In this document: piece after piece, positions 1 to 64,000 of the stretch
Position numbering within the stretch: position 1 is the stretch's first letter
How the letters are laid out: every line of letters starts with the position of its first letter
Assembly: GCA_019739225.1 (NCBI GenBank)
Contig: JAHHDT010000005.1
Span: forward strand, 930,001 to 994,000
Direction of reading: 5' to 3'
Source of the DNA: Aquamicrobium sp.
GTDB lineage: Bacteria > Pseudomonadota > Alphaproteobacteria > Rhizobiales > Rhizobiaceae
DNA length: 64,000 bases
Program-made: the position numbers and the translations under genes
Notes under the pieces: model-generated
Seen by the model: the letters and a program-made list of their open reading frames with translations, nothing else
Told to the model about the DNA's origin: nothing
Database searches by the model: none

Positions 1-158
1 GGCGTGACGACGACAGGGTCGGGTAGACCTTCCATGAACTCGGCGAGCACGTCGCCGATGGCATTGCGAAGGGCTGGCTTGAAGCGTTCTTCAATGGCGC
101 GCTCGAATTCCGCGATACGGGCATCAAATACGATGGTGAAGCGTTCGCTTTGGGTCAT
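1..158 (-). CDS. Phage protein of unknown function downstream of the portal gene (3' part beyond window)
   Basis: An open frame starts at ATG 158-156 and runs off the left edge after 52 codons. Its start overlaps the stop of the portal gene in an ATGA arrangement, which supports translational coupling and a real gene. The visible protein begins MTQSERFTIVFDARIAEFE and is a mix of acidic and basic residues that could form helices. I do not recognise the family. In HK97-type head modules the gene after the portal is usually a protease or capsid gene, but nothing visible here identifies either. Confidence 0.6.
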   Translation of the reverse strand, partial: MTQSERFTIVFDARIAEFERAIEERFKPALRNAIGDVLAEFMEGLPDPVVVT

Positions 159-1384
159 TTGGAATCCTTCGCCTTCGCCGTCGCCGTCGCCGGCCCGGTC
201 GTCGTGGTCGTGGTGTAGGGGTTCGCCAGTTCGTCGCCGCCTTCGATAGCCGGCAGGTTCATTGCGGCGCGCACTTCGTTCGGCGTCATGGCGCGCATGG
301 CGACCAACTTGCCGAAGATTTCGGCGCGGCCGGCTGCATCGGCGCGCTGAAGGTCGTCAATGACAAACTCGAAATAGAAGTCGTCTTGCTCGTCTTCAGT
401 CAGAAGCACCGTGGCATAGGCGTCCTGCCAACGGTCCAGCCAAGGGCGAAGGCAAAGCTGAAGAAAGCTCGCCGCCATCTGTTCGGCGTTGCCCCACGTG
501 GCCCGGTCTAGCTGATAAAGCATCGACGGCGGCACGCCGAAGACGCGCGCAATCTCGTTGATCTGTTCGACGCGGTTTTCGAGGAACTGCGCATCGGTCG
601 AGGTCATAGTCGGCTGGTCGTATTTCCAGCCGGCATCAAGAATGAGCGGATCGCCACTGGCATTGGACTGCCACGCGCGCCACTGCTTGAGGATGCTCGC
701 AACGGTCTTTGCCCCGGCTTCGCTGCCGGAGGGCTTCTCATTCGAGATGATACCGGAAGGTCGAGCGCCGGAAGCGAAGAACTGTTCGGCGTGGCGTTCA
801 AGCACCATGGCAAGGCCGATGGCCCTTTTGCCGGCATGGACCGGCGAGAAACCACCGAAGGCCGGGACATAGAGCACGTCACGATAGGAAAGCCGAACCT
901 GCTTCCGGCCCTTCACGTTCACAACGTAATAGGGCTCGCCATCGTCTTCGATGCGGCGCTGCACCGTGCCGGGTGCAAGGCGGTGTAGCTCAAGCGGCCT
1001 GTCATCACTGGCGCGCACGATCTGCGCATAGCCAGCGCCATGCAGAAGCGCATCGGCAGTCAGGTCAACGCGAAGCTGGCCGGCGCTGGTCCAAGGGTTC
1101 GCGCGGCCATGCACGAGACGGAACGCGGAGTGATCCTTCGCCGCTTCCTTGCTGTCGCCTTCATCCGCATAGAGCTTGGACGGCAGGGAACCGACAGTCT
1201 CGGCGATCAGGCGCACGGCATGAAGGACGGCCGGCACATAGTTCGCGGTAATACTGTTGACGACAGCGCCCGAAAGCGTCGGCGTTACACCGAAGATTTC
1301 GGCAATGGCTGGGTCGGAAAGCGGCACGGATTTCTGTTCCATGCCGCCGCCGAACATACGCTTTACAGGACTCAAGAAACGCAA
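155..1384 (-). CDS. HK97-family phage portal protein
   Basis: About 409 residues, the normal length for HK97-type portals, which form the dodecameric ring at the capsid vertex through which DNA is packaged. Recognisable family features are the N-terminal region with LHAVRLIAETVGSLPSKLY, the central GARPSGIISNEKP segment and the C-terminal stretch VFGVPPSMLYQLDRATWGN followed by a long helix. The furthest start is TTG at 1384, with a weak purine-rich GGTG upstream; an ATG at 1357 is an alternative. The gene lies directly behind the integrase on the same strand, with no terminase gene in between, which is unusual for a standard prophage. Function is confident; whether the element is a complete phage is not. 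Confidence 0.9.
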   Translation of the reverse strand: MRFLSPVKRMFGGGMEQKSVPLSDPAIAEIFGVTPTLSGAVVNSITANYVPAVLHAVRLIAETVGSLPSKLYADEGDSKEAAKDHSAFRLVHGRANPWTSAGQLRVDLTADALLHGAGYAQIVRASDDRPLELHRLAPGTVQRRIEDDGEPYYVVNVKGRKQVRLSYRDVLYVPAFGGFSPVHAGKRAIGLAMVLERHAEQFFASGARPSGIISNEKPSGSEAGAKTVASILKQWRAWQSNASGDPLILDAGWKYDQPTMTSTDAQFLENRVEQINEIARVFGVPPSMLYQLDRATWGNAEQMAASFLQLCLRPWLDRWQDAYATVLLTEDEQDDFYFEFVIDDLQRADAAGRAEIFGKLVAMRAMTPNEVRAAMNLPAIEGGDELANPYTTTTTTGPATATAKAKDSK

Positions 1385-1396
1385 CGCGACACAACA

Positions 1397-1413
1397 CCTA
1401 AGTTCAACTTAGG
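1397..1413 (-). promoter_or_regulatory. Perfect inverted repeat just upstream of the portal gene
   Basis: CCTAAGTT-c-AACTTAGG has 8-bp perfect arms around one central base, 12 bp upstream of the portal TTG start. The surrounding 120 bp (1385-1505) is AT-richer than its neighbours. The symmetry suits a dimeric repressor operator controlling the portal transcript; this is inference. Confidence 0.4.
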
Positions 1414-1462
1414 AATATTGTCTCACATGCCGAATCCGGTGTGAATCCCGAAAATGAATAAA

Positions 1463-1480
1463 TTCCTACAAAAATAGGAA
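1463..1480 (-). terminator. Weak hairpin downstream of the integrase gene
   Basis: TTCCTA and TAGGAA form a 6-bp stem with a 6-nt loop, followed on the minus strand by a T-rich stretch. It begins 25 bp after the integrase stop. The stem is short and AT-rich, so it is at best a weak intrinsic terminator. Confidence 0.3.
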
Positions 1481-1505
1481 AATAATCATCTCGTGTTGTT
1501 TGTCA

Positions 1506-3101
1506 TTAGGCAGCTTCAGCCGCTGCCGTATCCAAATTGTAGTGCGGAAACCGTTCGATTGCTGCTTTCCGAGCCTTGAGCGTCACGTCGCCGTAGTTGT
1601 CGCCGGCCGTCTTTGATGCGTGGCCTTGAATGGCGTCTAGTGTTCTGTCGGAAATCCCTTGCTCCTGCCCGACTGTCTTGAAGCGGTGCCGCCAGCCATG
1701 GCTAGGCGCAACACCTTCAGGGATGACGCCGAGGCCTTGAAGCCATACGCTGATACGGCCGGTGACGGTCTTTGCAGCAAGCGCCGGATTTTTGCCGCGT
1801 CGGTCTGGATAGAACAACGGGCCATCCGCCGAAGCGTCCACGAAGTCCATGAAGCCCATTTCGATCAACTGCGGATGCAAAGGCACGTCGCGGTAGTCGC
1901 CAGCCTTCACCGTGCCGGCATCAGGCCGAATGCGCATGACGTGCGTCTCGCCTTCCTTGCGGAAGTCCTGTTTCCGAAGCTGCGTGATTTCTGCGATGCG
2001 CGCGCCGGTGAATGCGCAAAGGATCGGCGACCAGCGTTTCGCGGCCGTGGTCTTTGGATGCTCCATAGTCGCCGCGTTGTCGGTGACGGCCGGAACGTGG
2101 TCACGAGCGGCGCGCAAGATGACAACGGCTTCCGCATCGGTGAAGCCCTTTTCGCGGGAGCGCTGTTTCTTCGGCACGTCTTGCCGAACTCTCTCGGCGA
2201 CGTTGGTTTCTAACTTGTCGTTTTCGACGGCCCATTTCAGCACCGTGCGGACGGATGCGAGATAGACGTGCCCCACGGTCTTCGCCGAAAGGGTCTTCAG
2301 GCGAGCATCGCGCCAATCCATAAGGTTCTGTTTAGTGAGCCGCCGCGCATCGTTGTGGCCGATGAACTTGACCAAATCGGCAAAGACCGGCGTCCACCGC
2401 TTTTCGATGCCACGGCCTTTGCCGATGATCTTCCGGCTTGCGACGTAGTCAGTCAGAAGCCGCTTTAAGGGGAGGGGCGGCTTGTCGTCGGCTGGCGGGG
2501 TGGCGTTGACCAAAAGCGGGTGAGTCGGCTTGCCGCTCCAATCGCCGTCATGGCGTTCGGCCACGCGGGAAAGCAATTCGTATTCACTGACACACAAAGC
2601 GCGCGCCAGCGTTCGCCATTCCACCGTGCCGCGTTCCGCTGTCGTGTTGCCGAGATGCCGGAAGCGTTCGATGCGTGAGCCGACAAGTTCCTCTAGCTGG
2701 TCATCGTCAAGAGCGCCGGAGAAGCCATCTCGGAGCCGCTTGGCGTGAAGGTCGTCAATATCCATCCGTGCATAGCGCGGATCGGCATCGCGGATTTCCT
2801 CATCAAAGGCGAGTTGAGATTGATAGTGGCGAAGCGCGATCTGGTCGGGTGCAAGGGGGTAACGTCCGACTGTCACCGCTTTCTTGCCAGCCTCAACGGC
2901 ACGGCGTTCGCCGAGTGCTATATTGTGTTGAAGTAAGGCCACCGCGCCGGGGAGCTTCTTCAGCGCCTCGCGTCGGTCGGGGCCGAGCGGCGTTCGCAGT
3001 TCGGTCTTCCCGTCCATAAACGGGCGAAGCTCTTTGGGAATGACCAGCCGGGCAAAGTAGCGCCCGTCTCGATTGAGAAGATTCCGCACCTTGCCAGCCA
3101 T
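1506..3101 (-). CDS. Tyrosine-type site-specific recombinase (integrase) of the prophage/element
   Basis: 531 residues. The N-terminus, with YFARLVIPKELRPFMDGKTE, matches the DUF6538-type arm domain found in proteobacterial integrases, followed by a SAM-like core-binding region and the catalytic domain. Catalytic residues visible are the first Arg in CAFTGARIAEITQL, the HxxR box in SHGWRHRFKT, the His of QGHAS and the nucleophile Tyr in DNYGDV. The gene starts 93 bp from the 3' end of tRNA-Thr(GGT) and is transcribed away from it, the usual geometry for an integrase at the end of an element that uses a tRNA gene as attachment site. It carries out integration and, with an excisionase not seen here, excision. 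Confidence 0.93.
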   Translation of the reverse strand: MAGKVRNLLNRDGRYFARLVIPKELRPFMDGKTELRTPLGPDRREALKKLPGAVALLQHNIALGERRAVEAGKKAVTVGRYPLAPDQIALRHYQSQLAFDEEIRDADPRYARMDIDDLHAKRLRDGFSGALDDDQLEELVGSRIERFRHLGNTTAERGTVEWRTLARALCVSEYELLSRVAERHDGDWSGKPTHPLLVNATPPADDKPPLPLKRLLTDYVASRKIIGKGRGIEKRWTPVFADLVKFIGHNDARRLTKQNLMDWRDARLKTLSAKTVGHVYLASVRTVLKWAVENDKLETNVAERVRQDVPKKQRSREKGFTDAEAVVILRAARDHVPAVTDNAATMEHPKTTAAKRWSPILCAFTGARIAEITQLRKQDFRKEGETHVMRIRPDAGTVKAGDYRDVPLHPQLIEMGFMDFVDASADGPLFYPDRRGKNPALAAKTVTGRISVWLQGLGVIPEGVAPSHGWRHRFKTVGQEQGISDRTLDAIQGHASKTAGDNYGDVTLKARKAAIERFPHYNLDTAAAEAA

Positions 3102-3193
3102 GATCGCCGCCCGTTTTGTTACGAAGTTTGTAACATCAATATGGACGGAAGCCCTTACGGGTCAAGGCTTTCAACGATTTCAATCAGATAGAA

Positions 3194-3268
<75 letters not shown>

Positions 3269-3466
3269 AGGCCTTGAATGCGGCGGACTTCTGCCACAAG
3301 CGTCGGCCAAGCGCAAGCGCGGATCGGTGCATTATTGAGCGCGTTTCGGGTTGCGCGCCGCAGCCGTGGTCGATCGTGCGGAACGGCGGCTTGAGCGTGG
3401 GCGTACCTGTGCTGTAGGCTGCGCCGCCAGATGAACACAATTTGCTTTTAGCCGGGGTATTCCCGT

Positions 3467-3667
3467 TTGAACCCGCCACGCGTGCCTCCGCCGACTGATT
3501 CCGCGTCGAAACAGACTGAAGAGCAGGACAGGAAGACCGCGCGGCTTGCGCAGAAGCTGCGAGCCAATCTTCAAAGGCGAAAGGCACAGGCGCGATCAAG
3601 ACGGGAAGGCGGGGCCGATTCGCGCCCCGAGGGACTGTTGAAGGGTGAAGGGGACGACAGCGAATGA
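3467..3667 (+). CDS. Small basic conserved-type protein upstream of murA
   Basis: 66 codons from TTG 3467, with a GTG at 3482 as a plausible alternative start. The product is very polar, with a central helix rich in Lys, Arg, Gln and Ala (RTARLAQKLRANLQRRKAQA) and a short acidic tail. Rhizobial genomes carry a similar small arginine-rich protein ahead of murA, which is why I keep it. No catalytic motif is visible and the function is unknown. The 134 bp to murA hold no other gene. Confidence 0.5.
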   Translation: MNPPRVPPPTDSASKQTEEQDRKTARLAQKLRANLQRRKAQARSRREGGADSRPEGLLKGEGDDSE

Positions 3668-3801
3668 GCCGGCTGACCGGTGCCGCTGCGCAAATGCTTC
3701 CTCACGACATCCCTGTTGAACCTGACCGTCCGCCGCGCTAGACGGGCCGGCCTCGGACCATTGGACGCAAGCATGCCGGCAGGCCGGCGAGGGGACCACG
3801 C

Positions 3802-5091
3802 ATGGATCGTATCAGGATAGTCGGCGGTAACGAGCTGAACGGGTCCATCCCGATCTCGGGCGCCAAGAATGCCGCCCTGCCGCTGATGATCGCGTCGCTC
3901 CTGACCGACGGGACGCTCAGCCTCGAAAACGTGCCGCACCTCGCCGATGTCGAGCAGCTCACGCGCATCCTCGGCAATCATGGTGTCGACTATTCGGTCA
4001 ACGGCCGCCGCGAGGCGCAGAACTCGACCTATGCCCGCACGGTGAACTTCACCGCCCGCAACATCGTCGACACCGTGGCGCCCTATGAGCTGGTGTCGAA
4101 GATGCGCGCGTCGTTCTGGGTCATCGGTCCGCTGCTGGCGCGCATGGGCGAGGCCCGCGTCTCGCTGCCGGGCGGCTGCGCCATCGGCACGAGGCCCGTC
4201 GACCTGTTTATAGACGGGCTCCGCGCGCTGGGCGCGGAGATCGAGATCGAGCAGGGCTACGTCCATGCCAGCGCGCCCAAGGGCCTGATCGGCGACCGTT
4301 ATGTATTCCCCAAGGTCTCCGTCGGCGCGACCCATGTGTTGATGATGGCGGCGTCTCTCGCGCGCGGCCAGACGGTTCTGGAGAACACTGCCCGCGAACC
4401 GGAGATCGTCAATCTTGCCGAATGCCTGAACGCGATGGGCGCGCGCATCTCCGGCGCCGGCACTTCGACTATCGTGATCGACGGCGTCACCTCGCTATCG
4501 GGCGCGACGCACCAGGTCATCCCCGACCGCATCGAGACCGGCACTTACGCCATGGCGGTCGCCATGACCGGCGGCGACGTGGTGCTGGAAGGTGCGCGTG
4601 CCGACCTCCTGGAGGATGCGCTCGATGCAGTATCCCGCGCCGGGGCTGAAATCACGCCGCTCAACTCCGGTATCCGCGTCCGCCGAAACGGTGCCGGCAT
4701 CCAGCCGGTCGACGTCACGACCGAGCCGTTCCCGGGTTTCCCGACCGATCTGCAGGCGCAGTTCATGGGGCTGATGACGCGCGCGGCAGGCCGCTCGCGC
4801 ATCACCGAGACCATTTTCGAGAACCGCTTCATGCATGTGCAGGAGCTCGCCCGTCTCGGCGCAAAGATCACGCTGTCGGGGCAGACGGCCATCGTCGACG
4901 GCGTGCCGCAGCTCAAGGGCGCACCGGTGATGGCGACCGACCTGCGTGCCTCGGTTTCGCTCGTGATTGCCGGGCTTGCCGCCGAGGGTGAGACTATCGT
5001 CAACCGCGTCTATCATCTCGACCGCGGCTTCGAGCGGCTGGAAGAAAAACTCTCCGGTTGCGGCGCGACGATCGAACGCCTGTCTTCATAG
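3802..5091 (+). CDS. murA: UDP-N-acetylglucosamine 1-carboxyvinyltransferase MurA
   Basis: 429 residues, full length for MurA, the cytoplasmic enzyme that transfers enolpyruvate from PEP to UDP-GlcNAc in the first committed step of peptidoglycan synthesis. The N-terminus [20 protein letters not shown] with the KN pair (GAKNAALPL) is diagnostic, and the PEP-binding catalytic Cys is present in [16 protein letters not shown], so this is the fosfomycin-sensitive type. The protein ends with the usual [11 protein letters not shown] region. It opens the conserved rhizobial block that continues with the DUF2948 gene and hisD. Confidence 0.98.
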
Positions 5092-5237
5092 GCCCCCAAG
5101 GTATTAGGGCCGTGGGGAAACGGGTGGTTGTTGCCCTACTGCCTTACTCCCCTATTCCCTCTCATCCTGTTGCGCCGCACATCAAGACGGCCTAACACCG
5201 GAACTGAACCGTTCCGGCCCTTGCGGATTGCGTATCG

Positions 5238-5675
5238 ATGTCACAACTCAAGCTTGTCGCCCTCGACGAACAGGATCTACAGGTCATCTCTGCCCACACG
5301 CAGGATGCCGTGATGAAGATCGGCGACCTGTCCTACCTTGCTGCGGAGAAGCGTTTCGTGGCCGCGATCAACCGCTTCGCCTGGGAGGCGAAGAAGGGCT
5401 TCTTCTCACGCCACAACGAACGACGGCGCAGTGCACTGCATTTCGAGAGTGTTCGCGGCGTCAAGCTGACGGGCATTGATCGCAGCAAGGCCGACGATGT
5501 GCTGTCGCTGCTGGCGATCCGCTTCGAACCGGGCGCAGAGGCGCCGGCCGGTTCGATCGAACTCACCTTCTCCGGCGGGGCCGCGATCCGGCTGGAGGTG
5601 GACTACATCGAAGCGCGCCTTGCCGATCTTGGCGCCGCATGGGAAACACCGTCCCGCCCCGTCCATACGGGTTGA
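5238..5675 (+). CDS. DUF2948 family protein
   Basis: 145 residues beginning MSQLKLVALDEQDLQVISA, with AVMKIGDLSYLAAEKRFVAA and the RRRSALHFESV region typical of the DUF2948 family. These are cytoplasmic proteins of unknown function found almost only in Alphaproteobacteria, and they regularly sit between murA and hisD as here. The end reads RLEVDYIEARLADLGAAWETP, likely the conserved core strand-helix. No signal peptide or membrane segment. The gene precedes hisD by 16 bp and is probably co-transcribed with it. Confidence 0.9.
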   Translation: MSQLKLVALDEQDLQVISAHTQDAVMKIGDLSYLAAEKRFVAAINRFAWEAKKGFFSRHNERRRSALHFESVRGVKLTGIDRSKADDVLSLLAIRFEPGAEAPAGSIELTFSGGAAIRLEVDYIEARLADLGAAWETPSRPVHTG

Positions 5676-5691
5676 GGGAGCTCTACCGACC

Positions 5692-6990
5692 ATGCCATTA
5701 CGCCTCGACCGATCCGCTGCCGGTTTCGAAGCCGACTTCGCCGCATTCCTCGCCACCAAGCGTGAGGTATCGGAGGATGTCGACGTGGTCGTGCGCGACA
5801 TCATCGCGCGCGTTCGAGAAGACGGCGACGCGGCGCTCATCGACTATACCAAGCGGTTCGACCGGCTCGATCTCTCGGAACCGGGCATAGCCGTAAGCGA
5901 AGCCGAGGTCGACGCGGCAATGGCCGAAGTCGATGCCGATACGCTTGCTGCCCTGCGTTTCGCACATGAGCGCATCACGGCTCACCATGCGCGCCAGATG
6001 CCGCAGGACGACCGCTATGTCGATCCGGTCGGAGTCGAGCTCGGTTCGCGCTGGACGGCAGTCGAAGCTGTCGGCCTCTACGTGCCCGGCGGGACCGCGA
6101 GCTATCCGAGTTCAGTGCTGATGAACGCCGTGCCGGCTAGAGTCGCGGGTGTCGAGCGCATCGTCATGACGGTCCCGTCGCCGGACGGACAGCTGAACCC
6201 GCTTGTTCTGGCAGCCGCCCGGCTGGCAGGCGTATCGGAAATCTACCGTGTCGGCGGCGCGCAGGCGATCGCGGCTCTGGCCTATGGAACAGAGACGATC
6301 GCGCCGGTGGCGAAGATCGTGGGGCCGGGCAATGCCTATGTCGCCGCCGCCAAGCGACGCGTGTTCGGCACCGTCGGCATCGACATGATCGCCGGTCCGT
6401 CCGAGGTGCTGGTGATTGCCGATGGCAACAACGACCCGTCATGGCTGGCCGCCGACCTGCTCGCACAGGCCGAGCACGACGCTGCCGCACAGTCGATCCT
6501 TATAACCGACGATGCAGGGCTCGCCGACGCGGTCGAGGCCGAGGTGGAGTGGCAGCTTGCCCGCCTTCCGCGCGGCGAGATGGCAGCTGCGAGCTGGCGT
6601 GATTTCGGCGCTGTCATCGTCGTGGCGGATCTCGCCGATGCCGCGCCGCTCGCAAACCGCATAGCGGCGGAGCATCTCGAGCTCGCGATGGACGACGCCG
6701 AAAACTACGTTGAAAAGATCCGCAACGCGGGCGCGGTTTTTCTCGGCCGCCACACGCCCGAGGTGATCGGCGACTATGTCGGCGGTTCCAATCACGTTTT
6801 GCCGACTGCGCGGTCGGCGCGTTTCTCGTCTGGTCTCTCGGTGCTCGATTTCGTCAAGCGCACGTCTCTCCTGAAGCTAGGACCCGAGCAGTTGCGCCTG
6901 CTGGCGCCTGCTGCGATCGCGCTCGCGCGCGCCGAGAATCTGGACGGCCATGCGGCTTCCGTCGCAATCCGGCTCAATCCCGAAAGCTAG
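5692..6990 (+). CDS. hisD: Histidinol dehydrogenase HisD
   Basis: 432 residues from ATG 5692 (MPLRLDRSAAGFEADF), the normal length. It performs the last two steps of histidine synthesis, oxidising L-histidinol to histidine with two NAD. The nucleotide-binding GLYVPGGTASYPSSVLMN, the AGPSEVLVIAD segment, the AEHDAAAQ loop with zinc/catalytic residues and the C-terminal GSNHVLPTARSARFSSGLS all match. The open frame extends upstream, but those residues overlap the DUF2948 gene and carry no family similarity. Located in the usual place next to the UPF0262 and phosphatase genes. Confidence 0.97.
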   Translation: MPLRLDRSAAGFEADFAAFLATKREVSEDVDVVVRDIIARVREDGDAALIDYTKRFDRLDLSEPGIAVSEAEVDAAMAEVDADTLAALRFAHERITAHHARQMPQDDRYVDPVGVELGSRWTAVEAVGLYVPGGTASYPSSVLMNAVPARVAGVERIVMTVPSPDGQLNPLVLAAARLAGVSEIYRVGGAQAIAALAYGTETIAPVAKIVGPGNAYVAAAKRRVFGTVGIDMIAGPSEVLVIADGNNDPSWLAADLLAQAEHDAAAQSILITDDAGLADAVEAEVEWQLARLPRGEMAAASWRDFGAVIVVADLADAAPLANRIAAEHLELAMDDAENYVEKIRNAGAVFLGRHTPEVIGDYVGGSNHVLPTARSARFSSGLSVLDFVKRTSLLKLGPEQLRLLAPAAIALARAENLDGHAASVAIRLNPES

Positions 6991-6993
6991 GTC

Positions 6994-7476
6994 ATGAGCG
7001 AGCGCGATCGAAACGCCCGGCTGATCGATGTCGAACTCGACGAATCGATCGGGCGCTCGACGCCGGACGTCGAGCACGAACGCGCAGTCGCGATTTTCGA
7101 TCTGATCGAGGATAACTCGTTTCGGCCTGCCGGCGATGACAAGGGCGGGCCCTACAAGCTGAGGCTGTCGGTTGTCGATTCGAAGCTGGTCTTTGCGATT
7201 TCACGCGAGGATGGCGAGGCCGTCGTCACACACATCCTGTCGCTGACGCCGTTCCGGCGCGTGGTGAAGGATTATTTCCTGATCTGCGAGAGCTATTACG
7301 AAGCGATCCGCACCTCGACTCCCTCGCAGATCGAGGCGATCGACATGGGTCGCCGCGGTCTTCACAACGAAGGGTCACAGACCCTGATGGATCGCCTCTC
7401 CGGCAAGATCGATGTCGATTTCGATACCGCGCGCCGGATCTTCACCCTGGTCTGCGTGCTGCACTGGCGGGGCTGA
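6994..7476 (+). CDS. UPF0262 family protein
   Basis: 160 residues, starting 3 bp after his[21 protein letters not shown] followed by [16 protein letters not shown] and [15 protein letters not shown] are the hallmarks of UPF0262, an alphaproteobacterial family without known function that accompanies hisD. Cytoplasmic by sequence. Separated by 2 bp from the next gene, so part of the hisD operon. Confidence 0.93.
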
Positions 7477-7478
7477 CG

Positions 7479-7928
7479 ATGTCGGCGACGGGCGCCGCCC
7501 CGCTTCCCCGTTCGGTCCTGTTCCTGTGCGGCATGAACGCCATACGATCGCCGATGGCGGAAGTGCTGGCCAGGAAGGTCTTGCCTCAGGCGACTTTTGT
7601 TGCCTCGGCCGGCGTACGAGCTGGCGCGCGCGACCCCTTCGTCGATGCCGTTCTTGCCGAAAAGGGGCTAACGCTGGGCAATCGCCAGCCGCAACGGCTC
7701 GATGAGATGGAAGACGCCTATTTCGACCTGATCGTCACACTCGCGCCCGAGGCGCATCACGCCGCACTCGAACTGACCCGCTCGATGGCTGTCGATGTCG
7801 AATACTGGCCGACGGCGGACCCGTCGGGCGCGGCTGGCTCACGTGACCGCATACTAGACGCCTACCGCGACGTGCGCGACAGGATCGAGCAGCGGATCGC
7901 CGCCCGCTTCGCTGCTGGTGAACCGTGA
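7479..7928 (+). CDS. Low-molecular-weight phosphatase / arsenate reductase-like protein
   Basis: 149 residues. The N-terminal P-loop FLCGMNAIRSPMAE fits the CX5R(S/T) motif of low-molecular-weight protein tyrosine phosphatases (Cys nucleophile, Arg phosphate binder, Ser). The acid-containing DP loop appears as EYWPTADPSG. Related proteins are either tyrosine phosphatases or thioredoxin-linked arsenate reductases; no additional Cys pair characteristic of ArsC is seen, so phosphatase activity is more likely. It is the last gene of the hisD operon, a conserved rhizobial arrangement. Confidence 0.88.
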   Translation: MSATGAAPLPRSVLFLCGMNAIRSPMAEVLARKVLPQATFVASAGVRAGARDPFVDAVLAEKGLTLGNRQPQRLDEMEDAYFDLIVTLAPEAHHAALELTRSMAVDVEYWPTADPSGAAGSRDRILDAYRDVRDRIEQRIAARFAAGEP

Positions 7929-7953
7929 ACATTCCAAGAATAAGCATGTTCAC
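7925..7953. terminator. Inverted repeat at the end of the hisD operon
   Basis: GTGAACAT and ATGTTCAC form perfect 8-bp arms with a 13-nt loop, overlapping the stop of the phosphatase gene and 78 bp ahead of infA. There is no T-tract, so it may stabilise or end the hisD-operon transcript, or mark a regulatory site for infA. Confidence 0.3.
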
Positions 7954-8030
7954 AAATCCGGAGTAATCATATAGGTTCCGCCGGAATTTCCGGCCGGGGC
8001 CGGCGATATCCAACAAGCCATAGGAATCGG

Positions 8031-8249
8031 ATGCCGAAGGAAGAAGTACTGGAGTTTCCGGGCGTCGTCACTGAACTGCTGCCGAATGCCATGTTCAGGG
8101 TCAAGCTCGAGAACGAACACGAGATCATAGCGCATACGGCCGGCCGCATGCGCAAGAACCGGATTCGCGTTCTGACCGGCGACAAGGTCCTTGTCGAAAT
8201 GACGCCCTACGACCTGACCAAGGGTCGTATCACCTACCGCTTCAAGTAG
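8031..8249 (+). CDS. infA: Translation initiation factor IF-1
   Basis: 72 residues, the universal length. A single S1/OB-fold domain is recognisable from [20 protein letters not shown], then [20 protein letters not shown] and the C-terminal [13 protein letters not shown]-1 occupies the 30S A site during initiation and cooperates with IF-2 and IF-3. It is followed by maf, the standard rhizobial order. Confidence 0.98.
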
Positions 8250-8286
8250 CGGTCGACGTTCTCTCCCGCATGCCGACGGGTCTTCG

Positions 8287-8913
8287 ATGAGTGTTTTCCA
8301 GAAGCTTGTGCTTGCCTCGGGCTCGCCGAGACGGATCGAGCTTCTTCAGCAGGCGGGCATAGAGCCCGACCGCCTCTTTCCTGCCGATCTGGACGAGACG
8401 CCGCTGCGCGCGGAGCATCCGCGCTCGCTGGCCAAGCGCCTTTCGCGCGCGAAAGCCGAGAAGGCGCAGGAAGGGCTTGCCAGGGACGGGGAGGACGATG
8501 CGTTCATCCTCGCCGCCGACACGGTGGTTGCCGTCGGCCGGCGCATCCTGCCCAAGGCGGAGCTGGTCGACGAAGCCTCGAACTGCCTGCGGCTGCTTTC
8601 GGGACGCACGCATCGGGTCTACACCGGCGTCTGCCTCATCACGCCGTCCGGCAAGCTGCGCCAGCGGCTGGTGGAGACGCGCGTGCGCTTCAAGCGCCTG
8701 TCGCGCGAGGAATTGGAAAGCTACCTCGCCTCGGGCGAATGGCGCGGCAAGGCAGGCGGCTACGGCATACAGGGCCTGGCCGGCACCTTCGTGGTCAAGA
8801 TGGTCGGTTCCTACACCAACGTGGTGGGCCTGCCGCTCTACGAGACGGTGGGACTGCTGACCGCTGACGGCTACAAGGTTCATTTCAACTGGCTGGCGGG
8901 CACGAGGGCCTGA
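8287..8913 (+). CDS. maf: Maf-family nucleoside triphosphate pyrophosphatase
   Basis: 208 residues. The start [20 protein letters not shown] is the Maf signature with the SxSPRR phosphate loop; the [17 protein letters not shown] and [12 protein letters not shown] motifs and the late [10 protein letters not shown] complete the family pattern. Maf proteins hydrolyse nucleoside triphosphates, dTTP/UTP or modified nucleotides depending on subgroup, to monophosphate and pyrophosphate, and have been tied to septum inhibition. It lies 37 bp after infA and 3 bp before yacG, so these are one operon. Confidence 0.95.
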
Positions 8914-8916
8914 ACC

Positions 8917-9117
8917 GTGAGTGGTCAGGAAACCGGCAAGGTGACGCCGCTTCGCCCCCGCCGCCCGTGCCCCGAGTGCGGCAAGCCGTCCACCCGCGCC
9001 GACTATCCGTTCTGCTCGCCGCGCTGCAAGGATGTGGACCTCAATCGCTGGCTCTCCGGCTCTTATGCGATTCCTGTCACCGAAGCCGACGAGAACCTCG
9101 ACGACAACGAGCATTGA
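8917..9117 (+). CDS. yacG: DNA gyrase inhibitor / zinc-binding protein YacG
   Basis: 66 residues from a GTG start 3 bp after maf. The four-cysteine zinc knuckle CPECGKP...[15 protein letters not shown] is diagnostic for YacG, which in E. coli binds GyrB and inhibits gyrase. The acidic C-terminus (DENLDDNEH) is typical. The short maf-yacG gap suggests translational coupling. Confidence 0.95.
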
Positions 9118-9288
9118 CCACTGGGACGTGAGGGCTGGCGGGTCCAGCGACACCTACTGAATTTAGTCGCGAAATCGCGCCGCTTCGCGCTGGACAGGCG
9201 CAAAACTCGTGCTATAACCCACGCGCTTTCGGGCGGAAGACCAACGCCGCCCTTTGCAAGGAATGCCTTCCAGGCGACCCTTGCGGAT

Positions 9289-9364
9289 GCCCAGATAGCT
9301 CAGTTGGTAGAGCAGCGGATTGAAAATCCGCGTGTCGGTGGTTCGAATCCGCCTCTGGGCACCA
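9289..9364 (+). tRNA. tRNA-Phe (anticodon GAA)
   Basis: The cloverleaf reads acceptor GCCCAGA, D arm GCTC-AGTTGGTA-GAGC, anticodon arm GCGGA-TTGAAAA-TCCGC with anticodon GAA, T arm CGGTG-GTTCGAA-type loop, acceptor TCTGGGC, discriminator A and encoded CCA. It closes the conserved infA-maf-yacG block. The 172 bp after it hold no gene that I can support. Confidence 0.97.
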
Positions 9365-9536
9365 TTCCTACTTTTGCCGATTGAAAACAAATAGTTGGCG
9401 AGCCTAGCAGCTTATTGTGCCCCTTGTGCCGGCGTCAGTTGTTGGCAGCGGGCCTGCCGACCCCGGTTTGAGCGCTCCAGCGGGCAAAAAGGCAAGCTCG
9501 AAAGACGAAGTCGAACCGATCTCGTCAGTTTGACCG

Positions 9537-10661
9537 CTACAGCAGGTCTCCAAGAATCTTAGCGTAGTCTCCATGGGTGAGGTCGCGGGGATTGGTGGCG
9601 TGGCTGTGGTCGGCGAGCGCGCGTTCGCAGGTCCAGTCCACCATCTCTCGGGAGACGCCAAGCGCAGCAAGACTCTCGGGGATTCCAAGCTTGCGGTTCA
9701 TGCGATCGAGTTCGTCAGCTAGCGCGGATGGTCCGGTCAAGCCAACGGCCTCGGTCAGTCGTTTGATCTTGTCGGGTACTGCTTCGGAATTCCAACGGAG
9801 TACCGATGGCATCAGAATGGCGTTCAGCGTGCCGTGGTGAAGGCTGAGCGACTTGATGCCGCCGAGCGCGTGGCTGAGCGCGTGTACGGCGCCCAGGCCC
9901 TTCTGGAAGGTAAGCCCGCCCTCGAGCGCCCCCATCATCAGCTCGGCGCGTGCGTCGAGGTCGGACCCATCGGCATGCGCCCTGGGCAAGGCGGTCCAGA
10001 CCCTGATGAAGCCGTCCAGCGCGATCGCGTCGGCTGGAGGATTAAAGCGCGGTGACAGAAACGTCTCGATGCAGTGCGATAGCGCGTCGAGACCTGTTGC
10101 CGCGGTCAGTTGCGGCGGCAGCCCCAGCGTCAGTTCCGGATCGCAGATGGCACGCTTGGGGATGAGGTGCGGGCTGATGAAGCCAAGTTTGCGGTCGTCC
10201 TCCAGCGTAATCAGCGCCGCACGGCCCACTTCCGAGCCGGTTCCCGCCGTGGTGGGGATCGCAATCAGGGGCGCGACCGCAGCCGTGATGCGGGGAATGC
10301 CGCCGAGTATCGCGGCATATTCCTCGAGTTTGCCCGGATGGCTCGCCAGCAGCGCCACACCCTTGGCGAGGTCGATAGGCGAACCGCCGCCAAAGGCGAC
10401 GACGCCGTCGCAATCCTCGGCGCGGTAGAGGGTCAGCGCGCTCTGCACGGCCCCTTCGGTCGGGTTGGTCGGTACGTCGAGAAATGTGGGCACCGCGGGT
10501 CCCACAATATCCAGTAGCCGCGCAAGAAGACCTGAGTCGGCGATGCCATGATCGCTGACCACGAGGGGCCGCCTTATGTGAAGTTCCTCCATCGCTGTCT
10601 TCAACGACGACAAGGTGCCAGGTCCGAAATTGATCGTGGTGAGATAGTTGATGACGTGCAT
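9537..10661 (-). CDS. Iron-containing alcohol dehydrogenase
   Basis: About 374 residues from ATG 10661 (MHVINYLTTINFGPGTLSS), chosen because a GGAG lies just upstream; the frame is open further but without a better site. Family III dehydrogenase features: the NAD(P)-binding VAFGGGSPIDLAKGVALL, the PTTAGTGSEVGRAAL loop, and the metal-binding histidines in GAVHALSHALGG and LHHGTLNAILMPS. Such enzymes reduce or oxidise small alcohols, lactaldehyde, 1,3-propanediol or maleylacetate; the substrate cannot be told. It stands alone, divergent from the helicase gene, with no adjacent regulator. Confidence 0.92.
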   Translation of the reverse strand: MHVINYLTTINFGPGTLSSLKTAMEELHIRRPLVVSDHGIADSGLLARLLDIVGPAVPTFLDVPTNPTEGAVQSALTLYRAEDCDGVVAFGGGSPIDLAKGVALLASHPGKLEEYAAILGGIPRITAAVAPLIAIPTTAGTGSEVGRAALITLEDDRKLGFISPHLIPKRAICDPELTLGLPPQLTAATGLDALSHCIETFLSPRFNPPADAIALDGFIRVWTALPRAHADGSDLDARAELMMGALEGGLTFQKGLGAVHALSHALGGIKSLSLHHGTLNAILMPSVLRWNSEAVPDKIKRLTEAVGLTGPSALADELDRMNRKLGIPESLAALGVSREMVDWTCERALADHSHATNPRDLTHGDYAKILGDLL

Positions 10662-10956
10662 GTCCACTCCGGAAATTCGTGCGCTCGGCTGCGGGAGGCG
10701 TCGTTCGTCCCCGCGTCGTATGATATTGGTGCAGTTCACCACGAAGTAGACCTTCTCCGAAGGGCAACGTCACCACGAATATGCCAGCAGGGTGCGCGAG
10801 ACCATCACGCTGGCAGCGTGCGTCTGTCCGGCTGGCGCAGCATGTTATCGTCTGGACAAGATTTGCATACAGCCTTCCCTCGAAAGAGGGGGCAACATTT
10901 TTTTCGTTTTCCGGGCGGCAGCCGTGTTATGCGACGGGCCACAAAGGTCGGAAAAA

Positions 10957-12762
10957 ATGCATCCATCGAACGATACGAAGCCTCTGGCTTCTTCCATTCA
11001 CCCTGCTCTTGCTTCCGCGCTTGAAGCTAAGGGCTACAGCCAGCTTACACCAGTCCAGATGGAAATGGCGGAAAGGGCTCACCTGGCCGTCGACCTGCTG
11101 GTTTCGGCACAAACCGGTTCGGGCAAGACGGTTGCATTTGGCATCGCCATCGCCTCGTCGCTCCTGGGAACCTCGGAGCGATTCGAGGCGGCTGGCTCGC
11201 CGCTCGGGCTCGTCATCGCGCCTACTCGTGAACTGGCGATTCAGGTTCGGCGGGAACTCGACTGGCTTTACGGGACGACGAATATCCAGACGGCGACTTG
11301 TGTCGGCGGAATGGACATGCGTCAGGAACGCCGCGCACTCGAGCGCGGCGCGCATATCGTCGTCGGCACACCCGGACGCCTGCGAGATCACATCACCAAG
11401 GGCGCGTTGAACCTTGGCATGCTGCGCGCGGTCGTGCTCGATGAAGCTGATGAAATGCTGGACCTCGGTTTCCGCGAAGATCTCGAATTCATTCTTGGCG
11501 CCGCCCCGGACGAACGGCGAACGCTTATGTTCTCGGCAACGGTGCCGCGCGGCATCGCAGAATTGGCAAAGAGCTTCCAAAAAGATGCCCAGCGCGTCGC
11601 GGTGGCCGGCTCGGCAGACCAACACGCGGACATCGAATACCAGATGATGATTGTGCGGCGCGACGAGCGCGAGCACGCTGTCATCAACGCGCTGCTGGAT
11701 TCCGACAGCACCAGCGCACTGGTGTTCTGCCACACGCGCGAGGCGGTGCGCCACCTCACCGCGCGTCTCGGCAACCGCGGCTTCTCGGTCGTTTCCCTTT
11801 CGGGCGAAATGGCCCAGTCGGAGCGGTCTAACGCGCTGCAGGCGATGCGAGACGGCAGGGCAGATGTTTGCGTGGCAACCGATGTCGCGGCTCGCGGCAT
11901 CGACCTGCCGAACCTGGATCTCGTGATCCATGCGGACGTGCCGAGCAACCCTGCGACGTTGCTCCACCGCTCCGGCAGGACGGGGCGGGCAGGGCGCAAG
12001 GGCGTGTGTGTTCTCATCGTGCCCGAGCACAGGCGCAGCGCAGCGCATCGCGTGCTTGCGCAGGCCAGGCTGACGGCGTCCGAGCGTGCCGCCCCCGGCA
12101 TCGCAGAGATCGAGGCACGCTACCGCCGCGAAATAATCAACACTGCGGTCTCCACACACGAGCCCGACGAGGCTGAAGCCGCGTTCGTGGCCGACCTGCT
12201 TGCAAAAGTCGCCCCGGAGCGCATAGCCGCCGCCTTCCTGCGCCAGCAGCTTGCGGCCCGCCCTGTGCCGGAGGATCTTGCTCCCCTGCCTGTTGCCGAG
12301 ATGCAGGGGAGAAAGCCCAAGAACAGCAGACGGGCCGAACACGGCGCAGTGCCGGCGCGTGAGCCGCGCGGACCGGACATGGAAGGCGGGGTTTGGTTCA
12401 CGCTCTCCCTCGGTCGCAAACAGAGAGCCGATCCGAAGTGGTTGCTGCCAATGATATGCAAGGCGGGCGGCGTGACCAAGCGCGACGTCGGTTCGATCCG
12501 GATCGATGATGTCCAGACCCGCTTCGAGATCGCTGCCGATAAGGCGGCAGGATTCGCAGAACAGATCAGCCGACCCGGCGGCACCGAGCGCGGCATCGTC
12601 ATTCTGCCCATCGGAGAGGCACGCGGCGAAGACCGGCAGGCGAGGCCAAAATACCGCAATGACGCGAAGGCGGGAGCGAAACGGGCGGACCGGAACAAGG
12701 CATCACCTGCAGAACGCGACCATAACCGCAAGGGCAAAGGGAAGCCGAAGCGCTCGCGTTGA
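10957..12762 (+). CDS. DEAD-box RNA helicase with DbpA-type RNA-binding domain
   Basis: About 601 residues from ATG 10957 (MHPSNDTKPLASSIHPALA), preceded by AGGTCGGA. All helicase motifs are visible: Q motif YSQLTPVQ, Walker A AQTGSGKT, PTRELAIQ, GTPGRLRDH, DEAD, SAT, and in the second RecA domain ARGID and HRSGRTGRAG. The C-terminal part (ADPKWLLPMICKAGGVTKRD) matches the DbpA RNA-binding domain that targets 23S rRNA, and the very basic tail is typical of alphaproteobacterial members. The likely role is ribosome assembly or cold adaptation. Residues upstream of this start carry no family similarity and are probably leader sequence. Confidence 0.93.
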   Translation: MHPSNDTKPLASSIHPALASALEAKGYSQLTPVQMEMAERAHLAVDLLVSAQTGSGKTVAFGIAIASSLLGTSERFEAAGSPLGLVIAPTRELAIQVRRELDWLYGTTNIQTATCVGGMDMRQERRALERGAHIVVGTPGRLRDHITKGALNLGMLRAVVLDEADEMLDLGFREDLEFILGAAPDERRTLMFSATVPRGIAELAKSFQKDAQRVAVAGSADQHADIEYQMMIVRRDEREHAVINALLDSDSTSALVFCHTREAVRHLTARLGNRGFSVVSLSGEMAQSERSNALQAMRDGRADVCVATDVAARGIDLPNLDLVIHADVPSNPATLLHRSGRTGRAGRKGVCVLIVPEHRRSAAHRVLAQARLTASERAAPGIAEIEARYRREIINTAVSTHEPDEAEAAFVADLLAKVAPERIAAAFLRQQLAARPVPEDLAPLPVAEMQGRKPKNSRRAEHGAVPAREPRGPDMEGGVWFTLSLGRKQRADPKWLLPMICKAGGVTKRDVGSIRIDDVQTRFEIAADKAAGFAEQISRPGGTERGIVILPIGEARGEDRQARPKYRNDAKAGAKRADRNKASPAERDHNRKGKGKPKRSR

Positions 12763-13157
12763 ATATGTCCCGCGGTCCGCTTCGCAGGTGCCCCTCCCGA
12801 ATCCGCTTCAGATCATTATCCCGGACGTGTAGCCGGGCATCTCCCGCGCGCGCTGCTGAGTGCTCGCTTCCAAGCTCGCAGGACAGACCGAAGAAGCCGG
12901 CCGGATGGTCGGCTCGATAATGATCCTGCGCCTTTGCGCAGAACCACTCGCCCATCGAAGGTCGGCCAATGACAGGGATCGCGTAGATGCTCTGGACGAA
13001 TCGAATGGGTGACTAGCCGCCCGGCGAGGTCGAGGCCGGAGGCATCTCCTTCCACCGCATCGCGATACGGGTGTGTCTTCGGTAGGCGCGGAGGCTTCGC
13101 GCTGCCGATGACCCGTGCTGTTCCGGCTGAAGGTGGGTTTTCCTATCGATCGTCTGC
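12763..13157. other. Non-coding stretch between the helicase gene and the GntR promoter
   Basis: About 395 bp. Open frames here on both strands look like chance frames: no ribosome-binding sites, no recognisable domains and Arg/Ser/Pro-rich translations. I see no RNA gene, strong terminator hairpin or insertion sequence. Confidence 0.5.
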
Positions 13158-13200
13158 TTGACATTGGGGGCTTGGTCGGGAATCAGTGGTCAGACCACTG
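13158..13200 (+). promoter_or_regulatory. Promoter with FadR/GntR-type operator controlling the TRAP-1 operon
   Basis: A consensus -35 TTGACA (13158-13163) is followed by a 17-bp-perfect symmetrical site CAGTGGTCAGACCACTG (13184-13200). Its core TGGTCAGACCA matches the known operator consensus of FadR-subfamily GntR regulators (TGGTCnGACCA). The site would cover the -10/+1 region and lies 28 bp before the regulator's start codon, so autorepression of the regulator and the downstream transport operon is the natural reading. Confidence 0.7.
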
Positions 13201-13228
13201 TAAGGCCACTGGGAGGAGTGACCGGCCG

Positions 13229-13969
13229 ATGACGACCGTACTTGCCGAAGTCCACGACCTTTCGGGCGCCGAGAAAGTCTTTGCATTCTTCCGCGACGCC
13301 CTGCTCGACGGCTCGCTGAAGCCGGGAGAGCGGCTGCTCGGGGAGCGTGAGATGTCTCTCCGTCTGGGCGTATCGCGGCCGCTGTTGCGCGAGGCGCTGC
13401 GGTCGCTGGCAATGCTCGGCTTTCTCGACATCCGTCACGGCAAGGGCGCCTATGTCCGCCAGGCCGACATCAACGTCCTGTCCGACTTCTTCACCTTCAG
13501 CCTCGCCCAGCAACCCGACATTCTCGACGACGTGATGCAGGCGCGCATCGCGATCGAATGCCAGGCGATCCGTCTCGCCTGTGAACGCGCCACCGAAGGC
13601 GATCTCACACGGATCGGCTCGAAGCTGACCCGCCTGATGGACACGCTGCATGATCCAGTGGAAGGGGGCGCTGCCGACTTCGCCTTTCACCAGGCAATCG
13701 TCGAGGCGAGCCACAGTGAAGCGTTGACCACGCTCTACGGCGCGATCGGCGAACTGCTGCGGCGAAGCCACGTGCAGCGGCGCGAGGTGACGGTCTCGGA
13801 ACCCGGCATAGTCGACTATCTCGTCGAGGCGCATCGCGAGGTGTTCCTATCCATCGTCGACCGCACTCCCGATTCGGCCGACCGTAAGCTTCGCGACCAT
13901 TTTGCGATCGGCGACGAGTTCCGTCGCCGCAGTCTCATCTCTGCTTTCGCGCGGAGGCCGCAAACCTAA
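13229..13969 (+). CDS. FadR/FCD-subfamily GntR transcriptional regulator
   Basis: About 246 residues from ATG 13229 (MTTVLAEVHDLSGAEKVF) with GGGAGGAG 10 bp upstream. The N-terminal winged helix-turn-helix shows LKPGERLLGEREMSLRLGVS and RPLLREALRSLAMLGFLDIR; the C-terminal FCD effector domain contains the metal-ligand type residues, including the FHQAIVEAS helix. FCD regulators bind carboxylates or sugar acids and usually repress the adjacent catabolic operon. It is transcribed with, and sits 33 bp before, the TRAP-1 binding-protein gene, so its effector is probably the TRAP-1 substrate or a derivative. Confidence 0.92.
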   Translation: MTTVLAEVHDLSGAEKVFAFFRDALLDGSLKPGERLLGEREMSLRLGVSRPLLREALRSLAMLGFLDIRHGKGAYVRQADINVLSDFFTFSLAQQPDILDDVMQARIAIECQAIRLACERATEGDLTRIGSKLTRLMDTLHDPVEGGAADFAFHQAIVEASHSEALTTLYGAIGELLRRSHVQRREVTVSEPGIVDYLVEAHREVFLSIVDRTPDSADRKLRDHFAIGDEFRRRSLISAFARRPQT

Positions 13970-14002
13970 TCAACAAGCAGCAATCCAAGGGAGGATATCG
14001 AC

Positions 14003-14992
14003 ATGCTACACAGGACAATCATCAGAGCGCTGGCCGGCGTCACGGTCGGGTTCGCCATGACCGGAGCCGCGTTCGCGGCGGAACTGCGCTACGCCCATGT
14101 GGGGGCCGAGGGCGACATCCAGACCATCTACGCGGCAGAGGCCGCCAAGGGTATTGCCGCCGCGACGAACGACGCCGTAACGGTAACAGTCTATCCGGCA
14201 AGCCAGCTTGGCGGCGTGGCCGAGATGGTCGACGGCGTAAAGATGGGCTCGATCCAGATGGGCCATCACGACTTCGCTTCGCTCGCGCGACTGGTGCCGG
14301 AAGTGGCGGTGTTCAACGCGCCCTTCATCTATCGGGACGGCGAACATGCGCTTGCGGCGACCGATCCGGCGACCTCGCCGGCGCTCCAGGCGATCAACGA
14401 GAAACTGGTGGCACAGGGCGTGCGCATCATCGGGCGCATCTATCGCGGCGACCGCCAGATCTCGTCTAATTTTCCGGTCAAGACACCGGCAGACCTTGCC
14501 GGCAAGCCGTTCCGTGCGGTGCCGCTCGAGCTTTGGGTCTCGATGGTCAAGGGCTTCGGCGCAATCCCGACGCCCGTCGAGGTCGCCGAGCTGCCGACCG
14601 CGCTGATGACCGGTGTCGTCGTCGGACAGGAAAACCCGCTGACGATGATCGCGTCGAACAACCTCAACGAGGTGCAGTCACACATCTCCATGACCGGCCA
14701 CATGCGCGCCGTACTGGCTGTGTTCGTCAACGAGGAAATCTGGCAGGGCCTGCCCGAGGACCAGCGCGCGGCGATCACCAAGGTTCTCGACGACGAGGCC
14801 AGGAAATCCCTGCAGATGGCGCAGGAAGGCGAGGCCGAACTGGTTGAGGAACTCAAGGGCCGCGGCATGACGATCATCACCGAGGCTGACGGGCTCGATC
14901 TGGACGCCTTCCGTGACGGCGTCAACAAGCAGATCGCCGAGGACTTTCCTGACTTCACGCCGCTGATCGAGCAAATCCAGGCGGTCAATTGA
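14003..14992 (+). CDS. TRAP transporter solute-binding protein (DctP family), system 1
   Basis: 329 residues with a Sec signal peptide ending near GAAFAAELRYAHVG. DctP-fold features include YPASQLGGVAEMVDGVKMGS, the NAPFIYRDGEHA segment, the conserved Arg region around KPFRAVPLELWVSMVKGF and GVVVGQENPLTMI; the last is the substrate-clamping part in sugar acid/uronate binders. Protein acts in the periplasm, delivering its ligand to the DctQM permease encoded next. A GGGAGGA ribosome site precedes the ATG. The ligand is probably a carboxylate such as a sugar acid, judged from subfamily appearance only. Confidence 0.93.
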   Translation: MLHRTIIRALAGVTVGFAMTGAAFAAELRYAHVGAEGDIQTIYAAEAAKGIAAATNDAVTVTVYPASQLGGVAEMVDGVKMGSIQMGHHDFASLARLVPEVAVFNAPFIYRDGEHALAATDPATSPALQAINEKLVAQGVRIIGRIYRGDRQISSNFPVKTPADLAGKPFRAVPLELWVSMVKGFGAIPTPVEVAELPTALMTGVVVGQENPLTMIASNNLNEVQSHISMTGHMRAVLAVFVNEEIWQGLPEDQRAAITKVLDDEARKSLQMAQEGEAELVEELKGRGMTIITEADGLDLDAFRDGVNKQIAEDFPDFTPLIEQIQAVN

Positions 14993-15002
14993 GTTCGATA
15001 CA

Positions 15003-15025
15003 GGCCGGGGCGCTTTGCCCCGGCC
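15003..15025 (+). promoter_or_regulatory. Intercistronic GC hairpin between dctP and dctQ of TRAP system 1
   Basis: GGCCGGGGC and GCCCCGGCC form a perfect 9-bp stem with a 5-nt loop, 10 bp after the binding-protein stop. There is no T-tract. Position and strength suit a 3' stabiliser or partial attenuator that keeps the binding-protein mRNA more abundant than that of the membrane subunits. Confidence 0.6.
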
Positions 15026-15045
15026 GGTTGAGCGGGGAGGGCTCG

Positions 15046-15513
15046 ATGAAAATCGCCGAACGCGTTCTCACGACATTCGTCGTCATCATCATGGCCGGAC
15101 TGGTGTTGGTGCCGACTGTCCAGGTCGTCATGCGCGGCGTCTTCGTGTTGCCGTTCATCGGCGCCGAGGAGTTCACGCGCTTCCTGTTGATCTGCCTGGT
15201 ATTCTGCGCCTTCCCGCTGGTGGTTCTTAACGGCGAGAACATCGTGATGGGCGAGTTCAAGGCGGCGATGCCGAGGCGGACGCGAGCCGTCCTCAATCTC
15301 GCGATCTCGATCCTGGCGATCGCGGCGACCGGCTTTATCGCCTATGTCACGGCGACCAACATCTCGCGTAACCTGACCAATGCGACGCCGACGCTGGGAA
15401 TCCCGTTCTGGATATTCCTGGGCGCGACGCTGTTCGGCTTCGCCGGCGCGGCGATCGTCCACCTCCTGCACCTGCGCAAGCCGCCGCAGGCCGACACGAA
15501 CATCGCGGTGTAA
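15046..15513 (+). CDS. TRAP transporter small permease (DctQ), system 1
   Basis: About 155 residues from ATG 15046 (MKIAERVLTTFVVIIMAG) with a GGGGAGG site upstream; upstream residues in the open frame overlap the hairpin and are unlikely to be translated. Four hydrophobic segments and the conserved GAEEFTRFLLICLVF motif mark a DctQ, the small membrane subunit that pairs with DctM for Na+-driven uptake. Ends 4 bp before the dctM start. Confidence 0.9.
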   Translation: MKIAERVLTTFVVIIMAGLVLVPTVQVVMRGVFVLPFIGAEEFTRFLLICLVFCAFPLVVLNGENIVMGEFKAAMPRRTRAVLNLAISILAIAATGFIAYVTATNISRNLTNATPTLGIPFWIFLGATLFGFAGAAIVHLLHLRKPPQADTNIAV

Positions 15514-15517
15514 CGAG

Positions 15518-16795
15518 ATGGGTTTCGCGGTCGTCATCGCCTTTCTAAGCCTGTTCCTGCTCGGCTTTCCGGTGGTCTATGCCATCCTGCTGCCGTCCAT
15601 TGCCTACGTTGTCCTTGAGGGGCTGCCGCTAGGACTGCTCGCCCAGCGCATCACCTATGCGCTCGACTCGTTCCCGCTGGTCGCGGTGCCGCTGTTCATC
15701 TTCGTTGGCAACCTGATGAACCTTTCGGGGATCACTGACCGGATTTTCCGGTTCGCCTACACGTTGGTCGGGCGCATTCCCGGCGGGCTAGCGCAGGTGA
15801 ACGTCTTCGGAAGCCTTGTCTTCTCCGGCATGTCGGGCGCCGCGCTCGCCGATATCGGTGGCCTCGGCCGCATCGAGATCGACGCCATGAAGAAGCGTGG
15901 CTTCGATCCAGCCTTTGCCGGCGCGGTGACCGGCGCCTCGGCGACGCTCGGTCCGATCTTCCCGCCATCGATACCGCTGATCGTCTACGGCTCCGTCACC
16001 AGCGTTTCGATCGTCCAGCTCCTCGTCGCGGGCATCATGCCGGCACTGGTGTGCACCGTGCTTTTGATGGTGACGGTCTTCTTCATCTCCACCTTGCACA
16101 AGCATCCGCGTGCCGAGCGCAGGGCAACTCCAGGGGAGATGGTGCGCGCCTTTTTGCCGGCACTTCCCGCGATTGTCGCTCCCGCCCTGATGATCGCCGG
16201 CATGACATTCGGCATCTTCACCCCCACCGAAGCCGCGGCGATGACGGCGGTCTACGTGATCGTCATCAGCAAGGTAGTCTATCGCGAACTGACGATCGAG
16301 CATCTTTGGCACTCTGCGGTACTGACAGCCCGAAGTTCATCCGCGATCCTGATCATCGTCGCGGCGGCAGCGCTCTTCGGTTGGATACTGGCCGTCGAAC
16401 AAGTCCCGCAGACCTTTGCCGCCGCGCTGCTGGGCCTGTCCACGGACCCGCTGATGCTGCTGATTATCGCCAACCTGATCTTCTTTGTGGCCGGAATATT
16501 CCTCGATTCTACGACGGCCACGCTGCTCCTGGTGCCGATCATCGCGCCGCCGCTGGTTATGGCAGGCGTCGATCCGGTCCAGCTCGGTATCGTCACCATC
16601 TTCAACCTGATGCTGGGACTGCTCACCCCGCCGATGGGGCTGTCGCTCTTCCTCGTGGCCGACATCGCAAAGGTCTCGATCAGAGAGCTTTTGAGGGCAC
16701 TCTTGCCTTTCTACATTCCGCTGCTGACCACGCTTGCGATCCTGACCTTTGCCAAGGATTTCACGCTGTGGCTGCCCCGACTGGTCGCACAATAA
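15518..16795 (+). CDS. TRAP transporter large permease (DctM), system 1
   Basis: About 425 residues from ATG 15518 (MGFAVVIAFLSLFLLGFP), the usual DctM length, with about a dozen hydrophobic segments. Family motifs present are SGMSGAALADIGGLGRIEI, ATLGPIFPPSIPLIVYGS and TPPMGLSLFLVADIAK, which form the sodium and substrate pathway. It is the transmembrane carrier of the TRAP system. The frame extends upstream into dctQ but the residues there are unrelated. Confidence 0.95.
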   Translation: MGFAVVIAFLSLFLLGFPVVYAILLPSIAYVVLEGLPLGLLAQRITYALDSFPLVAVPLFIFVGNLMNLSGITDRIFRFAYTLVGRIPGGLAQVNVFGSLVFSGMSGAALADIGGLGRIEIDAMKKRGFDPAFAGAVTGASATLGPIFPPSIPLIVYGSVTSVSIVQLLVAGIMPALVCTVLLMVTVFFISTLHKHPRAERRATPGEMVRAFLPALPAIVAPALMIAGMTFGIFTPTEAAAMTAVYVIVISKVVYRELTIEHLWHSAVLTARSSSAILIIVAAAALFGWILAVEQVPQTFAAALLGLSTDPLMLLIIANLIFFVAGIFLDSTTATLLLVPIIAPPLVMAGVDPVQLGIVTIFNLMLGLLTPPMGLSLFLVADIAKVSIRELLRALLPFYIPLLTTLAILTFAKDFTLWLPRLVAQ

Positions 16796-16813
16796 CTCCG
16801 GAGTTCAATCAAG

Positions 16814-17260
16814 ATGCGCATCGTCATCGGTTCCGACCACGCCGGCTTCCCGTTGAAGTCGACCATCGTCGAACATATCAAATCGCTAGGCCACGAAATC
16901 CACGACGCCGGCTCTTATGATCCGAACCCGGTCGACTTTCCCGACATCGCAAAAGCGGTGACCTCGGCGATCCTCGGCGGCGAGGCAGAGCGCGGGCTGA
17001 TGGTCTGCGGCACAGGCGTCGGCGCATCGATCGCCGCGAACAAGGTGAAGGGTATCCGCGCGGCCGTCTGCCACGACGTGCATTCGGCGCACCAGTCGGT
17101 CGAACATGACGACGTCAACGTCATGTGCATCGGGGCTCAAATCGTCGGTGCATGGCTCGCCAAGGATTTGGTGACGTCCTACCTTGAGGCGGAGTTCTCG
17201 ACCGATGAAGATTTCCGCCGCCGCGTGCGCAAACTGGCCGAGATGGACAACGAGCGCTAG
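16814..17260 (+). CDS. RpiB/LacAB-family sugar-phosphate isomerase
   Basis: 148 residues. The N-terminus MRIVIGSDHAGFPLKSTI, the active-site Cys loop GLMVCGTGVGASIAANKV and the CHDVHSAH histidines are those of ribose-5-phosphate isomerase B. The family interconverts aldose and ketose phosphates (ribose-5-P, allose-6-P, galactose-6-P, erythrulose-4-P). Because it stands 18 bp after TRAP-1 dctM rather than with pentose phosphate genes, it is more likely a catabolic isomerase for the phosphorylated TRAP-1 substrate than the housekeeping enzyme. Substrate unproven. Confidence 0.88.
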   Translation: MRIVIGSDHAGFPLKSTIVEHIKSLGHEIHDAGSYDPNPVDFPDIAKAVTSAILGGEAERGLMVCGTGVGASIAANKVKGIRAAVCHDVHSAHQSVEHDDVNVMCIGAQIVGAWLAKDLVTSYLEAEFSTDEDFRRRVRKLAEMDNER

Positions 17261-17436
17261 TCACAAGACAGCATCGGGCCGCCGGCGCCTTTGGCATTGC
17301 GCGAGCCGCGGCCTGCTGAGAGAAATTCCTCGACAGCCAGCGTGTCGCGGCTGATGGTCCCTAGGCGCAAGCGGGCTGACTGCGGCTCATATCCGACATT
17401 CGAACTCCAGGTCGGAACAAAGTGCTTCGCCACAGA

Positions 17437-17456
17437 TTACCTCCGGCAGGAGGTAA
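17437..17456 (+). promoter_or_regulatory. Hairpin sequestering the ribosome-binding site of the PQQ dehydrogenase
   Basis: TTACCTCC (17437-17444) and GGAGGTAA (17449-17456) pair perfectly over 8 bp with a GGCA loop. The 3' arm contains the complete Shine-Dalgarno GGAGG, 7-8 nt before the ATG at 17461, and the 5' arm is an exact anti-SD. In mRNA the ribosome site would be masked unless the stem is opened by temperature, a protein or an upstream ribosome. A GTG at 17422, in frame, would let a ribosome read through the hairpin. Confidence 0.6.
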
Positions 17457-17460
17457 CGTC

Positions 17461-19782
17461 ATGATGACTGCGTTTGCGATCGTACTGCTGCTATTGGGGT
17501 TGCTCGTTGGCGGTGGCGGAATCTGGCTGATCGCACTGGGAGGGTCGTGGTACTATCTGCTTGCCGGAGCCGCCTTTGCATTCACGGGCCTCGCCTTGTG
17601 GCGGCGCAACCCGATCGCTCTTTACGTCTACGCAGTCCTCGTGGTCGGAACGCTTCTTTGGGCCCTCCACGAAGTCGGAATGGACTGGTGGGCGCTGGCG
17701 CCGCGCGGCGGGCTGATCGTAGTGCTCGGCATCTTGTTGCTGGGCGTGCTGATTGGCCGGCGGCCACCCAATATGGCAGGTGCCTGGAAATGGGGCGGCG
17801 CAGCGCTTGGCGCGGCACTCTTCGCATCTGTTGCCGTCGCAGTTGCAGCAATGCTTGGCGAGCCTCACACCATCAAGGGCCAGGTGACGGACGCTGCGGA
17901 AAACTCATTGCCGCCGAGCGAGGCGACCGTGCCGCCTGAGCAATGGGTCGCTTACGGCCGCACGAGCGGAGGCAGCCACTATTCGCCGCTTGCAGCGATA
18001 ACGCCGGCAAATGTCGGCCAGTTGGAGAAGGCTTGGGAGTACCGCACGGGTGACATCCGCAACCCGGAAGTCGACCCGGAGGAAACGACATATGAAGTGA
18101 CGCCGACCATGGTCGACGGGTTACTCTACCTGTGCACGCCGCACCACATCGCGATTGCCCTCGATCCCGTCAGCGGCGAGGAACAATGGCGGCACGACGC
18201 CACCGTTGGGCACAATCAGATGCGGCAGCACCAGACGTGTCGCGGCCTCACCCACTACCGGGTCGAGGCAAGTGCCGATGCCGACTGCGCCAGCCGCATT
18301 CTCCTGCCGACGGCGGATGCCCGTCTGATCGCCCTGGACGCGAAGACGGGAGAAGAATGCGCGGGCTTCGGGCAGAACGGCGCGGTCGACCTGAGCGCCA
18401 ACATGCCGCATTTCTACGCGGGGTCGTACTACTCCACATCCCCACCGGTCGTGGCGAACGGGCTGATCGTGATCGGCGGTGCGGTCAACGACAACGTTTC
18501 AACCACCGAGCCGTCGGGTGTCATCAGGGCATACGACGCCGAAACCGGTGAACTCGTCTGGAATTTCGACAGCGGCAATCCCGAGCAGACCGAACCATTG
18601 GCTGAGGGGGAGACCTACGTCGGCAACTCCCCCAACGCCTGGTCCATGCTGTCGGTCGATGAGGAACTGGGGATCGTCTACGCCCCCATGGGCAACGCTC
18701 CGCCGGACCAGTATGGCGGCGACCGGACCGAGGAAACGGAACGGTTCTCCTCCTCCGTCACCGCTCTCGATCTTGCGACCGGCGAAGTGCGCTGGGTTCG
18801 CCAACTCGTACACCACGATCTGTGGGACATGGATACGCCTTCGCAGCCGCAGCTCGTCGACATCCGGCGCGACGACGGGGTGGTGCCGGCGCTGGTGCAG
18901 GCTACGAAACAGGGCGATATCTACGTACTCGACCGGCGAACCGGCGAACCGTTGCTGCCGGTCACCGAGGAAGCTGCGCCGCAGGGCGCCGTCGAAGGCG
19001 ATTTCACCGCCCCCACCCAGCCGCGCTCGGCGATGAGTTTCGCGCCAGACCCGCTGCGCGAGAGCGACATGTGGGGCGCGACCATGCTGGATCAGCTCTA
19101 CTGCCGCATCCGGTACCGGGAGTTGGACTACGAGGGCCGCTATACGCCGCCGTCGACCAACGGCACGATCGTCTATCCCGGCAATTTCGGAACCTTCAAC
19201 TGGGGCGGCGTTGCCGTCGATCCTGTGCGCCAGGTCGTCATCGCCAATCCCGTCTACCTGGCCTTCATCGTCAAATTGATCCCGCGCGCGGACGACACGA
19301 CCAGCTATGTGTCGGAACAGGAACCGGGTTTCAATGAGAACTATGGCGCTCCATATGCGGCCGAGATGCGTCCCTTCTGGTCGCCGGTAGGTCTTCCCTG
19401 CCAGCAGCCGCCCTGGGGTTATGTCGCCGCCGCGAGCCTCGAGGATGGCAGCGTGGTCTGGAAACATCGCAACGGCACGGTGCGAGACCTGTCGCCGCTG
19501 CCTCTGCCGTTCGAGATGGGCGTTCCAGCAATCGGCGGCCCTATCGTCACTGCGGGTGGCGTGGCCTTTCATAGCGGCACGCTGGACTATTACGTCCGCG
19601 CATTCGACGTGACCACCGGCGCCAAGCTCTGGCAGGACCGGCTTCCCGCCGGCGGACAGGCAACGCCAATGACCTATGAAGGCGCCGACGGGCGTCAGTA
19701 TCTCGTGGTGGTTGCAGGCGGGCATGGCTCGACGGGCACGAAACCGGGCGACTACGTGATCGCGTACACCTTGCCCGAGTGA
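17461..19782 (+). CDS. Membrane-bound PQQ-dependent dehydrogenase (glucose/quinate/shikimate family)
   Basis: About 773 residues from ATG 17461 with an optimal AGGAGGT. Five hydrophobic segments occupy residues 1-125, as in Gcd and QuiA, followed by a periplasmic eight-bladed quinoprotein propeller. Family segments include GRTSGGSHYSPLAAITPANV, LDAKTGEECAGFGQNGAVDL, VRQLVHHDLWDMDTPSQPQL and the C-terminal GGQATPMTYEGADGRQYLV. It oxidises a sugar or cyclic polyol in the periplasm and passes electrons to ubiquinone. PQQ synthesis genes are not in the window. Convergent with the LacI gene, 18 bp away. The link to TRAP-1 (oxidise outside, import the acid) is inference. Confidence 0.93.
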   Translation: MMTAFAIVLLLLGLLVGGGGIWLIALGGSWYYLLAGAAFAFTGLALWRRNPIALYVYAVLVVGTLLWALHEVGMDWWALAPRGGLIVVLGILLLGVLIGRRPPNMAGAWKWGGAALGAALFASVAVAVAAMLGEPHTIKGQVTDAAENSLPPSEATVPPEQWVAYGRTSGGSHYSPLAAITPANVGQLEKAWEYRTGDIRNPEVDPEETTYEVTPTMVDGLLYLCTPHHIAIALDPVSGEEQWRHDATVGHNQMRQHQTCRGLTHYRVEASADADCASRILLPTADARLIALDAKTGEECAGFGQNGAVDLSANMPHFYAGSYYSTSPPVVANGLIVIGGAVNDNVSTTEPSGVIRAYDAETGELVWNFDSGNPEQTEPLAEGETYVGNSPNAWSMLSVDEELGIVYAPMGNAPPDQYGGDRTEETERFSSSVTALDLATGEVRWVRQLVHHDLWDMDTPSQPQLVDIRRDDGVVPALVQATKQGDIYVLDRRTGEPLLPVTEEAAPQGAVEGDFTAPTQPRSAMSFAPDPLRESDMWGATMLDQLYCRIRYRELDYEGRYTPPSTNGTIVYPGNFGTFNWGGVAVDPVRQVVIANPVYLAFIVKLIPRADDTTSYVSEQEPGFNENYGAPYAAEMRPFWSPVGLPCQQPPWGYVAAASLEDGSVVWKHRNGTVRDLSPLPLPFEMGVPAIGGPIVTAGGVAFHSGTLDYYVRAFDVTTGAKLWQDRLPAGGQATPMTYEGADGRQYLVVVAGGHGSTGTKPGDYVIAYTLPE

Positions 19783-19800
19783 TGACGTCCGAAGCGCATC

Positions 19801-20853
19801 CTACTGCCGCGGCGGGATGTTCTCGCGGAAGATGACTTCCATGCTGAGGGGGGACTGGCGCGCCTCGCCGTTCGGCTTCAATTCAGCCGACTGCGAAAAT
19901 CGCTTGAGGGTCTGCGCGATGATCTGATCGGGATCGGAATTGATCACCGCGTCCATGACGCCGTCGATGAGGAGCCGCCTCGTGTCGGCGGTCATTCCGT
20001 GGCCGATGAAAACGATGTCGCCGCTCCTTTCGCGCTCGCGCAAAGCGCGGCCTATGCCGTCTGACGAGCCGCCCACATTGTAGATGCCGACCAGGTCGGG
20101 GTTCTGGTCCAGCAGCGAGAGCGTGTGGCGGTAGTTCTCGTTGCGGTCATCGTGGCCCTCGCGCATGCCAACGACGCGCAGGGCTGGGTAGGATTCTTCG
20201 AGCAGGCTGAGAAAGCCCATCTCGCGTTCCGCATGAGCACGGTAGTTGCGGCTGCCTGCAACCAGCGCGATGCTGCCATCGCGTCGTCCGCAAAACCGCG
20301 CGAGCAGCAGCGCCGCCGTGCGACCAGCGGCCTGGTTGTCGAGCCCGACATAGGCTTCGCGGCCGGGGTGGGGCAGGTCCGAAACGATCGTGACGAGCCG
20401 GGTGCCGCCTGCGCTCACTTCCTCCGCCGCCTCGCGCACCAGCGGGTGGTCGATCGCCATGAAGGCGATGCCGTCCGCCCAGCGAGCATGATGGCGCAGC
20501 GCCGTGGCCAGCGCGGCAGCGTCGAAGCTCTCGATAAAGAAGCAGCGCAGCGGCACGTCATCGCGCGAGCCCGTCTCGGCGATCTCTCGCACCTTGTCGC
20601 CGAGCAGCCGGAGGTATGGATTGGCGCCTTTCGGAAGCAGGAAGGCGACATTGGGTGGCCGAGGCGCCGACAACCGCTCACGCTCGGCCTGTTCCATGTA
20701 TCCGAGATCGACCGCCGCTTTCAGTACGCGTTCGACTGTCCGCGGCTTTACCCCTTTGCGGCGGTTGAGCACGCGGTCGACGGTGGCCAGGGACACGCGC
20801 GCGGCAAGCGCGACATCGGACATTGAGGGCAGGCTGTAGGCTTCCGATGGCAC
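19801..20853 (-). CDS. LacI-family transcriptional regulator divergent from TRAP system 2
   Basis: About 350 residues. The DNA-binding part reads SMSDVALAARVSLATVDRVL and the hinge region follows; the rest is a periplasmic-binding-protein-like effector domain (PPNVAFLLPKGANPYLRLLG, YVGLDNQAAGRTAALLLARF, IVFIGHGMTADTRRLLIDG) resembling those that sense sugars. The ending LKPNGEARQSPLSMEVIFREN is typical of this subgroup. Start is uncertain: GTG 20853 has a good TGAGGT site, ATG 20892 lies further out inside an inverted repeat, ATG 20823 would truncate the helix-turn-helix. It probably represses the divergent TRAP-2/RuBisCO-like operon. Confidence 0.9.
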   Translation of the reverse strand: MPSEAYSLPSMSDVALAARVSLATVDRVLNRRKGVKPRTVERVLKAAVDLGYMEQAERERLSAPRPPNVAFLLPKGANPYLRLLGDKVREIAETGSRDDVPLRCFFIESFDAAALATALRHHARWADGIAFMAIDHPLVREAAEEVSAGGTRLVTIVSDLPHPGREAYVGLDNQAAGRTAALLLARFCGRRDGSIALVAGSRNYRAHAEREMGFLSLLEESYPALRVVGMREGHDDRNENYRHTLSLLDQNPDLVGIYNVGGSSDGIGRALRERERSGDIVFIGHGMTADTRRLLIDGVMDAVINSDPDQIIAQTLKRFSQSAELKPNGEARQSPLSMEVIFRENIPPRQ

Positions 20854-20886
20854 GTCAAAATACCTCAGAAATGATTGTTTGACGTG
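20851..20886. promoter_or_regulatory. Inverted repeat in the lacI / TRAP-2 divergent region
   Basis: CACGTCAAA (20851-20859) and TTTGACGTG (20878-20886) are perfect 9-bp arms 18 nt apart, and an overlapping weaker TGAAG-n7-CTTCA lies at 20885-20901. Either could be the operator for the LacI protein, controlling both directions. The longer repeat also overlaps the proposed ribosome site of the regulator gene. Confidence 0.4.
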
Positions 20887-20977
20887 AAGCATCGCACTTC
20901 ATAGCCTTCTGTCAAGAGGAGCAGAGAGGTCGGCTATTGTCGTCGTGACCCCTCGTAATACATCAAGGGAGGCTATT

Positions 20978-21994
20978 ATGACCAAGCAGATGAACTTCAC
21001 CCGGCGCGGCGCGCTGGCCCTCGGTATCGGTGCTGGCGCGCTCGCCATGACGCCGCGCTGGGCGTCGGCGCAGTCGCTGACGCTGCGCTATGGCCACAAC
21101 AACGAACCGGCGAGTGTCGCCGGTGCGCAGGCCGACTGGTTCGCCGAAGCCGTCGCCAAGCATTCAGGTGGCGACATCGCGGTCGAGGTGTTTCCGTCGT
21201 CGCAACTCGGCAAGCTGCAGGAACTCGCCGAAGCGGTGTCGCTCGGCACCATTGCCTTCTCGCACAACACGGCAGGTGGCATCGGCTCGCTCTACGAGCC
21301 GTTCGGCGCACTCGACACGCCCTACCTCTACCGCGACGTCGATCATCTTATGAAAGTGATGGACGTCAACTCGCCGGTGATGCAGGAGCTGAACCAGGGT
21401 CTGATCGAGGCGGCCAATGTCCGAGTCATTTACGCCCACTATTTCGGGCGCCGCAACCTGACCTGCAACAAGGCCGTTTACAGCCCTGCCGATCTCGCCG
21501 GCGAAAAGATCCGGGCTGTGCCGTTTCCAATCTACCAGACGGCCATCGAAGGCATGGGCGCCGCTCCGGTTCCCGTCGACTGGTCGGAAGTGCCGACCGC
21601 GCTCGCCACCGGCGTCGTCGCCGGCCAGGAGAACCCGGTCAATGTCATTCTCAACGTCAAGCTCTACGAGGTGCAGTCGCATCTGATGCTGACGGGGCAC
21701 ATGTCCAACGCCGAGGTCGTCGTCATGAGTGAGGACGCCTGGCAGACGCTCTCCGATGACCAGAAGCAGGCAATCGAAGCAGCATCGCTGGAAATCCGTG
21801 AACGCGCGACCAAAGCGATCCAGGACAACGAGGAGAAGGAGACGGAAGAGCTGCGCAAGCTCGGAATGACCGTCATCGGCCCCGAGGATGGTCTCGATAT
21901 CGATGCCTTCCGCGCCTCTGTTTCCAAGCTTGTCGACGAGCGTTTCGGCGAAAAGTACGGTTCTCTCTACGAGAAGATCCGGGCGATCGCCTGA
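20978..21994 (+). CDS. TRAP transporter solute-binding protein (DctP family), system 2
   Basis: About 338 residues from ATG 20978 with AAGGGAGG upstream. The N-terminus FTRRGALALGIGAGALAMTP has a twin-arginine-like motif and a hydrophobic core, then SASAQ-type cleavage before LTLRYGHNNEP. DctP features are FPSSQLGKLQELAEAVSLG, TPYLYRDVDHLMKVMD, KIRAVPFPIYQTAIEGMGA and GVVAGQENPVNVIL. It should capture the substrate of the RuBisCO-like/kinase pathway encoded downstream, plausibly a branched or linear sugar acid. Ligand is inferred from context only. Confidence 0.92.
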   Translation: MTKQMNFTRRGALALGIGAGALAMTPRWASAQSLTLRYGHNNEPASVAGAQADWFAEAVAKHSGGDIAVEVFPSSQLGKLQELAEAVSLGTIAFSHNTAGGIGSLYEPFGALDTPYLYRDVDHLMKVMDVNSPVMQELNQGLIEAANVRVIYAHYFGRRNLTCNKAVYSPADLAGEKIRAVPFPIYQTAIEGMGAAPVPVDWSEVPTALATGVVAGQENPVNVILNVKLYEVQSHLMLTGHMSNAEVVVMSEDAWQTLSDDQKQAIEAASLEIRERATKAIQDNEEKETEELRKLGMTVIGPEDGLDIDAFRASVSKLVDERFGEKYGSLYEKIRAIA

Positions 21995-22019
21995 CGCGCG
22001 TTTCGGAGAGGTTGCGATC

Positions 22020-22541
22020 ATGACCGGCGGGCCCGCCAACACGGCGCGAACAGGCATGCTGGAAGCTTCGGCGACCGCATGCCGGGTGGCCGCGATGCTG
22101 CTGCTCGCGCTGATGTGTGCGCTGGTCGTCGGCCAGGTGATCGGCCGCAACCTCTTTGACACCGGCATGCCATGGGCTGACGAGCTGTCCCGCTTCTGCG
22201 GGGTGGCGATCGTTTTCCTGTGCATTCCCTTGCTGGGCCTGCGTGGCCAGCACGTCGCGGTCGACATGGTGCCTATGATGCTGCCTGATCGGTATCGCCG
22301 CTGGGTGTCGTTCTCCGTCGAACTGCTCGTGCTGGGCTTTGCCGGGCTGGCGTTGTGGGCGCTCTATGCCTTCCTCGGGCGCGCCTGGAAGTTCGCGACG
22401 CCGACGCTCGGCATTCCAAACTGGGTCTTCTACGCGCCAGCAATCATCGGCTTTGCCCTATTGGCCGTGGTGACGATGACACGGTTGGCAGCCCTGCTTT
22501 CGGGGCGGCCGCTGGAACCTTCCGACAAGGCACTGCCATGA
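22020..22541 (+). CDS. TRAP transporter small permease (DctQ), system 2
   Basis: About 173 residues from ATG 22020 (MTGGPANTARTGMLEASA). Four hydrophobic segments and the motif GMPWADELSRFCGVAIVFLC identify DctQ. The stop overlaps the dctM start by 4 bp (ATGA), so both are translated together. The gap to the binding-protein gene is 25 bp and, unlike systems 1 and 3, contains no strong hairpin. Confidence 0.9.
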   Translation: MTGGPANTARTGMLEASATACRVAAMLLLALMCALVVGQVIGRNLFDTGMPWADELSRFCGVAIVFLCIPLLGLRGQHVAVDMVPMMLPDRYRRWVSFSVELLVLGFAGLALWALYAFLGRAWKFATPTLGIPNWVFYAPAIIGFALLAVVTMTRLAALLSGRPLEPSDKALP

Positions 22542-23815
22542 GCATCGTCCTGATCGTCGTTTTCGCCGCAGCACTGATCGCCGGCGCACCGATAGCGGTG
22601 GCGCTCGGCCTGTCATCGGCCATCGCCATCTTCATGTTCGACCTGCCGCTGCATGTCCTGGCGCAGCGCGCCGTCAACGCGTTGGACTCGACGCCGCTGC
22701 TGGCGGTTCCGTTGTTCATCCTCGCGGCCTCGCTGCTCAACGCGATGGGCGTGACGACCCACATCTTCGACCTCGTGCGGCTGATGGTCGGCCGCATCCG
22801 TGGCGCGGTCGCCCAGGTCTCGATCCTGGTAAGCCTGATCTTCTCCGGTGTTTCGGGCGCGGCCCTTGCCGACATCGGCGCGCTCGGCAAGATCCAGATC
22901 GATCAGATGGTGGCTCAGGGCTACAAGAAGAACTTCGCCGCAGGCATCACCATCGCCGCTGCCACGATCGGTCCGATCTTCCCGCCTTCGATCCCGCTCA
23001 TCATCTACGCCAGCGTCACCAATGTCTCGGCGGTGCAACTGCTTGTCGCGGGCATCGTGCCGGCGCTGCTCATCACCCTGTTCCTCATGGCGCAGGTGGC
23101 GATCATCGCACGCTTCTACGACCTGCCGCGCGACACGGTCAGCCCGTCGCTGCGCGCTGTCGGCAAGAAGGCCGTCATCTCGCTGCCGGCGCTGATCGCA
23201 CCGATCATCCTCATCGGCGGCCTGCTCAGCGGCTATTTCGGCCCTACGGAAGTGGCCGGCGTCACCGTTGCCTATGCGCTGCTGATCGGTTTCTTCGTCT
23301 ATCGGACGCTGACCTTCGGCGCGGTGTGGGAAAGTTTGCGCGAAACGGTCGAGGCAACCGGCGGCATCCTGTTCATCGTGTCGACGGCGGCCGTCTTTGC
23401 CTGGGTGCTGACACTGGATCGCGTACCAGCCATTGCCGGGGAGTGGCTGCTCGGCATTTCCGACAACCCGCTGGTGCTGCTGTTGCTGGTCAACCTGCTG
23501 CTGCTGGTCGTGGGCATGTTCCTGGAATCGATCGCAGCGATCCTGATCATTGCCCCGATCGTCGCTCCCGCTCTTCACGCGGCCGGCGTCGACCCGCTGC
23601 AACTCGGCATCGTCTTCGTGCTGAACCTGATGATCGGTCTGCTCACGCCGCCGATCGGAATGAGCCTCTACATGGTATCGATAATCGCCAAAATGCCCGT
23701 CCACAGCGTGGTGCGCGGCGTCTTGCCGTTCTTCATACCCCTCATCCTTTCATTGCTGGTTGTCTCCACGGTGCCTGCCGTCTCGACCTGGCTTCCCCAA
23801 CTACTTTCCCGATAG
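22538..23815 (+). CDS. TRAP transporter large permease (DctM), system 2
   Basis: About 425 residues from ATG 22538 (MSIVLIVVFAAALIAGAP). Motifs SGVSGAALADIGALGKIQI, AATIGPIFPPSIPLIIYASV and LTPPIGMSLYMVSIIAKM match the DctM family and are close to system 1, suggesting related substrates or duplication. It forms the transport channel in the inner membrane. Upstream in-frame residues belong to the shadow of dctQ. Confidence 0.95.
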   Translation: MSIVLIVVFAAALIAGAPIAVALGLSSAIAIFMFDLPLHVLAQRAVNALDSTPLLAVPLFILAASLLNAMGVTTHIFDLVRLMVGRIRGAVAQVSILVSLIFSGVSGAALADIGALGKIQIDQMVAQGYKKNFAAGITIAAATIGPIFPPSIPLIIYASVTNVSAVQLLVAGIVPALLITLFLMAQVAIIARFYDLPRDTVSPSLRAVGKKAVISLPALIAPIILIGGLLSGYFGPTEVAGVTVAYALLIGFFVYRTLTFGAVWESLRETVEATGGILFIVSTAAVFAWVLTLDRVPAIAGEWLLGISDNPLVLLLLVNLLLLVVGMFLESIAAILIIAPIVAPALHAAGVDPLQLGIVFVLNLMIGLLTPPIGMSLYMVSIIAKMPVHSVVRGVLPFFIPLILSLLVVSTVPAVSTWLPQLLSR

Positions 23816-23823
23816 GTCTTTCC

Positions 23824-24363
23824 ATGAGCAGGTTTCTGGGCGCGATCCGTCAGCTCGGCTACGTCGTCGACGACATCGAAGCGGCAATGGCGCACTGGCA
23901 CGAGGTGATGGGTGTCGGCCCGTGGTTCTACAACCCGAAGGTGCCGATCGAGGACTATCTCTACGATGGCCAGTCCTACCAGCCGCACAATTCAGTGGCC
24001 TTGGCCAACAGCGGCTACATCCAGGTCGAGCTGATCCAGTGTCGCAACGACGTTCCATCCATGTATCGCGATTTTCGCCTTGCCGGCCATCGCGGGCTGC
24101 AACATGTCGCTTTCTGGACGCAGGACTACGACCGCGATCTCGCCCGCATGGAGGCCGAAGGCTTTTGCCGCAAGATGAGCGGCAAGGTCGGCGAGAACGG
24201 CCGGTTTGTCTACTTCGACCGTGAGGCGCATCCAGGCACGGTGATCGAACTGTCCGAGGTGATGGGCCCGAAGGGTCGCATGTTCGATATGATCCGTGCC
24301 GCCTCACAGGACTGGGACGGGCGCGATCCGGTCCGCCCGTTCCCCGACCTGTCGGCGATCTGA
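23824..24363 (+). CDS. VOC-superfamily (glyoxalase/bleomycin resistance fold) protein of unknown reaction
   Basis: About 179 residues from ATG 23824, 8 bp after dctM. It has the VOC layout: RQLGYVVDDIEAAMAHWHEV at the start of the first beta-alpha-beta-beta-beta unit, GPWFYNPKVPIEDYLYDGQS in the middle, and in the second unit GLQHVAFWTQDYDRDLARME with a metal-ligand His and a later Glu in TVIELSEVMG. VOC enzymes bind a divalent metal and do isomerisations, dioxygenations, decarboxylations or epimerisations. It sits between a TRAP system and a RuBisCO-like gene, so it probably acts on a pathway intermediate; it could replace the missing oxidoisomerase or epimerase step. No recognised subfamily. 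Confidence 0.85.
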   Translation: MSRFLGAIRQLGYVVDDIEAAMAHWHEVMGVGPWFYNPKVPIEDYLYDGQSYQPHNSVALANSGYIQVELIQCRNDVPSMYRDFRLAGHRGLQHVAFWTQDYDRDLARMEAEGFCRKMSGKVGENGRFVYFDREAHPGTVIELSEVMGPKGRMFDMIRAASQDWDGRDPVRPFPDLSAI

Positions 24364-24370
24364 GGCAGCG

Positions 24371-25645
24371 ATGAGACGCGAGACCGTCGAGGCCACCTAT
24401 CTGATCGAGACGCCGCTCGATCCCCAGAAGATCGCGGCGATCATGGCCGGTGAACAGTCGAGCGGCACTTTCGTCAAGGTGGCCGGCGAGACCGATGAAT
24501 TGCGGGCACGGGCGGCGGCCGACGTTCTGTCGGTGGAAACGCTGGAGAGTGTCGACGCACCCAGTCTTGCGAGCGCCTATCTCGAGCGCAAGAAGGTTTC
24601 CGGCCCTTGGTGGCGCGCCAGGGTACGTGTCGCTTATCCGGTCGCCAATATCGGGTCAAACCTGCCGACCCTGGCTGCGACTGTAGCCGGCAACCTCTAC
24701 GATCTGGGCGAAGTGACCGGCCTGCGACTCCTCGACATCTCCCTGCCGCAGGCCTATCGGGACCGCTTCGACAAGCCCCAGGTCGGAATCGCCGGCACGC
24801 GTGCCAGCGTCGGCGCCCATGACCGGCCGCTGTTTGGAACCATCATCAAGCCCAACGTCGGCATGAGGGCGCCCGAGATTGCCGATCTTGTCGAACTGCT
24901 GTGCAACGCAGGTGTCGACTTCATCAAGGACGACGAGATCTGCGCCGACCCGGACCACGCTCCGCTGGCCGAACGCGTGCCGGCGGTTATGGCGCGTATC
25001 CGCGCCTACCGCGATCGCACCGGTCGCGACGTGATGATGGCCTTCAACATCACCGACGAGACGGACGCCATGCGTCGCCACGCCGCGCTCGTCGAGCGCG
25101 AGGGCGGCTCCTGCGTGATGACCAGCCTCAACTGGTGCGGGCTGTCGGCGATGCAGTCGCTGCGCCGCGCCACGCCACTCGCAATCCACGCTCACCGCAA
25201 CGGCTTTGGAGCCTTCGCTCGCCATCCTCTGCTGGGCATCGGCTTCGACGCTTATCAGGCGCTCTACCGTCTTGCCGGCGTCGACCATATGCACGTCCAC
25301 GGTATCGGTGGAAAGTTCTCCGACCAGGCTGACGAGGTCGAAGCCGCGGCGCGGCGCTGCCTCGCGCCACTCGCGGTCGATGCATCCGGAGAGACCGACG
25401 CCGTGATGCCGGCTTTCTCGTCCGGTCAGTGGGCGGGTACGCTCCCGGTGACCGCCCGGGCGGCCGGCTCCAGTGACTTCCTGTTCATGGCGGGCGGAGG
25501 CATTCTGGCTCATCCCGATGGCCCGGCGGCGGGCGTACGCAGCCTGCGGCAGGCCTGGGAGGCCTTGGCGCAGGGGGAAGCCCTCGAAACCGCTGCCGCC
25601 GCGCGGCCGGAACTTGCCGCGGCCCTTCGTTTCTTCGGCGGCTGA
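24371..25645 (+). CDS. RuBisCO-like protein (form IV; OiaX-type, 3-oxo-isoapionate-4-phosphate family)
   Basis: About 424 residues from ATG 24371. The catalytic barrel keeps K160 (GTIIKPNVGM), the carbamylation Lys and metal ligands K186, D188 and E189 (VDFIKDDEICAD), H275-R276 (IHAHRNGFG) and loop-6 Lys 315 (GIGGKFSDQ), plus the phosphate-binding FSSGQW and AGGGILAHPDG. With all of these kept, an enolisation-type chemistry on a phosphorylated beta-keto acid is likely. Characterised relatives beside a four-carbon acid sugar kinase decarboxylate or transcarboxylate/hydrolyse 3-oxo-isoapionate 4-phosphate. It directly precedes such a kinase here. Not a carbon-fixing RuBisCO: no small subunit and divergent N-terminal domain. 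Confidence 0.88.
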   Translation: MRRETVEATYLIETPLDPQKIAAIMAGEQSSGTFVKVAGETDELRARAAADVLSVETLESVDAPSLASAYLERKKVSGPWWRARVRVAYPVANIGSNLPTLAATVAGNLYDLGEVTGLRLLDISLPQAYRDRFDKPQVGIAGTRASVGAHDRPLFGTIIKPNVGMRAPEIADLVELLCNAGVDFIKDDEICADPDHAPLAERVPAVMARIRAYRDRTGRDVMMAFNITDETDAMRRHAALVEREGGSCVMTSLNWCGLSAMQSLRRATPLAIHAHRNGFGAFARHPLLGIGFDAYQALYRLAGVDHMHVHGIGGKFSDQADEVEAAARRCLAPLAVDASGETDAVMPAFSSGQWAGTLPVTARAAGSSDFLFMAGGGILAHPDGPAAGVRSLRQAWEALAQGEALETAAAARPELAAALRFFGG

Positions 25646-25646
25646 C

Positions 25647-26900
25647 ATGGCGGAGATCGTCTTCATCGGCGATGACTTCACCGGCGCTTCCGACACGCTG
25701 GCAACGTTCGCGGAGCGCGGCGCAACGGTTCGCCTTTTTCTGCATGCCCCGGAGGCAGGCGAAACGGACGGGCTCGAAGTCGTAGGCATTGCAACCGACC
25801 TGAGGACACGGTCGCCTGACGAGATTGGCGCTCGGTTGCGTGTTCTCGCCCAGGCGGTCATGCGGCTCGCCCCCCGTTTCGTCCATTACAAGGTCTGCTC
25901 GACCTTCGATTCAGCGCCGGAAGTCGGCAGTATCGGTGCCGCCGTTCTCGCGCTTGAGAGCGCAGTCGGGCCTGACCGGACGATCCTGCTTGGCGGCCAG
26001 CCCAGCCTCGGCCGCTATTGCCTCTTCGCCAATCTGTTCGCGCGCGGGCCGAAAGGCCTCACCCATCGCATCGACCGGCATCCGATCATGCGGTCACATC
26101 CGGTGACGCCCATGGACGAGGCCGATTTGCGAATCCATCTGGCAAGGCAGGGGCTTGGTGACCTCGCCTTGGTGGACCGTACGGACCTGCACTCACTTTC
26201 GGATCCCCTGGGGTCGGATGCACGCCGCGTTCTTGTCGATGCGGTGGAGCAGCGCGATGTGGATCGCCTCGGCGAGGTGTTGCGCGGCCCAGCGAGGAGC
26301 GGCCTGACGCTCTTGGTCGGAGCGAGTGGTGTGGCCGAAGCGCTGGTTCCGTCCGGGCAGGCAACGATGCGCCCGGTGGAAGACGCCGGCCCTCAAGCCG
26401 GACCTATCCTGGCCATTGCGGGCAGCCGTTCCTCCGCGACAGCGGCGCAGGTTGATGCCGCTAGCAGTTACGAGCGTCTGCCGGTCGATCCCGGCGACCT
26501 GGCGCATAATTCGCAGCTTGTAGAGCGAAGCGTCCGGCTTCTTTCCGCCGGCCGGAATGTCCTCGTCCATCTTCAACCCGGCACGGACTATGGCTGCGAG
26601 CCGGCGATATTGTCTCAGTTCCTGGCCGAGCTTACGAATACGATCCTTGGTCAATGCACCCCCGGCGGGGTCGCCGTCGCCGGCGGCGACACGTCGAGTG
26701 CGGTCGTCGAACGACTTGGCTTTCGGAGCCTTTCCTTTGTGAAGCGGATGGGAAGCGGAGTCGCAGTTTGCCGGGGCCACGCCATCGACGGCACGGTTTG
26801 CCGAACGACGCTGCTTCTCAAGGGCGGCCAGGTGGGCGACGTCGATCTGTTTGACCGATACGCGGCTGAAGCGGCCAATAGCTGCGATCACAGCCGCTGA
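25647..26900 (+). CDS. Four-carbon acid sugar kinase family protein (DUF1537; OiaK-like)
   Basis: About 417 residues from ATG 25647, one base after the RuBisCO-like stop, hence co-translated. The N-terminal domain has IGDDFTGASDTLATFAERG, the acid-sugar-binding motif of this family; the C-terminal nucleotide-binding domain has the glycine loop VAVAGGDTSSAVVERLG. Family members phosphorylate erythronate, threonate, 2-oxo-tetronate or 3-oxo-isoapionate. Pairing with a RuBisCO-like protein points to the last, making the substrate for that enzyme. Last gene of the TRAP-2 operon. Confidence 0.9.
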   Translation: MAEIVFIGDDFTGASDTLATFAERGATVRLFLHAPEAGETDGLEVVGIATDLRTRSPDEIGARLRVLAQAVMRLAPRFVHYKVCSTFDSAPEVGSIGAAVLALESAVGPDRTILLGGQPSLGRYCLFANLFARGPKGLTHRIDRHPIMRSHPVTPMDEADLRIHLARQGLGDLALVDRTDLHSLSDPLGSDARRVLVDAVEQRDVDRLGEVLRGPARSGLTLLVGASGVAEALVPSGQATMRPVEDAGPQAGPILAIAGSRSSATAAQVDAASSYERLPVDPGDLAHNSQLVERSVRLLSAGRNVLVHLQPGTDYGCEPAILSQFLAELTNTILGQCTPGGVAVAGGDTSSAVVERLGFRSLSFVKRMGSGVAVCRGHAIDGTVCRTTLLLKGGQVGDVDLFDRYAAEAANSCDHSR

Positions 26901-27204
26901 CGCACCAAACGACCGGCCAAGTCACATCGAGCTTCCTGTAGCCTACACGGTCTTCACGTCTAAGGTGTTGGCTCATTCTTCCTCGAAGCGGCGAAGACGG
27001 GTCAAGGCCTCCACCTTGACGAATGGAAATGGGCGACGACCGGCAAAAAAACGAGGACCGATAGTTGGTTCATAAGTAAGCGCTGGTTGCAGTTATGTAC
27101 CACCCAAGGTTGCTAATGGGGGCATTCGGCCTGTAAGGTGCGACCCGCCGATGCGGGGCTCCTTGATGTCTTGCCGATTCGGCAGGGCAAGAGGGGAAGT
27201 GGCA
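26901..27204. other. Intergenic region ahead of the autotransporter gene
   Basis: About 300 bp. No convincing gene. The stretch 27060-27120 is more AT-rich than its surroundings and is where a promoter would be expected: TTGCAG at 27087-27092 and GCTAAT about 19 bp later are the best but weak match. No hairpin terminator after the kinase is evident. Confidence 0.35.
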
Positions 27205-30200
27205 ATGCCAGGTGCGGGGCGGTTTGTGAGCAGGGTTTTCCTGCACTTTGGCGTGATTCTGTTGGCGTTGATCGGCTTTGCGATGCAGGCTGCTTGCGCC
27301 GTCATCCACGCGGGCAGGTCAGTTGCTGGTCGTTGCTGCCGGCATATTCTGCTTCCGGCACTTCGGCCTTCGCGTGCCTTTGCCGGAAGCATGCTCTATT
27401 GCACATTCGTGCTTGCGGCCTTTCTGTTGCAGTCGGCGCCTGCGTTTGCGCAGACATCGGCTTACTGCCCCACGCTGAACGCCACCGTTGCCAATGGCGG
27501 ATCGGTAATGATCGACGTCAGCGCTTGTGACGGACCGTTCGACGGCGGCATGAGCGGGCCGATCGCACCGTTCGCCCAGCATGGCACGGTGACCATCGGC
27601 AGCAACAGCGGCGGTATACAGTTCGTCACCTATGCACATAGCGGCGATGCGGCGACGAGCGATCAGTTCGCCCTTGAAGACAACGACCTGGGTGTCGTGA
27701 CTGTCAACATAACCATCGACCCGCCGGCCTCGCCGATCACGGTTTCGCCAGCCTCGCTCCCGAGTATGACCGCAGGAACCGCGTTCAGCCAGTCGCTGTC
27801 GGCAACTGGCGGTACGGCGCCTTACACCTACAGCCTGCAGTCAGGATCGCTCCCTGTCGGAATCTCCCTGACTTCCGGGGGACTGCTGAGCGGAACCCCG
27901 ACGCAGCGCGGTGGTTACGCCTTTACCGTGAGGGCGACCGACGACATCGGCCAGTTTGTCGACAAGGGCTACACCGGCACGGTGCTGAACCCGACGATCT
28001 CCATTACGCCGACATCGGCGACAGCCATTCAGGGCGTATCGTTCTCGCAGACCATCTTCGCCAGCGGCGGTGTAGCGCCTCATACCTTCGCGGTGGAAAG
28101 CGGCCTTTTGCCTGCTGGGATATCCCTGTCCAGCAGCGGCCTTCTCAGCGGCACCACTTCCAGCGCGCCCGGATCTTACCCTCTGACGCTGCGGGTCACG
28201 GATTCCAGCACCGGACCGGGTGTGTATTTTGAGCTTGAGAACTTTACTTTGACGGTTGCACCGGCACCGTCAGTGTCCATCAGCGTCAGCCCGGCCTCGG
28301 TGAGTGAGGACGGCGCAGCCGAGCTGGTTTACACGGTCACGCGCAGCCAGAACCTGGCGACCCCCACTCTCGTCAATCTCGGTTACAGCGGCAGCGCGGA
28401 TGGTAGCGACGACTATGCCGGTGCGACCTTGACCGTGCTCATTCCGTCCGGCTCGACGAGCGGCATCGTGGTGATAGATTCGTTTGCCGATCCCATCGCG
28501 GAGGCGGACGAGACTGTAATCATTAGCATACAGAGCGGCTCAGGCTATACCGTCGGTGCGCCTTCCTCTGCCACAGGCACGATCCTGAACGACGACTTTG
28601 GGGTTCTGACGATCAACAATGTCACCGTTCCCGAGGAGGACTCCGGAACTCAAACGATATCGTTCACAATATCGCTCAGCCAGCCTGCTGGACCCGATGG
28701 TGTAACGTTCGACATCGCAACGGCCGACGGCACAGCGACAGCAGGCGAGGACTACGAAGCAACCAGCTTCGTGGGTGCCCAAATCGCGCAAGGCGGGAGC
28801 ACGTATAGCTTCGATGTTGATGTCTACGGTGATACGTCCAACGAACCCAATGAGACGTTTTTCGTCAACATAACCAACGTGACAAACGCTATCTTGGGCG
28901 ATGGCCAGGGCGTGGGCACCATCGTCAACGACGACCTTGCGGGCCCGTCGATCACCAACATTTCGCCGAACAATGGTCCGGCGGCAGGCGGCACGTCGGT
29001 GACGATCACCGGAACGAACTTCACGGGCGCAACGGCCGTGACCTTTGGCGGCACGGCGGCTGCGAGTTTCACCGTCAACAGCAGCACAACTATTTCGGCG
29101 GTGACGCCGGCAGGGACGGCCGGGGCGGTGGATGTGGCGGTAACGACACCCGGCGGCACGAATACCGAAACGGGTGGCTTCACCTACACGGCCGCCACGT
29201 TACCTGAATTGTCGATCGACGACGTCACGGTGGGCGAGAACGGCGTCAATGCTTCCTTCACCATAACTCTGAGCGCTCCCGCTGGACCGGGTGGAGTAGC
29301 GTTCGACGTCACCACCGCAGATGGCACGGCGGTCGCCGGCGACGACTACTACGCCTTCAACGGCTCCGGCTTTATAACTGAGGGTGAGGACACCTACCGC
29401 CACGGGGTCGGAGTGATCAGCGATGCGATCGACGAACCGGACGAGACCTTCTTCCTCGATATCACCAACGTTGTCGGCGCGACGCTCGTAAAGGCGCGGG
29501 GAACGGCCACGATCAACGACGACGCGCCCACAATCACCGTGGCTCCTGCCAGCCTTTCCGATGCGACAGTCGGGGCGCCCTATAGTGCAACCGTGACCGC
29601 CAGCGGCGGGACGGGTCCATACACCTATGCCGTCACCGCGGGCGCCTTGCCCGGGGGCCTGACGTTGACCTCCCCGGGCACACTGTCCGGCACGCCAACG
29701 GCAGAGGGCACGTTCAATTTCACCATCACCGCGACCGACAGCAGCGGCGGAAACGGGCCATATACCGGAAGCAGAGCCTACACGATCGCCGTCGCTGCGC
29801 CCACTGTGACGGTGAGCCCAGCTACATTGCCTGCAGGAACCGTCGGCACGGCCTTTAGCCAGTCCTTGACCACCAGTGGCGGAACAGCACCATATAGTTA
29901 TGCCGTCACGGCCGGCGCCTTGCCTTCGGGCATGAACCTGAGTTCAGTGGGTTTGCTTTCCGGTACCCCTACGGCGGGCGGGACATTCAACTTCACCATT
30001 ACCGCCACCGACAGCAGCGGCGGAATCGGGCCGTACACCGGCAGCAGGGCCTATACGCTCACCGTCGCGGCGCCCGTCATCGCCCTGAGCCCCGGCACGC
30101 TGCCGTCCGCCACTCAAGGTGTCGCCTACGCGCAGACCGTTACCGCCAGTGGCGGCACCGCACCTTATACTTATTCGATTACCGGTGGCTCTTTGCCCCC

Positions 30201-33200
30201 CGGTACGAGCATGAGCAGCGCAGGTGCCTTTTCCGGCACACCGACGGCAAACGGCACCTTCAACTTTACCGTCACCGCTAAAGACGGCAGCATTGGCACC
30301 GGTCCGTTTACGGGCAGCCAAACCTATTCGCTGCAGGTGAATGCAGGGGTGCCGCCGATTGTCAGCTCGGTGAGTGTTCCCGCAAACGCGTCCTATCGTG
30401 CCGGAGATTCTCTCTCCTTTGTGGGGAACTTCAACGAGAGCGTCGTGGTCAATACCTCGGGTGGTACACCGAGCGTTCCCATCACAATCGGAGCAACGAC
30501 GTCCGATGCCTACTATTTTTCCGGCAGCGGATCGAATGCGCTCGTATTCCGGTACACCGTCAATCCAGGCGATCTGGACACGAATGGCATTCAAGTGGGA
30601 AGCGCCATCGAGCTCAATGGCGGCACCATCGCAAACACCTCTGCTACGCCCGCGGATCTTGCTCTCAACAACGTGGGTAGCACGAGCGGTGTCCTCGTTG
30701 ACGCGGTAGCGCCCTCGGTACTGTCGAGTGCGGTGAGCGGCAGCCCGCTGCCCGATGCAACAACGGCCGATTTCTCGGTGACATTCGCCGAGCCGGTGAC
30801 CGGTGTCGATGCCTCGGATTTCGCACTCACGACATCAGGGGCGGTTTCCGGGACCATCAGCGGAGTCGCCACAGCCGACAACATAACCTACGTCGTATCC
30901 ATCACGGGCATATCCGGCATCGGCTCCCTGCGCATGGACGTCCTGGCAGACGGGTCTATCAGCGACGGCGCCGGCAATGCGATGTTTGCCGCTTACACGT
31001 CAGGGACGCCATGGGTGCGCGGCGGCTCTGCCGACGCGACGCTATCCAACCTGGCAGCAAGCGCCGGTACTCTCGCTCCCGCATTCGATCCGCCGACAAC
31101 GGCCTATGCTGTTGCCGTGGACAGTGCGACCGACAGCATTACGCTGACGCCAACGGCAGCAGATGCCACTGCGACAATCGCCGTTGACGGACAGGCAGTG
31201 GCGTCCGGCAGCGCCAGCCAGCAGATCGCGCTGGCAGTGGGTCCGACGCCAATCGCAGTGGTCGTGACCGCTGAGGACGGCGCCACGACGCAGACCTACA
31301 CGGTTACGGTTACCCGCGCGGCTTCCGCCGAGGCGACGCTTGCGGGCCTTGTACCGAGCGCCGGCTCACTCGATCCGGCGTTCGCCCCGGCAACGGCGGA
31401 TTATGCCGTTGCCGTCGACAACGCGACGGACAGCATCACGCTGACGCCGACAGCGACAGAGGCCACAGCGACGATCGCCGTTGACGGACAGGCTGTTGCG
31501 TCCGGCAGCGCCAGCCAGTCGATCGCGCTGGCGGTCGGCACGACGGCGATCCCGGTCGTGGTGACTGCGCAGGACGGCACGACGACCCAGGCGTATACGG
31601 TCACGGTCACCCGCGCGGCTTCCGCCGAGGCGACGCTTGCGGGCCTTGTACCGAGCGCCGGCTCACTCGATCCGGCATTCGCCTCGGCAACGGCGGATTA
31701 TGCCGTTGCCGTCGACAACGCGACGGACAGCATCACGCTGACACCGACAGTGGCTGAACCCAATGCGACGGTCACGGTCGATGGGCAGACGGTCGCTTCC
31801 GGCAGCGCCAGCCAGTCGATCGCGCTGGCGGTCGGCACGACGGCGATCCCGGTCGTGGTGACTGCGCAGGACGGCACGACGACGCAAACTTATACGGTCA
31901 CGGTCACCCGCGCGGCTTCCGCCGAGGCGACGCTCTCGGGCCTTGTGCCGAGCGCTGGCGCACTCGATCCGGCCTTCGACCCGGCAACGGCGGATTATGC
32001 CGTCGCCTTCGACAACGCGACGGACAGCATCACGCTGACACCGACTGTGGCTGAACCCAATGCGACGGTCACGGTCGATGGGCAAACGGTCGCTTCCGGC
32101 AGCGCCAGCCAGTCGATCGCGCTGGCGGTCGGCACGACGGCGATCCCGGTGGTGGTGACTGCGCAGGACGGCACGACGACGCAAACTTATACGGTCACGG
32201 TCACCCGCGCGGCTTCCGCCGATGCGACGCTTGCGGGCCTTGTGCCCAGCGCAGGCACCCTCGATCCGGCCTTCGACCCGGCAACGGCGGATTATGCCGT
32301 TGCCGTCGACAACGCGACGGACAGCATCACGCTGACGCCGACTGTGGCTGAACCCAATGCGACGGTCACGGTCGATGGGCAGACGGTCGCTTCTGGCAGC
32401 GCCAGCCAGTCGATCGCGCTGACGGTTGGGTCGACCGCCATTCAGGTCGTCGTCACTGCCGCGGACGGTACGACCACCCGTGCCTATACCGCCACTGTTA
32501 CCCGCGCGGCGTCTTCCAATGCGAGATTGGCGAATCTGGTGCCGGGTGTCGGTACGCTCGATCCCGCATTCGACGCCGGCAGTTTCGACTACGCGATTGG
32601 CGTTGCCAACGCCGTCGATAGCATTGCACTGACGCCGACAGCCGATGACGCTGAAGCAGCGATTACCGTCAACGGGGAAAGTGTGGCGTCCGGCAGTGCC
32701 AGTCAGGCGATTGCCTTGTCTGTCGGCTCAACGGCGATTCAGGTCGGCGTCACCGCCGAAGATGGCACAACGACCCGAACCTATACGGTCACGGTCGAGC
32801 GGGCGCAGCCCGTGCCGACGGTAATCTCCCGCGCGATCGAAGTCGATGCGGGCGACACGGCATCCGTAGACCTTGCCGAGGGTGCCACAGGAGGCCCGTT
32901 CACGGGAGCCGCGATCGTCGATCTATCCAATGCCGAGGCCGGCACGGCCCGCATCGAGCGCGACGGCCAGACCTACCAACTGATCTTTGCCGCGAGCGCC
33001 ACCTACGCGGGTGAAGCCGATCTACGCTTCACGCTTTCCAACGCCGCCGGAACGTCGGCGCCCGGAACGATCGCGTTCACCATCGTCGGCCGGCCCGACC
33101 CTGCGCAGGACCCGGAGGTGGTGGGACTGCTGACTGCCCAGGTCGATGCCGCCAAGCGCTTTGCGCAGGTGCAGACACGCAACTTCAACGACCGGCTGGA

Positions 33201-34257
33201 ACAATTGCATGACGAAGGAGACCGGCGCACGAACAGCATGAATCTGCGCCTCGGCTACAATGCGGAAGAAAGCCGCGGCGACCGTGAAATCCAGCAGCTT
33301 GTCGAACGGGCCCATGAGAAACCGGGTGTCCTCGGCTATGCGCCGCATGATACCGGCGCGTCTAAAAGCGGCGCATTCGCCTCGGATGAGAAGGCCACTT
33401 CGTCCACATCCGGCAACGGTGGAGGACCGGATCTCGGACCCTTCGCGGTCTGGACCGGCGGTTACGTCAATTTCGGCGAGAGCGACGATGGCGGACTTGC
33501 CCTCGATTACACGATGGTCGGGGTCAGCGCCGGGATCGACTATCGGTTCTCGAAGAAGTTCATCGGCGGCTTCGGTGTCGGCTTCGGCCGTGATCGAACA
33601 GATGTCGGCGCCAACGGCACGCAGAGCACTGGCCGTGCTTACAGCGCGGCTGTCTACGGCAGTTACAAGCCGATCGACAATTTCTTCCTGGATGGCCTCA
33701 TCGGTGGAAGCTGGCTCGATTTCGACAGCAGACGGTTTGTCACCGCGACCGGTGACTTCGCCAACGGCACGCGCTCGGGACACCAGCTTTTCGGTTCGCT
33801 GACCGCGGCCTACGAGTTCCGCGACCAGGCCTGGCTGGTCTCGCCCTATGGGCGCGTCGAGATGTCCCGTACCTGGCTCGACGGCTTCACCGAAGAAGGC
33901 GGAGGCGACTTCGGGCTGCGCTACGGAGACCAGAGCATCGATACGGTATCCGGCGTCATCGGCCTTCGCGCCAAATACGCCTTCAAGACGGGCTGGGGCA
34001 CACTGACCCCCGGCGCGCGCGTTGAGTACACGCACGATTTCGCGGGATCGAGCCGGATCAGCCTCGGCTACATCGATATGGATCGCTTGCCCTACTGGCT
34101 GGATATCGAAGCATCCAACCGAAGCTATGTGACGCTGGGTCTGTCACTCGACGCCGAGCTCCCGCAGGCCTGGACACTGGGCTTCGACTACCGCACGGCG
34201 TTCGGAAACGACACGCAGGAACACGCGATCGGCCTGGACCTCGCCAAGCGGTTCTAG
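27205..34257 (+). CDS. Giant autotransporter adhesin with Ig-like, Calx-beta and cadherin-like repeats
   Basis: About 2350 residues from ATG 27205 (GAGGGGA 8 bp upstream; ATG 27151 is open but lacks a site). Two hydrophobic stretches lie at residues 11-33 and 63-82, the second ending APAFA-Q like a signal cleavage site, so an extended signal region or an internal start (ATG 27391) is possible. Then in order: He_PIG-type Ig domains (about 177-352), Calx-beta domains (356-577), IPT/TIG (581-662), Calx-beta (666-772), three He_PIG (776-1047), an Ig-like region, six tandem cadherin-like beta-sandwich repeats (1276-1869), a linker helix, and a C-terminal 12-stranded autotransporter barrel (2073-2350) ending in KRF. 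Likely surface adhesion or biofilm factor. Stands alone between two catabolic loci. Confidence 0.93.
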   Translation: MPGAGRFVSRVFLHFGVILLALIGFAMQAACAVIHAGRSVAGRCCRHILLPALRPSRAFAGSMLYCTFVLAAFLLQSAPAFAQTSAYCPTLNATVANGGSVMIDVSACDGPFDGGMSGPIAPFAQHGTVTIGSNSGGIQFVTYAHSGDAATSDQFALEDNDLGVVTVNITIDPPASPITVSPASLPSMTAGTAFSQSLSATGGTAPYTYSLQSGSLPVGISLTSGGLLSGTPTQRGGYAFTVRATDDIGQFVDKGYTGTVLNPTISITPTSATAIQGVSFSQTIFASGGVAPHTFAVESGLLPAGISLSSSGLLSGTTSSAPGSYPLTLRVTDSSTGPGVYFELENFTLTVAPAPSVSISVSPASVSEDGAAELVYTVTRSQNLATPTLVNLGYSGSADGSDDYAGATLTVLIPSGSTSGIVVIDSFADPIAEADETVIISIQSGSGYTVGAPSSATGTILNDDFGVLTINNVTVPEEDSGTQTISFTISLSQPAGPDGVTFDIATADGTATAGEDYEATSFVGAQIAQGGSTYSFDVDVYGDTSNEPNETFFVNITNVTNAILGDGQGVGTIVNDDLAGPSITNISPNNGPAAGGTSVTITGTNFTGATAVTFGGTAAASFTVNSSTTISAVTPAGTAGAVDVAVTTPGGTNTETGGFTYTAATLPELSIDDVTVGENGVNASFTITLSAPAGPGGVAFDVTTADGTAVAGDDYYAFNGSGFITEGEDTYRHGVGVISDAIDEPDETFFLDITNVVGATLVKARGTATINDDAPTITVAPASLSDATVGAPYSATVTASGGTGPYTYAVTAGALPGGLTLTSPGTLSGTPTAEGTFNFTITATDSSGGNGPYTGSRAYTIAVAAPTVTVSPATLPAGTVGTAFSQSLTTSGGTAPYSYAVTAGALPSGMNLSSVGLLSGTPTAGGTFNFTITATDSSGGIGPYTGSRAYTLTVAAPVIALSPGTLPSATQGVAYAQTVTASGGTAPYTYSITGGSLPPGTSMSSAGAFSGTPTANGTFNFTVTAKDGSIGTGPFTGSQTYSLQVNAGVPPIVSSVSVPANASYRAGDSLSFVGNFNESVVVNTSGGTPSVPITIGATTSDAYYFSGSGSNALVFRYTVNPGDLDTNGIQVGSAIELNGGTIANTSATPADLALNNVGSTSGVLVDAVAPSVLSSAVSGSPLPDATTADFSVTFAEPVTGVDASDFALTTSGAVSGTISGVATADNITYVVSITGISGIGSLRMDVLADGSISDGAGNAMFAAYTSGTPWVRGGSADATLSNLAASAGTLAPAFDPPTTAYAVAVDSATDSITLTPTAADATATIAVDGQAVASGSASQQIALAVGPTPIAVVVTAEDGATTQTYTVTVTRAASAEATLAGLVPSAGSLDPAFAPATADYAVAVDNATDSITLTPTATEATATIAVDGQAVASGSASQSIALAVGTTAIPVVVTAQDGTTTQAYTVTVTRAASAEATLAGLVPSAGSLDPAFASATADYAVAVDNATDSITLTPTVAEPNATVTVDGQTVASGSASQSIALAVGTTAIPVVVTAQDGTTTQTYTVTVTRAASAEATLSGLVPSAGALDPAFDPATADYAVAFDNATDSITLTPTVAEPNATVTVDGQTVASGSASQSIALAVGTTAIPVVVTAQDGTTTQTYTVTVTRAASADATLAGLVPSAGTLDPAFDPATADYAVAVDNATDSITLTPTVAEPNATVTVDGQTVASGSASQSIALTVGSTAIQVVVTAADGTTTRAYTATVTRAASSNARLANLVPGVGTLDPAFDAGSFDYAIGVANAVDSIALTPTADDAEAAITVNGESVASGSASQAIALSVGSTAIQVGVTAEDGTTTRTYTVTVERAQPVPTVISRAIEVDAGDTASVDLAEGATGGPFTGAAIVDLSNAEAGTARIERDGQTYQLIFAASATYAGEADLRFTLSNAAGTSAPGTIAFTIVGRPDPAQDPEVVGLLTAQVDAAKRFAQVQTRNFNDRLEQLHDEGDRRTNSMNLRLGYNAEESRGDREIQQLVERAHEKPGVLGYAPHDTGASKSGAFASDEKATSSTSGNGGGPDLGPFAVWTGGYVNFGESDDGGLALDYTMVGVSAGIDYRFSKKFIGGFGVGFGRDRTDVGANGTQSTGRAYSAAVYGSYKPIDNFFLDGLIGGSWLDFDSRRFVTATGDFANGTRSGHQLFGSLTAAYEFRDQAWLVSPYGRVEMSRTWLDGFTEEGGGDFGLRYGDQSIDTVSGVIGLRAKYAFKTGWGTLTPGARVEYTHDFAGSSRISLGYIDMDRLPYWLDIEASNRSYVTLGLSLDAELPQAWTLGFDYRTAFGNDTQEHAIGLDLAKRF
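31030..32811 (+). repeat. Six tandem 297-bp coding repeats in the autotransporter gene
   Basis: Units start at 31030, 31327, 31624, 31921, 32218 and 32515, each exactly 297 bp (99 codons). Each encodes one cadherin-like beta-sandwich beginning ATLAGLVPSAGSLDPAF and ending TYTVTVTRAAS. Units 2-5 are nearly identical over long runs of DNA, units 1 and 6 are more diverged. Such arrays change copy number by recombination. Confidence 0.95.
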
Positions 34258-34310
34258 GCATCGCCAACGGGTGAAGGGCGCGCACTCTTCGGCTGGCGCC
34301 GCAGGCGTGG

Positions 34311-34341
34311 CTGCTGAGCTCTGCCAAGAGAAGCTCAGCAG
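34311..34341 (+). terminator. Hairpin downstream of the autotransporter gene
   Basis: CTGCTGAGCT and AGCTCAGCAG pair perfectly over 10 bp with an 11-nt loop, 54 bp after the autotransporter stop. No T-run follows. Probably ends or protects the long transcript. The remainder of 34258-34517 holds nothing else that I can support. Confidence 0.45.
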
Positions 34342-34517
34342 GGGCCCCGTGCCCGAAGGGCGTGGCATCTCAACCGCCGCTGTCGGTCATCCAATAGTCG
34401 GGCGGTGAAGCCGGACGCGCCTTGAGGCTATTTCTGCAATGAGCTTTCTGAAGCAGGTGAGGAAAGGCCGGTACTTCTCCGACGGGTTCGTTCGCACGCC
34501 AGAGCGTTTAGGAGAAG

Positions 34518-34718
34518 TTGCGCTTCGCAACCAACGGCTGCGAGCACAATTTCGATGGTGATACGAATCGATCGATCTATGAAGTCCTGTGTCGAGAAGC
34601 CCAGATGATCCTGCCGTCAGAGGCTGAGTACGAGCGCTGCCGGGGCATCATATACTCGTTGCCTGATGAGCTTTTCCCCAGGCTGAATCTGGATTCCGTC
34701 GATGTCGAGCGACACTGA
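34518..34718 (+). pseudogene. Short open frame, possible gene fragment of unknown family
   Basis: 66 codons from TTG 34518 with an AGGAG a few bases upstream. The translation has a natural-looking composition, including SEAEYERCRGIIYSLPDELF, with no low-complexity or shadow character, and there is no gene on the opposite strand. I do not recognise it. It may be a small protein or a remnant of a longer gene. The 107 bp that follow, up to the marR stop, are empty. Confidence 0.25.
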
Positions 34719-34825
34719 GCACCACTCATGCGACCGTCTGGACGTGTAACGCACCTGGCGCCATTGACCGAATGGGGGCTTTGTGGCGCGGCTCTTGACC
34801 ACTCCGGTCCCTGCACGCACCAGGT

Positions 34826-35320
34826 TCAGGGGAGCCCCTTCGCGTTTTCAACAAGACGGGCCGCGGCATCGCGCAACCCTTCGATTTCTGCGGACGACAT
34901 AGACGCCAGAAGCTGATTTTCTATCTCCTGGGCCCGCGGTATGATTTGCAGGTAAACTTCCTGCCCTTTCGCGGTCAGGCCGAGCAGCGCCTTTCGGCGA
35001 TCTCCCCGATCGGTGCGCCTCGTCACAAACCCGAGTGTCCTCAGATGGTTGATCGCGCGCGTAACCTGAACCTGATCCATTGCGGCCAGTTCGGCGACCT
35101 CGCGTCCGGAGAGCGGAGCCCGGAATCCAAGCACTGCCATTACGCGCCACGAGGCCACAGTCATCCCATATTCACTGCGGTAGATCGCCTCGAGCGCCTG
35201 CGAAACGCGATTGGCCACGAACGATAGCTGATACGGAAGCCAGTATTCCAACATCAAGCGGAGTGCTCCGTTGTGCAGATCGGCTTCAGTATCTGATGTG
35301 GCGATGCGCTTGCCGGCCAT
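34826..35320 (-). CDS. MarR-family transcriptional regulator
   Basis: About 164 residues from ATG 35320 (MAGKRIATSDTEADLHN), with GGGAG 8 bp upstream; a TTG 21 bp further out is possible. The winged helix shows ASWRVMAVLGFRAPLSGREV, AAMDQVQVTRAINHLRTLGF and the wing RTDRGDRRKALLGLT, all typical of MarR. It is the last gene of the minus-strand aromatic operon, 68 bp after the dioxygenase. MarR proteins in such operons respond to aromatic acids; a matching palindrome lies before the hppD homologue. Confidence 0.92.
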   Translation of the reverse strand: MAGKRIATSDTEADLHNGALRLMLEYWLPYQLSFVANRVSQALEAIYRSEYGMTVASWRVMAVLGFRAPLSGREVAELAAMDQVQVTRAINHLRTLGFVTRRTDRGDRRKALLGLTAKGQEVYLQIIPRAQEIENQLLASMSSAEIEGLRDAAARLVENAKGLP

Positions 35321-35388
35321 TCGCAGCTCCCGTTCATGCAATCATTCACGATCTCTCCTAGCAAAATGCGATTCCAGTTTACAGCGCG

Positions 35389-36549
35389 TCACGCGTCCGG
35401 AATCGAAGGCGGGACGACAGGGCCGGACGTTCTCCAGCTTTCGGCATAGTCGGCGAACTCTACGCCATCGGATTGCGGGCTCGAATCGAGCCCGTCACGC
35501 GTGTCGAGCATGACCGCGTACTCCTTCGTGAAGTCGTTCTTTGGCTTGTACATGGCTTGCAACGCCTTGGGATGGGGGCCGTGGGTGAAACCGCAGGGAT
35601 GCCAAGTCACCATGCCGGGGTGAATGTTGTCACGGGAGAAGAAATCACCGTCATGGTAGAAGACCACTTCATCGAAATCGTCGTTGTTGTGGAAGAATGG
35701 GACCTTCAGGACTGCCGGATCCGTTTCAAAGGGGCGGGGGACAAAGGTACAGATCACAAACCGATTACCGACCCAGGTAGTGTGTGCCGACGGTGGCAGA
35801 TGGTACCTATGGGAGGAAACAGGCCGAATGTCTTTGATGTTGAGACGAACCGGTGCAAGATCCCCATGCCAGCCCACTGCGTCCAGCGGATTAAACGGAT
35901 AGCGGACGCTGGAAAGGGCATTTCTCCGCCAGATCAGAACGTCCCAGCCTGCGTCCTGTTGATCGGCGAAGGCTTCGTCTATCTTCGGCGTGTCGAATAA
36001 TGCCTCGTCGTAGAGTGCATGACGGCCAAGCATTCCACGATCGGGTGCCTTGATCGATCCGTTGGTAGACTCCACGAGGAGGAGTGTCATCGGCGAGGTG
36101 ATCTCAAATCGCCACATCGTCGAGCGAGGAATGACGATATAGTCGCCCCGCGTCACCTCCAGGTGTCCATAGTCGCAATAGAGATGTCCCGCGCCTTCGT
36201 GGACAAAAAGAAGTTCGTCCCCGTCGCCGTTGCGAGCGAGGTAGCGCATGTCTTCCTCGATCTTGAAGATGCGCATGCGAACAAACGCGTTAGAGACCAC
36301 CACGGGGGCGTCCCACACGGTCTTGCCGAACTCGGATAATCTTGTCAGATCGAATGCTCGCGGACGAAGCGGGCCGGTCCACTGCGTCCATCCAGTCGGC
36401 GGATTTCGATGGTACATCATCGTTGCCGGGCCGAAAAAGCCTTCACGCCCGAGCTCTCGCTCGAAAGTGCCCTCAGGCAGGTCCGCGTGCGCCTGGCGAG
36501 ATGATTTGCCCTCGATGCGGGGGAAAGTGAAGTTATGCGAGCTGCCCAT
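35389..36549 (-). CDS. Homogentisate 1,2-dioxygenase-like protein
   Basis: About 386 residues from ATG 36549 with GGAGGG upstream, shorter than the 430-450 usual for HmgA. The double-cupin core shows DELLFVHEGAGHLYCDYGHL and RGDYIVIPRSTMWRFEI in the N-terminal half; the metal site is in FHNNDDFDEVVFYHDGDF and WHPCGFTHGPHPKA (His, Asp/Glu, His). The expected reaction is opening of homogentisate to maleylacetoacetate in the cytoplasm. Its shortness and sequence leave open a related aromatic diol. It overlaps the preceding hydroxyacid dehydrogenase gene by 17 bp and is in an operon with HPPD- and FAH-type genes, which supports an aromatic ring-cleavage role. Confidence 0.82.
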   Translation of the reverse strand: MGSSHNFTFPRIEGKSSRQAHADLPEGTFERELGREGFFGPATMMYHRNPPTGWTQWTGPLRPRAFDLTRLSEFGKTVWDAPVVVSNAFVRMRIFKIEEDMRYLARNGDGDELLFVHEGAGHLYCDYGHLEVTRGDYIVIPRSTMWRFEITSPMTLLLVESTNGSIKAPDRGMLGRHALYDEALFDTPKIDEAFADQQDAGWDVLIWRRNALSSVRYPFNPLDAVGWHGDLAPVRLNIKDIRPVSSHRYHLPPSAHTTWVGNRFVICTFVPRPFETDPAVLKVPFFHNNDDFDEVVFYHDGDFFSRDNIHPGMVTWHPCGFTHGPHPKALQAMYKPKNDFTKEYAVMLDTRDGLDSSPQSDGVEFADYAESWRTSGPVVPPSIPDA

Positions 36550-37786
36550 TCTGACCCTCCAAGATGCTGTTCGAAATCTGCCGGTTGGCCGCGATCGCGG
36601 GGCATCCCAATGGGCGACCAACAGTCTGCATGGGCTGATTTGTTGCGACGGAGCGCGCGTCTATCTCGGTAAGTGTACGAGCGCCTATCAATGCCATCGT
36701 GCGATCAATGTCGGCTCTGAAGATTTCAAGAATCCGTCTTGCGCCGTCCATGCCGCCAGCCGCGACTCCGAACAGCGTGGGGCGGCCTACCAGGATTCCG
36801 TCGGCACCAAGCGCCAAGGCCCTGACTGCATCCATGCCCCGACGAACGCCGCTGTCGTATAGAACTGTCAGGCGGCCTTTCGACCGATCTGCGATCGCGG
36901 GAAGCTGGTAGAGCGGCGAGGCTGCCGCTCCGAGCTGCCGCCCCCCGTGGTTCGAAACGACAATGCCGTCCGCTCCGACGTTGATCGCTTCCTCCACATC
37001 GTCTGGCGACAGAACTCCCTTGATGACCAGAGCCCCTTTCCAGCGTCGACGCAGGTCGCGTACGTCCTGCCAGGTAACGGCCGGATCGAGTTGACTATCC
37101 ATGAACGCGAGCAGCGACAAAGCTCCGGTCGAGCCGGCTGCTTCCACCATGTTGACCGGCTGTGGCGCGCCGTTGAGAGCAAGGCGCAAAAGCCACGGCA
37201 TGTGGCGCAAGGTGTCGATAACGGCGGCGGGGGATGGGCGATAGGGAAGGGAAAACGCATTGACTAGATCTCTCTCGCGATGCGCTCCCACAGGGCAATC
37301 CATTGTCACGACGAGGGTATCGAAACCTGCCTTTGCAGCCCGCTCCATGAGCCTTATGGAAATGGCCCGGTCGCGGAGGATATAAAGCTGGAACCAGTGA
37401 GGGCGGCGCGCCGCATCGCCGATCTCTTCTATGGAGGTTGATGAAACGGTCGAAAGAGTGAAGGGGACGTTCATGGCCTCGGCAGCCTGCATGAGCATCA
37501 GCTCAGCCCTTGGCCTTGCCAATCCGGCCAGCCCCGTCGGGCCGATGCCGAGTGGCGAGTTATAACGCCGGCCAAACAGGACGGCGGATTGCTCGCGTCC
37601 GGACACATCCACGCCAACCCGAGGAACGAGGCGGTACGCCTCGAACTGGTCCAAGTTGCCTCGGAGGGCGGCTTCGCCATCGGCGCCGCCGTCGATGAAG
37701 TCAAAAATCGCGCGCGGCAGGACGCTTCGCGCTGCGCTGCGCGCCATTTCCACCGAGTGCCAGGGCATTGCAGGGCGAGTCATCAT
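36533..37786 (-). CDS. FMN-dependent alpha-hydroxy acid dehydrogenase
   Basis: 417 residues. The TIM-barrel flavoenzyme features are FDFIDGGADGEAALRGN, the FMN site GIGPTGLAGLARP, TLSTVSSTSIEEIG, the catalytic SNHGGRQLG with the active His-Arg, and DSGVRRGMDAVRALALGAD plus GRPTLFGVAAGG. Relatives oxidise L-lactate, glycolate or (S)-mandelate to the 2-oxo acid. Set between FAH- and Hmg-type genes with 4- and 17-bp overlaps, it probably feeds an aromatic 2-hydroxy acid (4-hydroxyphenyllactate or a mandelate) into the pathway. The C-terminal extension of about 25 residues is unremarkable. Confidence 0.9.
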   Translation of the reverse strand: MMTRPAMPWHSVEMARSAARSVLPRAIFDFIDGGADGEAALRGNLDQFEAYRLVPRVGVDVSGREQSAVLFGRRYNSPLGIGPTGLAGLARPRAELMLMQAAEAMNVPFTLSTVSSTSIEEIGDAARRPHWFQLYILRDRAISIRLMERAAKAGFDTLVVTMDCPVGAHRERDLVNAFSLPYRPSPAAVIDTLRHMPWLLRLALNGAPQPVNMVEAAGSTGALSLLAFMDSQLDPAVTWQDVRDLRRRWKGALVIKGVLSPDDVEEAINVGADGIVVSNHGGRQLGAAASPLYQLPAIADRSKGRLTVLYDSGVRRGMDAVRALALGADGILVGRPTLFGVAAGGMDGARRILEIFRADIDRTMALIGARTLTEIDARSVATNQPMQTVGRPLGCPAIAANRQISNSILEGQNGQLA

Positions 37787-38787
37787 GGATGGGCCTGCGA
37801 GGCTCGATGGGGCACCACAACCTGGTCGATCTTGCCGAAGATCGAGCCGCCGCTTGTGTCACGCATTTCGATTTCGACACGGTCACCGAAGCGCAGGTAG
37901 GGCGTAGTGGCAGCGCCAAACTCGATGATTTCGCGAACGCGGCGTTCGACGAGGCAACAGCATCCGGTAGCAGGATCCACATTGGACACCGTACCCGAGC
38001 CCAAGAGCGTGCCGGCTGCGAGTGGCCGCGTCTTGGACGCATGCATGATGAGCGCGGCAAAGTCGAAATCCAGGTCGACTCCGGCGTTGGGGCTACCAAA
38101 CAGCGTTCCGTTCAGGTGGACGACCAGTGGCAGCGAAACCTTCGTTCCGTCCCAGGCTTCTCCTAGCTCGTCTGGAGTAACGAGTACCGGGGAGAGTGCG
38201 CTGCGCGGCTTGCCGTGGACAAAGCCAAACCCTTTTCTGAGCTCATCAGGAATGAGTCCCCGCAAGGACACATCGTTCACAAGCCCTATCAGACGAATGG
38301 CGCTCATCGCGGTTTGGCGATCTGCGTCCATGGGGCAGTCGCCGAGTACAGCCACGACCTCTGCCTCGAAGTCGGTTCCCCAACCCTCTTCACTGACGAC
38401 CGGGATCGATTCAAGTGGCGCTAGAAAGCCATCCGAAACACCCTGGTACATGATGGGATCCCGGTACAGGTCCTCTGGCATGTCGGCGCCACGGGCGCGG
38501 CGAACCAGCGCGACGTGATTTAGATAGCCGCTCGCATCGAGCCACTGGTAGGCACGGGGCAAAGGGGCGAGCAACGCGTTGGGGTCGAAGGGAAACGCGG
38601 CCGCGATTCGACCGGCTTCGAGCTCGCGCGCAATAGTCTCGAGATAGCCGCTATGGCGCTCCCAATCATCAAGGAGCGCTTGAACAGTGGTCGGACCCCC
38701 GGGCGGCACAACTGCCTGCCGGAGATCACGGCTCACCAGAACGAGCCTTCCATCCCGCGAACCATCTCTCAGGGTCGCCAGCTTCAT
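37783..38787 (-). CDS. Fumarylacetoacetate hydrolase family protein
   Basis: 334 residues, the length of the bacterial FAH-type enzymes. The N-terminal KLATLRDGSRDGRLVLVSRD and the catalytic part with SDGFLAPLESIPV, GWGTDFEAEVVAVLGDC, IGLVNDVSLRGLIPDEL and GKPRSALSPVLVTPDEL contain the His-Glu-Glu-Asp metal site pattern. It should hydrolyse fumarylacetoacetate, or a similar beta-diketo acid, to fumarate and acetoacetate, the last homogentisate step. ATGA overlaps with genes on both sides show tight coupling. No maleylacetoacetate isomerase is present in the operon. Confidence 0.9.
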   Translation of the reverse strand: MKLATLRDGSRDGRLVLVSRDLRQAVVPPGGPTTVQALLDDWERHSGYLETIARELEAGRIAAAFPFDPNALLAPLPRAYQWLDASGYLNHVALVRRARGADMPEDLYRDPIMYQGVSDGFLAPLESIPVVSEEGWGTDFEAEVVAVLGDCPMDADRQTAMSAIRLIGLVNDVSLRGLIPDELRKGFGFVHGKPRSALSPVLVTPDELGEAWDGTKVSLPLVVHLNGTLFGSPNAGVDLDFDFAALIMHASKTRPLAAGTLLGSGTVSNVDPATGCCCLVERRVREIIEFGAATTPYLRFGDRVEIEMRDTSGGSIFGKIDQVVVPHRASQAHP

Positions 38788-39878
38788 TTTCTGACGACGC
38801 CTCGCTCGATCTGGTCGCGCTCGATGGCTTCAAACAGGGCCTTGGCATTGTTGTTGCCGAAGCCGTCATTACCCTTGCGCTGAATGAATTCGAAGAAGAT
38901 CGGCCCGATCAGATTCTTCGAAAAGAGTTGGAGGAGAATGCCCCACTTGCCGTCCGCCTCTCGGTCGCCGTCGATCAGAATGCCGTTCGTACGCAGCCGT
39001 TGGACATCCTGGCCGTGACCGGGCATTCGATCTTCGATACCTGCATAGTAGGAATCCGGGATATTCATGAACGGAATGCCGTTGCCGGCGATCTGTTCGA
39101 TCGATGCGTTCAGGTCATCACTCAGGAAGGCAAGGTGCTGCACACCCTCGCCCTTGTACTGGTCGATGTATTCCTGAACCTGCGATTCCTTATCTGTCGG
39201 CTCATTGACGGGGATACAGATGCGATTGCAGGGGCTCTTCATGGCGCGCGTGCGCAGGCCCGTCTTTTCCCCCTTTGTGTCGAGATAAAAGACCTCGCGG
39301 AAGTTGAAGGCATTTCGATAAAAGTCGGCCCATCGGTTCATGTTGCCTTCCATCACGTTGTGCGTGAGGTGGTCGATCTCGAAGAAGCCTGCTCCCGCTA
39401 CTTCACGCAGCGACGAGCCCTGGTGGGGAACGAACTCGTCAGCCTTGATGCGCTCCTCTTGTTCGGGGGTCATCAGGTAGAGAAGGCTGTGACCGATGCC
39501 GTCCATCGCAAGCGTATCGACCGGCAATTCGCCGCGGTCACCATCATAGACGACGATACCGTTCTCGATGGCGCGGTCGCGACCAAGTTCGACATCGGCT
39601 ACCCGAAACGAGATCGCGGAGATGCAAGGTCCGTGACGCTCCGCGAAACCGTATCCGTAGGTCGAGGGGTCGTTGTTGAGGAGTACGTCGATGTTCCCTT
39701 GACGCCAGAACGTGATGGATCTGGTGCGGTGCTTTGCGATTTCCTCAAATCCCGACTGCGTCAGCACATTTGCGATCGGCTTCGGGTCGATCGCGCTGAA
39801 TTCGATGAAGGGGATGCCGTCGGTGCCTACGGGATTATCGTAAGACTGCCGGATTTCGAGTTCCACGGGTACGCCCAT
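38784..39878 (-). CDS. hppD: 4-hydroxyphenylpyruvate dioxygenase-type enzyme (HPPD/hydroxymandelate synthase family)
   Basis: 364 residues from ATG 39878 with GGAGAAAG upstream. Iron ligands are H170 (EIDHLTHNV), H248 (GVQHLAFLSDD) and E330 (FFEFIQRKG). The family makes homogentisate from 4-hydroxyphenylpyruvate, O2 and loss of CO2. One oddity: in the C-terminal helix the usual GFGxGNFKALF reads GFGNNNAKALF, so the position of P. fluorescens Phe337, known to influence whether homogentisate or 4-hydroxymandelate is formed, is Ala345. First gene of the coupled hppD-FAH-hydroxyacid dehydrogenase-Hmg-marR set, with a palindrome just upstream. Confidence 0.88.
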   Translation of the reverse strand: MGVPVELEIRQSYDNPVGTDGIPFIEFSAIDPKPIANVLTQSGFEEIAKHRTRSITFWRQGNIDVLLNNDPSTYGYGFAERHGPCISAISFRVADVELGRDRAIENGIVVYDGDRGELPVDTLAMDGIGHSLLYLMTPEQEERIKADEFVPHQGSSLREVAGAGFFEIDHLTHNVMEGNMNRWADFYRNAFNFREVFYLDTKGEKTGLRTRAMKSPCNRICIPVNEPTDKESQVQEYIDQYKGEGVQHLAFLSDDLNASIEQIAGNGIPFMNIPDSYYAGIEDRMPGHGQDVQRLRTNGILIDGDREADGKWGILLQLFSKNLIGPIFFEFIQRKGNDGFGNNNAKALFEAIERDQIERGVVRK

Positions 39879-39897
39879 GATCTTTCTCCGCTGTCAG

Positions 39898-39913
39898 TTG
39901 AAATTAATTTCAA
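39898..39913. promoter_or_regulatory. Perfect 16-bp palindrome upstream of the hppD homologue, probable MarR operator
   Basis: TTGAAATTAATTTCAA is fully symmetrical and AT-rich in a GC-rich region, 20 bp before the hppD start and 12 bp after the stop of the deacylase gene. MarR regulators bind such palindromes of 16-20 bp, and a marR gene ends this operon. Confidence 0.6.
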
Positions 39914-39924
39914 ACAGAAATGAT

Positions 39925-40815
39925 TTACGAATGCAAGGAAAATAATGTGCTGATTTCATCGGCTGTTAGCTCCCGAACGAGAGCAAACGCCTCATCGCCG
40001 GGTTTCCGCGTGGGGCGCTTGAGAAGCAAGCTTTGCCCCGGCTTTGCGAGAATGGGATTGGTGCCATCGAACGCGAATGGCCGATCGGTTGGCAGCGGAT
40101 CGAATTGGTCTATGGCGCCGATGAAGGAGACATCGCCATGCTCGGACTTATGCTCCCGCTCAATCCGATAATATCGGCTCTGCGGTAACGAAGCGGCAGC
40201 GTCTGTTGTCTCGAGCATATCAAAACCTGCCAAAAGAGCCGCCACTGCCGCGCGCGCAGTCACATCGGATTCGCTGGAGCCGTGCTTTCCACATTCGACG
40301 ACCACGATGGGAACCGACAATGGCAGCCTTGTCGTCTGAAATAGAGCACGGCCGCGGTTAGCAGGCGCCGGAGCCACGACGATACGGCTTATCGCCGGGC
40401 ACAGCAGTCGCGCCACGGCTAAGGATTCCGGTCGCTCCTCGGATACCAGCGAGAAAGTGGCGGCATCCTCGGGCATGGAATGAATATCGAGGATGGCGTC
40501 GGATTGCAGGAATAGCGGCCGTATCTCGGCGATGCGTTTGCCTTCGTAGCTGTCAGGTAGCTCCTGATCGCCCCATAGACGATTAAGGTCTGCATTGACG
40601 AACCGGCGCGGACCGCCGTCGGCTTCGCAGGCTTCCCTGTTAAGGGTTGCCACGTGAACACGTCCCCGCTTCAACCGAAGTTCCGGCCCTAGCAGGAAGT
40701 CTCGTGCTGCCAGGCCGCAGACCTCATCTCCATGCATCAGGATCGAAATTGTCAGCGTCGGGCCAGGGGTGGGGCCGACGACAGTCTCAACCAGCGGACG
40801 GGGAAGTGTGTTCAT
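39925..40815 (-). CDS. M14-family (succinylglutamate desuccinylase/aspartoacylase-type) deacylase
   Basis: 296 residues. The zinc site of the AstE/AspA family is visible: HGDEVCG near the N-terminus, ILDIHSMPED (third ligand) and the catalytic Glu in VVVECGKHG, with the Arg/Asn substrate region RRFVNADLNRLWG. Members remove acyl groups from N-acyl amino acids. In front of a tyrosine-type operon it might free an aromatic amino acid from an N-acyl conjugate taken up by the divergent TRAP-3. No clear Shine-Dalgarno precedes ATG 40815, which is odd. The 89-bp AT-rich region to TRAP-3 must hold both promoters. Confidence 0.85.
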   Translation of the reverse strand: MNTLPRPLVETVVGPTPGPTLTISILMHGDEVCGLAARDFLLGPELRLKRGRVHVATLNREACEADGGPRRFVNADLNRLWGDQELPDSYEGKRIAEIRPLFLQSDAILDIHSMPEDAATFSLVSEERPESLAVARLLCPAISRIVVAPAPANRGRALFQTTRLPLSVPIVVVECGKHGSSESDVTARAAVAALLAGFDMLETTDAAASLPQSRYYRIEREHKSEHGDVSFIGAIDQFDPLPTDRPFAFDGTNPILAKPGQSLLLKRPTRKPGDEAFALVRELTADEISTLFSLHS

Positions 40816-40904
40816 AAATTGATTTCTAAATGAAAAGATTTCCTATTGCAACTTTTTCGTTTGTTTGTCATGTTCGCCGTGCCTAACAAGAGGGAGGACT
40901 CGAT

Positions 40905-41918
40905 ATGGGCTACAGAGGAGCACTATGCGCAGCCACGGTCGTTGCGGCCGTACTGGCATCTCCGGCTACCGCCGAAACCGTCCTGACGTTCAATAACTTT
41001 CTTCCCACGACGCACGGTCAGACCGTCGACGTGTTTGTCCCTTGGGCGGCAAAAGTCGAGGAGGTGACCGAGGGGCGGGTGCGCGTGGAAATGCTGCCTT
41101 CGACGCTTGCCGCGCCGCCGCGCATGTTTGACCTCGTCGAAAGCGGCGGTGCCGATATTGCGTGGGGTGTCCCTGCATATACGCCCGGCCGCTTCGCCCT
41201 GACCCAGGCCCTCGACCTTCCGTTTCTGGGTGACAATGCCGAGAACCTTTCGGTCGCCTACTGGAAAGTCCACGAGGAGTTTTTCGAAGCCGCCGACGAA
41301 TTCCGCGGCGTGAAGGTGCTGGCGGTCTATGCGACAGGTCCCGGCACGATCTACACAACCGGAGCGCCTCCCAAAACGATCGAGGAATTCTCCGGTAAGA
41401 AATTCCGCGTTGGCGGCGAAATACCCTTGCGCGTGGCAGAGGCGCTGGGTGCTGCGGCGGTCAGTGCGCCGTCAAGCGAAGTGTCCGAGATGTTGGCCCG
41501 CAACGTGGTCGATGGTGCGTTCTTCACCCACGAGGCCTATGAATCCTACAAGCTCGGCGATGTCATCAAGGGCCAATTCATGGTCCCCGACGGCGCTTAC
41601 AACGCTGCGGTCTATATCATCATGAATCAGGACAAGTGGGACGAGCTGTCGGAGGAAGACCGCGAAGCGATCTGGTCCGTATCAGGTGAAGCGCTTGCGC
41701 GGATGGGTGGTCAAGCCTGGGACAAGGCAGACGCCAGTTCGATCTCCCTGATGGAAACGAACGGCGTCGACCGCTTTACTGCTTCAGGTGAAATGCTCGA
41801 TGAGATCCAGGCCCGACTTCAATCTCTGGAAGCGGACTGGATCAAGCTCGCCACCGAGAAGAATGTCGACGGTGCGGCCGCGCTTTCGCGCCTGCGCGAA
41901 TTGTCGACGGCAAAGTAA
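40905..41918 (+). CDS. TRAP transporter solute-binding protein (DctP family), system 3
   Basis: 337 residues with a Sec signal peptide cleaved after SPATA before ETVLTFNNFLPTT. Ribosome site GAGGGAGGA. The DctP fold is visible in VRVEMLPSTLAAPPRMFDLV, IAWGVPAYTPGRFALTQALD, and the hinge FRVGGEIPLRVAEALG, but the sequence is clearly different from systems 1 and 2, closer to binders of aromatic or hydrophobic carboxylates by overall look (low confidence). Divergent from the deacylase and aromatic operon, so an aromatic acid or N-acyl amino acid is a reasonable ligand guess. Confidence 0.9.
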   Translation: MGYRGALCAATVVAAVLASPATAETVLTFNNFLPTTHGQTVDVFVPWAAKVEEVTEGRVRVEMLPSTLAAPPRMFDLVESGGADIAWGVPAYTPGRFALTQALDLPFLGDNAENLSVAYWKVHEEFFEAADEFRGVKVLAVYATGPGTIYTTGAPPKTIEEFSGKKFRVGGEIPLRVAEALGAAAVSAPSSEVSEMLARNVVDGAFFTHEAYESYKLGDVIKGQFMVPDGAYNAAVYIIMNQDKWDELSEEDREAIWSVSGEALARMGGQAWDKADASSISLMETNGVDRFTASGEMLDEIQARLQSLEADWIKLATEKNVDGAAALSRLRELSTAK

Positions 41919-41923
41919 GGGTG

Positions 41924-42475
41924 ATGCAAAGCCTTGCTCGCGAGAAGCGCAAGCCTGAAACAGCCGGCTCGCAGCCTGCTGTTTCAGGCTCACATAAGCA
42001 GTCGACAGGCGAGGCCGGGGCTCTGGCCGCCATTTGCGGCACCATTTCGGTAGCGGCGCTTTTCCTGCTGTGCGGCGTAATGACTGCAGACGTTGTAGCC
42101 CGGTATTTTTTCATCCGCCCCATATCCTGGAGTGGCGAGGTGGTGAAGTTCCTTATGTCGATCATCTTTTTCGCAGCCCTGCCGATCGCTTCGTGGAGAA
42201 ACGATCACATAGTGGTCGACATCGTCTCGCGGCGTTTTGTCGGCAAATTGAAGTCCGCCTCCGCCTTCTTGGTCAATCTCGTCTCGGCAGCGCTAATGGC
42301 GCTTTTCGCCTGGTATGGCTTCGATTTCGCTGCGCGGCTCATGAAATATGGAGATCGGACATTCTCGCTGGGGCTCCCGCTCCATTATGCGGCCTGGGCT
42401 GCTGCTGCTGCATTTGCGATCGCGGCAATGGCGTTTCTTGTGCACGCCTGGGCAGCAATTCGGAGGGGTCGTTGA
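41924..42475 (+). CDS. TRAP transporter small permease (DctQ), system 3
   Basis: About 183 residues from ATG 41924 (GTG 41921 directly before it is in frame). The first 30 residues are polar and largely encoded by the hairpin above; the DctQ body with four hydrophobic segments starts at AGALAAICGTISVAALFLLC, with the family motif RPISWSGEVVKFLMSIIFFA. It pairs with the DctM gene that follows with a 1-bp TGATG overlap. The long polar N-terminus is unusual for DctQ. Confidence 0.88.
   Translation: MQSLAREKRKPETAGSQPAVSGSHKQSTGEAGALAAICGTISVAALFLLCGVMTADVVARYFFIRPISWSGEVVKFLMSIIFFAALPIASWRNDHIVVDIVSRRFVGKLKSASAFLVNLVSAALMALFAWYGFDFAARLMKYGDRTFSLGLPLHYAAWAAAAAFAIAAMAFLVHAWAAIRRGR
41952..41990 (+). 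promoter_or_regulatory. Long perfect hairpin at the dctP/dctQ junction of TRAP system 3
   Basis: AGCCTGAAACAG (41952-41963) and CTGTTTCAGGCT (41979-41990) pair over 12 bp with a 15-nt loop. It begins 33 bp after the binding-protein stop and lies inside the first codons of dctQ, encoding the polar PETAGSQPAVSGS. It probably stabilises the upstream mRNA and slows ribosomes entering dctQ; a small palindromic insertion is an alternative. Confidence 0.65.
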
Positions 42476-43767
42476 TGCTCGTCGCAGTCCTCTCGTTCCT
42501 GGCTGTATTTCTACTGCTCGGTTTCGGCGTGCCGCTGGCCGTCTCGCTGGGTCTGTCGGGCTTTCTTGGGCTTTTCTTCATCATCGGCCCGAAGGCGGCT
42601 GGCGTGATGGTTGCCCAGACCGCATTCGACATTGCCCACAGCTATACGCTCGCGGTCTTGCCGCTCTTTCTGTTCATGGCAAATCTCATCTCCCGAGCCG
42701 GTATCGTAGGAGCGCTGTTTGACGCGTCTGCTGCCTTTCTGGGGCGTTTGCGTGGCGGACTTGCGATGTCCACAATTGCGGGCTGCGCGGGATTTGGTGC
42801 CGTTTGCGGGTCGAGTCTGGCGACAGCTGCCACGATGGGGTCGGTTACCCTGCCGCAGATGAAGCGCTTCAATTACGATGACGGTCTGTCAGCGGGTTCG
42901 GTAGCAGCAGGCGGTACGCTGGGCATACTGATCCCCCCCAGCATCCTTCTCGTGATTTACGGTGAGATGACCGAGCAAAGCATAGGTGACTTGTTCATGG
43001 CCGGCATTCTGCCCGGCTTGCTCGGCGCCGTCCTGTACATCATCGCCATTGCAATAACAGTCAGGGTGCAGCCGCATAAGGCGCCTGATCCCGACATCTC
43101 GTCGCTGCCGTCGCGCTGGACGGCACTGGGAGGCGTCTGGCCCGTCGCTCTACTTTTCTTCCTTGTCGTCGGGGGGATCTATGGTGGGGTCTTCAGTGCC
43201 ACCGAAGCAGCGGCGATCGGCGTTGTCGGAGCCTTGCTGATCGGCCTGCTTCGGCGCGATCTAAGCCTTTCCGACATCATTGGCAGCGCCTACGAGGCTG
43301 TAGCATTGACTGCCGCTCTGCTGTTTGTCCTGATCGGCGCGACACTCCTGTCGAACGTGATGATCTATTCAGGGCTTGCCCAAGCGCTCGTGGACATCGT
43401 GACCATGAGCGGAATCCCACCGTATGGCGCGATCGTGGTGATCGTGTTGATCTATCTTGTGCTAGGCTGCGTCTTTGACAGCCTTGCCTTGATGCTGCTG
43501 ACCGTTCCTCTTTTTGCTCCGATCGTGGCGGGCATGGGGTTCGATCTCATCTGGTTCGGTATCATTGTCGCGGTTGCGATCGAAGTGGGGATGATTTCGC
43601 CACCGATTGGCATGAATCTCTTCATTATCCGGTCGATACAGCCAGATATCCCGTTGTCAGCGATCTATCGCGGTATCGTCCCCTTCCTTGCCGCCGATGC
43701 GGTTAGGCTCGCAATCCTCATATTCGTGCCGGCCGTTGCGCTGGTTCTGCCGCACACCATGAGATGA
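42475..43767 (+). CDS. TRAP transporter large permease (DctM), system 3
   Basis: About 430 residues from ATG 42475 (MLVAVLSFLAVFLLLGFG) with GGAGGGG upstream. DctM motifs appear as AGCAGFGAVCGSSLATAATM, AAGGTLGILIPPSILLVIYG and ISPPIGMNLFIIRSIQPDIP. The GSSLATAATMGSVTLPQMKR variant groups it with a different DctM branch from systems 1 and 2. Forms the inner-membrane channel. An 80-bp gap separates it from the ligase gene. Confidence 0.95.
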   Translation: MLVAVLSFLAVFLLLGFGVPLAVSLGLSGFLGLFFIIGPKAAGVMVAQTAFDIAHSYTLAVLPLFLFMANLISRAGIVGALFDASAAFLGRLRGGLAMSTIAGCAGFGAVCGSSLATAATMGSVTLPQMKRFNYDDGLSAGSVAAGGTLGILIPPSILLVIYGEMTEQSIGDLFMAGILPGLLGAVLYIIAIAITVRVQPHKAPDPDISSLPSRWTALGGVWPVALLFFLVVGGIYGGVFSATEAAAIGVVGALLIGLLRRDLSLSDIIGSAYEAVALTAALLFVLIGATLLSNVMIYSGLAQALVDIVTMSGIPPYGAIVVIVLIYLVLGCVFDSLALMLLTVPLFAPIVAGMGFDLIWFGIIVAVAIEVGMISPPIGMNLFIIRSIQPDIPLSAIYRGIVPFLAADAVRLAILIFVPAVALVLPHTMR

Positions 43768-43875
43768 TGCCCCGGCAGGCCATGAGGCAGCCAGCCTGTT
43801 CAGCGGCCGCGGTTCCCGCAACGCAAGAATCCGGGGTGAGCCGTGCTTTGCCGGCGCCCTTGGGAGGACTTACAA

Positions 43876-45408
43876 ATGAACATCAGTAGCTGGCTGTGTG
43901 CAGCTGCCCGGCGGGCGCCACTGTCACCGGCCCTTCAGTCGGGGGAGCGCGTGGTCGCGAGTTACGCGGACTTTGCGGCGGACACGGCACGCATTGCGGG
44001 GGCGTTAACTTGCAGGTTTGATGTCCGCCCCGGCGACCGGGTGGTTCTCTTCGCATCGAACAGTGTTGATTATCTCAAAGCGATGTACGGCATCCTGTGG
44101 GCTGGTGCAGTCATAGTGCCGGTCAATCCGAAGTTGCATGACGACGAGGTGCTATGGATTGCCGCCAACGCGGATGCAAAACTTCTGGTCTCTTCATCAG
44201 GTACCCTGACAGTCAACGCCGCTGTGCCACACAAGCTTGCGGAGGTGCAGATCGTTGATTTGTGCGAGCAGGCCATCAAGCAACCGGACGGCCCGGATGT
44301 GCCGTTGCATCGGCATGATGACGATCTCGCCTGGTTATTCTTCACCTCCGGCACGACGGGCAGGCCAAAGGGAGTCCAGCTCAGCCATGGAAACCTGGTC
44401 GCCATGTCGACCACCTATGCTCTGGACGTAGACAATCCCGACCAGTCCGTCGTGAGCCTTTATGCCGGACCGATGTCGCACGGGGCCGGGCTCTATTCAT
44501 TCGTTCACGTGCGCGCGGGCGCTCGACATCTCATACCGGTTTCGGGCGGGTTCTCTGCCCCCGAGATTCTCGACCTTGCTGAGCGGGTTGGCAATCTATC
44601 CTTCTTTGCGGTGCCTACCATGGTGCGACGTCTGGTCGAGGCGGCCGAACAGCTCGACGGGTTCTGTCCTGATGGCATCCGCACGGTCGTATATGGCGGC
44701 GGTCCTATGTACCTGGCTGATATCGAGCGAGCCCTGAACGTCTTTGGCCCGAAGTTCGTGCAGATCTTTGGCCAGGGAGAGTCGCCGATGACGATCACAG
44801 TCTTGCCGCGTGACGTTATCGGGGATCGAGCTGCACCACGTTGGCGAGAGCGTCTGGCGTCCGTCGGTTACCCGCAGGCCTGCGTGCAGATCGCCGTCTT
44901 CGACAGCGACGGGCGAACAGTTCCGCAAGGCCAGACGGGCGAGGTCGTGGTGCAGGGCCCCACCGTCATGCAGGGCTACTGGCGCAACCAGGAGGCAACG
45001 GATGCCACCTTGCAAGACGGATGGCTGCACACTGGCGATCTCGGCTTTCTGGACGAAGATGGATTTTTGACGCTCACCGACCGGTCTAAGGATGTCATAA
45101 TCTCCGGTGGCTCGAATATATATCCGCGCGAGGTCGAAGAGGTGCTCCTCCAACATGGCGATGTTTCAGAAGTTGCCGTCATCGGCAAGCCGGATCCAGA
45201 ATGGGGGGAGGTGGTCCTCGCATTCATCGTACCGGAGGGTGATGGTTTCGATCCTGATAGTCTGGACGCGTGGTGCCGGTCTCGCATCGCGGCGTTCAAA
45301 CGCCCGCGCTACTACATCGAAACGGCAGAGCTACCGAAAAGCGGCGTAGGCAAGGTACTAAAGTCTGAATTGCGCAAGCGGACGCAGGCACCGGCAGAGG
45401 CGCAATAG
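43876..45408 (+). CDS. AMP-binding acyl/aryl-CoA ligase
   Basis: About 510 residues from ATG 43876 with GGGAGGA. The adenylate-forming signature FFTSGTTGRPKGVQLSHGN, the A5 region FGQGESPM, the A7/A8 GWLHTGDLGFLDEDGFLTL with DRSKDVIISGGSNIYPREVE, and the A10 Lys in PKSGVGKVLKSEL are all present. It activates a carboxylic acid to its CoA thioester. Being last in the TRAP-3 operon, it may activate the imported acid, which fits an aromatic or acyl acid. Substrate not determinable. Confidence 0.9.
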   Translation: MNISSWLCAAARRAPLSPALQSGERVVASYADFAADTARIAGALTCRFDVRPGDRVVLFASNSVDYLKAMYGILWAGAVIVPVNPKLHDDEVLWIAANADAKLLVSSSGTLTVNAAVPHKLAEVQIVDLCEQAIKQPDGPDVPLHRHDDDLAWLFFTSGTTGRPKGVQLSHGNLVAMSTTYALDVDNPDQSVVSLYAGPMSHGAGLYSFVHVRAGARHLIPVSGGFSAPEILDLAERVGNLSFFAVPTMVRRLVEAAEQLDGFCPDGIRTVVYGGGPMYLADIERALNVFGPKFVQIFGQGESPMTITVLPRDVIGDRAAPRWRERLASVGYPQACVQIAVFDSDGRTVPQGQTGEVVVQGPTVMQGYWRNQEATDATLQDGWLHTGDLGFLDEDGFLTLTDRSKDVIISGGSNIYPREVEEVLLQHGDVSEVAVIGKPDPEWGEVVLAFIVPEGDGFDPDSLDAWCRSRIAAFKRPRYYIETAELPKSGVGKVLKSELRKRTQAPAEAQ

Positions 45409-45620
45409 TTCCTAAGCGGGCCGTATCAACGTCATGTTAAGTGCAAGGCTTTCGACCTTCACGTCGGGCTATAAAATGTCTGCCGTCCGCTCCCGTGTTG
45501 TTTGTGGGGAAATGGCCTTGCCATATTTCGCACATATGCCGGCGTCCGGTCGCAATTCATGACCCATCATAGGTGGCACCCCGGAGATCGTCCGCGCGGC
45601 AGCTTCGTACCGTGCAGAAG

Positions 45621-45656
45621 GATTGCCTGCATGTCGGCGCAGACATGCAGGCAATC
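45621..45656 (-). terminator. Perfect 15-bp inverted repeat between the ligase and catalase genes
   Basis: GATTGCCTGCATGTC and GACATGCAGGCAATC pair without a mismatch around a 6-nt loop. It is 46 bp after the catalase stop and 212 bp after the convergent ligase stop, so it probably ends or protects both transcripts. No T-run on either side. The rest of the 294-bp interval 45409-45702 has no gene that I can support. Confidence 0.55.
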
Positions 45657-45702
45657 AGAAGCCGGCGGGCCGTGAACAAGACCTTTTGGCGGCGATAACC
45701 CC

Positions 45703-47811
<2,109 letters not shown>

Positions 47812-47873
47812 CGTGGGTTCCTCGTGAGCTGGTGTTGGCAATTGCCTGAAAGCGTCGATCGCGAACCGGATGA

Positions 47874-47905
47874 AAGTGACCCGGGAGATCGCTCCCGGGT
47901 CACTT
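47874..47905 (-). terminator. Strong hairpin between the yciF-type gene and katE
   Basis: AAGTGACCCGGGAG and CTCCCGGGTCACTT form a 14-bp perfect stem with a tetraloop, starting 5 bp after the yciF-type stop. It is very stable but lacks a long T-run; it should end or trim the yciF-type message before katE. Confidence 0.7.
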
Positions 47906-47910
47906 GAATC

Positions 47911-48417
47911 TCAGGCGGCCTTCTTCGCTTTCGCGCGATCGTTTGCAGACGCGTCGGCGAGCTTGGTCAGATCGCTGTCGGTCTTCGATTCTTCCTTGAG
48001 CGTCGCATCGAGCAGCTTGGCGGCGTCCGTCATGCCGAGTTCGGTCGCCCAGCGCTTGAGTGTGCCGTAGCGCGTGATCTCATAGTGCTCGACTGCCTGC
48101 GCGGCTGAGATCAACCCCGCGTCGAGCGCGGCCGTGTCCTTGAACTCGTCCATGATCTCCTCGCCTTCGGAGATGATGCCTTCGATGGCATCGCAGGTCT
48201 TGCCTTGGGCACGCTTGCCGATGATCTCGAATACCTGCTGCAGCCGTTCGACGTGACCCTCGGTCTCTTCCTTGTGCTTGTCAAAGGCTGCCTTGAGGTC
48301 GTCCGACTGGGCGGCACGCTTCATCTTGGGCAGCGCTTTCAGGATCTTGCGCTCGGCGTAGTAGATGTCCTTGAGCGTGTCGTGGAAGAGGTCTTCCAGT
48401 GTCTTTTGCTTGGCCAT
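47911..48417 (-). CDS. YciE/YciF-type ferritin-like protein (DUF892)
   Basis: 168 residues. KTLEDLFHDTLKDIYYAERK and LPKMKRAAQSDDLKAAFDKH are the DUF892 signature; Glu and His residues for a di-iron centre appear in YYAERK, HKEETEGHVERL, and AVEHYEITRYGTL. The four-helix bundle proteins of this family are stress-induced and may oxidise iron. The Lys/Ala-rich tail is typical. Co-oriented with katE, implying a shared stress role. Confidence 0.93.
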   Translation of the reverse strand: MAKQKTLEDLFHDTLKDIYYAERKILKALPKMKRAAQSDDLKAAFDKHKEETEGHVERLQQVFEIIGKRAQGKTCDAIEGIISEGEEIMDEFKDTAALDAGLISAAQAVEHYEITRYGTLKRWATELGMTDAAKLLDATLKEESKTDSDLTKLADASANDRAKAKKAA

Positions 48418-48802
48418 TGTGATGTCCCTTCGATCTTGAGGTCCGATTCACGGGGGCGTGATCGATCGCACTCAACGCAACGGATGGCTGGGCGTTCCTC
48501 GCACGATCGCCGGAGACGAAGATGTGACCGCCGACCCCGATCTGGGAACGTCGGCGACGATCAGACACAGTCCTTGGGTGTCACGGAATCCGGCTGACGG
48601 GCGGGATCCGGCGAGGCCGAACCGCCATGGCCGTTCAGCGTTTCGCGTGAGGCCGATAAGGCATTCCGCGGCGATGGCGCGTTCCTCGGCTGGCCAACTA
48701 AGCCCGACGGGAAGGCCGCTGCGCACCGGTATGGTTGAAGACGTTCATGCTCTGCGAGCCGCAGCATCGATGTCGAGACCAGCAACTGATCCCTTGGCCG
48801 CT
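48418..48802. other. Intergenic region between the yciF-type and AroE-like genes
   Basis: About 385 bp. Open frames on both strands are Arg/Ser/Pro-rich and overlap one another, as expected by chance in GC-rich DNA. No RNA gene or strong hairpin seen. Confidence 0.5.
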
Positions 48803-49612
48803 TTAGACACGGAGGAACGCGCGCAGCAGCTCGAACTGGCCAAGCGTCATCGCCTGGCCGTTCACGGTCCCTAGCTGGAGCGCGCTCGCGTCGCGCAGGA
48901 ATTGGGTCTCGAGCGGGTCGGTAATGGCGTCCGCTGCGAAGCTTCCGGCCGGCAGCGTAGCCAACAGTGCGCGCGGGAAGACACTCCCCGGCGCATGGGC
49001 CATGCCGATCGGTGTGGCGTTGATGGCCATGGAAAACCGATCCAGCGACGCAGGCATGCCTCGCTCGACCACGAGTTCCTTCCCCGCAAGCATGCGTACA
49101 AGAGCTTCGATTTCCTGTTCTTCACGCGACCATATGGCAAGCCGTCGGCCGCCGCGTTCGGCGAACTCGTGGGCTATCGCGACACCGGCGGCGCCTGCGC
49201 CGGCGAGCACGACACTGCTGCCCTCCACCTCGAAGCCCGCGCGGCTCACGCCATTCCAGAAACCGGCTCCATCCGACATGTCGCCGGATAGTCTCCCGTC
49301 GGCGCTACGCCTCACCACATTGACGCTGGCCAGCGCCTTTGCGGTCGGAGAGGCATCGTCAACAAGATCGAGCAGTCTGCGCTTGTGTGGAAGGGTCGAA
49401 ACGAATCCGTCGCAATTCGCGGCGTCTCGGATCATCGCAGCGAAGTCGGGAAGTGCACGCGCGCTGACATCCACTGGGACCATGATCCGATCCGCGTCAT
49501 GTTGCGCGAAATATGCGTTGAAAAGGTAGGGCGCCCGGGCTTGGGCGATCGGACTTCCGATCATGAAAACCACGCGCGTCCGCCCGGTGACCAGGCGTTG
49601 ACCTGCAGGCAA
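48803..49612 (-). CDS. Shikimate/quinate dehydrogenase-like protein (AroE family)
   Basis: 269 residues from a TTG start with GGGAGGG upstream. The substrate domain has VVFMIGSPIAQARAPYLFN and GFVSTLPHKRRLLDLVDD (the catalytic Lys-type position in TLPHKRR), and the Rossmann domain VVLAGAGAAGVAIAHEFAER binds NAD(P). The S-x-S shikimate pocket of true AroE is replaced by IAQARAP, so this is probably a catabolic paralogue rather than the biosynthetic enzyme. It is divergent from a GntR gene and an ABC importer by 86 bp, suggesting a shared regulator. Confidence 0.85.
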   Translation of the reverse strand: MPAGQRLVTGRTRVVFMIGSPIAQARAPYLFNAYFAQHDADRIMVPVDVSARALPDFAAMIRDAANCDGFVSTLPHKRRLLDLVDDASPTAKALASVNVVRRSADGRLSGDMSDGAGFWNGVSRAGFEVEGSSVVLAGAGAAGVAIAHEFAERGGRRLAIWSREEQEIEALVRMLAGKELVVERGMPASLDRFSMAINATPIGMAHAPGSVFPRALLATLPAGSFAADAITDPLETQFLRDASALQLGTVNGQAMTLGQFELLRAFLRV

Positions 49613-49628
49613 AATTCCCTCCCTTGGG

Positions 49629-49670
49629 TTGACTCACCACAGTTCGTTCAATAGCAGGCGAAATATTGAA
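49629..49670 (+). promoter_or_regulatory. Divergent promoter/operator between the AroE-like gene and the GntR operon
   Basis: TTGACT (49629-49634) is a good -35, with TAGCAG 17 bp on as a weak -10. TTCAATA (49647-49653) and TATTGAA (49664-49670) are perfect 7-bp arms with a 10-nt spacer overlapping that -10. It is the only symmetrical site in the 86-bp divergent region and so a candidate operator of the GntR protein. Confidence 0.45.
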
Positions 49671-49698
49671 GATTTTCTGACACGTTGGAGGAGATAGC

Positions 49699-50358
49699 GT
49701 GTTCGGGAGGAACTCTCAGGATTCCGACACGGTCGTTCGGCTGATCGCCTCGCAATTGCGTCGCGACATATCCGTCGGTGTGCTCGCCCCGGATACGAAG
49801 CTCAAGATCGATGAACTGCGCCAGCGCTATGGCGGTTCGGCGCATTCGTTTCGCGAGGCCCTGACGCTTCTTGCCAGCGAGGGTATCGTCGAGGCAAGCG
49901 CGCAGCGCGGCTTCCGTGTCGCCTCAGCGACCCAATCGGATCTCGAAGACATCTCGCGCCTGCGCGCCGAAATCGAAAGCCTGGGCCTTGGCTGGTCGAT
50001 CAAGCACGGGGACCTGCGCTGGGAAGGCGAGGTACTGGCCGCCTTCCACACCTATTCGAAGCTGTGCATGCAGACGGATGCCGATCGCCAGGCCTTCGCC
50101 ATAGAATGGGACGAGGCAGGCCGCCACTTCCACGCGACGCTGGTGGCCGCCTGCCGCTCGCCGCGGCTGATCGGGTTCCAGGACAGGCTGTTTACCCAGA
50201 GCCGGCGCTTTCGCTATGCCGCGCTCGTCGAGGGCAGCATCGACCTAGCCGCGGAGACCCGCGGCTTGGGGGAAGTCGTGGAGGCGACGCTCTCTCGCGA
50301 TGCAGATCGCGCGCGCGACCTGCTTTCGAACCAGATTCTCGGCGCTTTGACGCGTTGA
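49699..50358 (+). CDS. GntR-family (FCD) transcriptional regulator
   Basis: 219 residues from GTG 49699 with GGAGGAG upstream. The winged helix includes ASQLRRDISVGVLAPDTKLK and FREALTLLASEGIVEASAQR; the helical C-terminal domain has DLEDISRLRAEIESLGLGWS and the FHATLVAAC metal-ligand helix of FCD proteins. It likely controls the ABC/FAD oxidoreductase operon and the divergent AroE-like gene in response to the imported carboxylate. Precedes the binding-protein gene by 57 bp. Confidence 0.92.
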   Translation: MFGRNSQDSDTVVRLIASQLRRDISVGVLAPDTKLKIDELRQRYGGSAHSFREALTLLASEGIVEASAQRGFRVASATQSDLEDISRLRAEIESLGLGWSIKHGDLRWEGEVLAAFHTYSKLCMQTDADRQAFAIEWDEAGRHFHATLVAACRSPRLIGFQDRLFTQSRRFRYAALVEGSIDLAAETRGLGEVVEATLSRDADRARDLLSNQILGALTR

Positions 50359-50415
50359 GATACGGCATCCGCCGGGACCATCACCAAAAGCGTATTGATT
50401 ACAGGGAGGAATGAC

Positions 50416-51429
50416 ATGCTTAAGATTACCCGCAGAGCCTTCGCAGTGCTTGCCGCCGCGACCGTGTTGGCCGGCACCGGTGCGGCCAGTGCAGAGCCGA
50501 TCAAGGTCGGCATTCTGTCGTTGGTGTCGCACTCGCCGAGCATCATCGCAGAAGGCAAGGGCTACTTTGCCGAACAAGGCCTCGAAGTCGAGTTTGTGCC
50601 GTTCCAGGCAGCCCAGCCCATGGCGGTCGCGATTGCCTCAGGCGATGTCGATTTCGGGATGACCGCCATGACCGCCGGGCTGATCAGCCTGGCCGAGAAG
50701 GGCGCGGTCAAGATCATCGGCGGCGCGCTGCAGGAAACGCCGGAGATCGACGGCCAGAAAATCCTCGTCTCCAAGGCGGCCCATGAAGCGGGCGTGAAGA
50801 CGCCTGCCGATCTCGCCGGCAAGCGCTACGGCATCACCACCGCAGGCTCTTCCTTCCACTACATGGCGCACAAGATCGCCGACAAGGAAGGTTTCGAGCG
50901 CTCGGCGCTGGAACTCGTTCCGCTGAATGCCGTGCCTGCGGTCATCGCCTCGCTGAAGTCGGGCCAGATCGATGCCTGGTCGATCGTGCCGAACATCGCC
51001 GCAGGGCTGACCAAGGGCGGCGAGGTCTTTGAGATTGGCAAGGTCTCGGACTACATCGACGGCTACCAGGTGACGACCGTCTTCACCTCGGCAGACAATG
51101 TCGCGAACAATCGCGAACTCGTCGAGAAGTACCTTGCCGCGCTCTCGAAAGGCGTGGCCGACTACAACGCCGCCTTTGTCGACAAGACCATGTCCGACGA
51201 AGACAGCGCCGAGGTCGTCGGGATGATCCACGAATATGTCTATTCCGACCGTCCGCTCGAAGCTGCGGACCCGGCAATCCGCGCCGGGGCAATGCGCATC
51301 AACGAAGACGCCAAGCTGAACGTGTCCAGCATCGAAGACCAGCTCGAATGGTTCAAGTCGGAGAACCTGGTTCCGGCGGAGGCCTCGATGGACAAGCTTG
51401 TGGACACGAGCTTCGTCGAAACCTTCTGA
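50416..51429 (+). CDS. ABC transporter substrate-binding protein (SsuA/NMT1-type)
   Basis: About 337 residues from ATG 50416 with GGGAGGA. Signal peptide MLKITRRAFAVLAAATVLAG ends near ASAEP. The NMT1/SsuA fold is indicated by VGILSLVSHSPSIIAEGKGY and FAEQGLEVEFVPFQAAQPMA, then TPADLAGKRYGITTAGSSFH and ALKSGQIDAWS-like sequence. Members bind sulfonates, nitrate, taurine, thiamine precursors or aromatic acids. It feeds the ATPase and permease encoded next; the ligand is unknown. Confidence 0.92.
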   Translation: MLKITRRAFAVLAAATVLAGTGAASAEPIKVGILSLVSHSPSIIAEGKGYFAEQGLEVEFVPFQAAQPMAVAIASGDVDFGMTAMTAGLISLAEKGAVKIIGGALQETPEIDGQKILVSKAAHEAGVKTPADLAGKRYGITTAGSSFHYMAHKIADKEGFERSALELVPLNAVPAVIASLKSGQIDAWSIVPNIAAGLTKGGEVFEIGKVSDYIDGYQVTTVFTSADNVANNRELVEKYLAALSKGVADYNAAFVDKTMSDEDSAEVVGMIHEYVYSDRPLEAADPAIRAGAMRINEDAKLNVSSIEDQLEWFKSENLVPAEASMDKLVDTSFVETF

Positions 51430-51435
51430 AACGGA

Positions 51436-51466
51436 GCGCCGGCCCCGATACTCAAAGGGCCGGCGC
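51436..51466 (+). promoter_or_regulatory. Intercistronic GC hairpin between the ABC binding-protein and ATPase genes
   Basis: GCGCCGGCCC (51436-51445) and GGGCCGGCGC (51457-51466) pair perfectly over 10 bp with an 11-nt loop, 6 bp after the binding-protein stop. No T-run. As at the TRAP systems, it is placed to favour the binding-protein message. Confidence 0.6.
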
Positions 51467-51488
51467 CTTCCCCGACAGGGTGATGATC

Positions 51489-52259
51489 ATGGATATTGTG
51501 GTCGAAAATCTTTCGCACCGTTACGGCCAGACAGATGTGCTGGACGGCATCACCTTCGAGCTGAAGGGCGGCGAGATCGTCTGCATCATCGGGCCTTCGG
51601 GTTGCGGCAAGTCGACCCTGCTGCGCTTCATAGGCGGCCTGGAGCAGCCTACATCGGGCCGGGTTCTGATCGCCGGTTCGCCGCCGGCCGGCTCTCTCAA
51701 CCCGCTCACCTACATATTCCAGGACTTCGCGCTGCTGCCGTGGCGCACCGTCGAAGGCAACGTCAGCCTGGTTCTCGAGGACCACGGCATCAAGGGAGGC
51801 AAGGCAGACGCGATCATCGACGACGTTCTGCGCCGAACCAAGCTTTCGGATTTTCGCAAGGCATTGCCGCGTCAGCTTTCTGGCGGCATGAAGCAACGCG
51901 TCGCAATCGCGCGCGCGCTTTCAGTCAATCCCGCAGTCATGCTGATGGATGAACCGCTTTCGGCGCTCGACAGCCAGACCCGCGAGCTGCTGCTCGACGA
52001 TCTGATCGAGCTGTGGACCCGCGAACGCTTTTCCGCCTGCTACGTCACGCACAATCTCGCCGAAGCAGTGAGGTTGGGCCACAAGATCATCGTCCTGTCG
52101 CGCCGCCCCGGCCGGATACGCCAGATCGTCAGGATCGACATGCCGCTTGACGAGCGCGCCGGGCGGATCGCGGAACTGGAAACGACCCAACGCCATCTGT
52201 GGAACCTGATGCGCGAAGAAGCGCGCGCCGCGGACATGGAGCTGTCGGATGTCGCTTGA
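51489..52259 (+). CDS. ABC transporter ATP-binding protein (SsuB/TauB-type)
   Basis: About 256 residues from ATG 51489; an in-frame ATG at 51483 lies too close to the AGGG. Walker A GPSGCGKSTLLR, Q-loop FQDFALLPWRT, signature [15 protein letters not shown], Walker B VMLMDEPLSALD and the H-loop VTHNLAEAV are intact. Energises import with the permease that overlaps its end by 11 bp. The nitrate/sulfonate/taurine-type subfamily agrees with the binding protein. Confidence 0.95.
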   Translation: MDIVVENLSHRYGQTDVLDGITFELKGGEIVCIIGPSGCGKSTLLRFIGGLEQPTSGRVLIAGSPPAGSLNPLTYIFQDFALLPWRTVEGNVSLVLEDHGIKGGKADAIIDDVLRRTKLSDFRKALPRQLSGGMKQRVAIARALSVNPAVMLMDEPLSALDSQTRELLLDDLIELWTRERFSACYVTHNLAEAVRLGHKIIVLSRRPGRIRQIVRIDMPLDERAGRIAELETTQRHLWNLMREEARAADMELSDVA

Positions 52260-53100
52260 GACCGCGAATACGTTGCACGCGACGACACCCCAGGAGGCGG
52301 TCGTCGCTCCGCCAGATGCCCGCCCGGTGCCCTTCCGCGGCGGCGGCTTCAAGGTGCGGAAATACCGGCTGATCTCGCCACTGGTGTTCATCGTCCTGAT
52401 CGGCCTGTGGGAAATCGGCTCGCGGACGGGCTTCATCAGTTCGATTGCCTTGCCCGCACCGTCCGAGGCGTTTCGCGCCTTTCAGGATCTCGTGCGCACC
52501 GGCATGCTCTGGACGCATCTGGAAGCCAGCCTGTATCGCCTGTCGGTCGGCTGGATATTCGGCTCGGCGCTTGGCGTCGCGGTGGGCCTGACGATCGGCC
52601 TCTTCTCGCTCGCGCGCGCCGGCATGCTGCCGATCGTCTCGGCACTGTTTCCGATCCCCAAGATCGCGCTTCTGCCGCTGTTCATCGTCTGGTTCGGCAT
52701 CGGTGAGGGCTCCAAGGTCGCGACGATCCTGTTCGGCACCTTCTTCCCAACCGTCATCGCGACGTATGGCGGCGTCGATAATGTCGACCGCAACCTGATC
52801 CGCATGGGCCAGTCCTTCGGGCTCTCCTGGTTTTCCATCGTTCGTAAGATCATCATTCCTGGCGCGCTGCCGGCGATCCTGTCCGGGTTCCGCATCTCGG
52901 CATCGATTGCGATCGTCCTTCTTGTGGCCGCCGAGATGATCGGCGCACAGTATGGTATCGGCGCCTATATCCTGATGGCGGGCGCGCTGTTTGCCACCGA
53001 CCAGTTGATCGCCGGCGTCGCCATGCTCTCCGTGCTCGGGCTAACCGTCGGCTGGCTGATCGGCAAGGCCGAGCAGTATTTCCTCAACTGGCGCACCTGA
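52249..53100 (+). CDS. ABC transporter permease (SsuC/TauC-type)
   Basis: 283 residues with about six hydrophobic segments after a 35-residue cytoplasmic N-terminus. The EAA-loop region GQSFGLSWFSIVRKIIIPGA and family segments ALPAPSEAFRAFQDLVRTG and ALFPIPKIALLPLFIVWFGI mark the SsuC family. It forms the homodimeric channel for the ATPase and binding protein encoded before it. It overlaps the ATPase gene by 11 bp and precedes the oxidoreductase by 10 bp. Confidence 0.95.
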   Translation: MSLETANTLHATTPQEAVVAPPDARPVPFRGGGFKVRKYRLISPLVFIVLIGLWEIGSRTGFISSIALPAPSEAFRAFQDLVRTGMLWTHLEASLYRLSVGWIFGSALGVAVGLTIGLFSLARAGMLPIVSALFPIPKIALLPLFIVWFGIGEGSKVATILFGTFFPTVIATYGGVDNVDRNLIRMGQSFGLSWFSIVRKIIIPGALPAILSGFRISASIAIVLLVAAEMIGAQYGIGAYILMAGALFATDQLIAGVAMLSVLGLTVGWLIGKAEQYFLNWRT

Positions 53101-53110
53101 CGGGGAAGAC

Positions 53111-54382
53111 ATGACAAAGCGTTTCGAGGCCGACTACGACGTCGCGGTCTGCGGCGGAGGCGCTGCCGGCGTGGCTGCGGCCATCGGCGCGGCCAAGGCT
53201 GGAGCAAAGGTCTGCCTGGTCGAGAAATACGGCTTCCTTGGCGGCGCGGCCACCACGTCACAGGTCTACGCTTATTGCGGCCTGTTCCAGCAAGGCGTCG
53301 AACCGAAGCGGGCGGTTGCTGGCGTGGCGGCCGAAGTCATCGACGAATTGAAGACGCACGGACTCGATGGTGAGGCCTATCGTTCGGAAACGACAGGCAA
53401 CTGGATCGTGCTGCTCGATGGAGAGGTGCTGAAGTTTTCCCTCGATAATCTGGTGCGCCGTCACGGCATCGACGTGAAGCTGCACACGCGCGTGGCTTCC
53501 GTGGCACGCACTGCCGACAGGCTCGAAGCCATCACATTGGCTGGCATGGGTGGGCGCACGCGGGTGGCTGCCGAAGCTTTCGTGGACGCCAGCGGCGACG
53601 CCAATCTGGCCATGCTGGCCGGGGTCCCGTTCCAGATTGGCGACGGCGAAGGCAAGCTGCAGGCCTTGACCATGCCGATCCGCATCGGCGGCATCGACCG
53701 CGATCTCAGGATTGACCGGGCGGCGCTTCAAGCTGCCATCGCGCGCTACAACGGGAAGGGCGCATACCCGATCCAGCGCACGGACGGGGGAATCATTCTC
53801 CGGCTGCCCTTGTCGCACGACATGTGGTGGATGACCGTCGACATCCCGCTTTCGAACCTGTCCTCGGAGAGCTTCACCGCGGCGGAGATGGAAGCGCGGG
53901 CGCGTGCCAACGACTATGTCGCGATGCTCAAACGTGAGTTGCCGGGCTTCGAAGACGCATATCTCGTCGCAACGGGTCCGCAAATCGGCGTGCGGGAGAC
54001 CCGGCACCCGGCCGCGCGCTACGAAATGACGGGCGAGGACGTTGTCCTGGGGCGATGCCGCGACGACGGCATCGCGCGCGCTGCATGGCCGATCGAATTG
54101 CACGGTGAGGCCGGCAAGCCGAGCTACACATCCATCGGCGGCGCCGGTTACTGCCACGTGCCTTACGATTCCATCCGCGCCAAGGGGCTCGACAATCTCT
54201 GGTACGGCGGTCGCGTCATCGGCGCCGACCCGCAGGCTTACGGCTCGATCCGTGTGATGGGCACCGCCTTTGCCACTGGACAGGCCGCCGGGGTCGCCGC
54301 GGCCGACCATGTCGATGCTGGTCACCATACCAATATCGAGCGGATACAGTCCCGCCTGCGCGAGCAGGGCTCACTGATCTGA
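53111..54382 (+). CDS. FAD-dependent oxidoreductase (FAD_oxidored type)
   Basis: 423 residues. The dinucleotide fold begins at ADYDVAVCGGGAAGVAAAIG with the acidic strand end in VCLVEKYGFLGG, and a second FAD contact near AFVDASGDANLAMLAGVPF; the C-terminal GLDNLWYGGRVIGADPQAYG and GTAFATGQAAGVAA motifs match succinate/fumarate-reductase-like and related dehydrogenases. No signal peptide, so cytoplasmic. As the only enzyme in the ABC operon it probably performs the first oxidation or reduction of the imported compound. The product family covers several substrates and none is evident. Confidence 0.88.
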   Translation: MTKRFEADYDVAVCGGGAAGVAAAIGAAKAGAKVCLVEKYGFLGGAATTSQVYAYCGLFQQGVEPKRAVAGVAAEVIDELKTHGLDGEAYRSETTGNWIVLLDGEVLKFSLDNLVRRHGIDVKLHTRVASVARTADRLEAITLAGMGGRTRVAAEAFVDASGDANLAMLAGVPFQIGDGEGKLQALTMPIRIGGIDRDLRIDRAALQAAIARYNGKGAYPIQRTDGGIILRLPLSHDMWWMTVDIPLSNLSSESFTAAEMEARARANDYVAMLKRELPGFEDAYLVATGPQIGVRETRHPAARYEMTGEDVVLGRCRDDGIARAAWPIELHGEAGKPSYTSIGGAGYCHVPYDSIRAKGLDNLWYGGRVIGADPQAYGSIRVMGTAFATGQAAGVAAADHVDAGHHTNIERIQSRLREQGSLI

Positions 54383-54535
54383 TAGCTGGAATTTTATTGC
54401 CGGATCGACATGCTTCCAAAGACAGGGAGCAGATCCTCCGCCAATCTTGAAACTGCTCGTCAAGAATACCACATACAACGGCGCCCTGCAGGTTCTTGCG
54501 GATGGCGCGTATTCAGATTGTCAGAGGATACTCAG

Positions 54536-54757
54536 ATGGCCGAACTCATCGAAGCCATCACGGTTGCGCTATCTTCCGGGACCAACCCGGTCACAGCCAT
54601 CCGTGAAGCGACGGGCTATACGATCGAACAGCTCGCCGTAACGTCCGGTCTTGCCGAAGCCGAACTCGTCGATCTCGAGGCAGGCGCCGTGGACCAGGCC
54701 AGGCTAACAAGACTGGCTTCCGCGCTCGGGTTGCCAGAGAGCGTGGTGGCGCTTTAG
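54536..54757 (+). CDS. Small XRE-like helix-turn-helix protein
   Basis: About 73 residues from ATG 54536 with AGAGGA 8 bp upstream. AIREATGYTIEQLAVTSGLA and ELVDLEAGAVDQARLTRLAS resemble the helix-turn-helix of Cro/C1-type proteins, with nothing added. It could be a small regulator, or a domain left over from a larger one. It stands alone: the 153 bp before it contain no gene and the 112 bp after it carry the terminator below. Confidence 0.6.
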   Translation: MAELIEAITVALSSGTNPVTAIREATGYTIEQLAVTSGLAEAELVDLEAGAVDQARLTRLASALGLPESVVAL

Positions 54758-54785
54758 GCGTCTCTAACCGTGGCGAAAGCATCTT

Positions 54786-54822
54786 AAAAAGGCGGAGCGG
54801 CGACGATGTCGCAACGCTCCGC
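54786..54822 (-). terminator. Intrinsic terminator of the lipoprotein gene
   Basis: On the minus strand a nested stem GCGGAGCG plus GCGAC pairs with GTCGC and CGCTCCGC, and is followed directly by a run CTTTTTAAG (54790-54783). Stem, small loop and T-run all fit a rho-independent terminator, 48 bp after the lipoprotein stop. It may also end the small plus-strand gene. Confidence 0.85.
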
Positions 54823-54869
54823 AAATCGGGAATGCCGCACTGGGTAGCGGCTTCCCCGTCCCCTGCTGG

Positions 54870-55337
54870 TTACTGGATCGTGCGTGTTGCCGAGTTGAAT
54901 CGGGCCCAGCCTACCGTGCGCGATTTCCCGCCGGCTTCGACCGTCAGTTGATAGTTCGAGTTGAGGCGGCCCCCGGTGGTGTTGCACGGCGGCAGGAAAC
55001 GGTGATTGACCGTTGTCGTTCCCGAGCCATCCGAGGTTACGCGCGTGCTGCGATGATTGAACGTGCTTCCGTCACTCAGCTTGTCCTGGAGGCTGAGACG
55101 GATCGGCACGCCTGCCGCGGCCGTGTGTTTGATGGTCACCGTCGGCGCCTGTCCCTGTCCGCCGAGCTGGCTACACAGGTTCGCCGTCGTCATCGGGCTA
55201 ATGCTGACGCTCTCGAGGGCGAAAGGCATCGCAGGCGCAGTGGCCTGTCCCGTGCTTTCGCCGCTGGTCGAGCATGCCGACACCGCAAATGCTGCGCAGA
55301 TTGATACAAGCATCCCGCCAAGCTTGCCTGGGCTCAT
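54870..55337 (-). CDS. Putative lipoprotein of unknown function
   Basis: About 155 residues from ATG 55337 with AAGGGGAA upstream. The signal sequence MSPGKLGGMLVSICAAFAVS is followed by the lipobox-like AVSAC-S, so the mature protein would be acylated at that Cys. The rest is rich in Ser, Thr and Gly and beta-strand prone (TVTIKHTAAAGVPIRLSLQD), with two further Cys that could form a disulfide. No family recognised. It is divergent from a membrane-anchored DNA-binding-like protein by 171 bp; a functional link is only suggestive. Confidence 0.7.
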   Translation of the reverse strand: MSPGKLGGMLVSICAAFAVSACSTSGESTGQATAPAMPFALESVSISPMTTANLCSQLGGQGQAPTVTIKHTAAAGVPIRLSLQDKLSDGSTFNHRSTRVTSDGSGTTTVNHRFLPPCNTTGGRLNSNYQLTVEAGGKSRTVGWARFNSATRTIQ

Positions 55338-55508
55338 GGATTTTCCCCTTACCGTTTGGATCCACTCATTCGGCGAATGAGCCTCTAGGTGCATATGCGG
55401 CCTGGTCCGTCTGGTCAGCGTAGAATCGGGGAAGAAGTGGAAGTGCCAGGAAAAAACGCAAAAATTTCACATTAATATCAAAGGCATGCTATCCATTGTC
55501 GACTGGGG

Positions 55509-56294
55509 TTGATTTTGGTGGGATCGATGGGCGGATCAGGCGATTGGGTGGCCTGTGAAACATGGCATGAGCTTCTGGATGCGCTTTGCATCGACAAGGG
55601 ACATCTGGACAACATGGCGCTTGCCGACCAGCTTTGTTCGGCTGCCGGCAACACGAGCCAGGCTGCTTTCGACACGGCGGTGAAAAATCTCCGCAACTGG
55701 CGGCAGGGCGTACACATCCCCCGGCGTCGCAACTTCGTGCTGCTTGCAAAGGTCCTGGACGTCAACGAGCGTCCTGGCCTGCTCGAACATTGGAACAGGC
55801 TTTATGTCGAAGCCAAGTCCGGTGGCGGGAACGACGACGACAATGCCTCCAGCGAGGCTGCGCCGCACGAAGCGCATTGGTCGAAAAGGCGTCTTCGGGT
55901 GCTCGGGATCGCCTTGGCTGCTTCGGCCGTCACGCTGCTGGCGGCATGGTGGCTATGGCCGCATGGTTTTGCGCCGGCAACAGACCCCGCAGCGACTTTC
56001 GAAGGGGTCCAGGCGGACTACGTGCGCAATGTATCCGTACAGGTTGGAGACGCCGTCATCATTCATGGGGCGCGAGGCAACGAATGCGGTCCGGCACCGT
56101 CCTGGGACAGCGCCAGGGAGCTGCTGCCGACGCTGGTGACGGGCACCCTGACGGATGGGGGCGTTGGCACTCGGTTGAGCCGCCAGTGTGGCGGTCGCGT
56201 TCCCGCCAGGGCTATCTTGTTCACGGCTGCCAAGGTGGGAACGGAGCAGATCAGCCTCTACGGCGACGAAATCCACATTCGTGTGGAGCCGTGA
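55509..56294 (+). CDS. Membrane-anchored protein with N-terminal HTH-like region
   Basis: Up to 261 residues from TTG 55509; GTG 55518 and ATG 55527 are alternatives. The first 110 residues (TWHELLDALCIDKGHLDNMA, AVKNLRNWRQGVHIPRRRNF) look like a cytoplasmic helix-turn-helix domain. A single hydrophobic segment VLGIALAASAVTLLAAWWLW follows, then a periplasmic domain of about 100 residues with two Cys. The layout suits a one-component trans-membrane sensor. Not assigned to any known regulator family. The gene is divergent from the lipoprotein, which might be its partner. Confidence 0.65.
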   Translation: MILVGSMGGSGDWVACETWHELLDALCIDKGHLDNMALADQLCSAAGNTSQAAFDTAVKNLRNWRQGVHIPRRRNFVLLAKVLDVNERPGLLEHWNRLYVEAKSGGGNDDDNASSEAAPHEAHWSKRRLRVLGIALAASAVTLLAAWWLWPHGFAPATDPAATFEGVQADYVRNVSVQVGDAVIIHGARGNECGPAPSWDSARELLPTLVTGTLTDGGVGTRLSRQCGGRVPARAILFTAAKVGTEQISLYGDEIHIRVEP

Positions 56295-56379
56295 AGTATC
56301 CGTGGCCCCAATACCGGCGCTTGCCCGCCAATGGCTACGGCGCTAGGGGTTGCGCGACCATCGCTCCCGGGATTCCCGC

Positions 56380-56883
56380 ATGAACGAACTTCGCGACAAT
56401 ATCGACCGTCAACTGGTCGGGCTTTTGCTCGCCGACGGTCGCGCGTCGGTGGCTGAACTTGCACGCAAGCTGGGTGTGGGGCGCAGCACGGTTCAGGAGC
56501 GCATCGCGCGGCTGGAGCGCAGCGGGCTGATCGCGGGTTACGCTGCGATCCTTTCTCACGATCCTTTTGGCGATGCCGCCCAAGCGCTGGTGATGGTAAG
56601 CATCGTCCAGCGCCGGCAGAAGGACATCCTCGAACGTCTACGTGGCCTGCCGGAGGTCGTAAGCTGCCTCACGATAGCAGGGGACTATGATCTCGTGCTG
56701 ACGGTGCAGACGCCCCGCGTCGAGGACATCGACGCGGTGCTTGACGAGATTCTCGGCTTCGAGGGGATCGAACGCTGCAAGTCGTGGATCATCCTAGGCC
56801 GGCATATACAGCGCGGAGCAGCAGCGACCGGTCAGGCCGCTGCCGTGACCGAAGGGCCAAGCGCTGGCGGCAAGTCCGCATAG
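56380..56883 (+). CDS. Lrp/AsnC-family transcriptional regulator
   Basis: About 167 residues from ATG 56380 (MNELRDNIDRQLVGLLLADG). The helix-turn-helix SVAELARKLGVGRSTVQERI and the C-terminal RAM domain (VVSCLTIAGDYDLVLTVQTP) with the effector loop are clear. Members sense amino acids. Its 3' end overlaps the convergent saccharopine dehydrogenase-like gene by 52 bp, so the two loci are adjacent and possibly linked by lysine-type amino acid metabolism. The polar tail after GRHIQRG is not conserved-looking. Confidence 0.9.
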   Translation: MNELRDNIDRQLVGLLLADGRASVAELARKLGVGRSTVQERIARLERSGLIAGYAAILSHDPFGDAAQALVMVSIVQRRQKDILERLRGLPEVVSCLTIAGDYDLVLTVQTPRVEDIDAVLDEILGFEGIERCKSWIILGRHIQRGAAATGQAAAVTEGPSAGGKSA

Positions 56884-57947
56884 ACCTGACCGAACCGATT
56901 GCCGAGGAAGGCCGACAAGGCGACATCTTCCTGGCGCACGAAGCCGCTTTTCGGCAGCACGCCCTGCGCCTGAAGATCGAGCGCGGCGCAGATGCCGGCT
57001 GCCGTCGTGATCTGGATTGCGCTGCGGTGCAACGTACCGATCCTGCCGCCGAAGATCTGTCTTGTGTAGGTTTCCTGTATCAGGCGTCCCGCCTTGTGGC
57101 CGGTGACGGTGACGTAGATCACGATCACGTCCTGCAGCGTGGCGGGAATGGCGGTCTCGAGAATTTCCTTCAACAGGTCGCGGCGGTCGCGCAGCTTCAA
57201 ATCCTGCAGAAGCAGCTTCATCGCAGCCGCATGGCCGGGATAGCGGATGGTGCGGTAATTCAGGTTGTGCACGCGCCCACCATAAGTCTCGCACAGCGTG
57301 CCCAGTCCGCCTGACGTGTTGAACGCCTCGTAGGTGACGCCGTCGACGATGATCTGCTCGATCTCCTGCAACGGCGGCACCTCGGCCGCGCGGCCGTTGA
57401 CGATCGCCTCGCAGGGCTCGCAGCATTCGTTGATCATGCCGTCGGTGCTCCAGGTCAGGTTGTAGCCGAGAGCGTTGTTGGGATAGCGCGGCAGAGCGCC
57501 CACCCGCAGGTTGATCGCGTCAAGCGTGTCGAAGCCCTTGGCCATGTCGTGGGCGACGATGGAAATGAAGCCGGGCGCAAGGCCGCATTGCGGCATGAAC
57601 GCATTGGCCGAGCCGGCAGCCAGCGCCTTGACGGCCTTCGTGCTGGCCACGTCTTCGGTCAGGTCGAAATAGTGGACGCCTGCGCTTGCGGCGGCCCGCG
57701 CGATCGAAACCGTAAGCTGGTAGGGAGCCGCACTGAGCACGGCATACTTGCCGTCGAGCAGGGCAGCGAGCGCTTGCTCGTCGCGCACGTCGACGACCGC
57801 CGTCTTGACCCGCGCACAGACCTGCAGCGCCGCGATCTGCGCCTCGCCCATGTCGACGACGGTAACGTCATAATCGCCGGTCAACGCCAGCATGTCCGCG
57901 ATGGTGGACCCGACCTTGCCGGCTCCGATGACGACGATCTGCTTCAT
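56832..57947 (-). CDS. Saccharopine dehydrogenase family oxidoreductase
   Basis: About 371 residues from ATG 57947 (MKQIVVIGAGKVGSTIADML) with GGGAG upstream. The Rossmann nucleotide site and ADVDVRDEQ-like region, plus YFDLTEDVASTKAVKALAAG and FMPQCGLAPGFISIVAHDMA, are typical of lysine/saccharopine-type dehydrogenases including lysine 6-dehydrogenase. It probably oxidises an amino acid delivered by the ABC importer of the same operon. Which amine or dicarboxylate is used is not evident. It is the last gene in that operon. Confidence 0.85.
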   Translation of the reverse strand: MKQIVVIGAGKVGSTIADMLALTGDYDVTVVDMGEAQIAALQVCARVKTAVVDVRDEQALAALLDGKYAVLSAAPYQLTVSIARAAASAGVHYFDLTEDVASTKAVKALAAGSANAFMPQCGLAPGFISIVAHDMAKGFDTLDAINLRVGALPRYPNNALGYNLTWSTDGMINECCEPCEAIVNGRAAEVPPLQEIEQIIVDGVTYEAFNTSGGLGTLCETYGGRVHNLNYRTIRYPGHAAAMKLLLQDLKLRDRRDLLKEILETAIPATLQDVIVIYVTVTGHKAGRLIQETYTRQIFGGRIGTLHRSAIQITTAAGICAALDLQAQGVLPKSGFVRQEDVALSAFLGNRFGQVYADLPPALGPSVTAAA

Positions 57948-58055
57948 CAAGAAACTCCCTCTGCTTCGGCACCAAAGTGCCGGAGGGGGGCGCCGGGACA
58001 AAGCTGAGTAATGTCGGTTGGCAAGCCTGTTTCCGGCGATTTGCCGGACGAACCG

Positions 58056-58382
58056 TCACAATGCGGAATGAAGCTCGAAGACGTGGTGATGAATGCGGCC
58101 GTCGAACATCTTCATCAGCTCGCCGGTCAAGGCCCTGCTTTCGAATCGCACCGGCGCCTGAAGTGCTGCGCCAAGCGCCTCTTCGCTTTCGAAGGTCATC
58201 GCCAGCGATAGCGCGAAGGGCGGGGCGCCTTCGTCACGCGCTTCCGCAAAGAGTACCCGCACGTCGAGCGCGCCGGGAAAGAGGCGCCAGAGCGGCATCA
58301 GCCGCTCTTCCACGAAAGCGCGGAACTCCGCCTCGCGGCCGGCATGGATCGTTCCTTCGAAGAAGGCCTGGCGGACAATCAT
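58056..58382 (-). CDS. Small protein with dimeric alpha/beta-barrel-like character
   Basis: 108 residues starting MIVRQAFFEGTIHAGREAEF with WRLFPGALDVRVLFAEARDE and FALSLAMTFESEEALGAALQ; the alternation of strands and helices and the late RIHHHVFELHS resemble EthD/ABM-type dimeric ferredoxin-fold proteins. It sits between the ATPase and saccharopine dehydrogenase-like genes, 12 bp after the former. Function unknown; small barrel proteins in catabolic operons are often isomerases or monooxygenases. Confidence 0.65.
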   Translation of the reverse strand: MIVRQAFFEGTIHAGREAEFRAFVEERLMPLWRLFPGALDVRVLFAEARDEGAPPFALSLAMTFESEEALGAALQAPVRFESRALTGELMKMFDGRIHHHVFELHSAL

Positions 58383-58394
58383 GAACGGTGGCCT

Positions 58395-59159
<765 letters not shown>

Positions 59160-59177
59160 GCCCGCGCTCCTTTGGTC

Positions 59178-59969
59178 TTACTGCAGGAATTCGGGCAGCG
59201 GGGCGCTGACCCACTTTTCGTGCAGTTCGTTCAGCTTGCCGCTTTCCTTGACCTTCGCCAGGAACGCGTTGATGTGTTCCATTAGATTGTCCTGACCGGG
59301 GCGGGTGGCAATGCCCTGGCTTTGCTGGCGCAGCGAGAACTTGGTCTCGTAGCGGTCCGGAGCGACGGACTGGACCTGTGAGACGACGACGTTGGACGCG
59401 CCCATCAGAGGCACCTGGCCGGAGAGCAGTGCCTGCACCGCCGATGCATCGTCGTCGAAGCGCTGGATGTTGGTGCCCTCGGGTGCGATCTCGGTGATCG
59501 AGGTGTCCTGCGTCGAGGCGCGGGCGACGGCAACGTTCTTGCCGGCGAGATCGGCCGCCTCCTTCACTTCCGTGTTGACGTCTCCGAAGACGAAAATCTC
59601 GATGCCCGCATAACCCTGCGAGAAGTCGACCTGCTCGGCGCGCTCGGGGGTGATGCCGAGCGAAGCGACGAGAATATCGACCTGATTGGACAGCAGGTAG
59701 GGGATGCGGTTGGGGCCGGTCACAGGCACGAGGTTTAGCGTGACGCCAAGATCTTCGGCGAGGAGCTTCGCCACGTCGGCGTCGTAGCCGTCTGGCTGGC
59801 CCTGCTCGTTGATGATGCCGAAGGGTGCGAAGTCCACCAGCATGCCGATGTTCACGGTGCCGCGCGCCTTGATCTCATCGACGGTCTGCGCCGACGCCGC
59901 GGTCGCGGCAGCGCCGGTTGCGAGTGCGACGCCAAGCGCAAAGCCCGCCAGTTTCTTCAAGATGTTCAT
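59178..59969 (-). CDS. Polar amino acid ABC transporter substrate-binding protein
   Basis: 263 residues with a signal peptide ending TAASAQTVDE. The SBP_bac_3 fold appears as GTVNIGMLVDFAPFGIINEQ, GYDADVAKLLAEDLGVTLNL, VPVTGPNRIPYLLSNQVDIL and ITPERAEQVDFSQGY. It binds an amino acid or opine in the periplasm. The Arg contacts for the alpha-carboxylate cannot be assigned with certainty from sequence. Its gene follows the permeases with a 37-bp gap and precedes the ATPase. Confidence 0.94.
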   Translation of the reverse strand: MNILKKLAGFALGVALATGAAATAASAQTVDEIKARGTVNIGMLVDFAPFGIINEQGQPDGYDADVAKLLAEDLGVTLNLVPVTGPNRIPYLLSNQVDILVASLGITPERAEQVDFSQGYAGIEIFVFGDVNTEVKEAADLAGKNVAVARASTQDTSITEIAPEGTNIQRFDDDASAVQALLSGQVPLMGASNVVVSQVQSVAPDRYETKFSLRQQSQGIATRPGQDNLMEHINAFLAKVKESGKLNELHEKWVSAPLPEFLQ

Positions 59970-60006
59970 CGTCGTTTCCTTCCCTGTTTGACTTCCCGGT
60001 TTCCTC

Positions 60007-60663
60007 TCAGCGCCGTGTCGCCACGGCGAAGCGGGCCTCCATGCGGCGCGCGAGGATCGACAGCGGCCAGCAGAGGATGAAGTAGAGAGCGGCCACCAGC
60101 CCGAACACGGTGAACGGGTCGAAGGTGGCGTTGTTTATAATCTGTCCGGCGCGCGTCAGCTCCACGAAGCCGATGATTGAGGCCAGCGACGTGCCCTTTA
60201 TGAGCTGCACCAGAAAGCCGACCGTCGGCGCCACCGCGATCTTGGCAGCCTGCGGCAGGACGATGGATTTCATGCGGTCGTAGTAGCGCAGTCCGAGCGC
60301 CCATGCGGCCTCTGACTGGCCCTTCGGCACGGCTTCGATGCAGCCTCGCCATATCTCTCCCAGGAACGCGCTCGCATGCAGCGTGAGCGCGATCGCGGCG
60401 GCGACCCACGGATTGACGCCCGACCCGAAGATGTTGAGCCCGAAGAAAACCAGGAAGAGCTGCATCAGCAGTGGAGTGCCCTGGAACAGGCGGATGAACC
60501 CCAATGCCGCGTAACGCAGCGGTGCTGCCGGGGAGACCCGCGCCAGCGCGACCGCGAGCCCGCCGAGAGCGCCGCCAGCGAAGGCGACGGCCGACAGCGC
60601 CAGCGTCCACTGGACGGCCATGACGATGAACCAGAATTCGTTGATGCCGAAGGGGCGGATCAT
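60007..60663 (-). CDS. Polar amino acid ABC transporter permease (second subunit)
   Basis: 218 residues. The BPD_transp family is shown by FIRLFQGTPLLMQLFLVFFG near the N-terminus and the EAA motif in AWALGLRYYDRMKSIVLPQA; about five hydrophobic segments. Together with the next gene it forms a heterodimeric channel. Starts 13 bp after the first permease. Confidence 0.95.
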   Translation of the reverse strand: MIRPFGINEFWFIVMAVQWTLALSAVAFAGGALGGLAVALARVSPAAPLRYAALGFIRLFQGTPLLMQLFLVFFGLNIFGSGVNPWVAAAIALTLHASAFLGEIWRGCIEAVPKGQSEAAWALGLRYYDRMKSIVLPQAAKIAVAPTVGFLVQLIKGTSLASIIGFVELTRAGQIINNATFDPFTVFGLVAALYFILCWPLSILARRMEARFAVATRR

Positions 60664-60676
60664 GGTTCGTCCCCTC

Positions 60677-61348
60677 CTATCGCGCCAGCGGGTAATTGAA
60701 GGCGTAGCGCTGGACCGCCGAGAAAAGCGCAGAGAAGCCGAGCGCCAGCACCAGATACATGGCGGTAATCACCAGATAGACCTCAAACGCCGCGAAGGTC
60801 TGCGACTGGATGTTGTTGCCGGCCGCCGCAAGATCGGTGGCCGAGATGACCGAAACGACGCTCGATGTCAGCATCAGATAGATGAACTGGCTGGTTAGCG
60901 CCGGATAGATGGTCCGCAACGCAGGCTTGATGATGATGTTGCGGAAGATCTGCCAGCGCTTCAGGCCGAGCGCGACACCGGCCTCGACCTGCCCGCGATT
61001 GATCGACTCGATACCGGCCCGGATGATCTCCGTGGCGTAGGCCCCGACATTGACGGTCAGCGCGGTGAGGGCCGCGACGTTGGGCGAAAGCCTGATGCCG
61101 AGCGCCGGCAGTGCGAAGAAGATGAAGAAAATCTGGACGAGGAACGGCGTGTTGCGGATCAATTCGATATAGGCGTCGATCAACCAGCGTACCGGCTTCG
61201 GTCCCGCAGTCTTGCCGATCGCGCAGGCAATGGCGACGATCGTGCCGAGGATCATCGCGCCGAAGGAAAGCTCGATCGTCACCAGCGCGCCGGCCAGCAA
61301 CTGGTCGAAGTTCCGGAAGACCGGCGCGAAGTTGAATTGATAATCCAA
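60677..61348 (-). CDS. Polar amino acid ABC transporter permease (first subunit)
   Basis: About 223 residues from TTG 61348 (LDYQFNFAPVFRNFDQLL), chosen because GGGAGGT lies directly upstream; GTG 61393 would add residues that overlap the promoter zone. Motifs YIELIRNTPFLVQIFFIFFA and the EAA region GVALGLKRWQIFRNIIIKPA are typical. First gene of the ABC operon; a LacI-type palindrome lies 62 bp ahead of it. Confidence 0.92.
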   Translation of the reverse strand: MDYQFNFAPVFRNFDQLLAGALVTIELSFGAMILGTIVAIACAIGKTAGPKPVRWLIDAYIELIRNTPFLVQIFFIFFALPALGIRLSPNVAALTALTVNVGAYATEIIRAGIESINRGQVEAGVALGLKRWQIFRNIIIKPALRTIYPALTSQFIYLMLTSSVVSVISATDLAAAGNNIQSQTFAAFEVYLVITAMYLVLALGFSALFSAVQRYAFNYPLAR

Positions 61349-61409
61349 AACTGACCTCCCGGCCGCGTCGCCAAGGCGTGCGCGGTAGCGCACTTCACTC
61401 CTCCGTGCG

Positions 61410-61425
61410 TTTAGATCGATCTAAA
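61410..61425. promoter_or_regulatory. LacI-type operator upstream of the amino acid ABC operon
   Basis: TTTAGATCGATCTAAA is a perfect 16-bp palindrome with a central CG, the hallmark of LacI-family operators. It shares the core GATCGATC and outer TT/AA with the site in front of the lacI gene 1.1 kb upstream. Confidence 0.75.
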
Positions 61426-61442
61426 TCATTACGCTGACACGG

Positions 61443-62471
61443 TCAAGCCGGAACGTTTCCCGCTACCGTGCGCACCGGCCCGCAGGAGCCGCGCTGCACG
61501 AAGTAGGTTTCCTCGATGCTGCTGGCGATCGGGCCGTCGGGCGCATCCATTCGCCTCAGAAGCAGCCGCGCCGCATTTTCGCCGACCACGAAAGGTTCGG
61601 TCGCGACCGATGCGAGGCCCGGCATGACGAGGTCCGCCTCGGCCACATTGTCGAACCCGACAAGGGAAACGTCCCGGCCCGGCATGACCCCGAGATCGCA
61701 AAGGCCCCGATGAAGCCCCAGCCCGAGAACGTCATTGTGGCAGATGATCGCCGTCGGGCGCGCGGGCCGGCTCATGAGTTCGGGTGCGGCCATTCGAGCG
61801 CTCATGTGGGTGGATTCGAGCGGGCGCACGAAAAGCGGCGCTAGATTTGCAGCGTTCATCGCCGCGTGAAAGCTCTCGAGGCGTTCCGTGCGGGCGGAAT
61901 GATGGGTGTCGGTCGCGACATAGCCGATACGGCGATGCCCGAATCCGACGAGGCAGTCGACTGCCTCGCGCATGCCCGGCGTTGGGTCCATGCCTGCATA
62001 GTCGCTCGCCGTTTCCGGCACCATCCGCAGCGTCTGGACCAGCGGCACGCCCCATTTGCCCGCATCGTCGACAAAGCGCCGCTCCGTGCCTTCGGCCGGG
62101 CAGACGATCAGCCCGTCCACGCCGTGCTCGCGCATGCGGTTGACGAAACCGTCCTGCTTTGCGGCATTCTCGTTGGAATTGGCGAGGATGACGGCAAGAC
62201 CGGCAGTTTCCAGAATGCTTTCAATGCCCGCCAGCAGGACGGCGAAGAACGGGTTGGTGAGGTTCGGGATGATGACCCCGACCGTTCGGCTGCGCGCCGC
62301 GCGCATCCGTGCCGCGCCCAGATTGTAGACATAGCCGAGCTCGGCCATGGCGGCCTCGACCTTGGCGCGCGTCGCCGCACCCACCAGCGGACTGTCCCGC
62401 ACCACCAGCGATGCGGTGGCGCGCGACACGCCGGCATGCTTCGCCACGTCCAGAAGGGTGACCCGTTTCAT
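61443..62471 (-). CDS. LacI-family transcriptional regulator of the amino acid-type ABC operon
   Basis: About 342 residues from ATG 62471 (MKRVTLLDVAKHAGVSRATA); the in-frame residues before it show no similarity. Helix-turn-helix and hinge (LVVRDSPLVGAATRAKVEAA, LGYVYNLGAARMRAARS) are classical, followed by the type I binding-protein domain VGVIIPNLTNPFFAVLLAGI and ICHNDVLGLGLHRGLCDLGV. Palindromes before its own gene and before the ABC operon indicate autoregulation and control of uptake. Its start codon overlaps the stop of a short leader frame. Confidence 0.93.
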   Translation of the reverse strand: MKRVTLLDVAKHAGVSRATASLVVRDSPLVGAATRAKVEAAMAELGYVYNLGAARMRAARSRTVGVIIPNLTNPFFAVLLAGIESILETAGLAVILANSNENAAKQDGFVNRMREHGVDGLIVCPAEGTERRFVDDAGKWGVPLVQTLRMVPETASDYAGMDPTPGMREAVDCLVGFGHRRIGYVATDTHHSARTERLESFHAAMNAANLAPLFVRPLESTHMSARMAAPELMSRPARPTAIICHNDVLGLGLHRGLCDLGVMPGRDVSLVGFDNVAEADLVMPGLASVATEPFVVGENAARLLLRRMDAPDGPIASSIEETYFVQRGSCGPVRTVAGNVPA

Positions 62472-62494
62472 GCCCGGACACTCTGGGTGACCAT
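62468..62494 (-). CDS. Eight-codon leader frame coupled to the lacI start
   Basis: ATG at 62494 is preceded by AGGAGG with a 5-nt spacer, the best ribosome site in the area, and encodes MVTQSVRA. Its TGA overlaps the lacI ATG in an ATGA, while the lacI start itself has only a weak site. Translation of the regulator is therefore probably coupled to this leader. Too short to prove from sequence alone. Confidence 0.45.
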   Translation of the reverse strand: MVTQSVRA

Positions 62495-62508
62495 GGCTTC
62501 CTCCTGAT

Positions 62509-62522
62509 TTGGATCGATCCAA
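62509..62522. promoter_or_regulatory. LacI-type operator upstream of the lacI gene
   Basis: TTGGATCGATCCAA is a perfect 14-bp palindrome with a central CG, matching the outer TT/AA and GATCGATC core of the site before the ABC operon. It lies just before the leader frame, so autorepression is likely. Confidence 0.75.
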
Positions 62523-62567
62523 TCGAGCTTAGTGCGGTAAGTGCCGAGCGTAAAGTGGGCATGAACA

Positions 62568-62594
62568 AACGCCCCGGAGGATGTCCGGGGCGTT
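62568..62594 (-). terminator. Terminator after the TRAP-4 binding-protein gene
   Basis: AACGCCCCGGA and TCCGGGGCGTT form an 11-bp perfect stem with a 5-nt loop, followed on the minus strand by TGTTC. It separates the TRAP-4 transcript from the lacI gene. Confidence 0.75.
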
Positions 62595-62629
62595 CGTTTG
62601 TCGCTGCCGATTATACGGCCGGCGGATGA

Positions 62630-63697
62630 TCAGCCGTAACGGTAGGGCGCGCCGGCCCCGCGCATCGTCTCCTGGTATTTCTTCAGGATTTCGACGACCT
62701 TGGCATTGCGCCCGCCGCCTGCCGCGACCTCGTCCCAGAACTTCATCGCCTCGTCCTCGACCTGCTTCCATTCTTCTTCCGGAATGGTCGTCAGTTCGAG
62801 CTTGCCGCCGGTGGTGCGGTAATGGGCCTCGCCCCACCAGTACCAGTGCTGGCGGTAGTAGTGCGAGGAATCGATGCAGAGCTTGTAGATCGTCTTCAGG
62901 TGCTCGGGCAGCTCTTCCCATTTCTCGGTGTTGACGAAATAGGAGCCCGCCCATGCACCGTTGATGTTGTTGGTCAGGTAGTACTTGTTGATGTCCGCCC
63001 AGCCGACCGTGTAGGTCTCCGTCGCGCCGCACCAGGCAACGCCGTCAAGCTCGCCTGTCTGGATCGCCACCTCGATGTCTTCCCACGGGAGCGTCACGGG
63101 CACGACGCCGAAGCGCTCGAGGAAGCGCCCGCCGGTGGGGAAGGTGAAGACGCGCAGACCCTGCAGGTCGGCCAGCGCCTTGATCGGCTTGGTGGTGACG
63201 AAGTTGCACGGATCCCACGCGCCGGCCGATAGCCAGGTCACGCCGGGTATCTCGGCATAGGCCTCTTCCCAGATTTCCTTGAGACCGTACCACTCCCACA
63301 GCACGGGCACGTCGAGGCCGTAGCGCGAGGCGAAGGGGAAGTAGGCGCCGAAGATCGACACGTCGACCGGCGAGGCCATCGAGTCGTCGTCCGATTGTGC
63401 GGCGTCGATCGTGCCCTGCTGCACGGCGCGGAAGAGTTCTCCCTGCGGCACGAGCTGGTCGGCCGTGTAGAGGTCGATCACCATCTCCCCGTTCGCCGCC
63501 TTGTTGAACGCGTCGATGGACGGCTTGATGACATGCTCGGCAAGCGATGCGCCGGCATAGGTCTGCAGGCGCCAGCGGATTGGCGCCTGAGCCTTCACGT
63601 AAGGGGTTGCAAGCGTCGTGGCGCCCACGGCGCCAGCCGTCGTCACGCCGGCTTTCTTGAGAAAGTCACGCTTGGTGAATATGCGATCGGTGCTCAT
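62630..63697 (-). CDS. TRAP transporter solute-binding protein (DctP family), system 4, Tat-type signal
   Basis: 355 residues. The N-terminus RIFTKRDFLKKAGVTTAGAV is Tat-like, with twin Lys-Arg and a short hydrophobic core ending near VKAQAPIRW. The fold shows WRLQTYAGASLAEHVIKPSI, IDLYTADQLVPQGELFRAVQ and ASRYGLDVPVLWEWYGLKE. This branch includes binders of keto acids and lactate, some as dimers. GGGAGAA precedes the ATG. It follows a dctM gene that leaves the window to the right, an order (permease first) different from systems 1-3. Confidence 0.93.
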   Translation of the reverse strand: MSTDRIFTKRDFLKKAGVTTAGAVGATTLATPYVKAQAPIRWRLQTYAGASLAEHVIKPSIDAFNKAANGEMVIDLYTADQLVPQGELFRAVQQGTIDAAQSDDDSMASPVDVSIFGAYFPFASRYGLDVPVLWEWYGLKEIWEEAYAEIPGVTWLSAGAWDPCNFVTTKPIKALADLQGLRVFTFPTGGRFLERFGVVPVTLPWEDIEVAIQTGELDGVAWCGATETYTVGWADINKYYLTNNINGAWAGSYFVNTEKWEELPEHLKTIYKLCIDSSHYYRQHWYWWGEAHYRTTGGKLELTTIPEEEWKQVEDEAMKFWDEVAAGGGRNAKVVEILKKYQETMRGAGAPYRYG

Positions 63698-63802
63698 TTT
63701 AGTTCTCCCATTGCTGTTGCGGTTCTTGTCGGCCCTCTCGTCGGATCGTTTTCCCCCTTGATTGTGTCGTTGCGCCTCCTTTCGTCTTGCGCCGTTTTCG
63801 GC

Positions 63803-64000
63803 TTACCGGCCCGTGTAGAGACTGGGCAGCCACAACGCGATCTGCGGGAATGCCATGATGAGAACCATGGTCAGGATCATGAGGAAGAAGAACGGCCAGA
63901 TCGACCGGTAGATGTCGCCCAGCGAGATCTCGGGCGGCGCCATGGCGCGCATCAGGAACAGGTTGTAGCCGAAGGGCGGGGTTATGTACGCGATCTGGCA
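63803..64000 (-). CDS. TRAP transporter large permease (DctM), system 4, C-terminal part
   Basis: An open frame enters from the right edge and ends at TAA (63805-63803). The 65 visible residues contain the DctM C-terminal ITPPFGYNLFLMRAMAPPEI and a last hydrophobic segment ending LYTGR. It precedes the system-4 binding-protein gene by 105 bp and is the membrane subunit of the same transporter. The rest of the gene and the small permease are beyond the window. Confidence 0.9.
   Translation of the reverse strand, partial: CQIAYITPPFGYNLFLMRAMAPPEISLGDIYRSIWPFFFLMILTMVLIMAFPQIALWLPSLYTGR

Follow-up and report, generated by a model that had tools for sequence, protein, structure and literature searches.

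A VOC protein, a RuBisCO-like protein and a DUF1537 kinase form a conserved cassette in a TRAP operon of Aquamicrobium with a divergent lacI gene

Results

The window, a stretch of 64,000 nucleotides from Aquamicrobium sp. (contig JAHHDT010000005.1, positions 930,001 to 994,000), contains a single tight unit with the gene order dctP-dctQ-dctM-VOC-RLP-DUF1537 kinase, and a divergent lacI (Table 1). An earlier sequence-only reading had proposed one such unit, and all of its genes lie where it had placed them. Its description of the genes as coupled by ATGA overlaps or 1-bp gaps is true of two of the five junctions (dctQ-dctM, ATGA; RLP-kinase, 1 bp), but not of the other three (VOC-RLP, 7 bp; dctM-VOC, 8 bp; dctP-dctQ, 25 bp). 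Pfam scores for the RLP, kinase, DctP, DctM, VOC and LacI proteins all exceed the cut-offs, and both kinase domains place that protein among DUF1537 acid-sugar kinases. The DctP, DctQ and DctM family scores likewise exceed the cut-off, as expected of a TRAP carboxylate importer, a presumed ligand class. The predicted structure of DctP has a pLDDT of 89.8, and residues R159 and R179 are invariant among 41 aligned binding proteins.

Table 1. Features of the operon and its flank, in window coordinates
Feature	Position	Strand	Evidence
Divergent LacI-family regulator, sugar-type Peripla_BP_4 sensor domain	19801..20892	-	Pfam LacI 44 bits, Peripla_BP_4 126 bits
Intergenic control region	20893..20977	.	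CCTCGTAATACATCAAGGGAGG directly 5' of dctP, similar to words common to relatives
DctP, TRAP solute-binding protein, presumed sugar-acid binder	20978..21994	+	Pfam DctP 200 bits
DctQ, TRAP small permease	22020..22541	+	Pfam DctQ 98 bits
DctM, TRAP large permease	22538..23815	+	Pfam DctM 366 bits
VOC protein, 179 aa, proposed metal-dependent isomerase	23824..24363	+	Pfam Glyoxalase_4 74 bits
RuBisCO-like protein (RLP), VOC-linked clade	24371..25645	+	Pfam RuBisCO_large 214 bits
DUF1537 (SBD_N/NBD_C) sugar-acid kinase	25647..26900	+	Pfam SBD_N 151, NBD_C 69 bits

The regulator travels with the VOC gene. Of 89 VOC loci, 87 have a match to the window LacI no more than 9.5 kb away, as compared with none of 26 RLP loci without VOC (tblastn, E 1e-8); one of the latter, L085, has a different LacI-family gene annotated close by. 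Each of the 15 commonest 8-mers of the lacI-dctP intergenic regions was found in 19-25 of 82 regions; in shuffles the highest count was 5. The most widely shared 8-mers overlie the ribosome-binding site, and the CCTCGTAATACATCAAGGGAGG stretch is a candidate operator. On the other side of lacI, a gene for a membrane PQQ dehydrogenase (17422-19782) adjoins it.

The sequence-only reading had called for a survey of genome neighbourhoods for the VOC-RLP-kinase trio. We fetched the nearest 80 of 223 RLP relatives from named genomes (65-87% identical), and found VOC and DUF1537 kinase genes beside the RLP in 80 of these best 80. The VOC gene is on the RLP strand and starts 532-728 bp upstream of the RLP match. 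Since both partners recur in every one of these loci, the association is more than chance; among the nearest relatives the three genes stay together as a fixed cassette, a fact that the reading had overlooked. The region downstream of the kinase is scarcely conserved (the commonest cluster within 8 kb occurs in 11 of 80 loci). Across 88 loci, conservation among the three enzymes is highest for the VOC protein, with a median identity to the window of 77%, compared with 69% for the RLP and 45% for the kinase. The VOC-linked RLP clade is found in Alpha-, Beta- and Gammaproteobacteria.

Dehydrogenases set the two kinds of locus apart. Neither ApnO nor a Gfo-type dehydrogenase has a match in any of the 89 VOC loci, and a generic SDR match is present in one, 5.7 kb off. 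By contrast, ApnO occurs in 14 and an SDR in 9 of the 26 RLP loci without VOC, 22 loci in all, since one has both. Neorhizobium locus L209, which falls outside the set of 89, combines VOC, RLP, kinase and an SDR in one operon, and a relative of this SDR (54% identity) belongs to a module that has RLP and kinase but no VOC (L240). The window PQQ dehydrogenase is absent from the 45 largest neighbour clusters listed. We detected no match to ApnO or ApnL in the Aquamicrobium genome, although the ApnO query matches 5 of 5 control genomes and the ApnL query 4 of 4; the genome is 98.6% complete and hence leaves a small gap in this absence. The earlier claim that an apionate oxidoisomerase and lactonase are missing is thereby upheld, and an apnO close by on the chromosome, which the same reading had named as a possible objection to itself, was not found.

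Scores against curated NCBIfam models do not bear out the identities that the sequence-only reading had implied for the RLP and kinase. The RLP scores 400 bits against the OiaX model (NF042437) and the kinase 202 bits against the OiaK model (NF042436), each with a cut-off of 700, and relatives that exceed the OiaX cut-off score 760-786 bits. The OiaK cut-off is narrow, since the kinases scanned from six other RLP modules also fall below it (278-527 bits). Thus, 3-oxo-isoapionate is not to be taken as given: a variant of the RLP and DUF1537-kinase pathway, as suggested earlier, is supported, but by score its enzymes are not OiaX and OiaK. Two further families were also rejected for the RLP: methionine-salvage enolase MtnW (150 bits, cut-off 513.6), a grouping that had been raised as a possible objection, and true RuBisCO (type III, 246 against 497 bits; large subunit, 225 against 438 bits).

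In a phylogenetic tree, the VOC-linked RLPs form a clade of 40 rows with support of 100/100, apart from an OiaX clade with equal support. The VOC-linked clade, which includes the window RLP, is sister to a mostly ApnO-linked clade, with 85/92 at the joining node, and does not lie inside it. By score, PDB entry 3NWR belongs to the window clade (757 bits with L071, a Burkholderia VOC-linked RLP; 604 with the window RLP; 437 with an ApnO-type RLP). Its molecule name is 'A rubisco-like protein', with no function given, and we take the protein to be of Burkholderia origin.

The window RLP keeps the catalytic residues E28, N108, K160, K186, D188, E189, H275, R276, H308, K315 and S350. These include the carbamylated lysine, the metal ligands and the loop-6 lysine (K186, D188, E189 and K315), whose retention had been noted earlier. 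The equivalents of E60, N123, H327 and S379 are retained in the window RLP and in 20 of 20 ApnO-linked, SDR-linked and unassigned RLPs, but are lost in 5 of 5 OiaX proteins; this, with the score and the tree, rejects OiaX as the identity of the window RLP. At the positions checked, the window RLP has the majority letters of the ApnO- and SDR-linked RLPs, except for N in place of S at the K177 site. VOC-clade RLPs are set apart from other RLPs at conserved positions by N162 (the K177 site), H310 and T357. Judged by aligned residues, the pattern is of the ApnO-/SDR-linked type and not the OiaX type; those RLPs are classed by neighbour genes, and equating them with characterised OiaT or hamamelose proteins is an assumption.

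The VOC protein has a Glyoxalase_4 score well above the gathering score of 27 bits, as well as conserved ligand candidates, which places it in the VOC superfamily; NCBIfam has no family for it. Among 89 sequences, 71 of 179 positions are invariant. The putative metal ligands Q10, E69, H94 and E142 do not vary among 47 aligned VOCs, the most distant at 33% identity; in a second alignment (42 rows), E142 is conserved at 90% or more, short of invariant. These four include a single His, in contrast to the 2-His-1-carboxylate pattern of dioxygenases. The closest structural match is 3GM5, a putative methylmalonyl-CoA epimerase (Z 16.9); 3GM5 aside, solved epimerases (Z 10.7-12.9) are on a par with HPPD-type dioxygenases (Z up to 12.2). 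The fold and four-ligand pattern resemble those of methylmalonyl-CoA epimerase and glyoxalase I, enzymes with known ligand roles at a four-ligand metal site, and the Gln candidate presumably occupies the position of a His in epimerases. However, identity to these enzymes is 29% or less, and the VOC gene lies in a sugar-acid operon with no CoA or glutathione link.

The VOC protein also occurs without an RLP. In a second arrangement, overlooked by the sequence-only reading, the same VOC adjoins PdxA, a DUF1537 kinase and a DhnA-type aldolase; the upper half of these loci is again TRAP and VOC, in several cases also with LacI, and one case is a named Azospirillum plasmid. Of 28 VOC genomes, eight have the aldolase (at least 60% identity) and 18 others a VOC-clade RLP (at least 60%), never together, while two have neither. 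In the 20 genomes other than those eight, there is no aldolase relative of at least 60%, and four have weak matches of 25-32%. Because RLP and aldolase never co-occur in these 28 genomes, our analysis suggests that the upper step belongs to the VOC protein, and that the RLP is one of two lower halves that can replace each other. The VOC tree requires at least three switches between RLP and PdxA partners. The PdxA protein exceeds the general PdxA cut-off and looks like a true dehydrogenase; given also the SDR of L209, oxidation may belong to the pathway. VOC relatives at 39-52% identity (L210, L211, L212, L218-L222 and L231) have no RLP, kinase or PdxA alongside, and thus the VOC family has further uses. 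In genome G484, the VOC is paired with an RLP outside the VOC clade (from the ApnO/SDR clade); in G836, LacI-TRAP-VOC adjoins neither RLP nor kinase, and the only RLP match sits in an apiose-type ApnO/ApnL/Gfo/kinase module. From these two arrangements, the VOC product may be 3-oxo-isoapionate itself.

Discussion

Starting from the observed gene content, linkage, clade, conserved residues and alternation of lower halves, we infer four reactions and the kind of substrate. We favour, at close to an even chance, a self-contained LacI-controlled uptake and catabolic operon in which an isomerase (VOC), a kinase and an OiaT-like RLP act on a sugar acid bearing a carbonyl group. The TRAP system would bring in this acid. 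The VOC protein, as a metal-dependent isomerase of the methylmalonyl-CoA epimerase/glyoxalase I type, would shift a proton via an enediolate to give a 2-hydroxy-3-oxo acid, HOOC-C(OH)(R)-CO-CH2OH. It would thus stand in for the NAD-dependent step of ApnO (for apionate) or of the SDR enzyme in related modules, so that no dehydrogenase would be necessary; that VOC acts ahead of the kinase, as proposed earlier, is likely. The DUF1537 kinase would phosphorylate the terminal hydroxyl, and the RLP would decarboxylate, recarboxylate and hydrolyse the product in a RuBisCO-like, OiaT-like manner to 3-phosphoglycerate and a small acid, R-COOH, making further enzymes unnecessary. Elsewhere among bacteria, this upper half is joined instead to a PdxA dehydrogenase, a kinase and an aldolase.

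The boldest candidate substrate, and a long shot, is aceric acid (3-C-carboxy-5-deoxy-L-xylose), a branched acid sugar of plant rhamnogalacturonan II, with VOC as an aldose-ketose isomerase. The ketose formed would be 3-oxo-isoapionate with CH(OH)CH3 replacing CH2OH, which kinase and RLP would convert to 3-phosphoglycerate and lactate with no redox step. Where the PdxA set forms the lower half, the phosphorylated ketose would be oxidised and decarboxylated by PdxA, yielding 3-hydroxy-2,4-pentanedione 5-phosphate (the LsrF substrate), and the DhnA-type enzyme would split this into DHAP and an acetyl unit. Every enzyme would then retain the chemistry of its family. We know of no VOC activity of the 1,2-proton-shift sugar isomerase kind, and to our knowledge this would be the first VOC sugar isomerase.

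Other readings assign the upper steps differently. If the VOC protein were an epimerase or helper, the 3-oxo acid could come from a dehydrogenase elsewhere (an SDR or the PQQ enzyme), as in hamamelose- or apionate-type modules. The SDR within the L209 operon, its relative in L240, the PQQ gene adjoining lacI and the oxidative family of the PdxA lower half all fit this; we consider it unlikely, however, as a conserved dehydrogenase is missing from the 89 VOC loci (L209 excluded) but present in 22 of 26 RLP loci without VOC, and the PQQ gene does not recur in the 45 largest neighbour clusters. Quite improbable, in our estimate, is a pathway that still goes via 3-oxo-isoapionate, with the VOC protein as a ketol isomerase that transfers a hydroxymethyl group and so corresponds to ApnO's isomerase half, separated from the dehydrogenase half. 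It is favoured by G836, by G484 and by SDR plus VOC in L209, but it demands 2-oxo-apionate, imported or made otherwise, and we know of no natural occurrence of that compound; moreover, VOC-clade RLPs deviate at N162, H310 and T357, and the aldolase found with PdxA would free formaldehyde from the decarboxylated C5 acid.

The known D-apionate pathway with OiaK, OiaX and an unlinked oxidoisomerase is strongly disfavoured: these are the top-scoring NCBIfam models for the kinase and RLP, yet both scores are far below cut-off, the RLP differs from OiaX in clade and catalytic residues, and ApnO and ApnL have no genome match despite positive controls. Finally, the upper half could be as we propose and the RLP a plain decarboxylase or oxygenase, with unlinked enzymes completing the pathway; this overlaps our preferred reading in the upper half, and our five estimates do not sum to one. 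PMC6302742 has RLPs decarboxylating or transcarboxylating/hydrolysing 3-oxo-isoapionate-4-phosphate, and PMC10176493 lists among its references a paper whose title names an RLP oxygenase. Nevertheless, the window RLP retains RuBisCO residues missing from the decarboxylase OiaX, and the 20 VOC genomes described above have no close aldolase relative, and we regard this reading as unlikely.

Few RuBisCO-like proteins have known reactions, and the VOC-linked clade keeps nearly the whole RuBisCO active site, while its crystal structure 3NWR carries no function. If correct, our preferred reading would add a redox-free route to the substrate of RuBisCO-like cleavage, extend the VOC superfamily by a new activity, and offer a test case of how RuBisCO chemistry serves sugar-acid breakdown. 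The alternation of RLP and PdxA-aldolase behind one upper half reduces the possible intermediates, and hence the pathway is testable with few purified proteins. The alternative lower half resembles the D-threonate kinase/PdxA2 pathway, in which a DUF1537 kinase works with a PdxA-family dehydrogenase, but adds a DhnA/DeoC-family aldolase and a DeoR regulator, neither of which the window operon has.

In D-apiose/D-apionate catabolism, OiaK works with an RLP, either OiaX or OiaT (Carter et al. 2018, as cited in PMC6302742). The window operon shares with it an RLP, a DUF1537 kinase and, as proposed, a phosphorylated branched 3-oxo acid, but has VOC instead of ApnO, ApnL or an apiose-type dehydrogenase, and a TRAP rather than an ABC importer. 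For the D-hamamelose pathway of Ochrobactrum anthropi, PMC8914248 (citing Kim et al. 2018) gives, in ambiguous wording, 3-phosphoglycerate and glycolate at the last step, which is an RLP step, as in our proposal. Compared with these pathways, the upper enzyme seems to differ, with VOC as the first enzyme. The SDR-RLP-kinase modules may be of the hamamelose kind; they have one or more SDR dehydrogenases where the window has VOC, and their RLPs lie outside the VOC clade. The TRAP permeases that several of them use are closely similar to the ones in some VOC modules.

A conserved operon for a VOC protein, a RuBisCO-like protein and a kinase

The sequence-only reading had proposed that dctP, dctQ, dctM and the genes for a VOC protein, a RuBisCO-like protein (RLP) and a DUF1537 kinase form a single transcription unit with a divergent lacI. 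Gene order and Pfam matches agree: all operon genes score over the Pfam cut-off, and the successive junctions from dctP to the kinase gene measure 25, -4, 8, 7 and 1 bp. A pattern scan of one genome from each of 84,980 species yielded 223 RLP relatives, of which we took the best 80 with flanks of up to 10 kb; since these were chosen by similarity to the window RLP, their uniformity describes a clade and not all RLPs. Neighbourhood gene calls were crude, and gene presence was judged by tblastn. A survey for the VOC-RLP-kinase trio, which that reading had suggested, found both partners adjoining the RLP gene, in the same order, in all 80 of the best 80 relatives. lacI was present in 78 of these (79 of 81 loci with the window). 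In the 8 kb 3' of the kinase gene, the most frequent gene cluster occurs at 11 of 80 loci, and at only 4 does it lie less than 6 kb away on the operon's strand; hence, the kinase gene is most likely the last of the operon.

The VOC protein is the most conserved enzyme, with a median identity to the window of 77% (range 69-94), whereas the RLP and the kinase have medians of 69% and 45% (88 loci). Two types of transporter are found: DctPQM, whose DctQ is matched at 54 of the 81 loci, and a permease of ~640 aa, whose cluster is found in 20 loci and which is annotated as a TRAP large permease in related plasmid loci. The binding proteins of the latter type share only 24-30% identity with the DctP of the window. 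The cassette is thinly spread: among 289 genomes of the class, an RLP of at least 60% identity occurs only in the window's own, and 22 of 297 genomes of the order have the VOC protein at at least 58%. Identical VOC proteins at L053 and L223, and at L016 and L232, indicate that one genome may be in both collections, such that locus counts are partly non-independent. We conclude that this type of operon is real and conserved. We found no name for it, and no description of a VOC-RLP-kinase operon among the open-licence PMC matches listed, which is weak evidence, as the lists give 10-25 of up to 2,066 matches and cover open-licence papers only.

The RLP is distinct from the apionate decarboxylase

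RLP-kinase modules were gathered from plasmids (10 of 60 matches listed) and from 398 genomes of the phylum. By their neighbours they fall into four types. OiaX (decarboxylase RLP) comes with ApnO (apionate oxidoisomerase), ApnL (lactonase) and an apiose-type dehydrogenase, whereas the RLPs of the remaining types are accompanied by ApnO, by an SDR or by the VOC protein. The 89 VOC loci include 87 with the window-type LacI, none with ApnO or a Gfo-type dehydrogenase, and one with a generic SDR, 5.7 kb away; an ApnL relative lies ~8.5 kb from the RLP gene in two (L177 and L038). The genome of L177 (G563) also has an ApnO-type RLP module elsewhere. Among the 26 RLP loci without the VOC gene, ApnO is found in 14 and an SDR in 9, one locus having both. 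None matches the window LacI at E 1e-8; at one of them, L085, another LacI-family gene is annotated nearby.

A tree of 68 RLPs was built with 32 of the best 80 relatives; L027, with an ORF of 571 aa, and L089, with one of 882 aa, were excluded. In this tree, 40 VOC-linked RLPs group together as a single clade (support 100/100). Its sister (85/92) is a clade of 17 (100/98) that comprises 10 ApnO-linked, 3 SDR-linked, 3 unassigned and 1 VOC-linked RLPs. The remaining four SDR-linked RLPs fall outside the clade of 17, one of them on a long branch next to OiaX; OiaX itself is separate from the VOC-linked and ApnO clades. The VOC-linked RLP within the ApnO clade (L162, from genome G484; support 99/88) implies that the VOC protein has been paired with two RLP lineages.

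Residues were counted with L162 excluded. RLPs of the VOC clade and of the ApnO/SDR type retain the equivalents of RuBisCO E60, T65, N123, K175, K201, D203, E204, H294, R295, H327, K334, S379 and G404, with F at W66 and S at G380; the carbamylation lysine, metal ligands and loop-6 lysine noted in the sequence-only reading are among them. In all five OiaX sequences, E60, N123, H327 and S379 are replaced by D, G, Q and G/C, respectively. The retained residues liken the window RLP to the ApnO/SDR-linked RLPs, which are presumably of the OiaT (transcarboxylase/hydrolase) or hamamelose type, and not to the decarboxylase OiaX. PDB 3NWR scores 757 bits against a Burkholderia RLP of the VOC clade (L071), as against 437 for an ApnO-type RLP, and in an alignment read by eye it carries the VOC-clade letters at N162, H237, A238, H310 and T357; judged by its sequence, it belongs with the VOC clade.

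An RLP acting with an OiaK-type kinase on 3-oxo-isoapionate had been the starting point of the earlier reading, and the RLP-kinase variant stands. The identification with OiaX and OiaK themselves does not: OiaX is the top NCBIfam match of the RLP, at 400 bits under a cut-off of 700, and the kinase reaches 202 bits against the OiaK cut-off of 700. Low model scores, the lack of ApnO and ApnL, the separate clade and the differing residues together lead us to reject the standard OiaX/OiaK apionate pathway. The lack of an oxidoisomerase and a lactonase, already suspected from the window, extends to the whole source genome (7 contigs, 98.6% complete), in which ApnO and ApnL have no match; as positive controls, the ApnO query matches in all five genomes tried and the ApnL query in all four. 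NCBIfam scores also rule out a true RuBisCO or a methionine-salvage enzyme, the latter having been named beforehand as an outcome that would count against the proposal.

The source genome has a single RLP match in the OiaX search and a second DUF1537 kinase on another contig (C6). The neighbours of this kinase gene at locus L178 (8489-11349 of the locus), class II aldolase-like and shikimate-dehydrogenase-like by eye, suggest that it is perhaps part of a separate 3-oxo-tetronate-type set. Modules with an SDR, an RLP and a kinase were seen at L083, L085, L087, L155, L157, L159, L166 and L240; they are candidates for use of hamamelonate (2-carboxyarabinitol). In five of these modules, the TRAP permease closely resembles the one found in VOC modules.

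The VOC protein occurs with two apparently exchangeable lower halves

Of the 22 genomes of the order that have the VOC protein, 8 lack the VOC-clade RLP; 3 of these 8 have a 41% RLP elsewhere. All eight have PdxA, a DUF1537 kinase, a DeoR regulator and a DhnA/DeoC-family aldolase. This set adjoins the VOC gene in five genomes of one genus and lies within ~8 kb of it in two genomes of another family; in G758, PdxA adjoins the VOC gene and the aldolase gene is far away. The same set stands beside LacI-TRAP-VOC on an Azospirillum thermophilum plasmid, the sole record among 72,556 plasmids with the aldolase at at least 60%, and the sole one with PdxA at that level. We searched 28 VOC genomes (the 22, which include the window's own, and six from the RLP-family search) genome-wide for the aldolase rather than PdxA. 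At a threshold of at least 60%, 8 have the aldolase, 18 have the VOC-clade RLP, none has both and 2 have neither. Of these two, G484 has the VOC gene beside a 55% RLP, and in G836 LacI-TRAP-VOC stands by itself, an apiose-type RLP module being located at another site.

Given the well-supported branches of the VOC tree, the partner must have switched between RLP and PdxA three times or more, with gain and loss indistinguishable. The PdxA-linked VOC proteins of L224 and L230 are nested inside those of RLP-linked DctPQM-type loci, and both loci have window-type LacI and DctP, at 59% and 79-80% identity. Because RLP and aldolase alternate behind one VOC protein, the upper half (TRAP, VOC and mostly LacI) and either lower half (RLP-kinase, or PdxA-kinase-aldolase) look like exchangeable modules, which places the VOC protein before the kinase. 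Within RLP-kinase sugar-acid catabolism, the operon represents a new variant in which a VOC protein forms the front end and the lower half can apparently be exchanged. The PdxA of the alternative lower half scores over the general PdxA cut-off and is closest to 2HI1 (PdxA2) and 6E85 (D-threonate 4-phosphate dehydrogenase). The aldolase reaches 133 bits against the LsrF model, under its cut-off of 297; LsrF is in the wider family.

Proposed reactions and substrate

By fold, the model of the VOC protein (pLDDT 94) is closest, with Z 16.9, to 3GM5, which is putatively a methylmalonyl-CoA epimerase. The next matches are tied between epimerases of solved structure (Z 10.7-12.9) and dioxygenases of the HPPD type (Z up to 12.2). 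An Fe(II) dioxygenase is disfavoured by the four ligand candidates Q10, E69, H94 and E142, invariant in 47 VOC proteins, since a single histidine speaks against a 2-His-1-carboxylate site. In a second alignment of 42 sequences, E142 is conserved only at at least 90%. VOC-superfamily isomerases work via metal-bound enediolates, so the imported acid should bear a carbonyl. Related kinases and RLPs use 2-hydroxy-3-oxo acids, phosphorylated next to the ketone. On these grounds, the VOC protein would convert a 3-C-carboxy-aldose to a 2-hydroxy-3-oxo acid by an aldose-ketose type of isomerisation, with no redox step; the kinase would phosphorylate this acid beside the ketone; and the RLP would cleave the product as OiaT does, giving 3-phosphoglycerate and R-COOH, which would account for the absence of further genes. 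With each reaction predicted, and given the tied fold matches and the second alignment, we put this scheme at slightly under an even chance.

If R is CH2OH, the intermediate would be 3-oxo-isoapionate, which genomes G836 and G484 allow; both decarboxylation and transcarboxylation/hydrolysis of 3-oxo-isoapionate-4-phosphate are described in a passage of PMC6302742. The aldolase of the PdxA lower half fits better with a hydroxylated carbon in R, as in aceric acid (R = CH(OH)CH3), a rhamnogalacturonan-II sugar according to a passage of PMC12168206. With aceric acid, oxidation at the second beta-hydroxyl and decarboxylation, both by PdxA, could yield a known substrate of LsrF. We regard aceric acid as an unlikely substrate; no paper on its catabolism was found among the open-licence PMC matches listed, which is weak evidence of absence. 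An operon on a plasmid of Neorhizobium sp. NCHU2750 (L209), with LacI divergent from SDR-SBP-TRAP-VOC-RLP-kinase, is the sole VOC-RLP operon seen with a dehydrogenase inside, and as such may help to reveal in which order the steps occur. At L240, one of two SDRs beside the RLP is 54% identical to this SDR. Together with the dehydrogenase-like PdxA, the Neorhizobium SDR suggests that the pathway may include an oxidation.

More distant VOC relatives (50-52%) from six genomes of one genus (L218-L222 and L231) have no adjoining RLP, PdxA or DUF1537 kinase, and neither their contexts nor that of L210 (47%) give a readable pathway. G484 has both such a relative and the operon-type VOC protein. The relative of L211 (41%) is surrounded by Rieske-dioxygenase and acyl-CoA genes, and that of L212 (39%) has SDR, MFS and AMP-binding genes nearby; L228 has a relative at about 31%.

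Binding protein, control region and surroundings

In a structure comparison, DctP is about equally close (Z 36-39) to many TRAP binding proteins. Several of the closest, namely 4NQ8, 4PDD, 4PDH, 4P9K and 4PAK, were reportedly solved with pantoate or D-erythronate. A search for operators found no inverted repeat, and a palindrome pattern gave 44 matches as against 31 expected. The 8-mers CATCAAAA, CCTCAAAA and AAAACCAT are common to 21, 21 and 20 of 82 intergenic regions between lacI and dctP (maximum in shuffled sequences, 5), and in the window this stretch takes a variant form. It is possibly the LacI operator, partly confounded with a ribosome-binding site.

Features of the window in and around the operon
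Feature	Position	Remark
Phage portal protein and integrase-like ORF	155-3101	left end; portal by Pfam, integrase by eye
GntR regulator, dctP, dctQ, dctM, RpiB-type isomerase	13115-17260	second TRAP operon; upstream, separate
Membrane PQQ-dependent dehydrogenase, glucose/quinate/shikimate family	17422-19782	upstream, convergent with lacI
lacI (-); dctP-dctQ-dctM-VOC-RLP-DUF1537 kinase (+)	19801-26900	divergent
Variant of shared 8-mer stretch	20940-20980	
Autotransporter, 2368 aa, Calx-beta/He_PIG/cadherin-like repeats	27151-34257	downstream of operon
297-bp unit repeated 5.1 times	31060-32581	in the autotransporter
HgmA-like protein, FMN-dependent hydroxy-acid dehydrogenase, FAA hydrolase, HPPD-like protein; then, by eye, TRAP system and AMP-binding ligase	35389-45408	Pfam

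The PQQ-dependent dehydrogenase could possibly provide a periplasmic oxidation step; as a fixed partner it is rejected, since the 45 largest neighbour clusters do not include it. The second TRAP operon has a DctP 36% identical to that of the VOC-RLP operon, and its isomerase scores over the rpiB cut-off and under that of the D-erythrulose-4-phosphate isomerase model; an rpiB match occurs in 1 of 81 loci, namely the window, and we discount this operon as part of the pathway. The integrase-like ORF has no Pfam match at E 1e-8. The cluster with the HgmA- and HPPD-like proteins looks like a homogentisate-type aromatic route and, by eye, continues with another TRAP system and an AMP-binding ligase.
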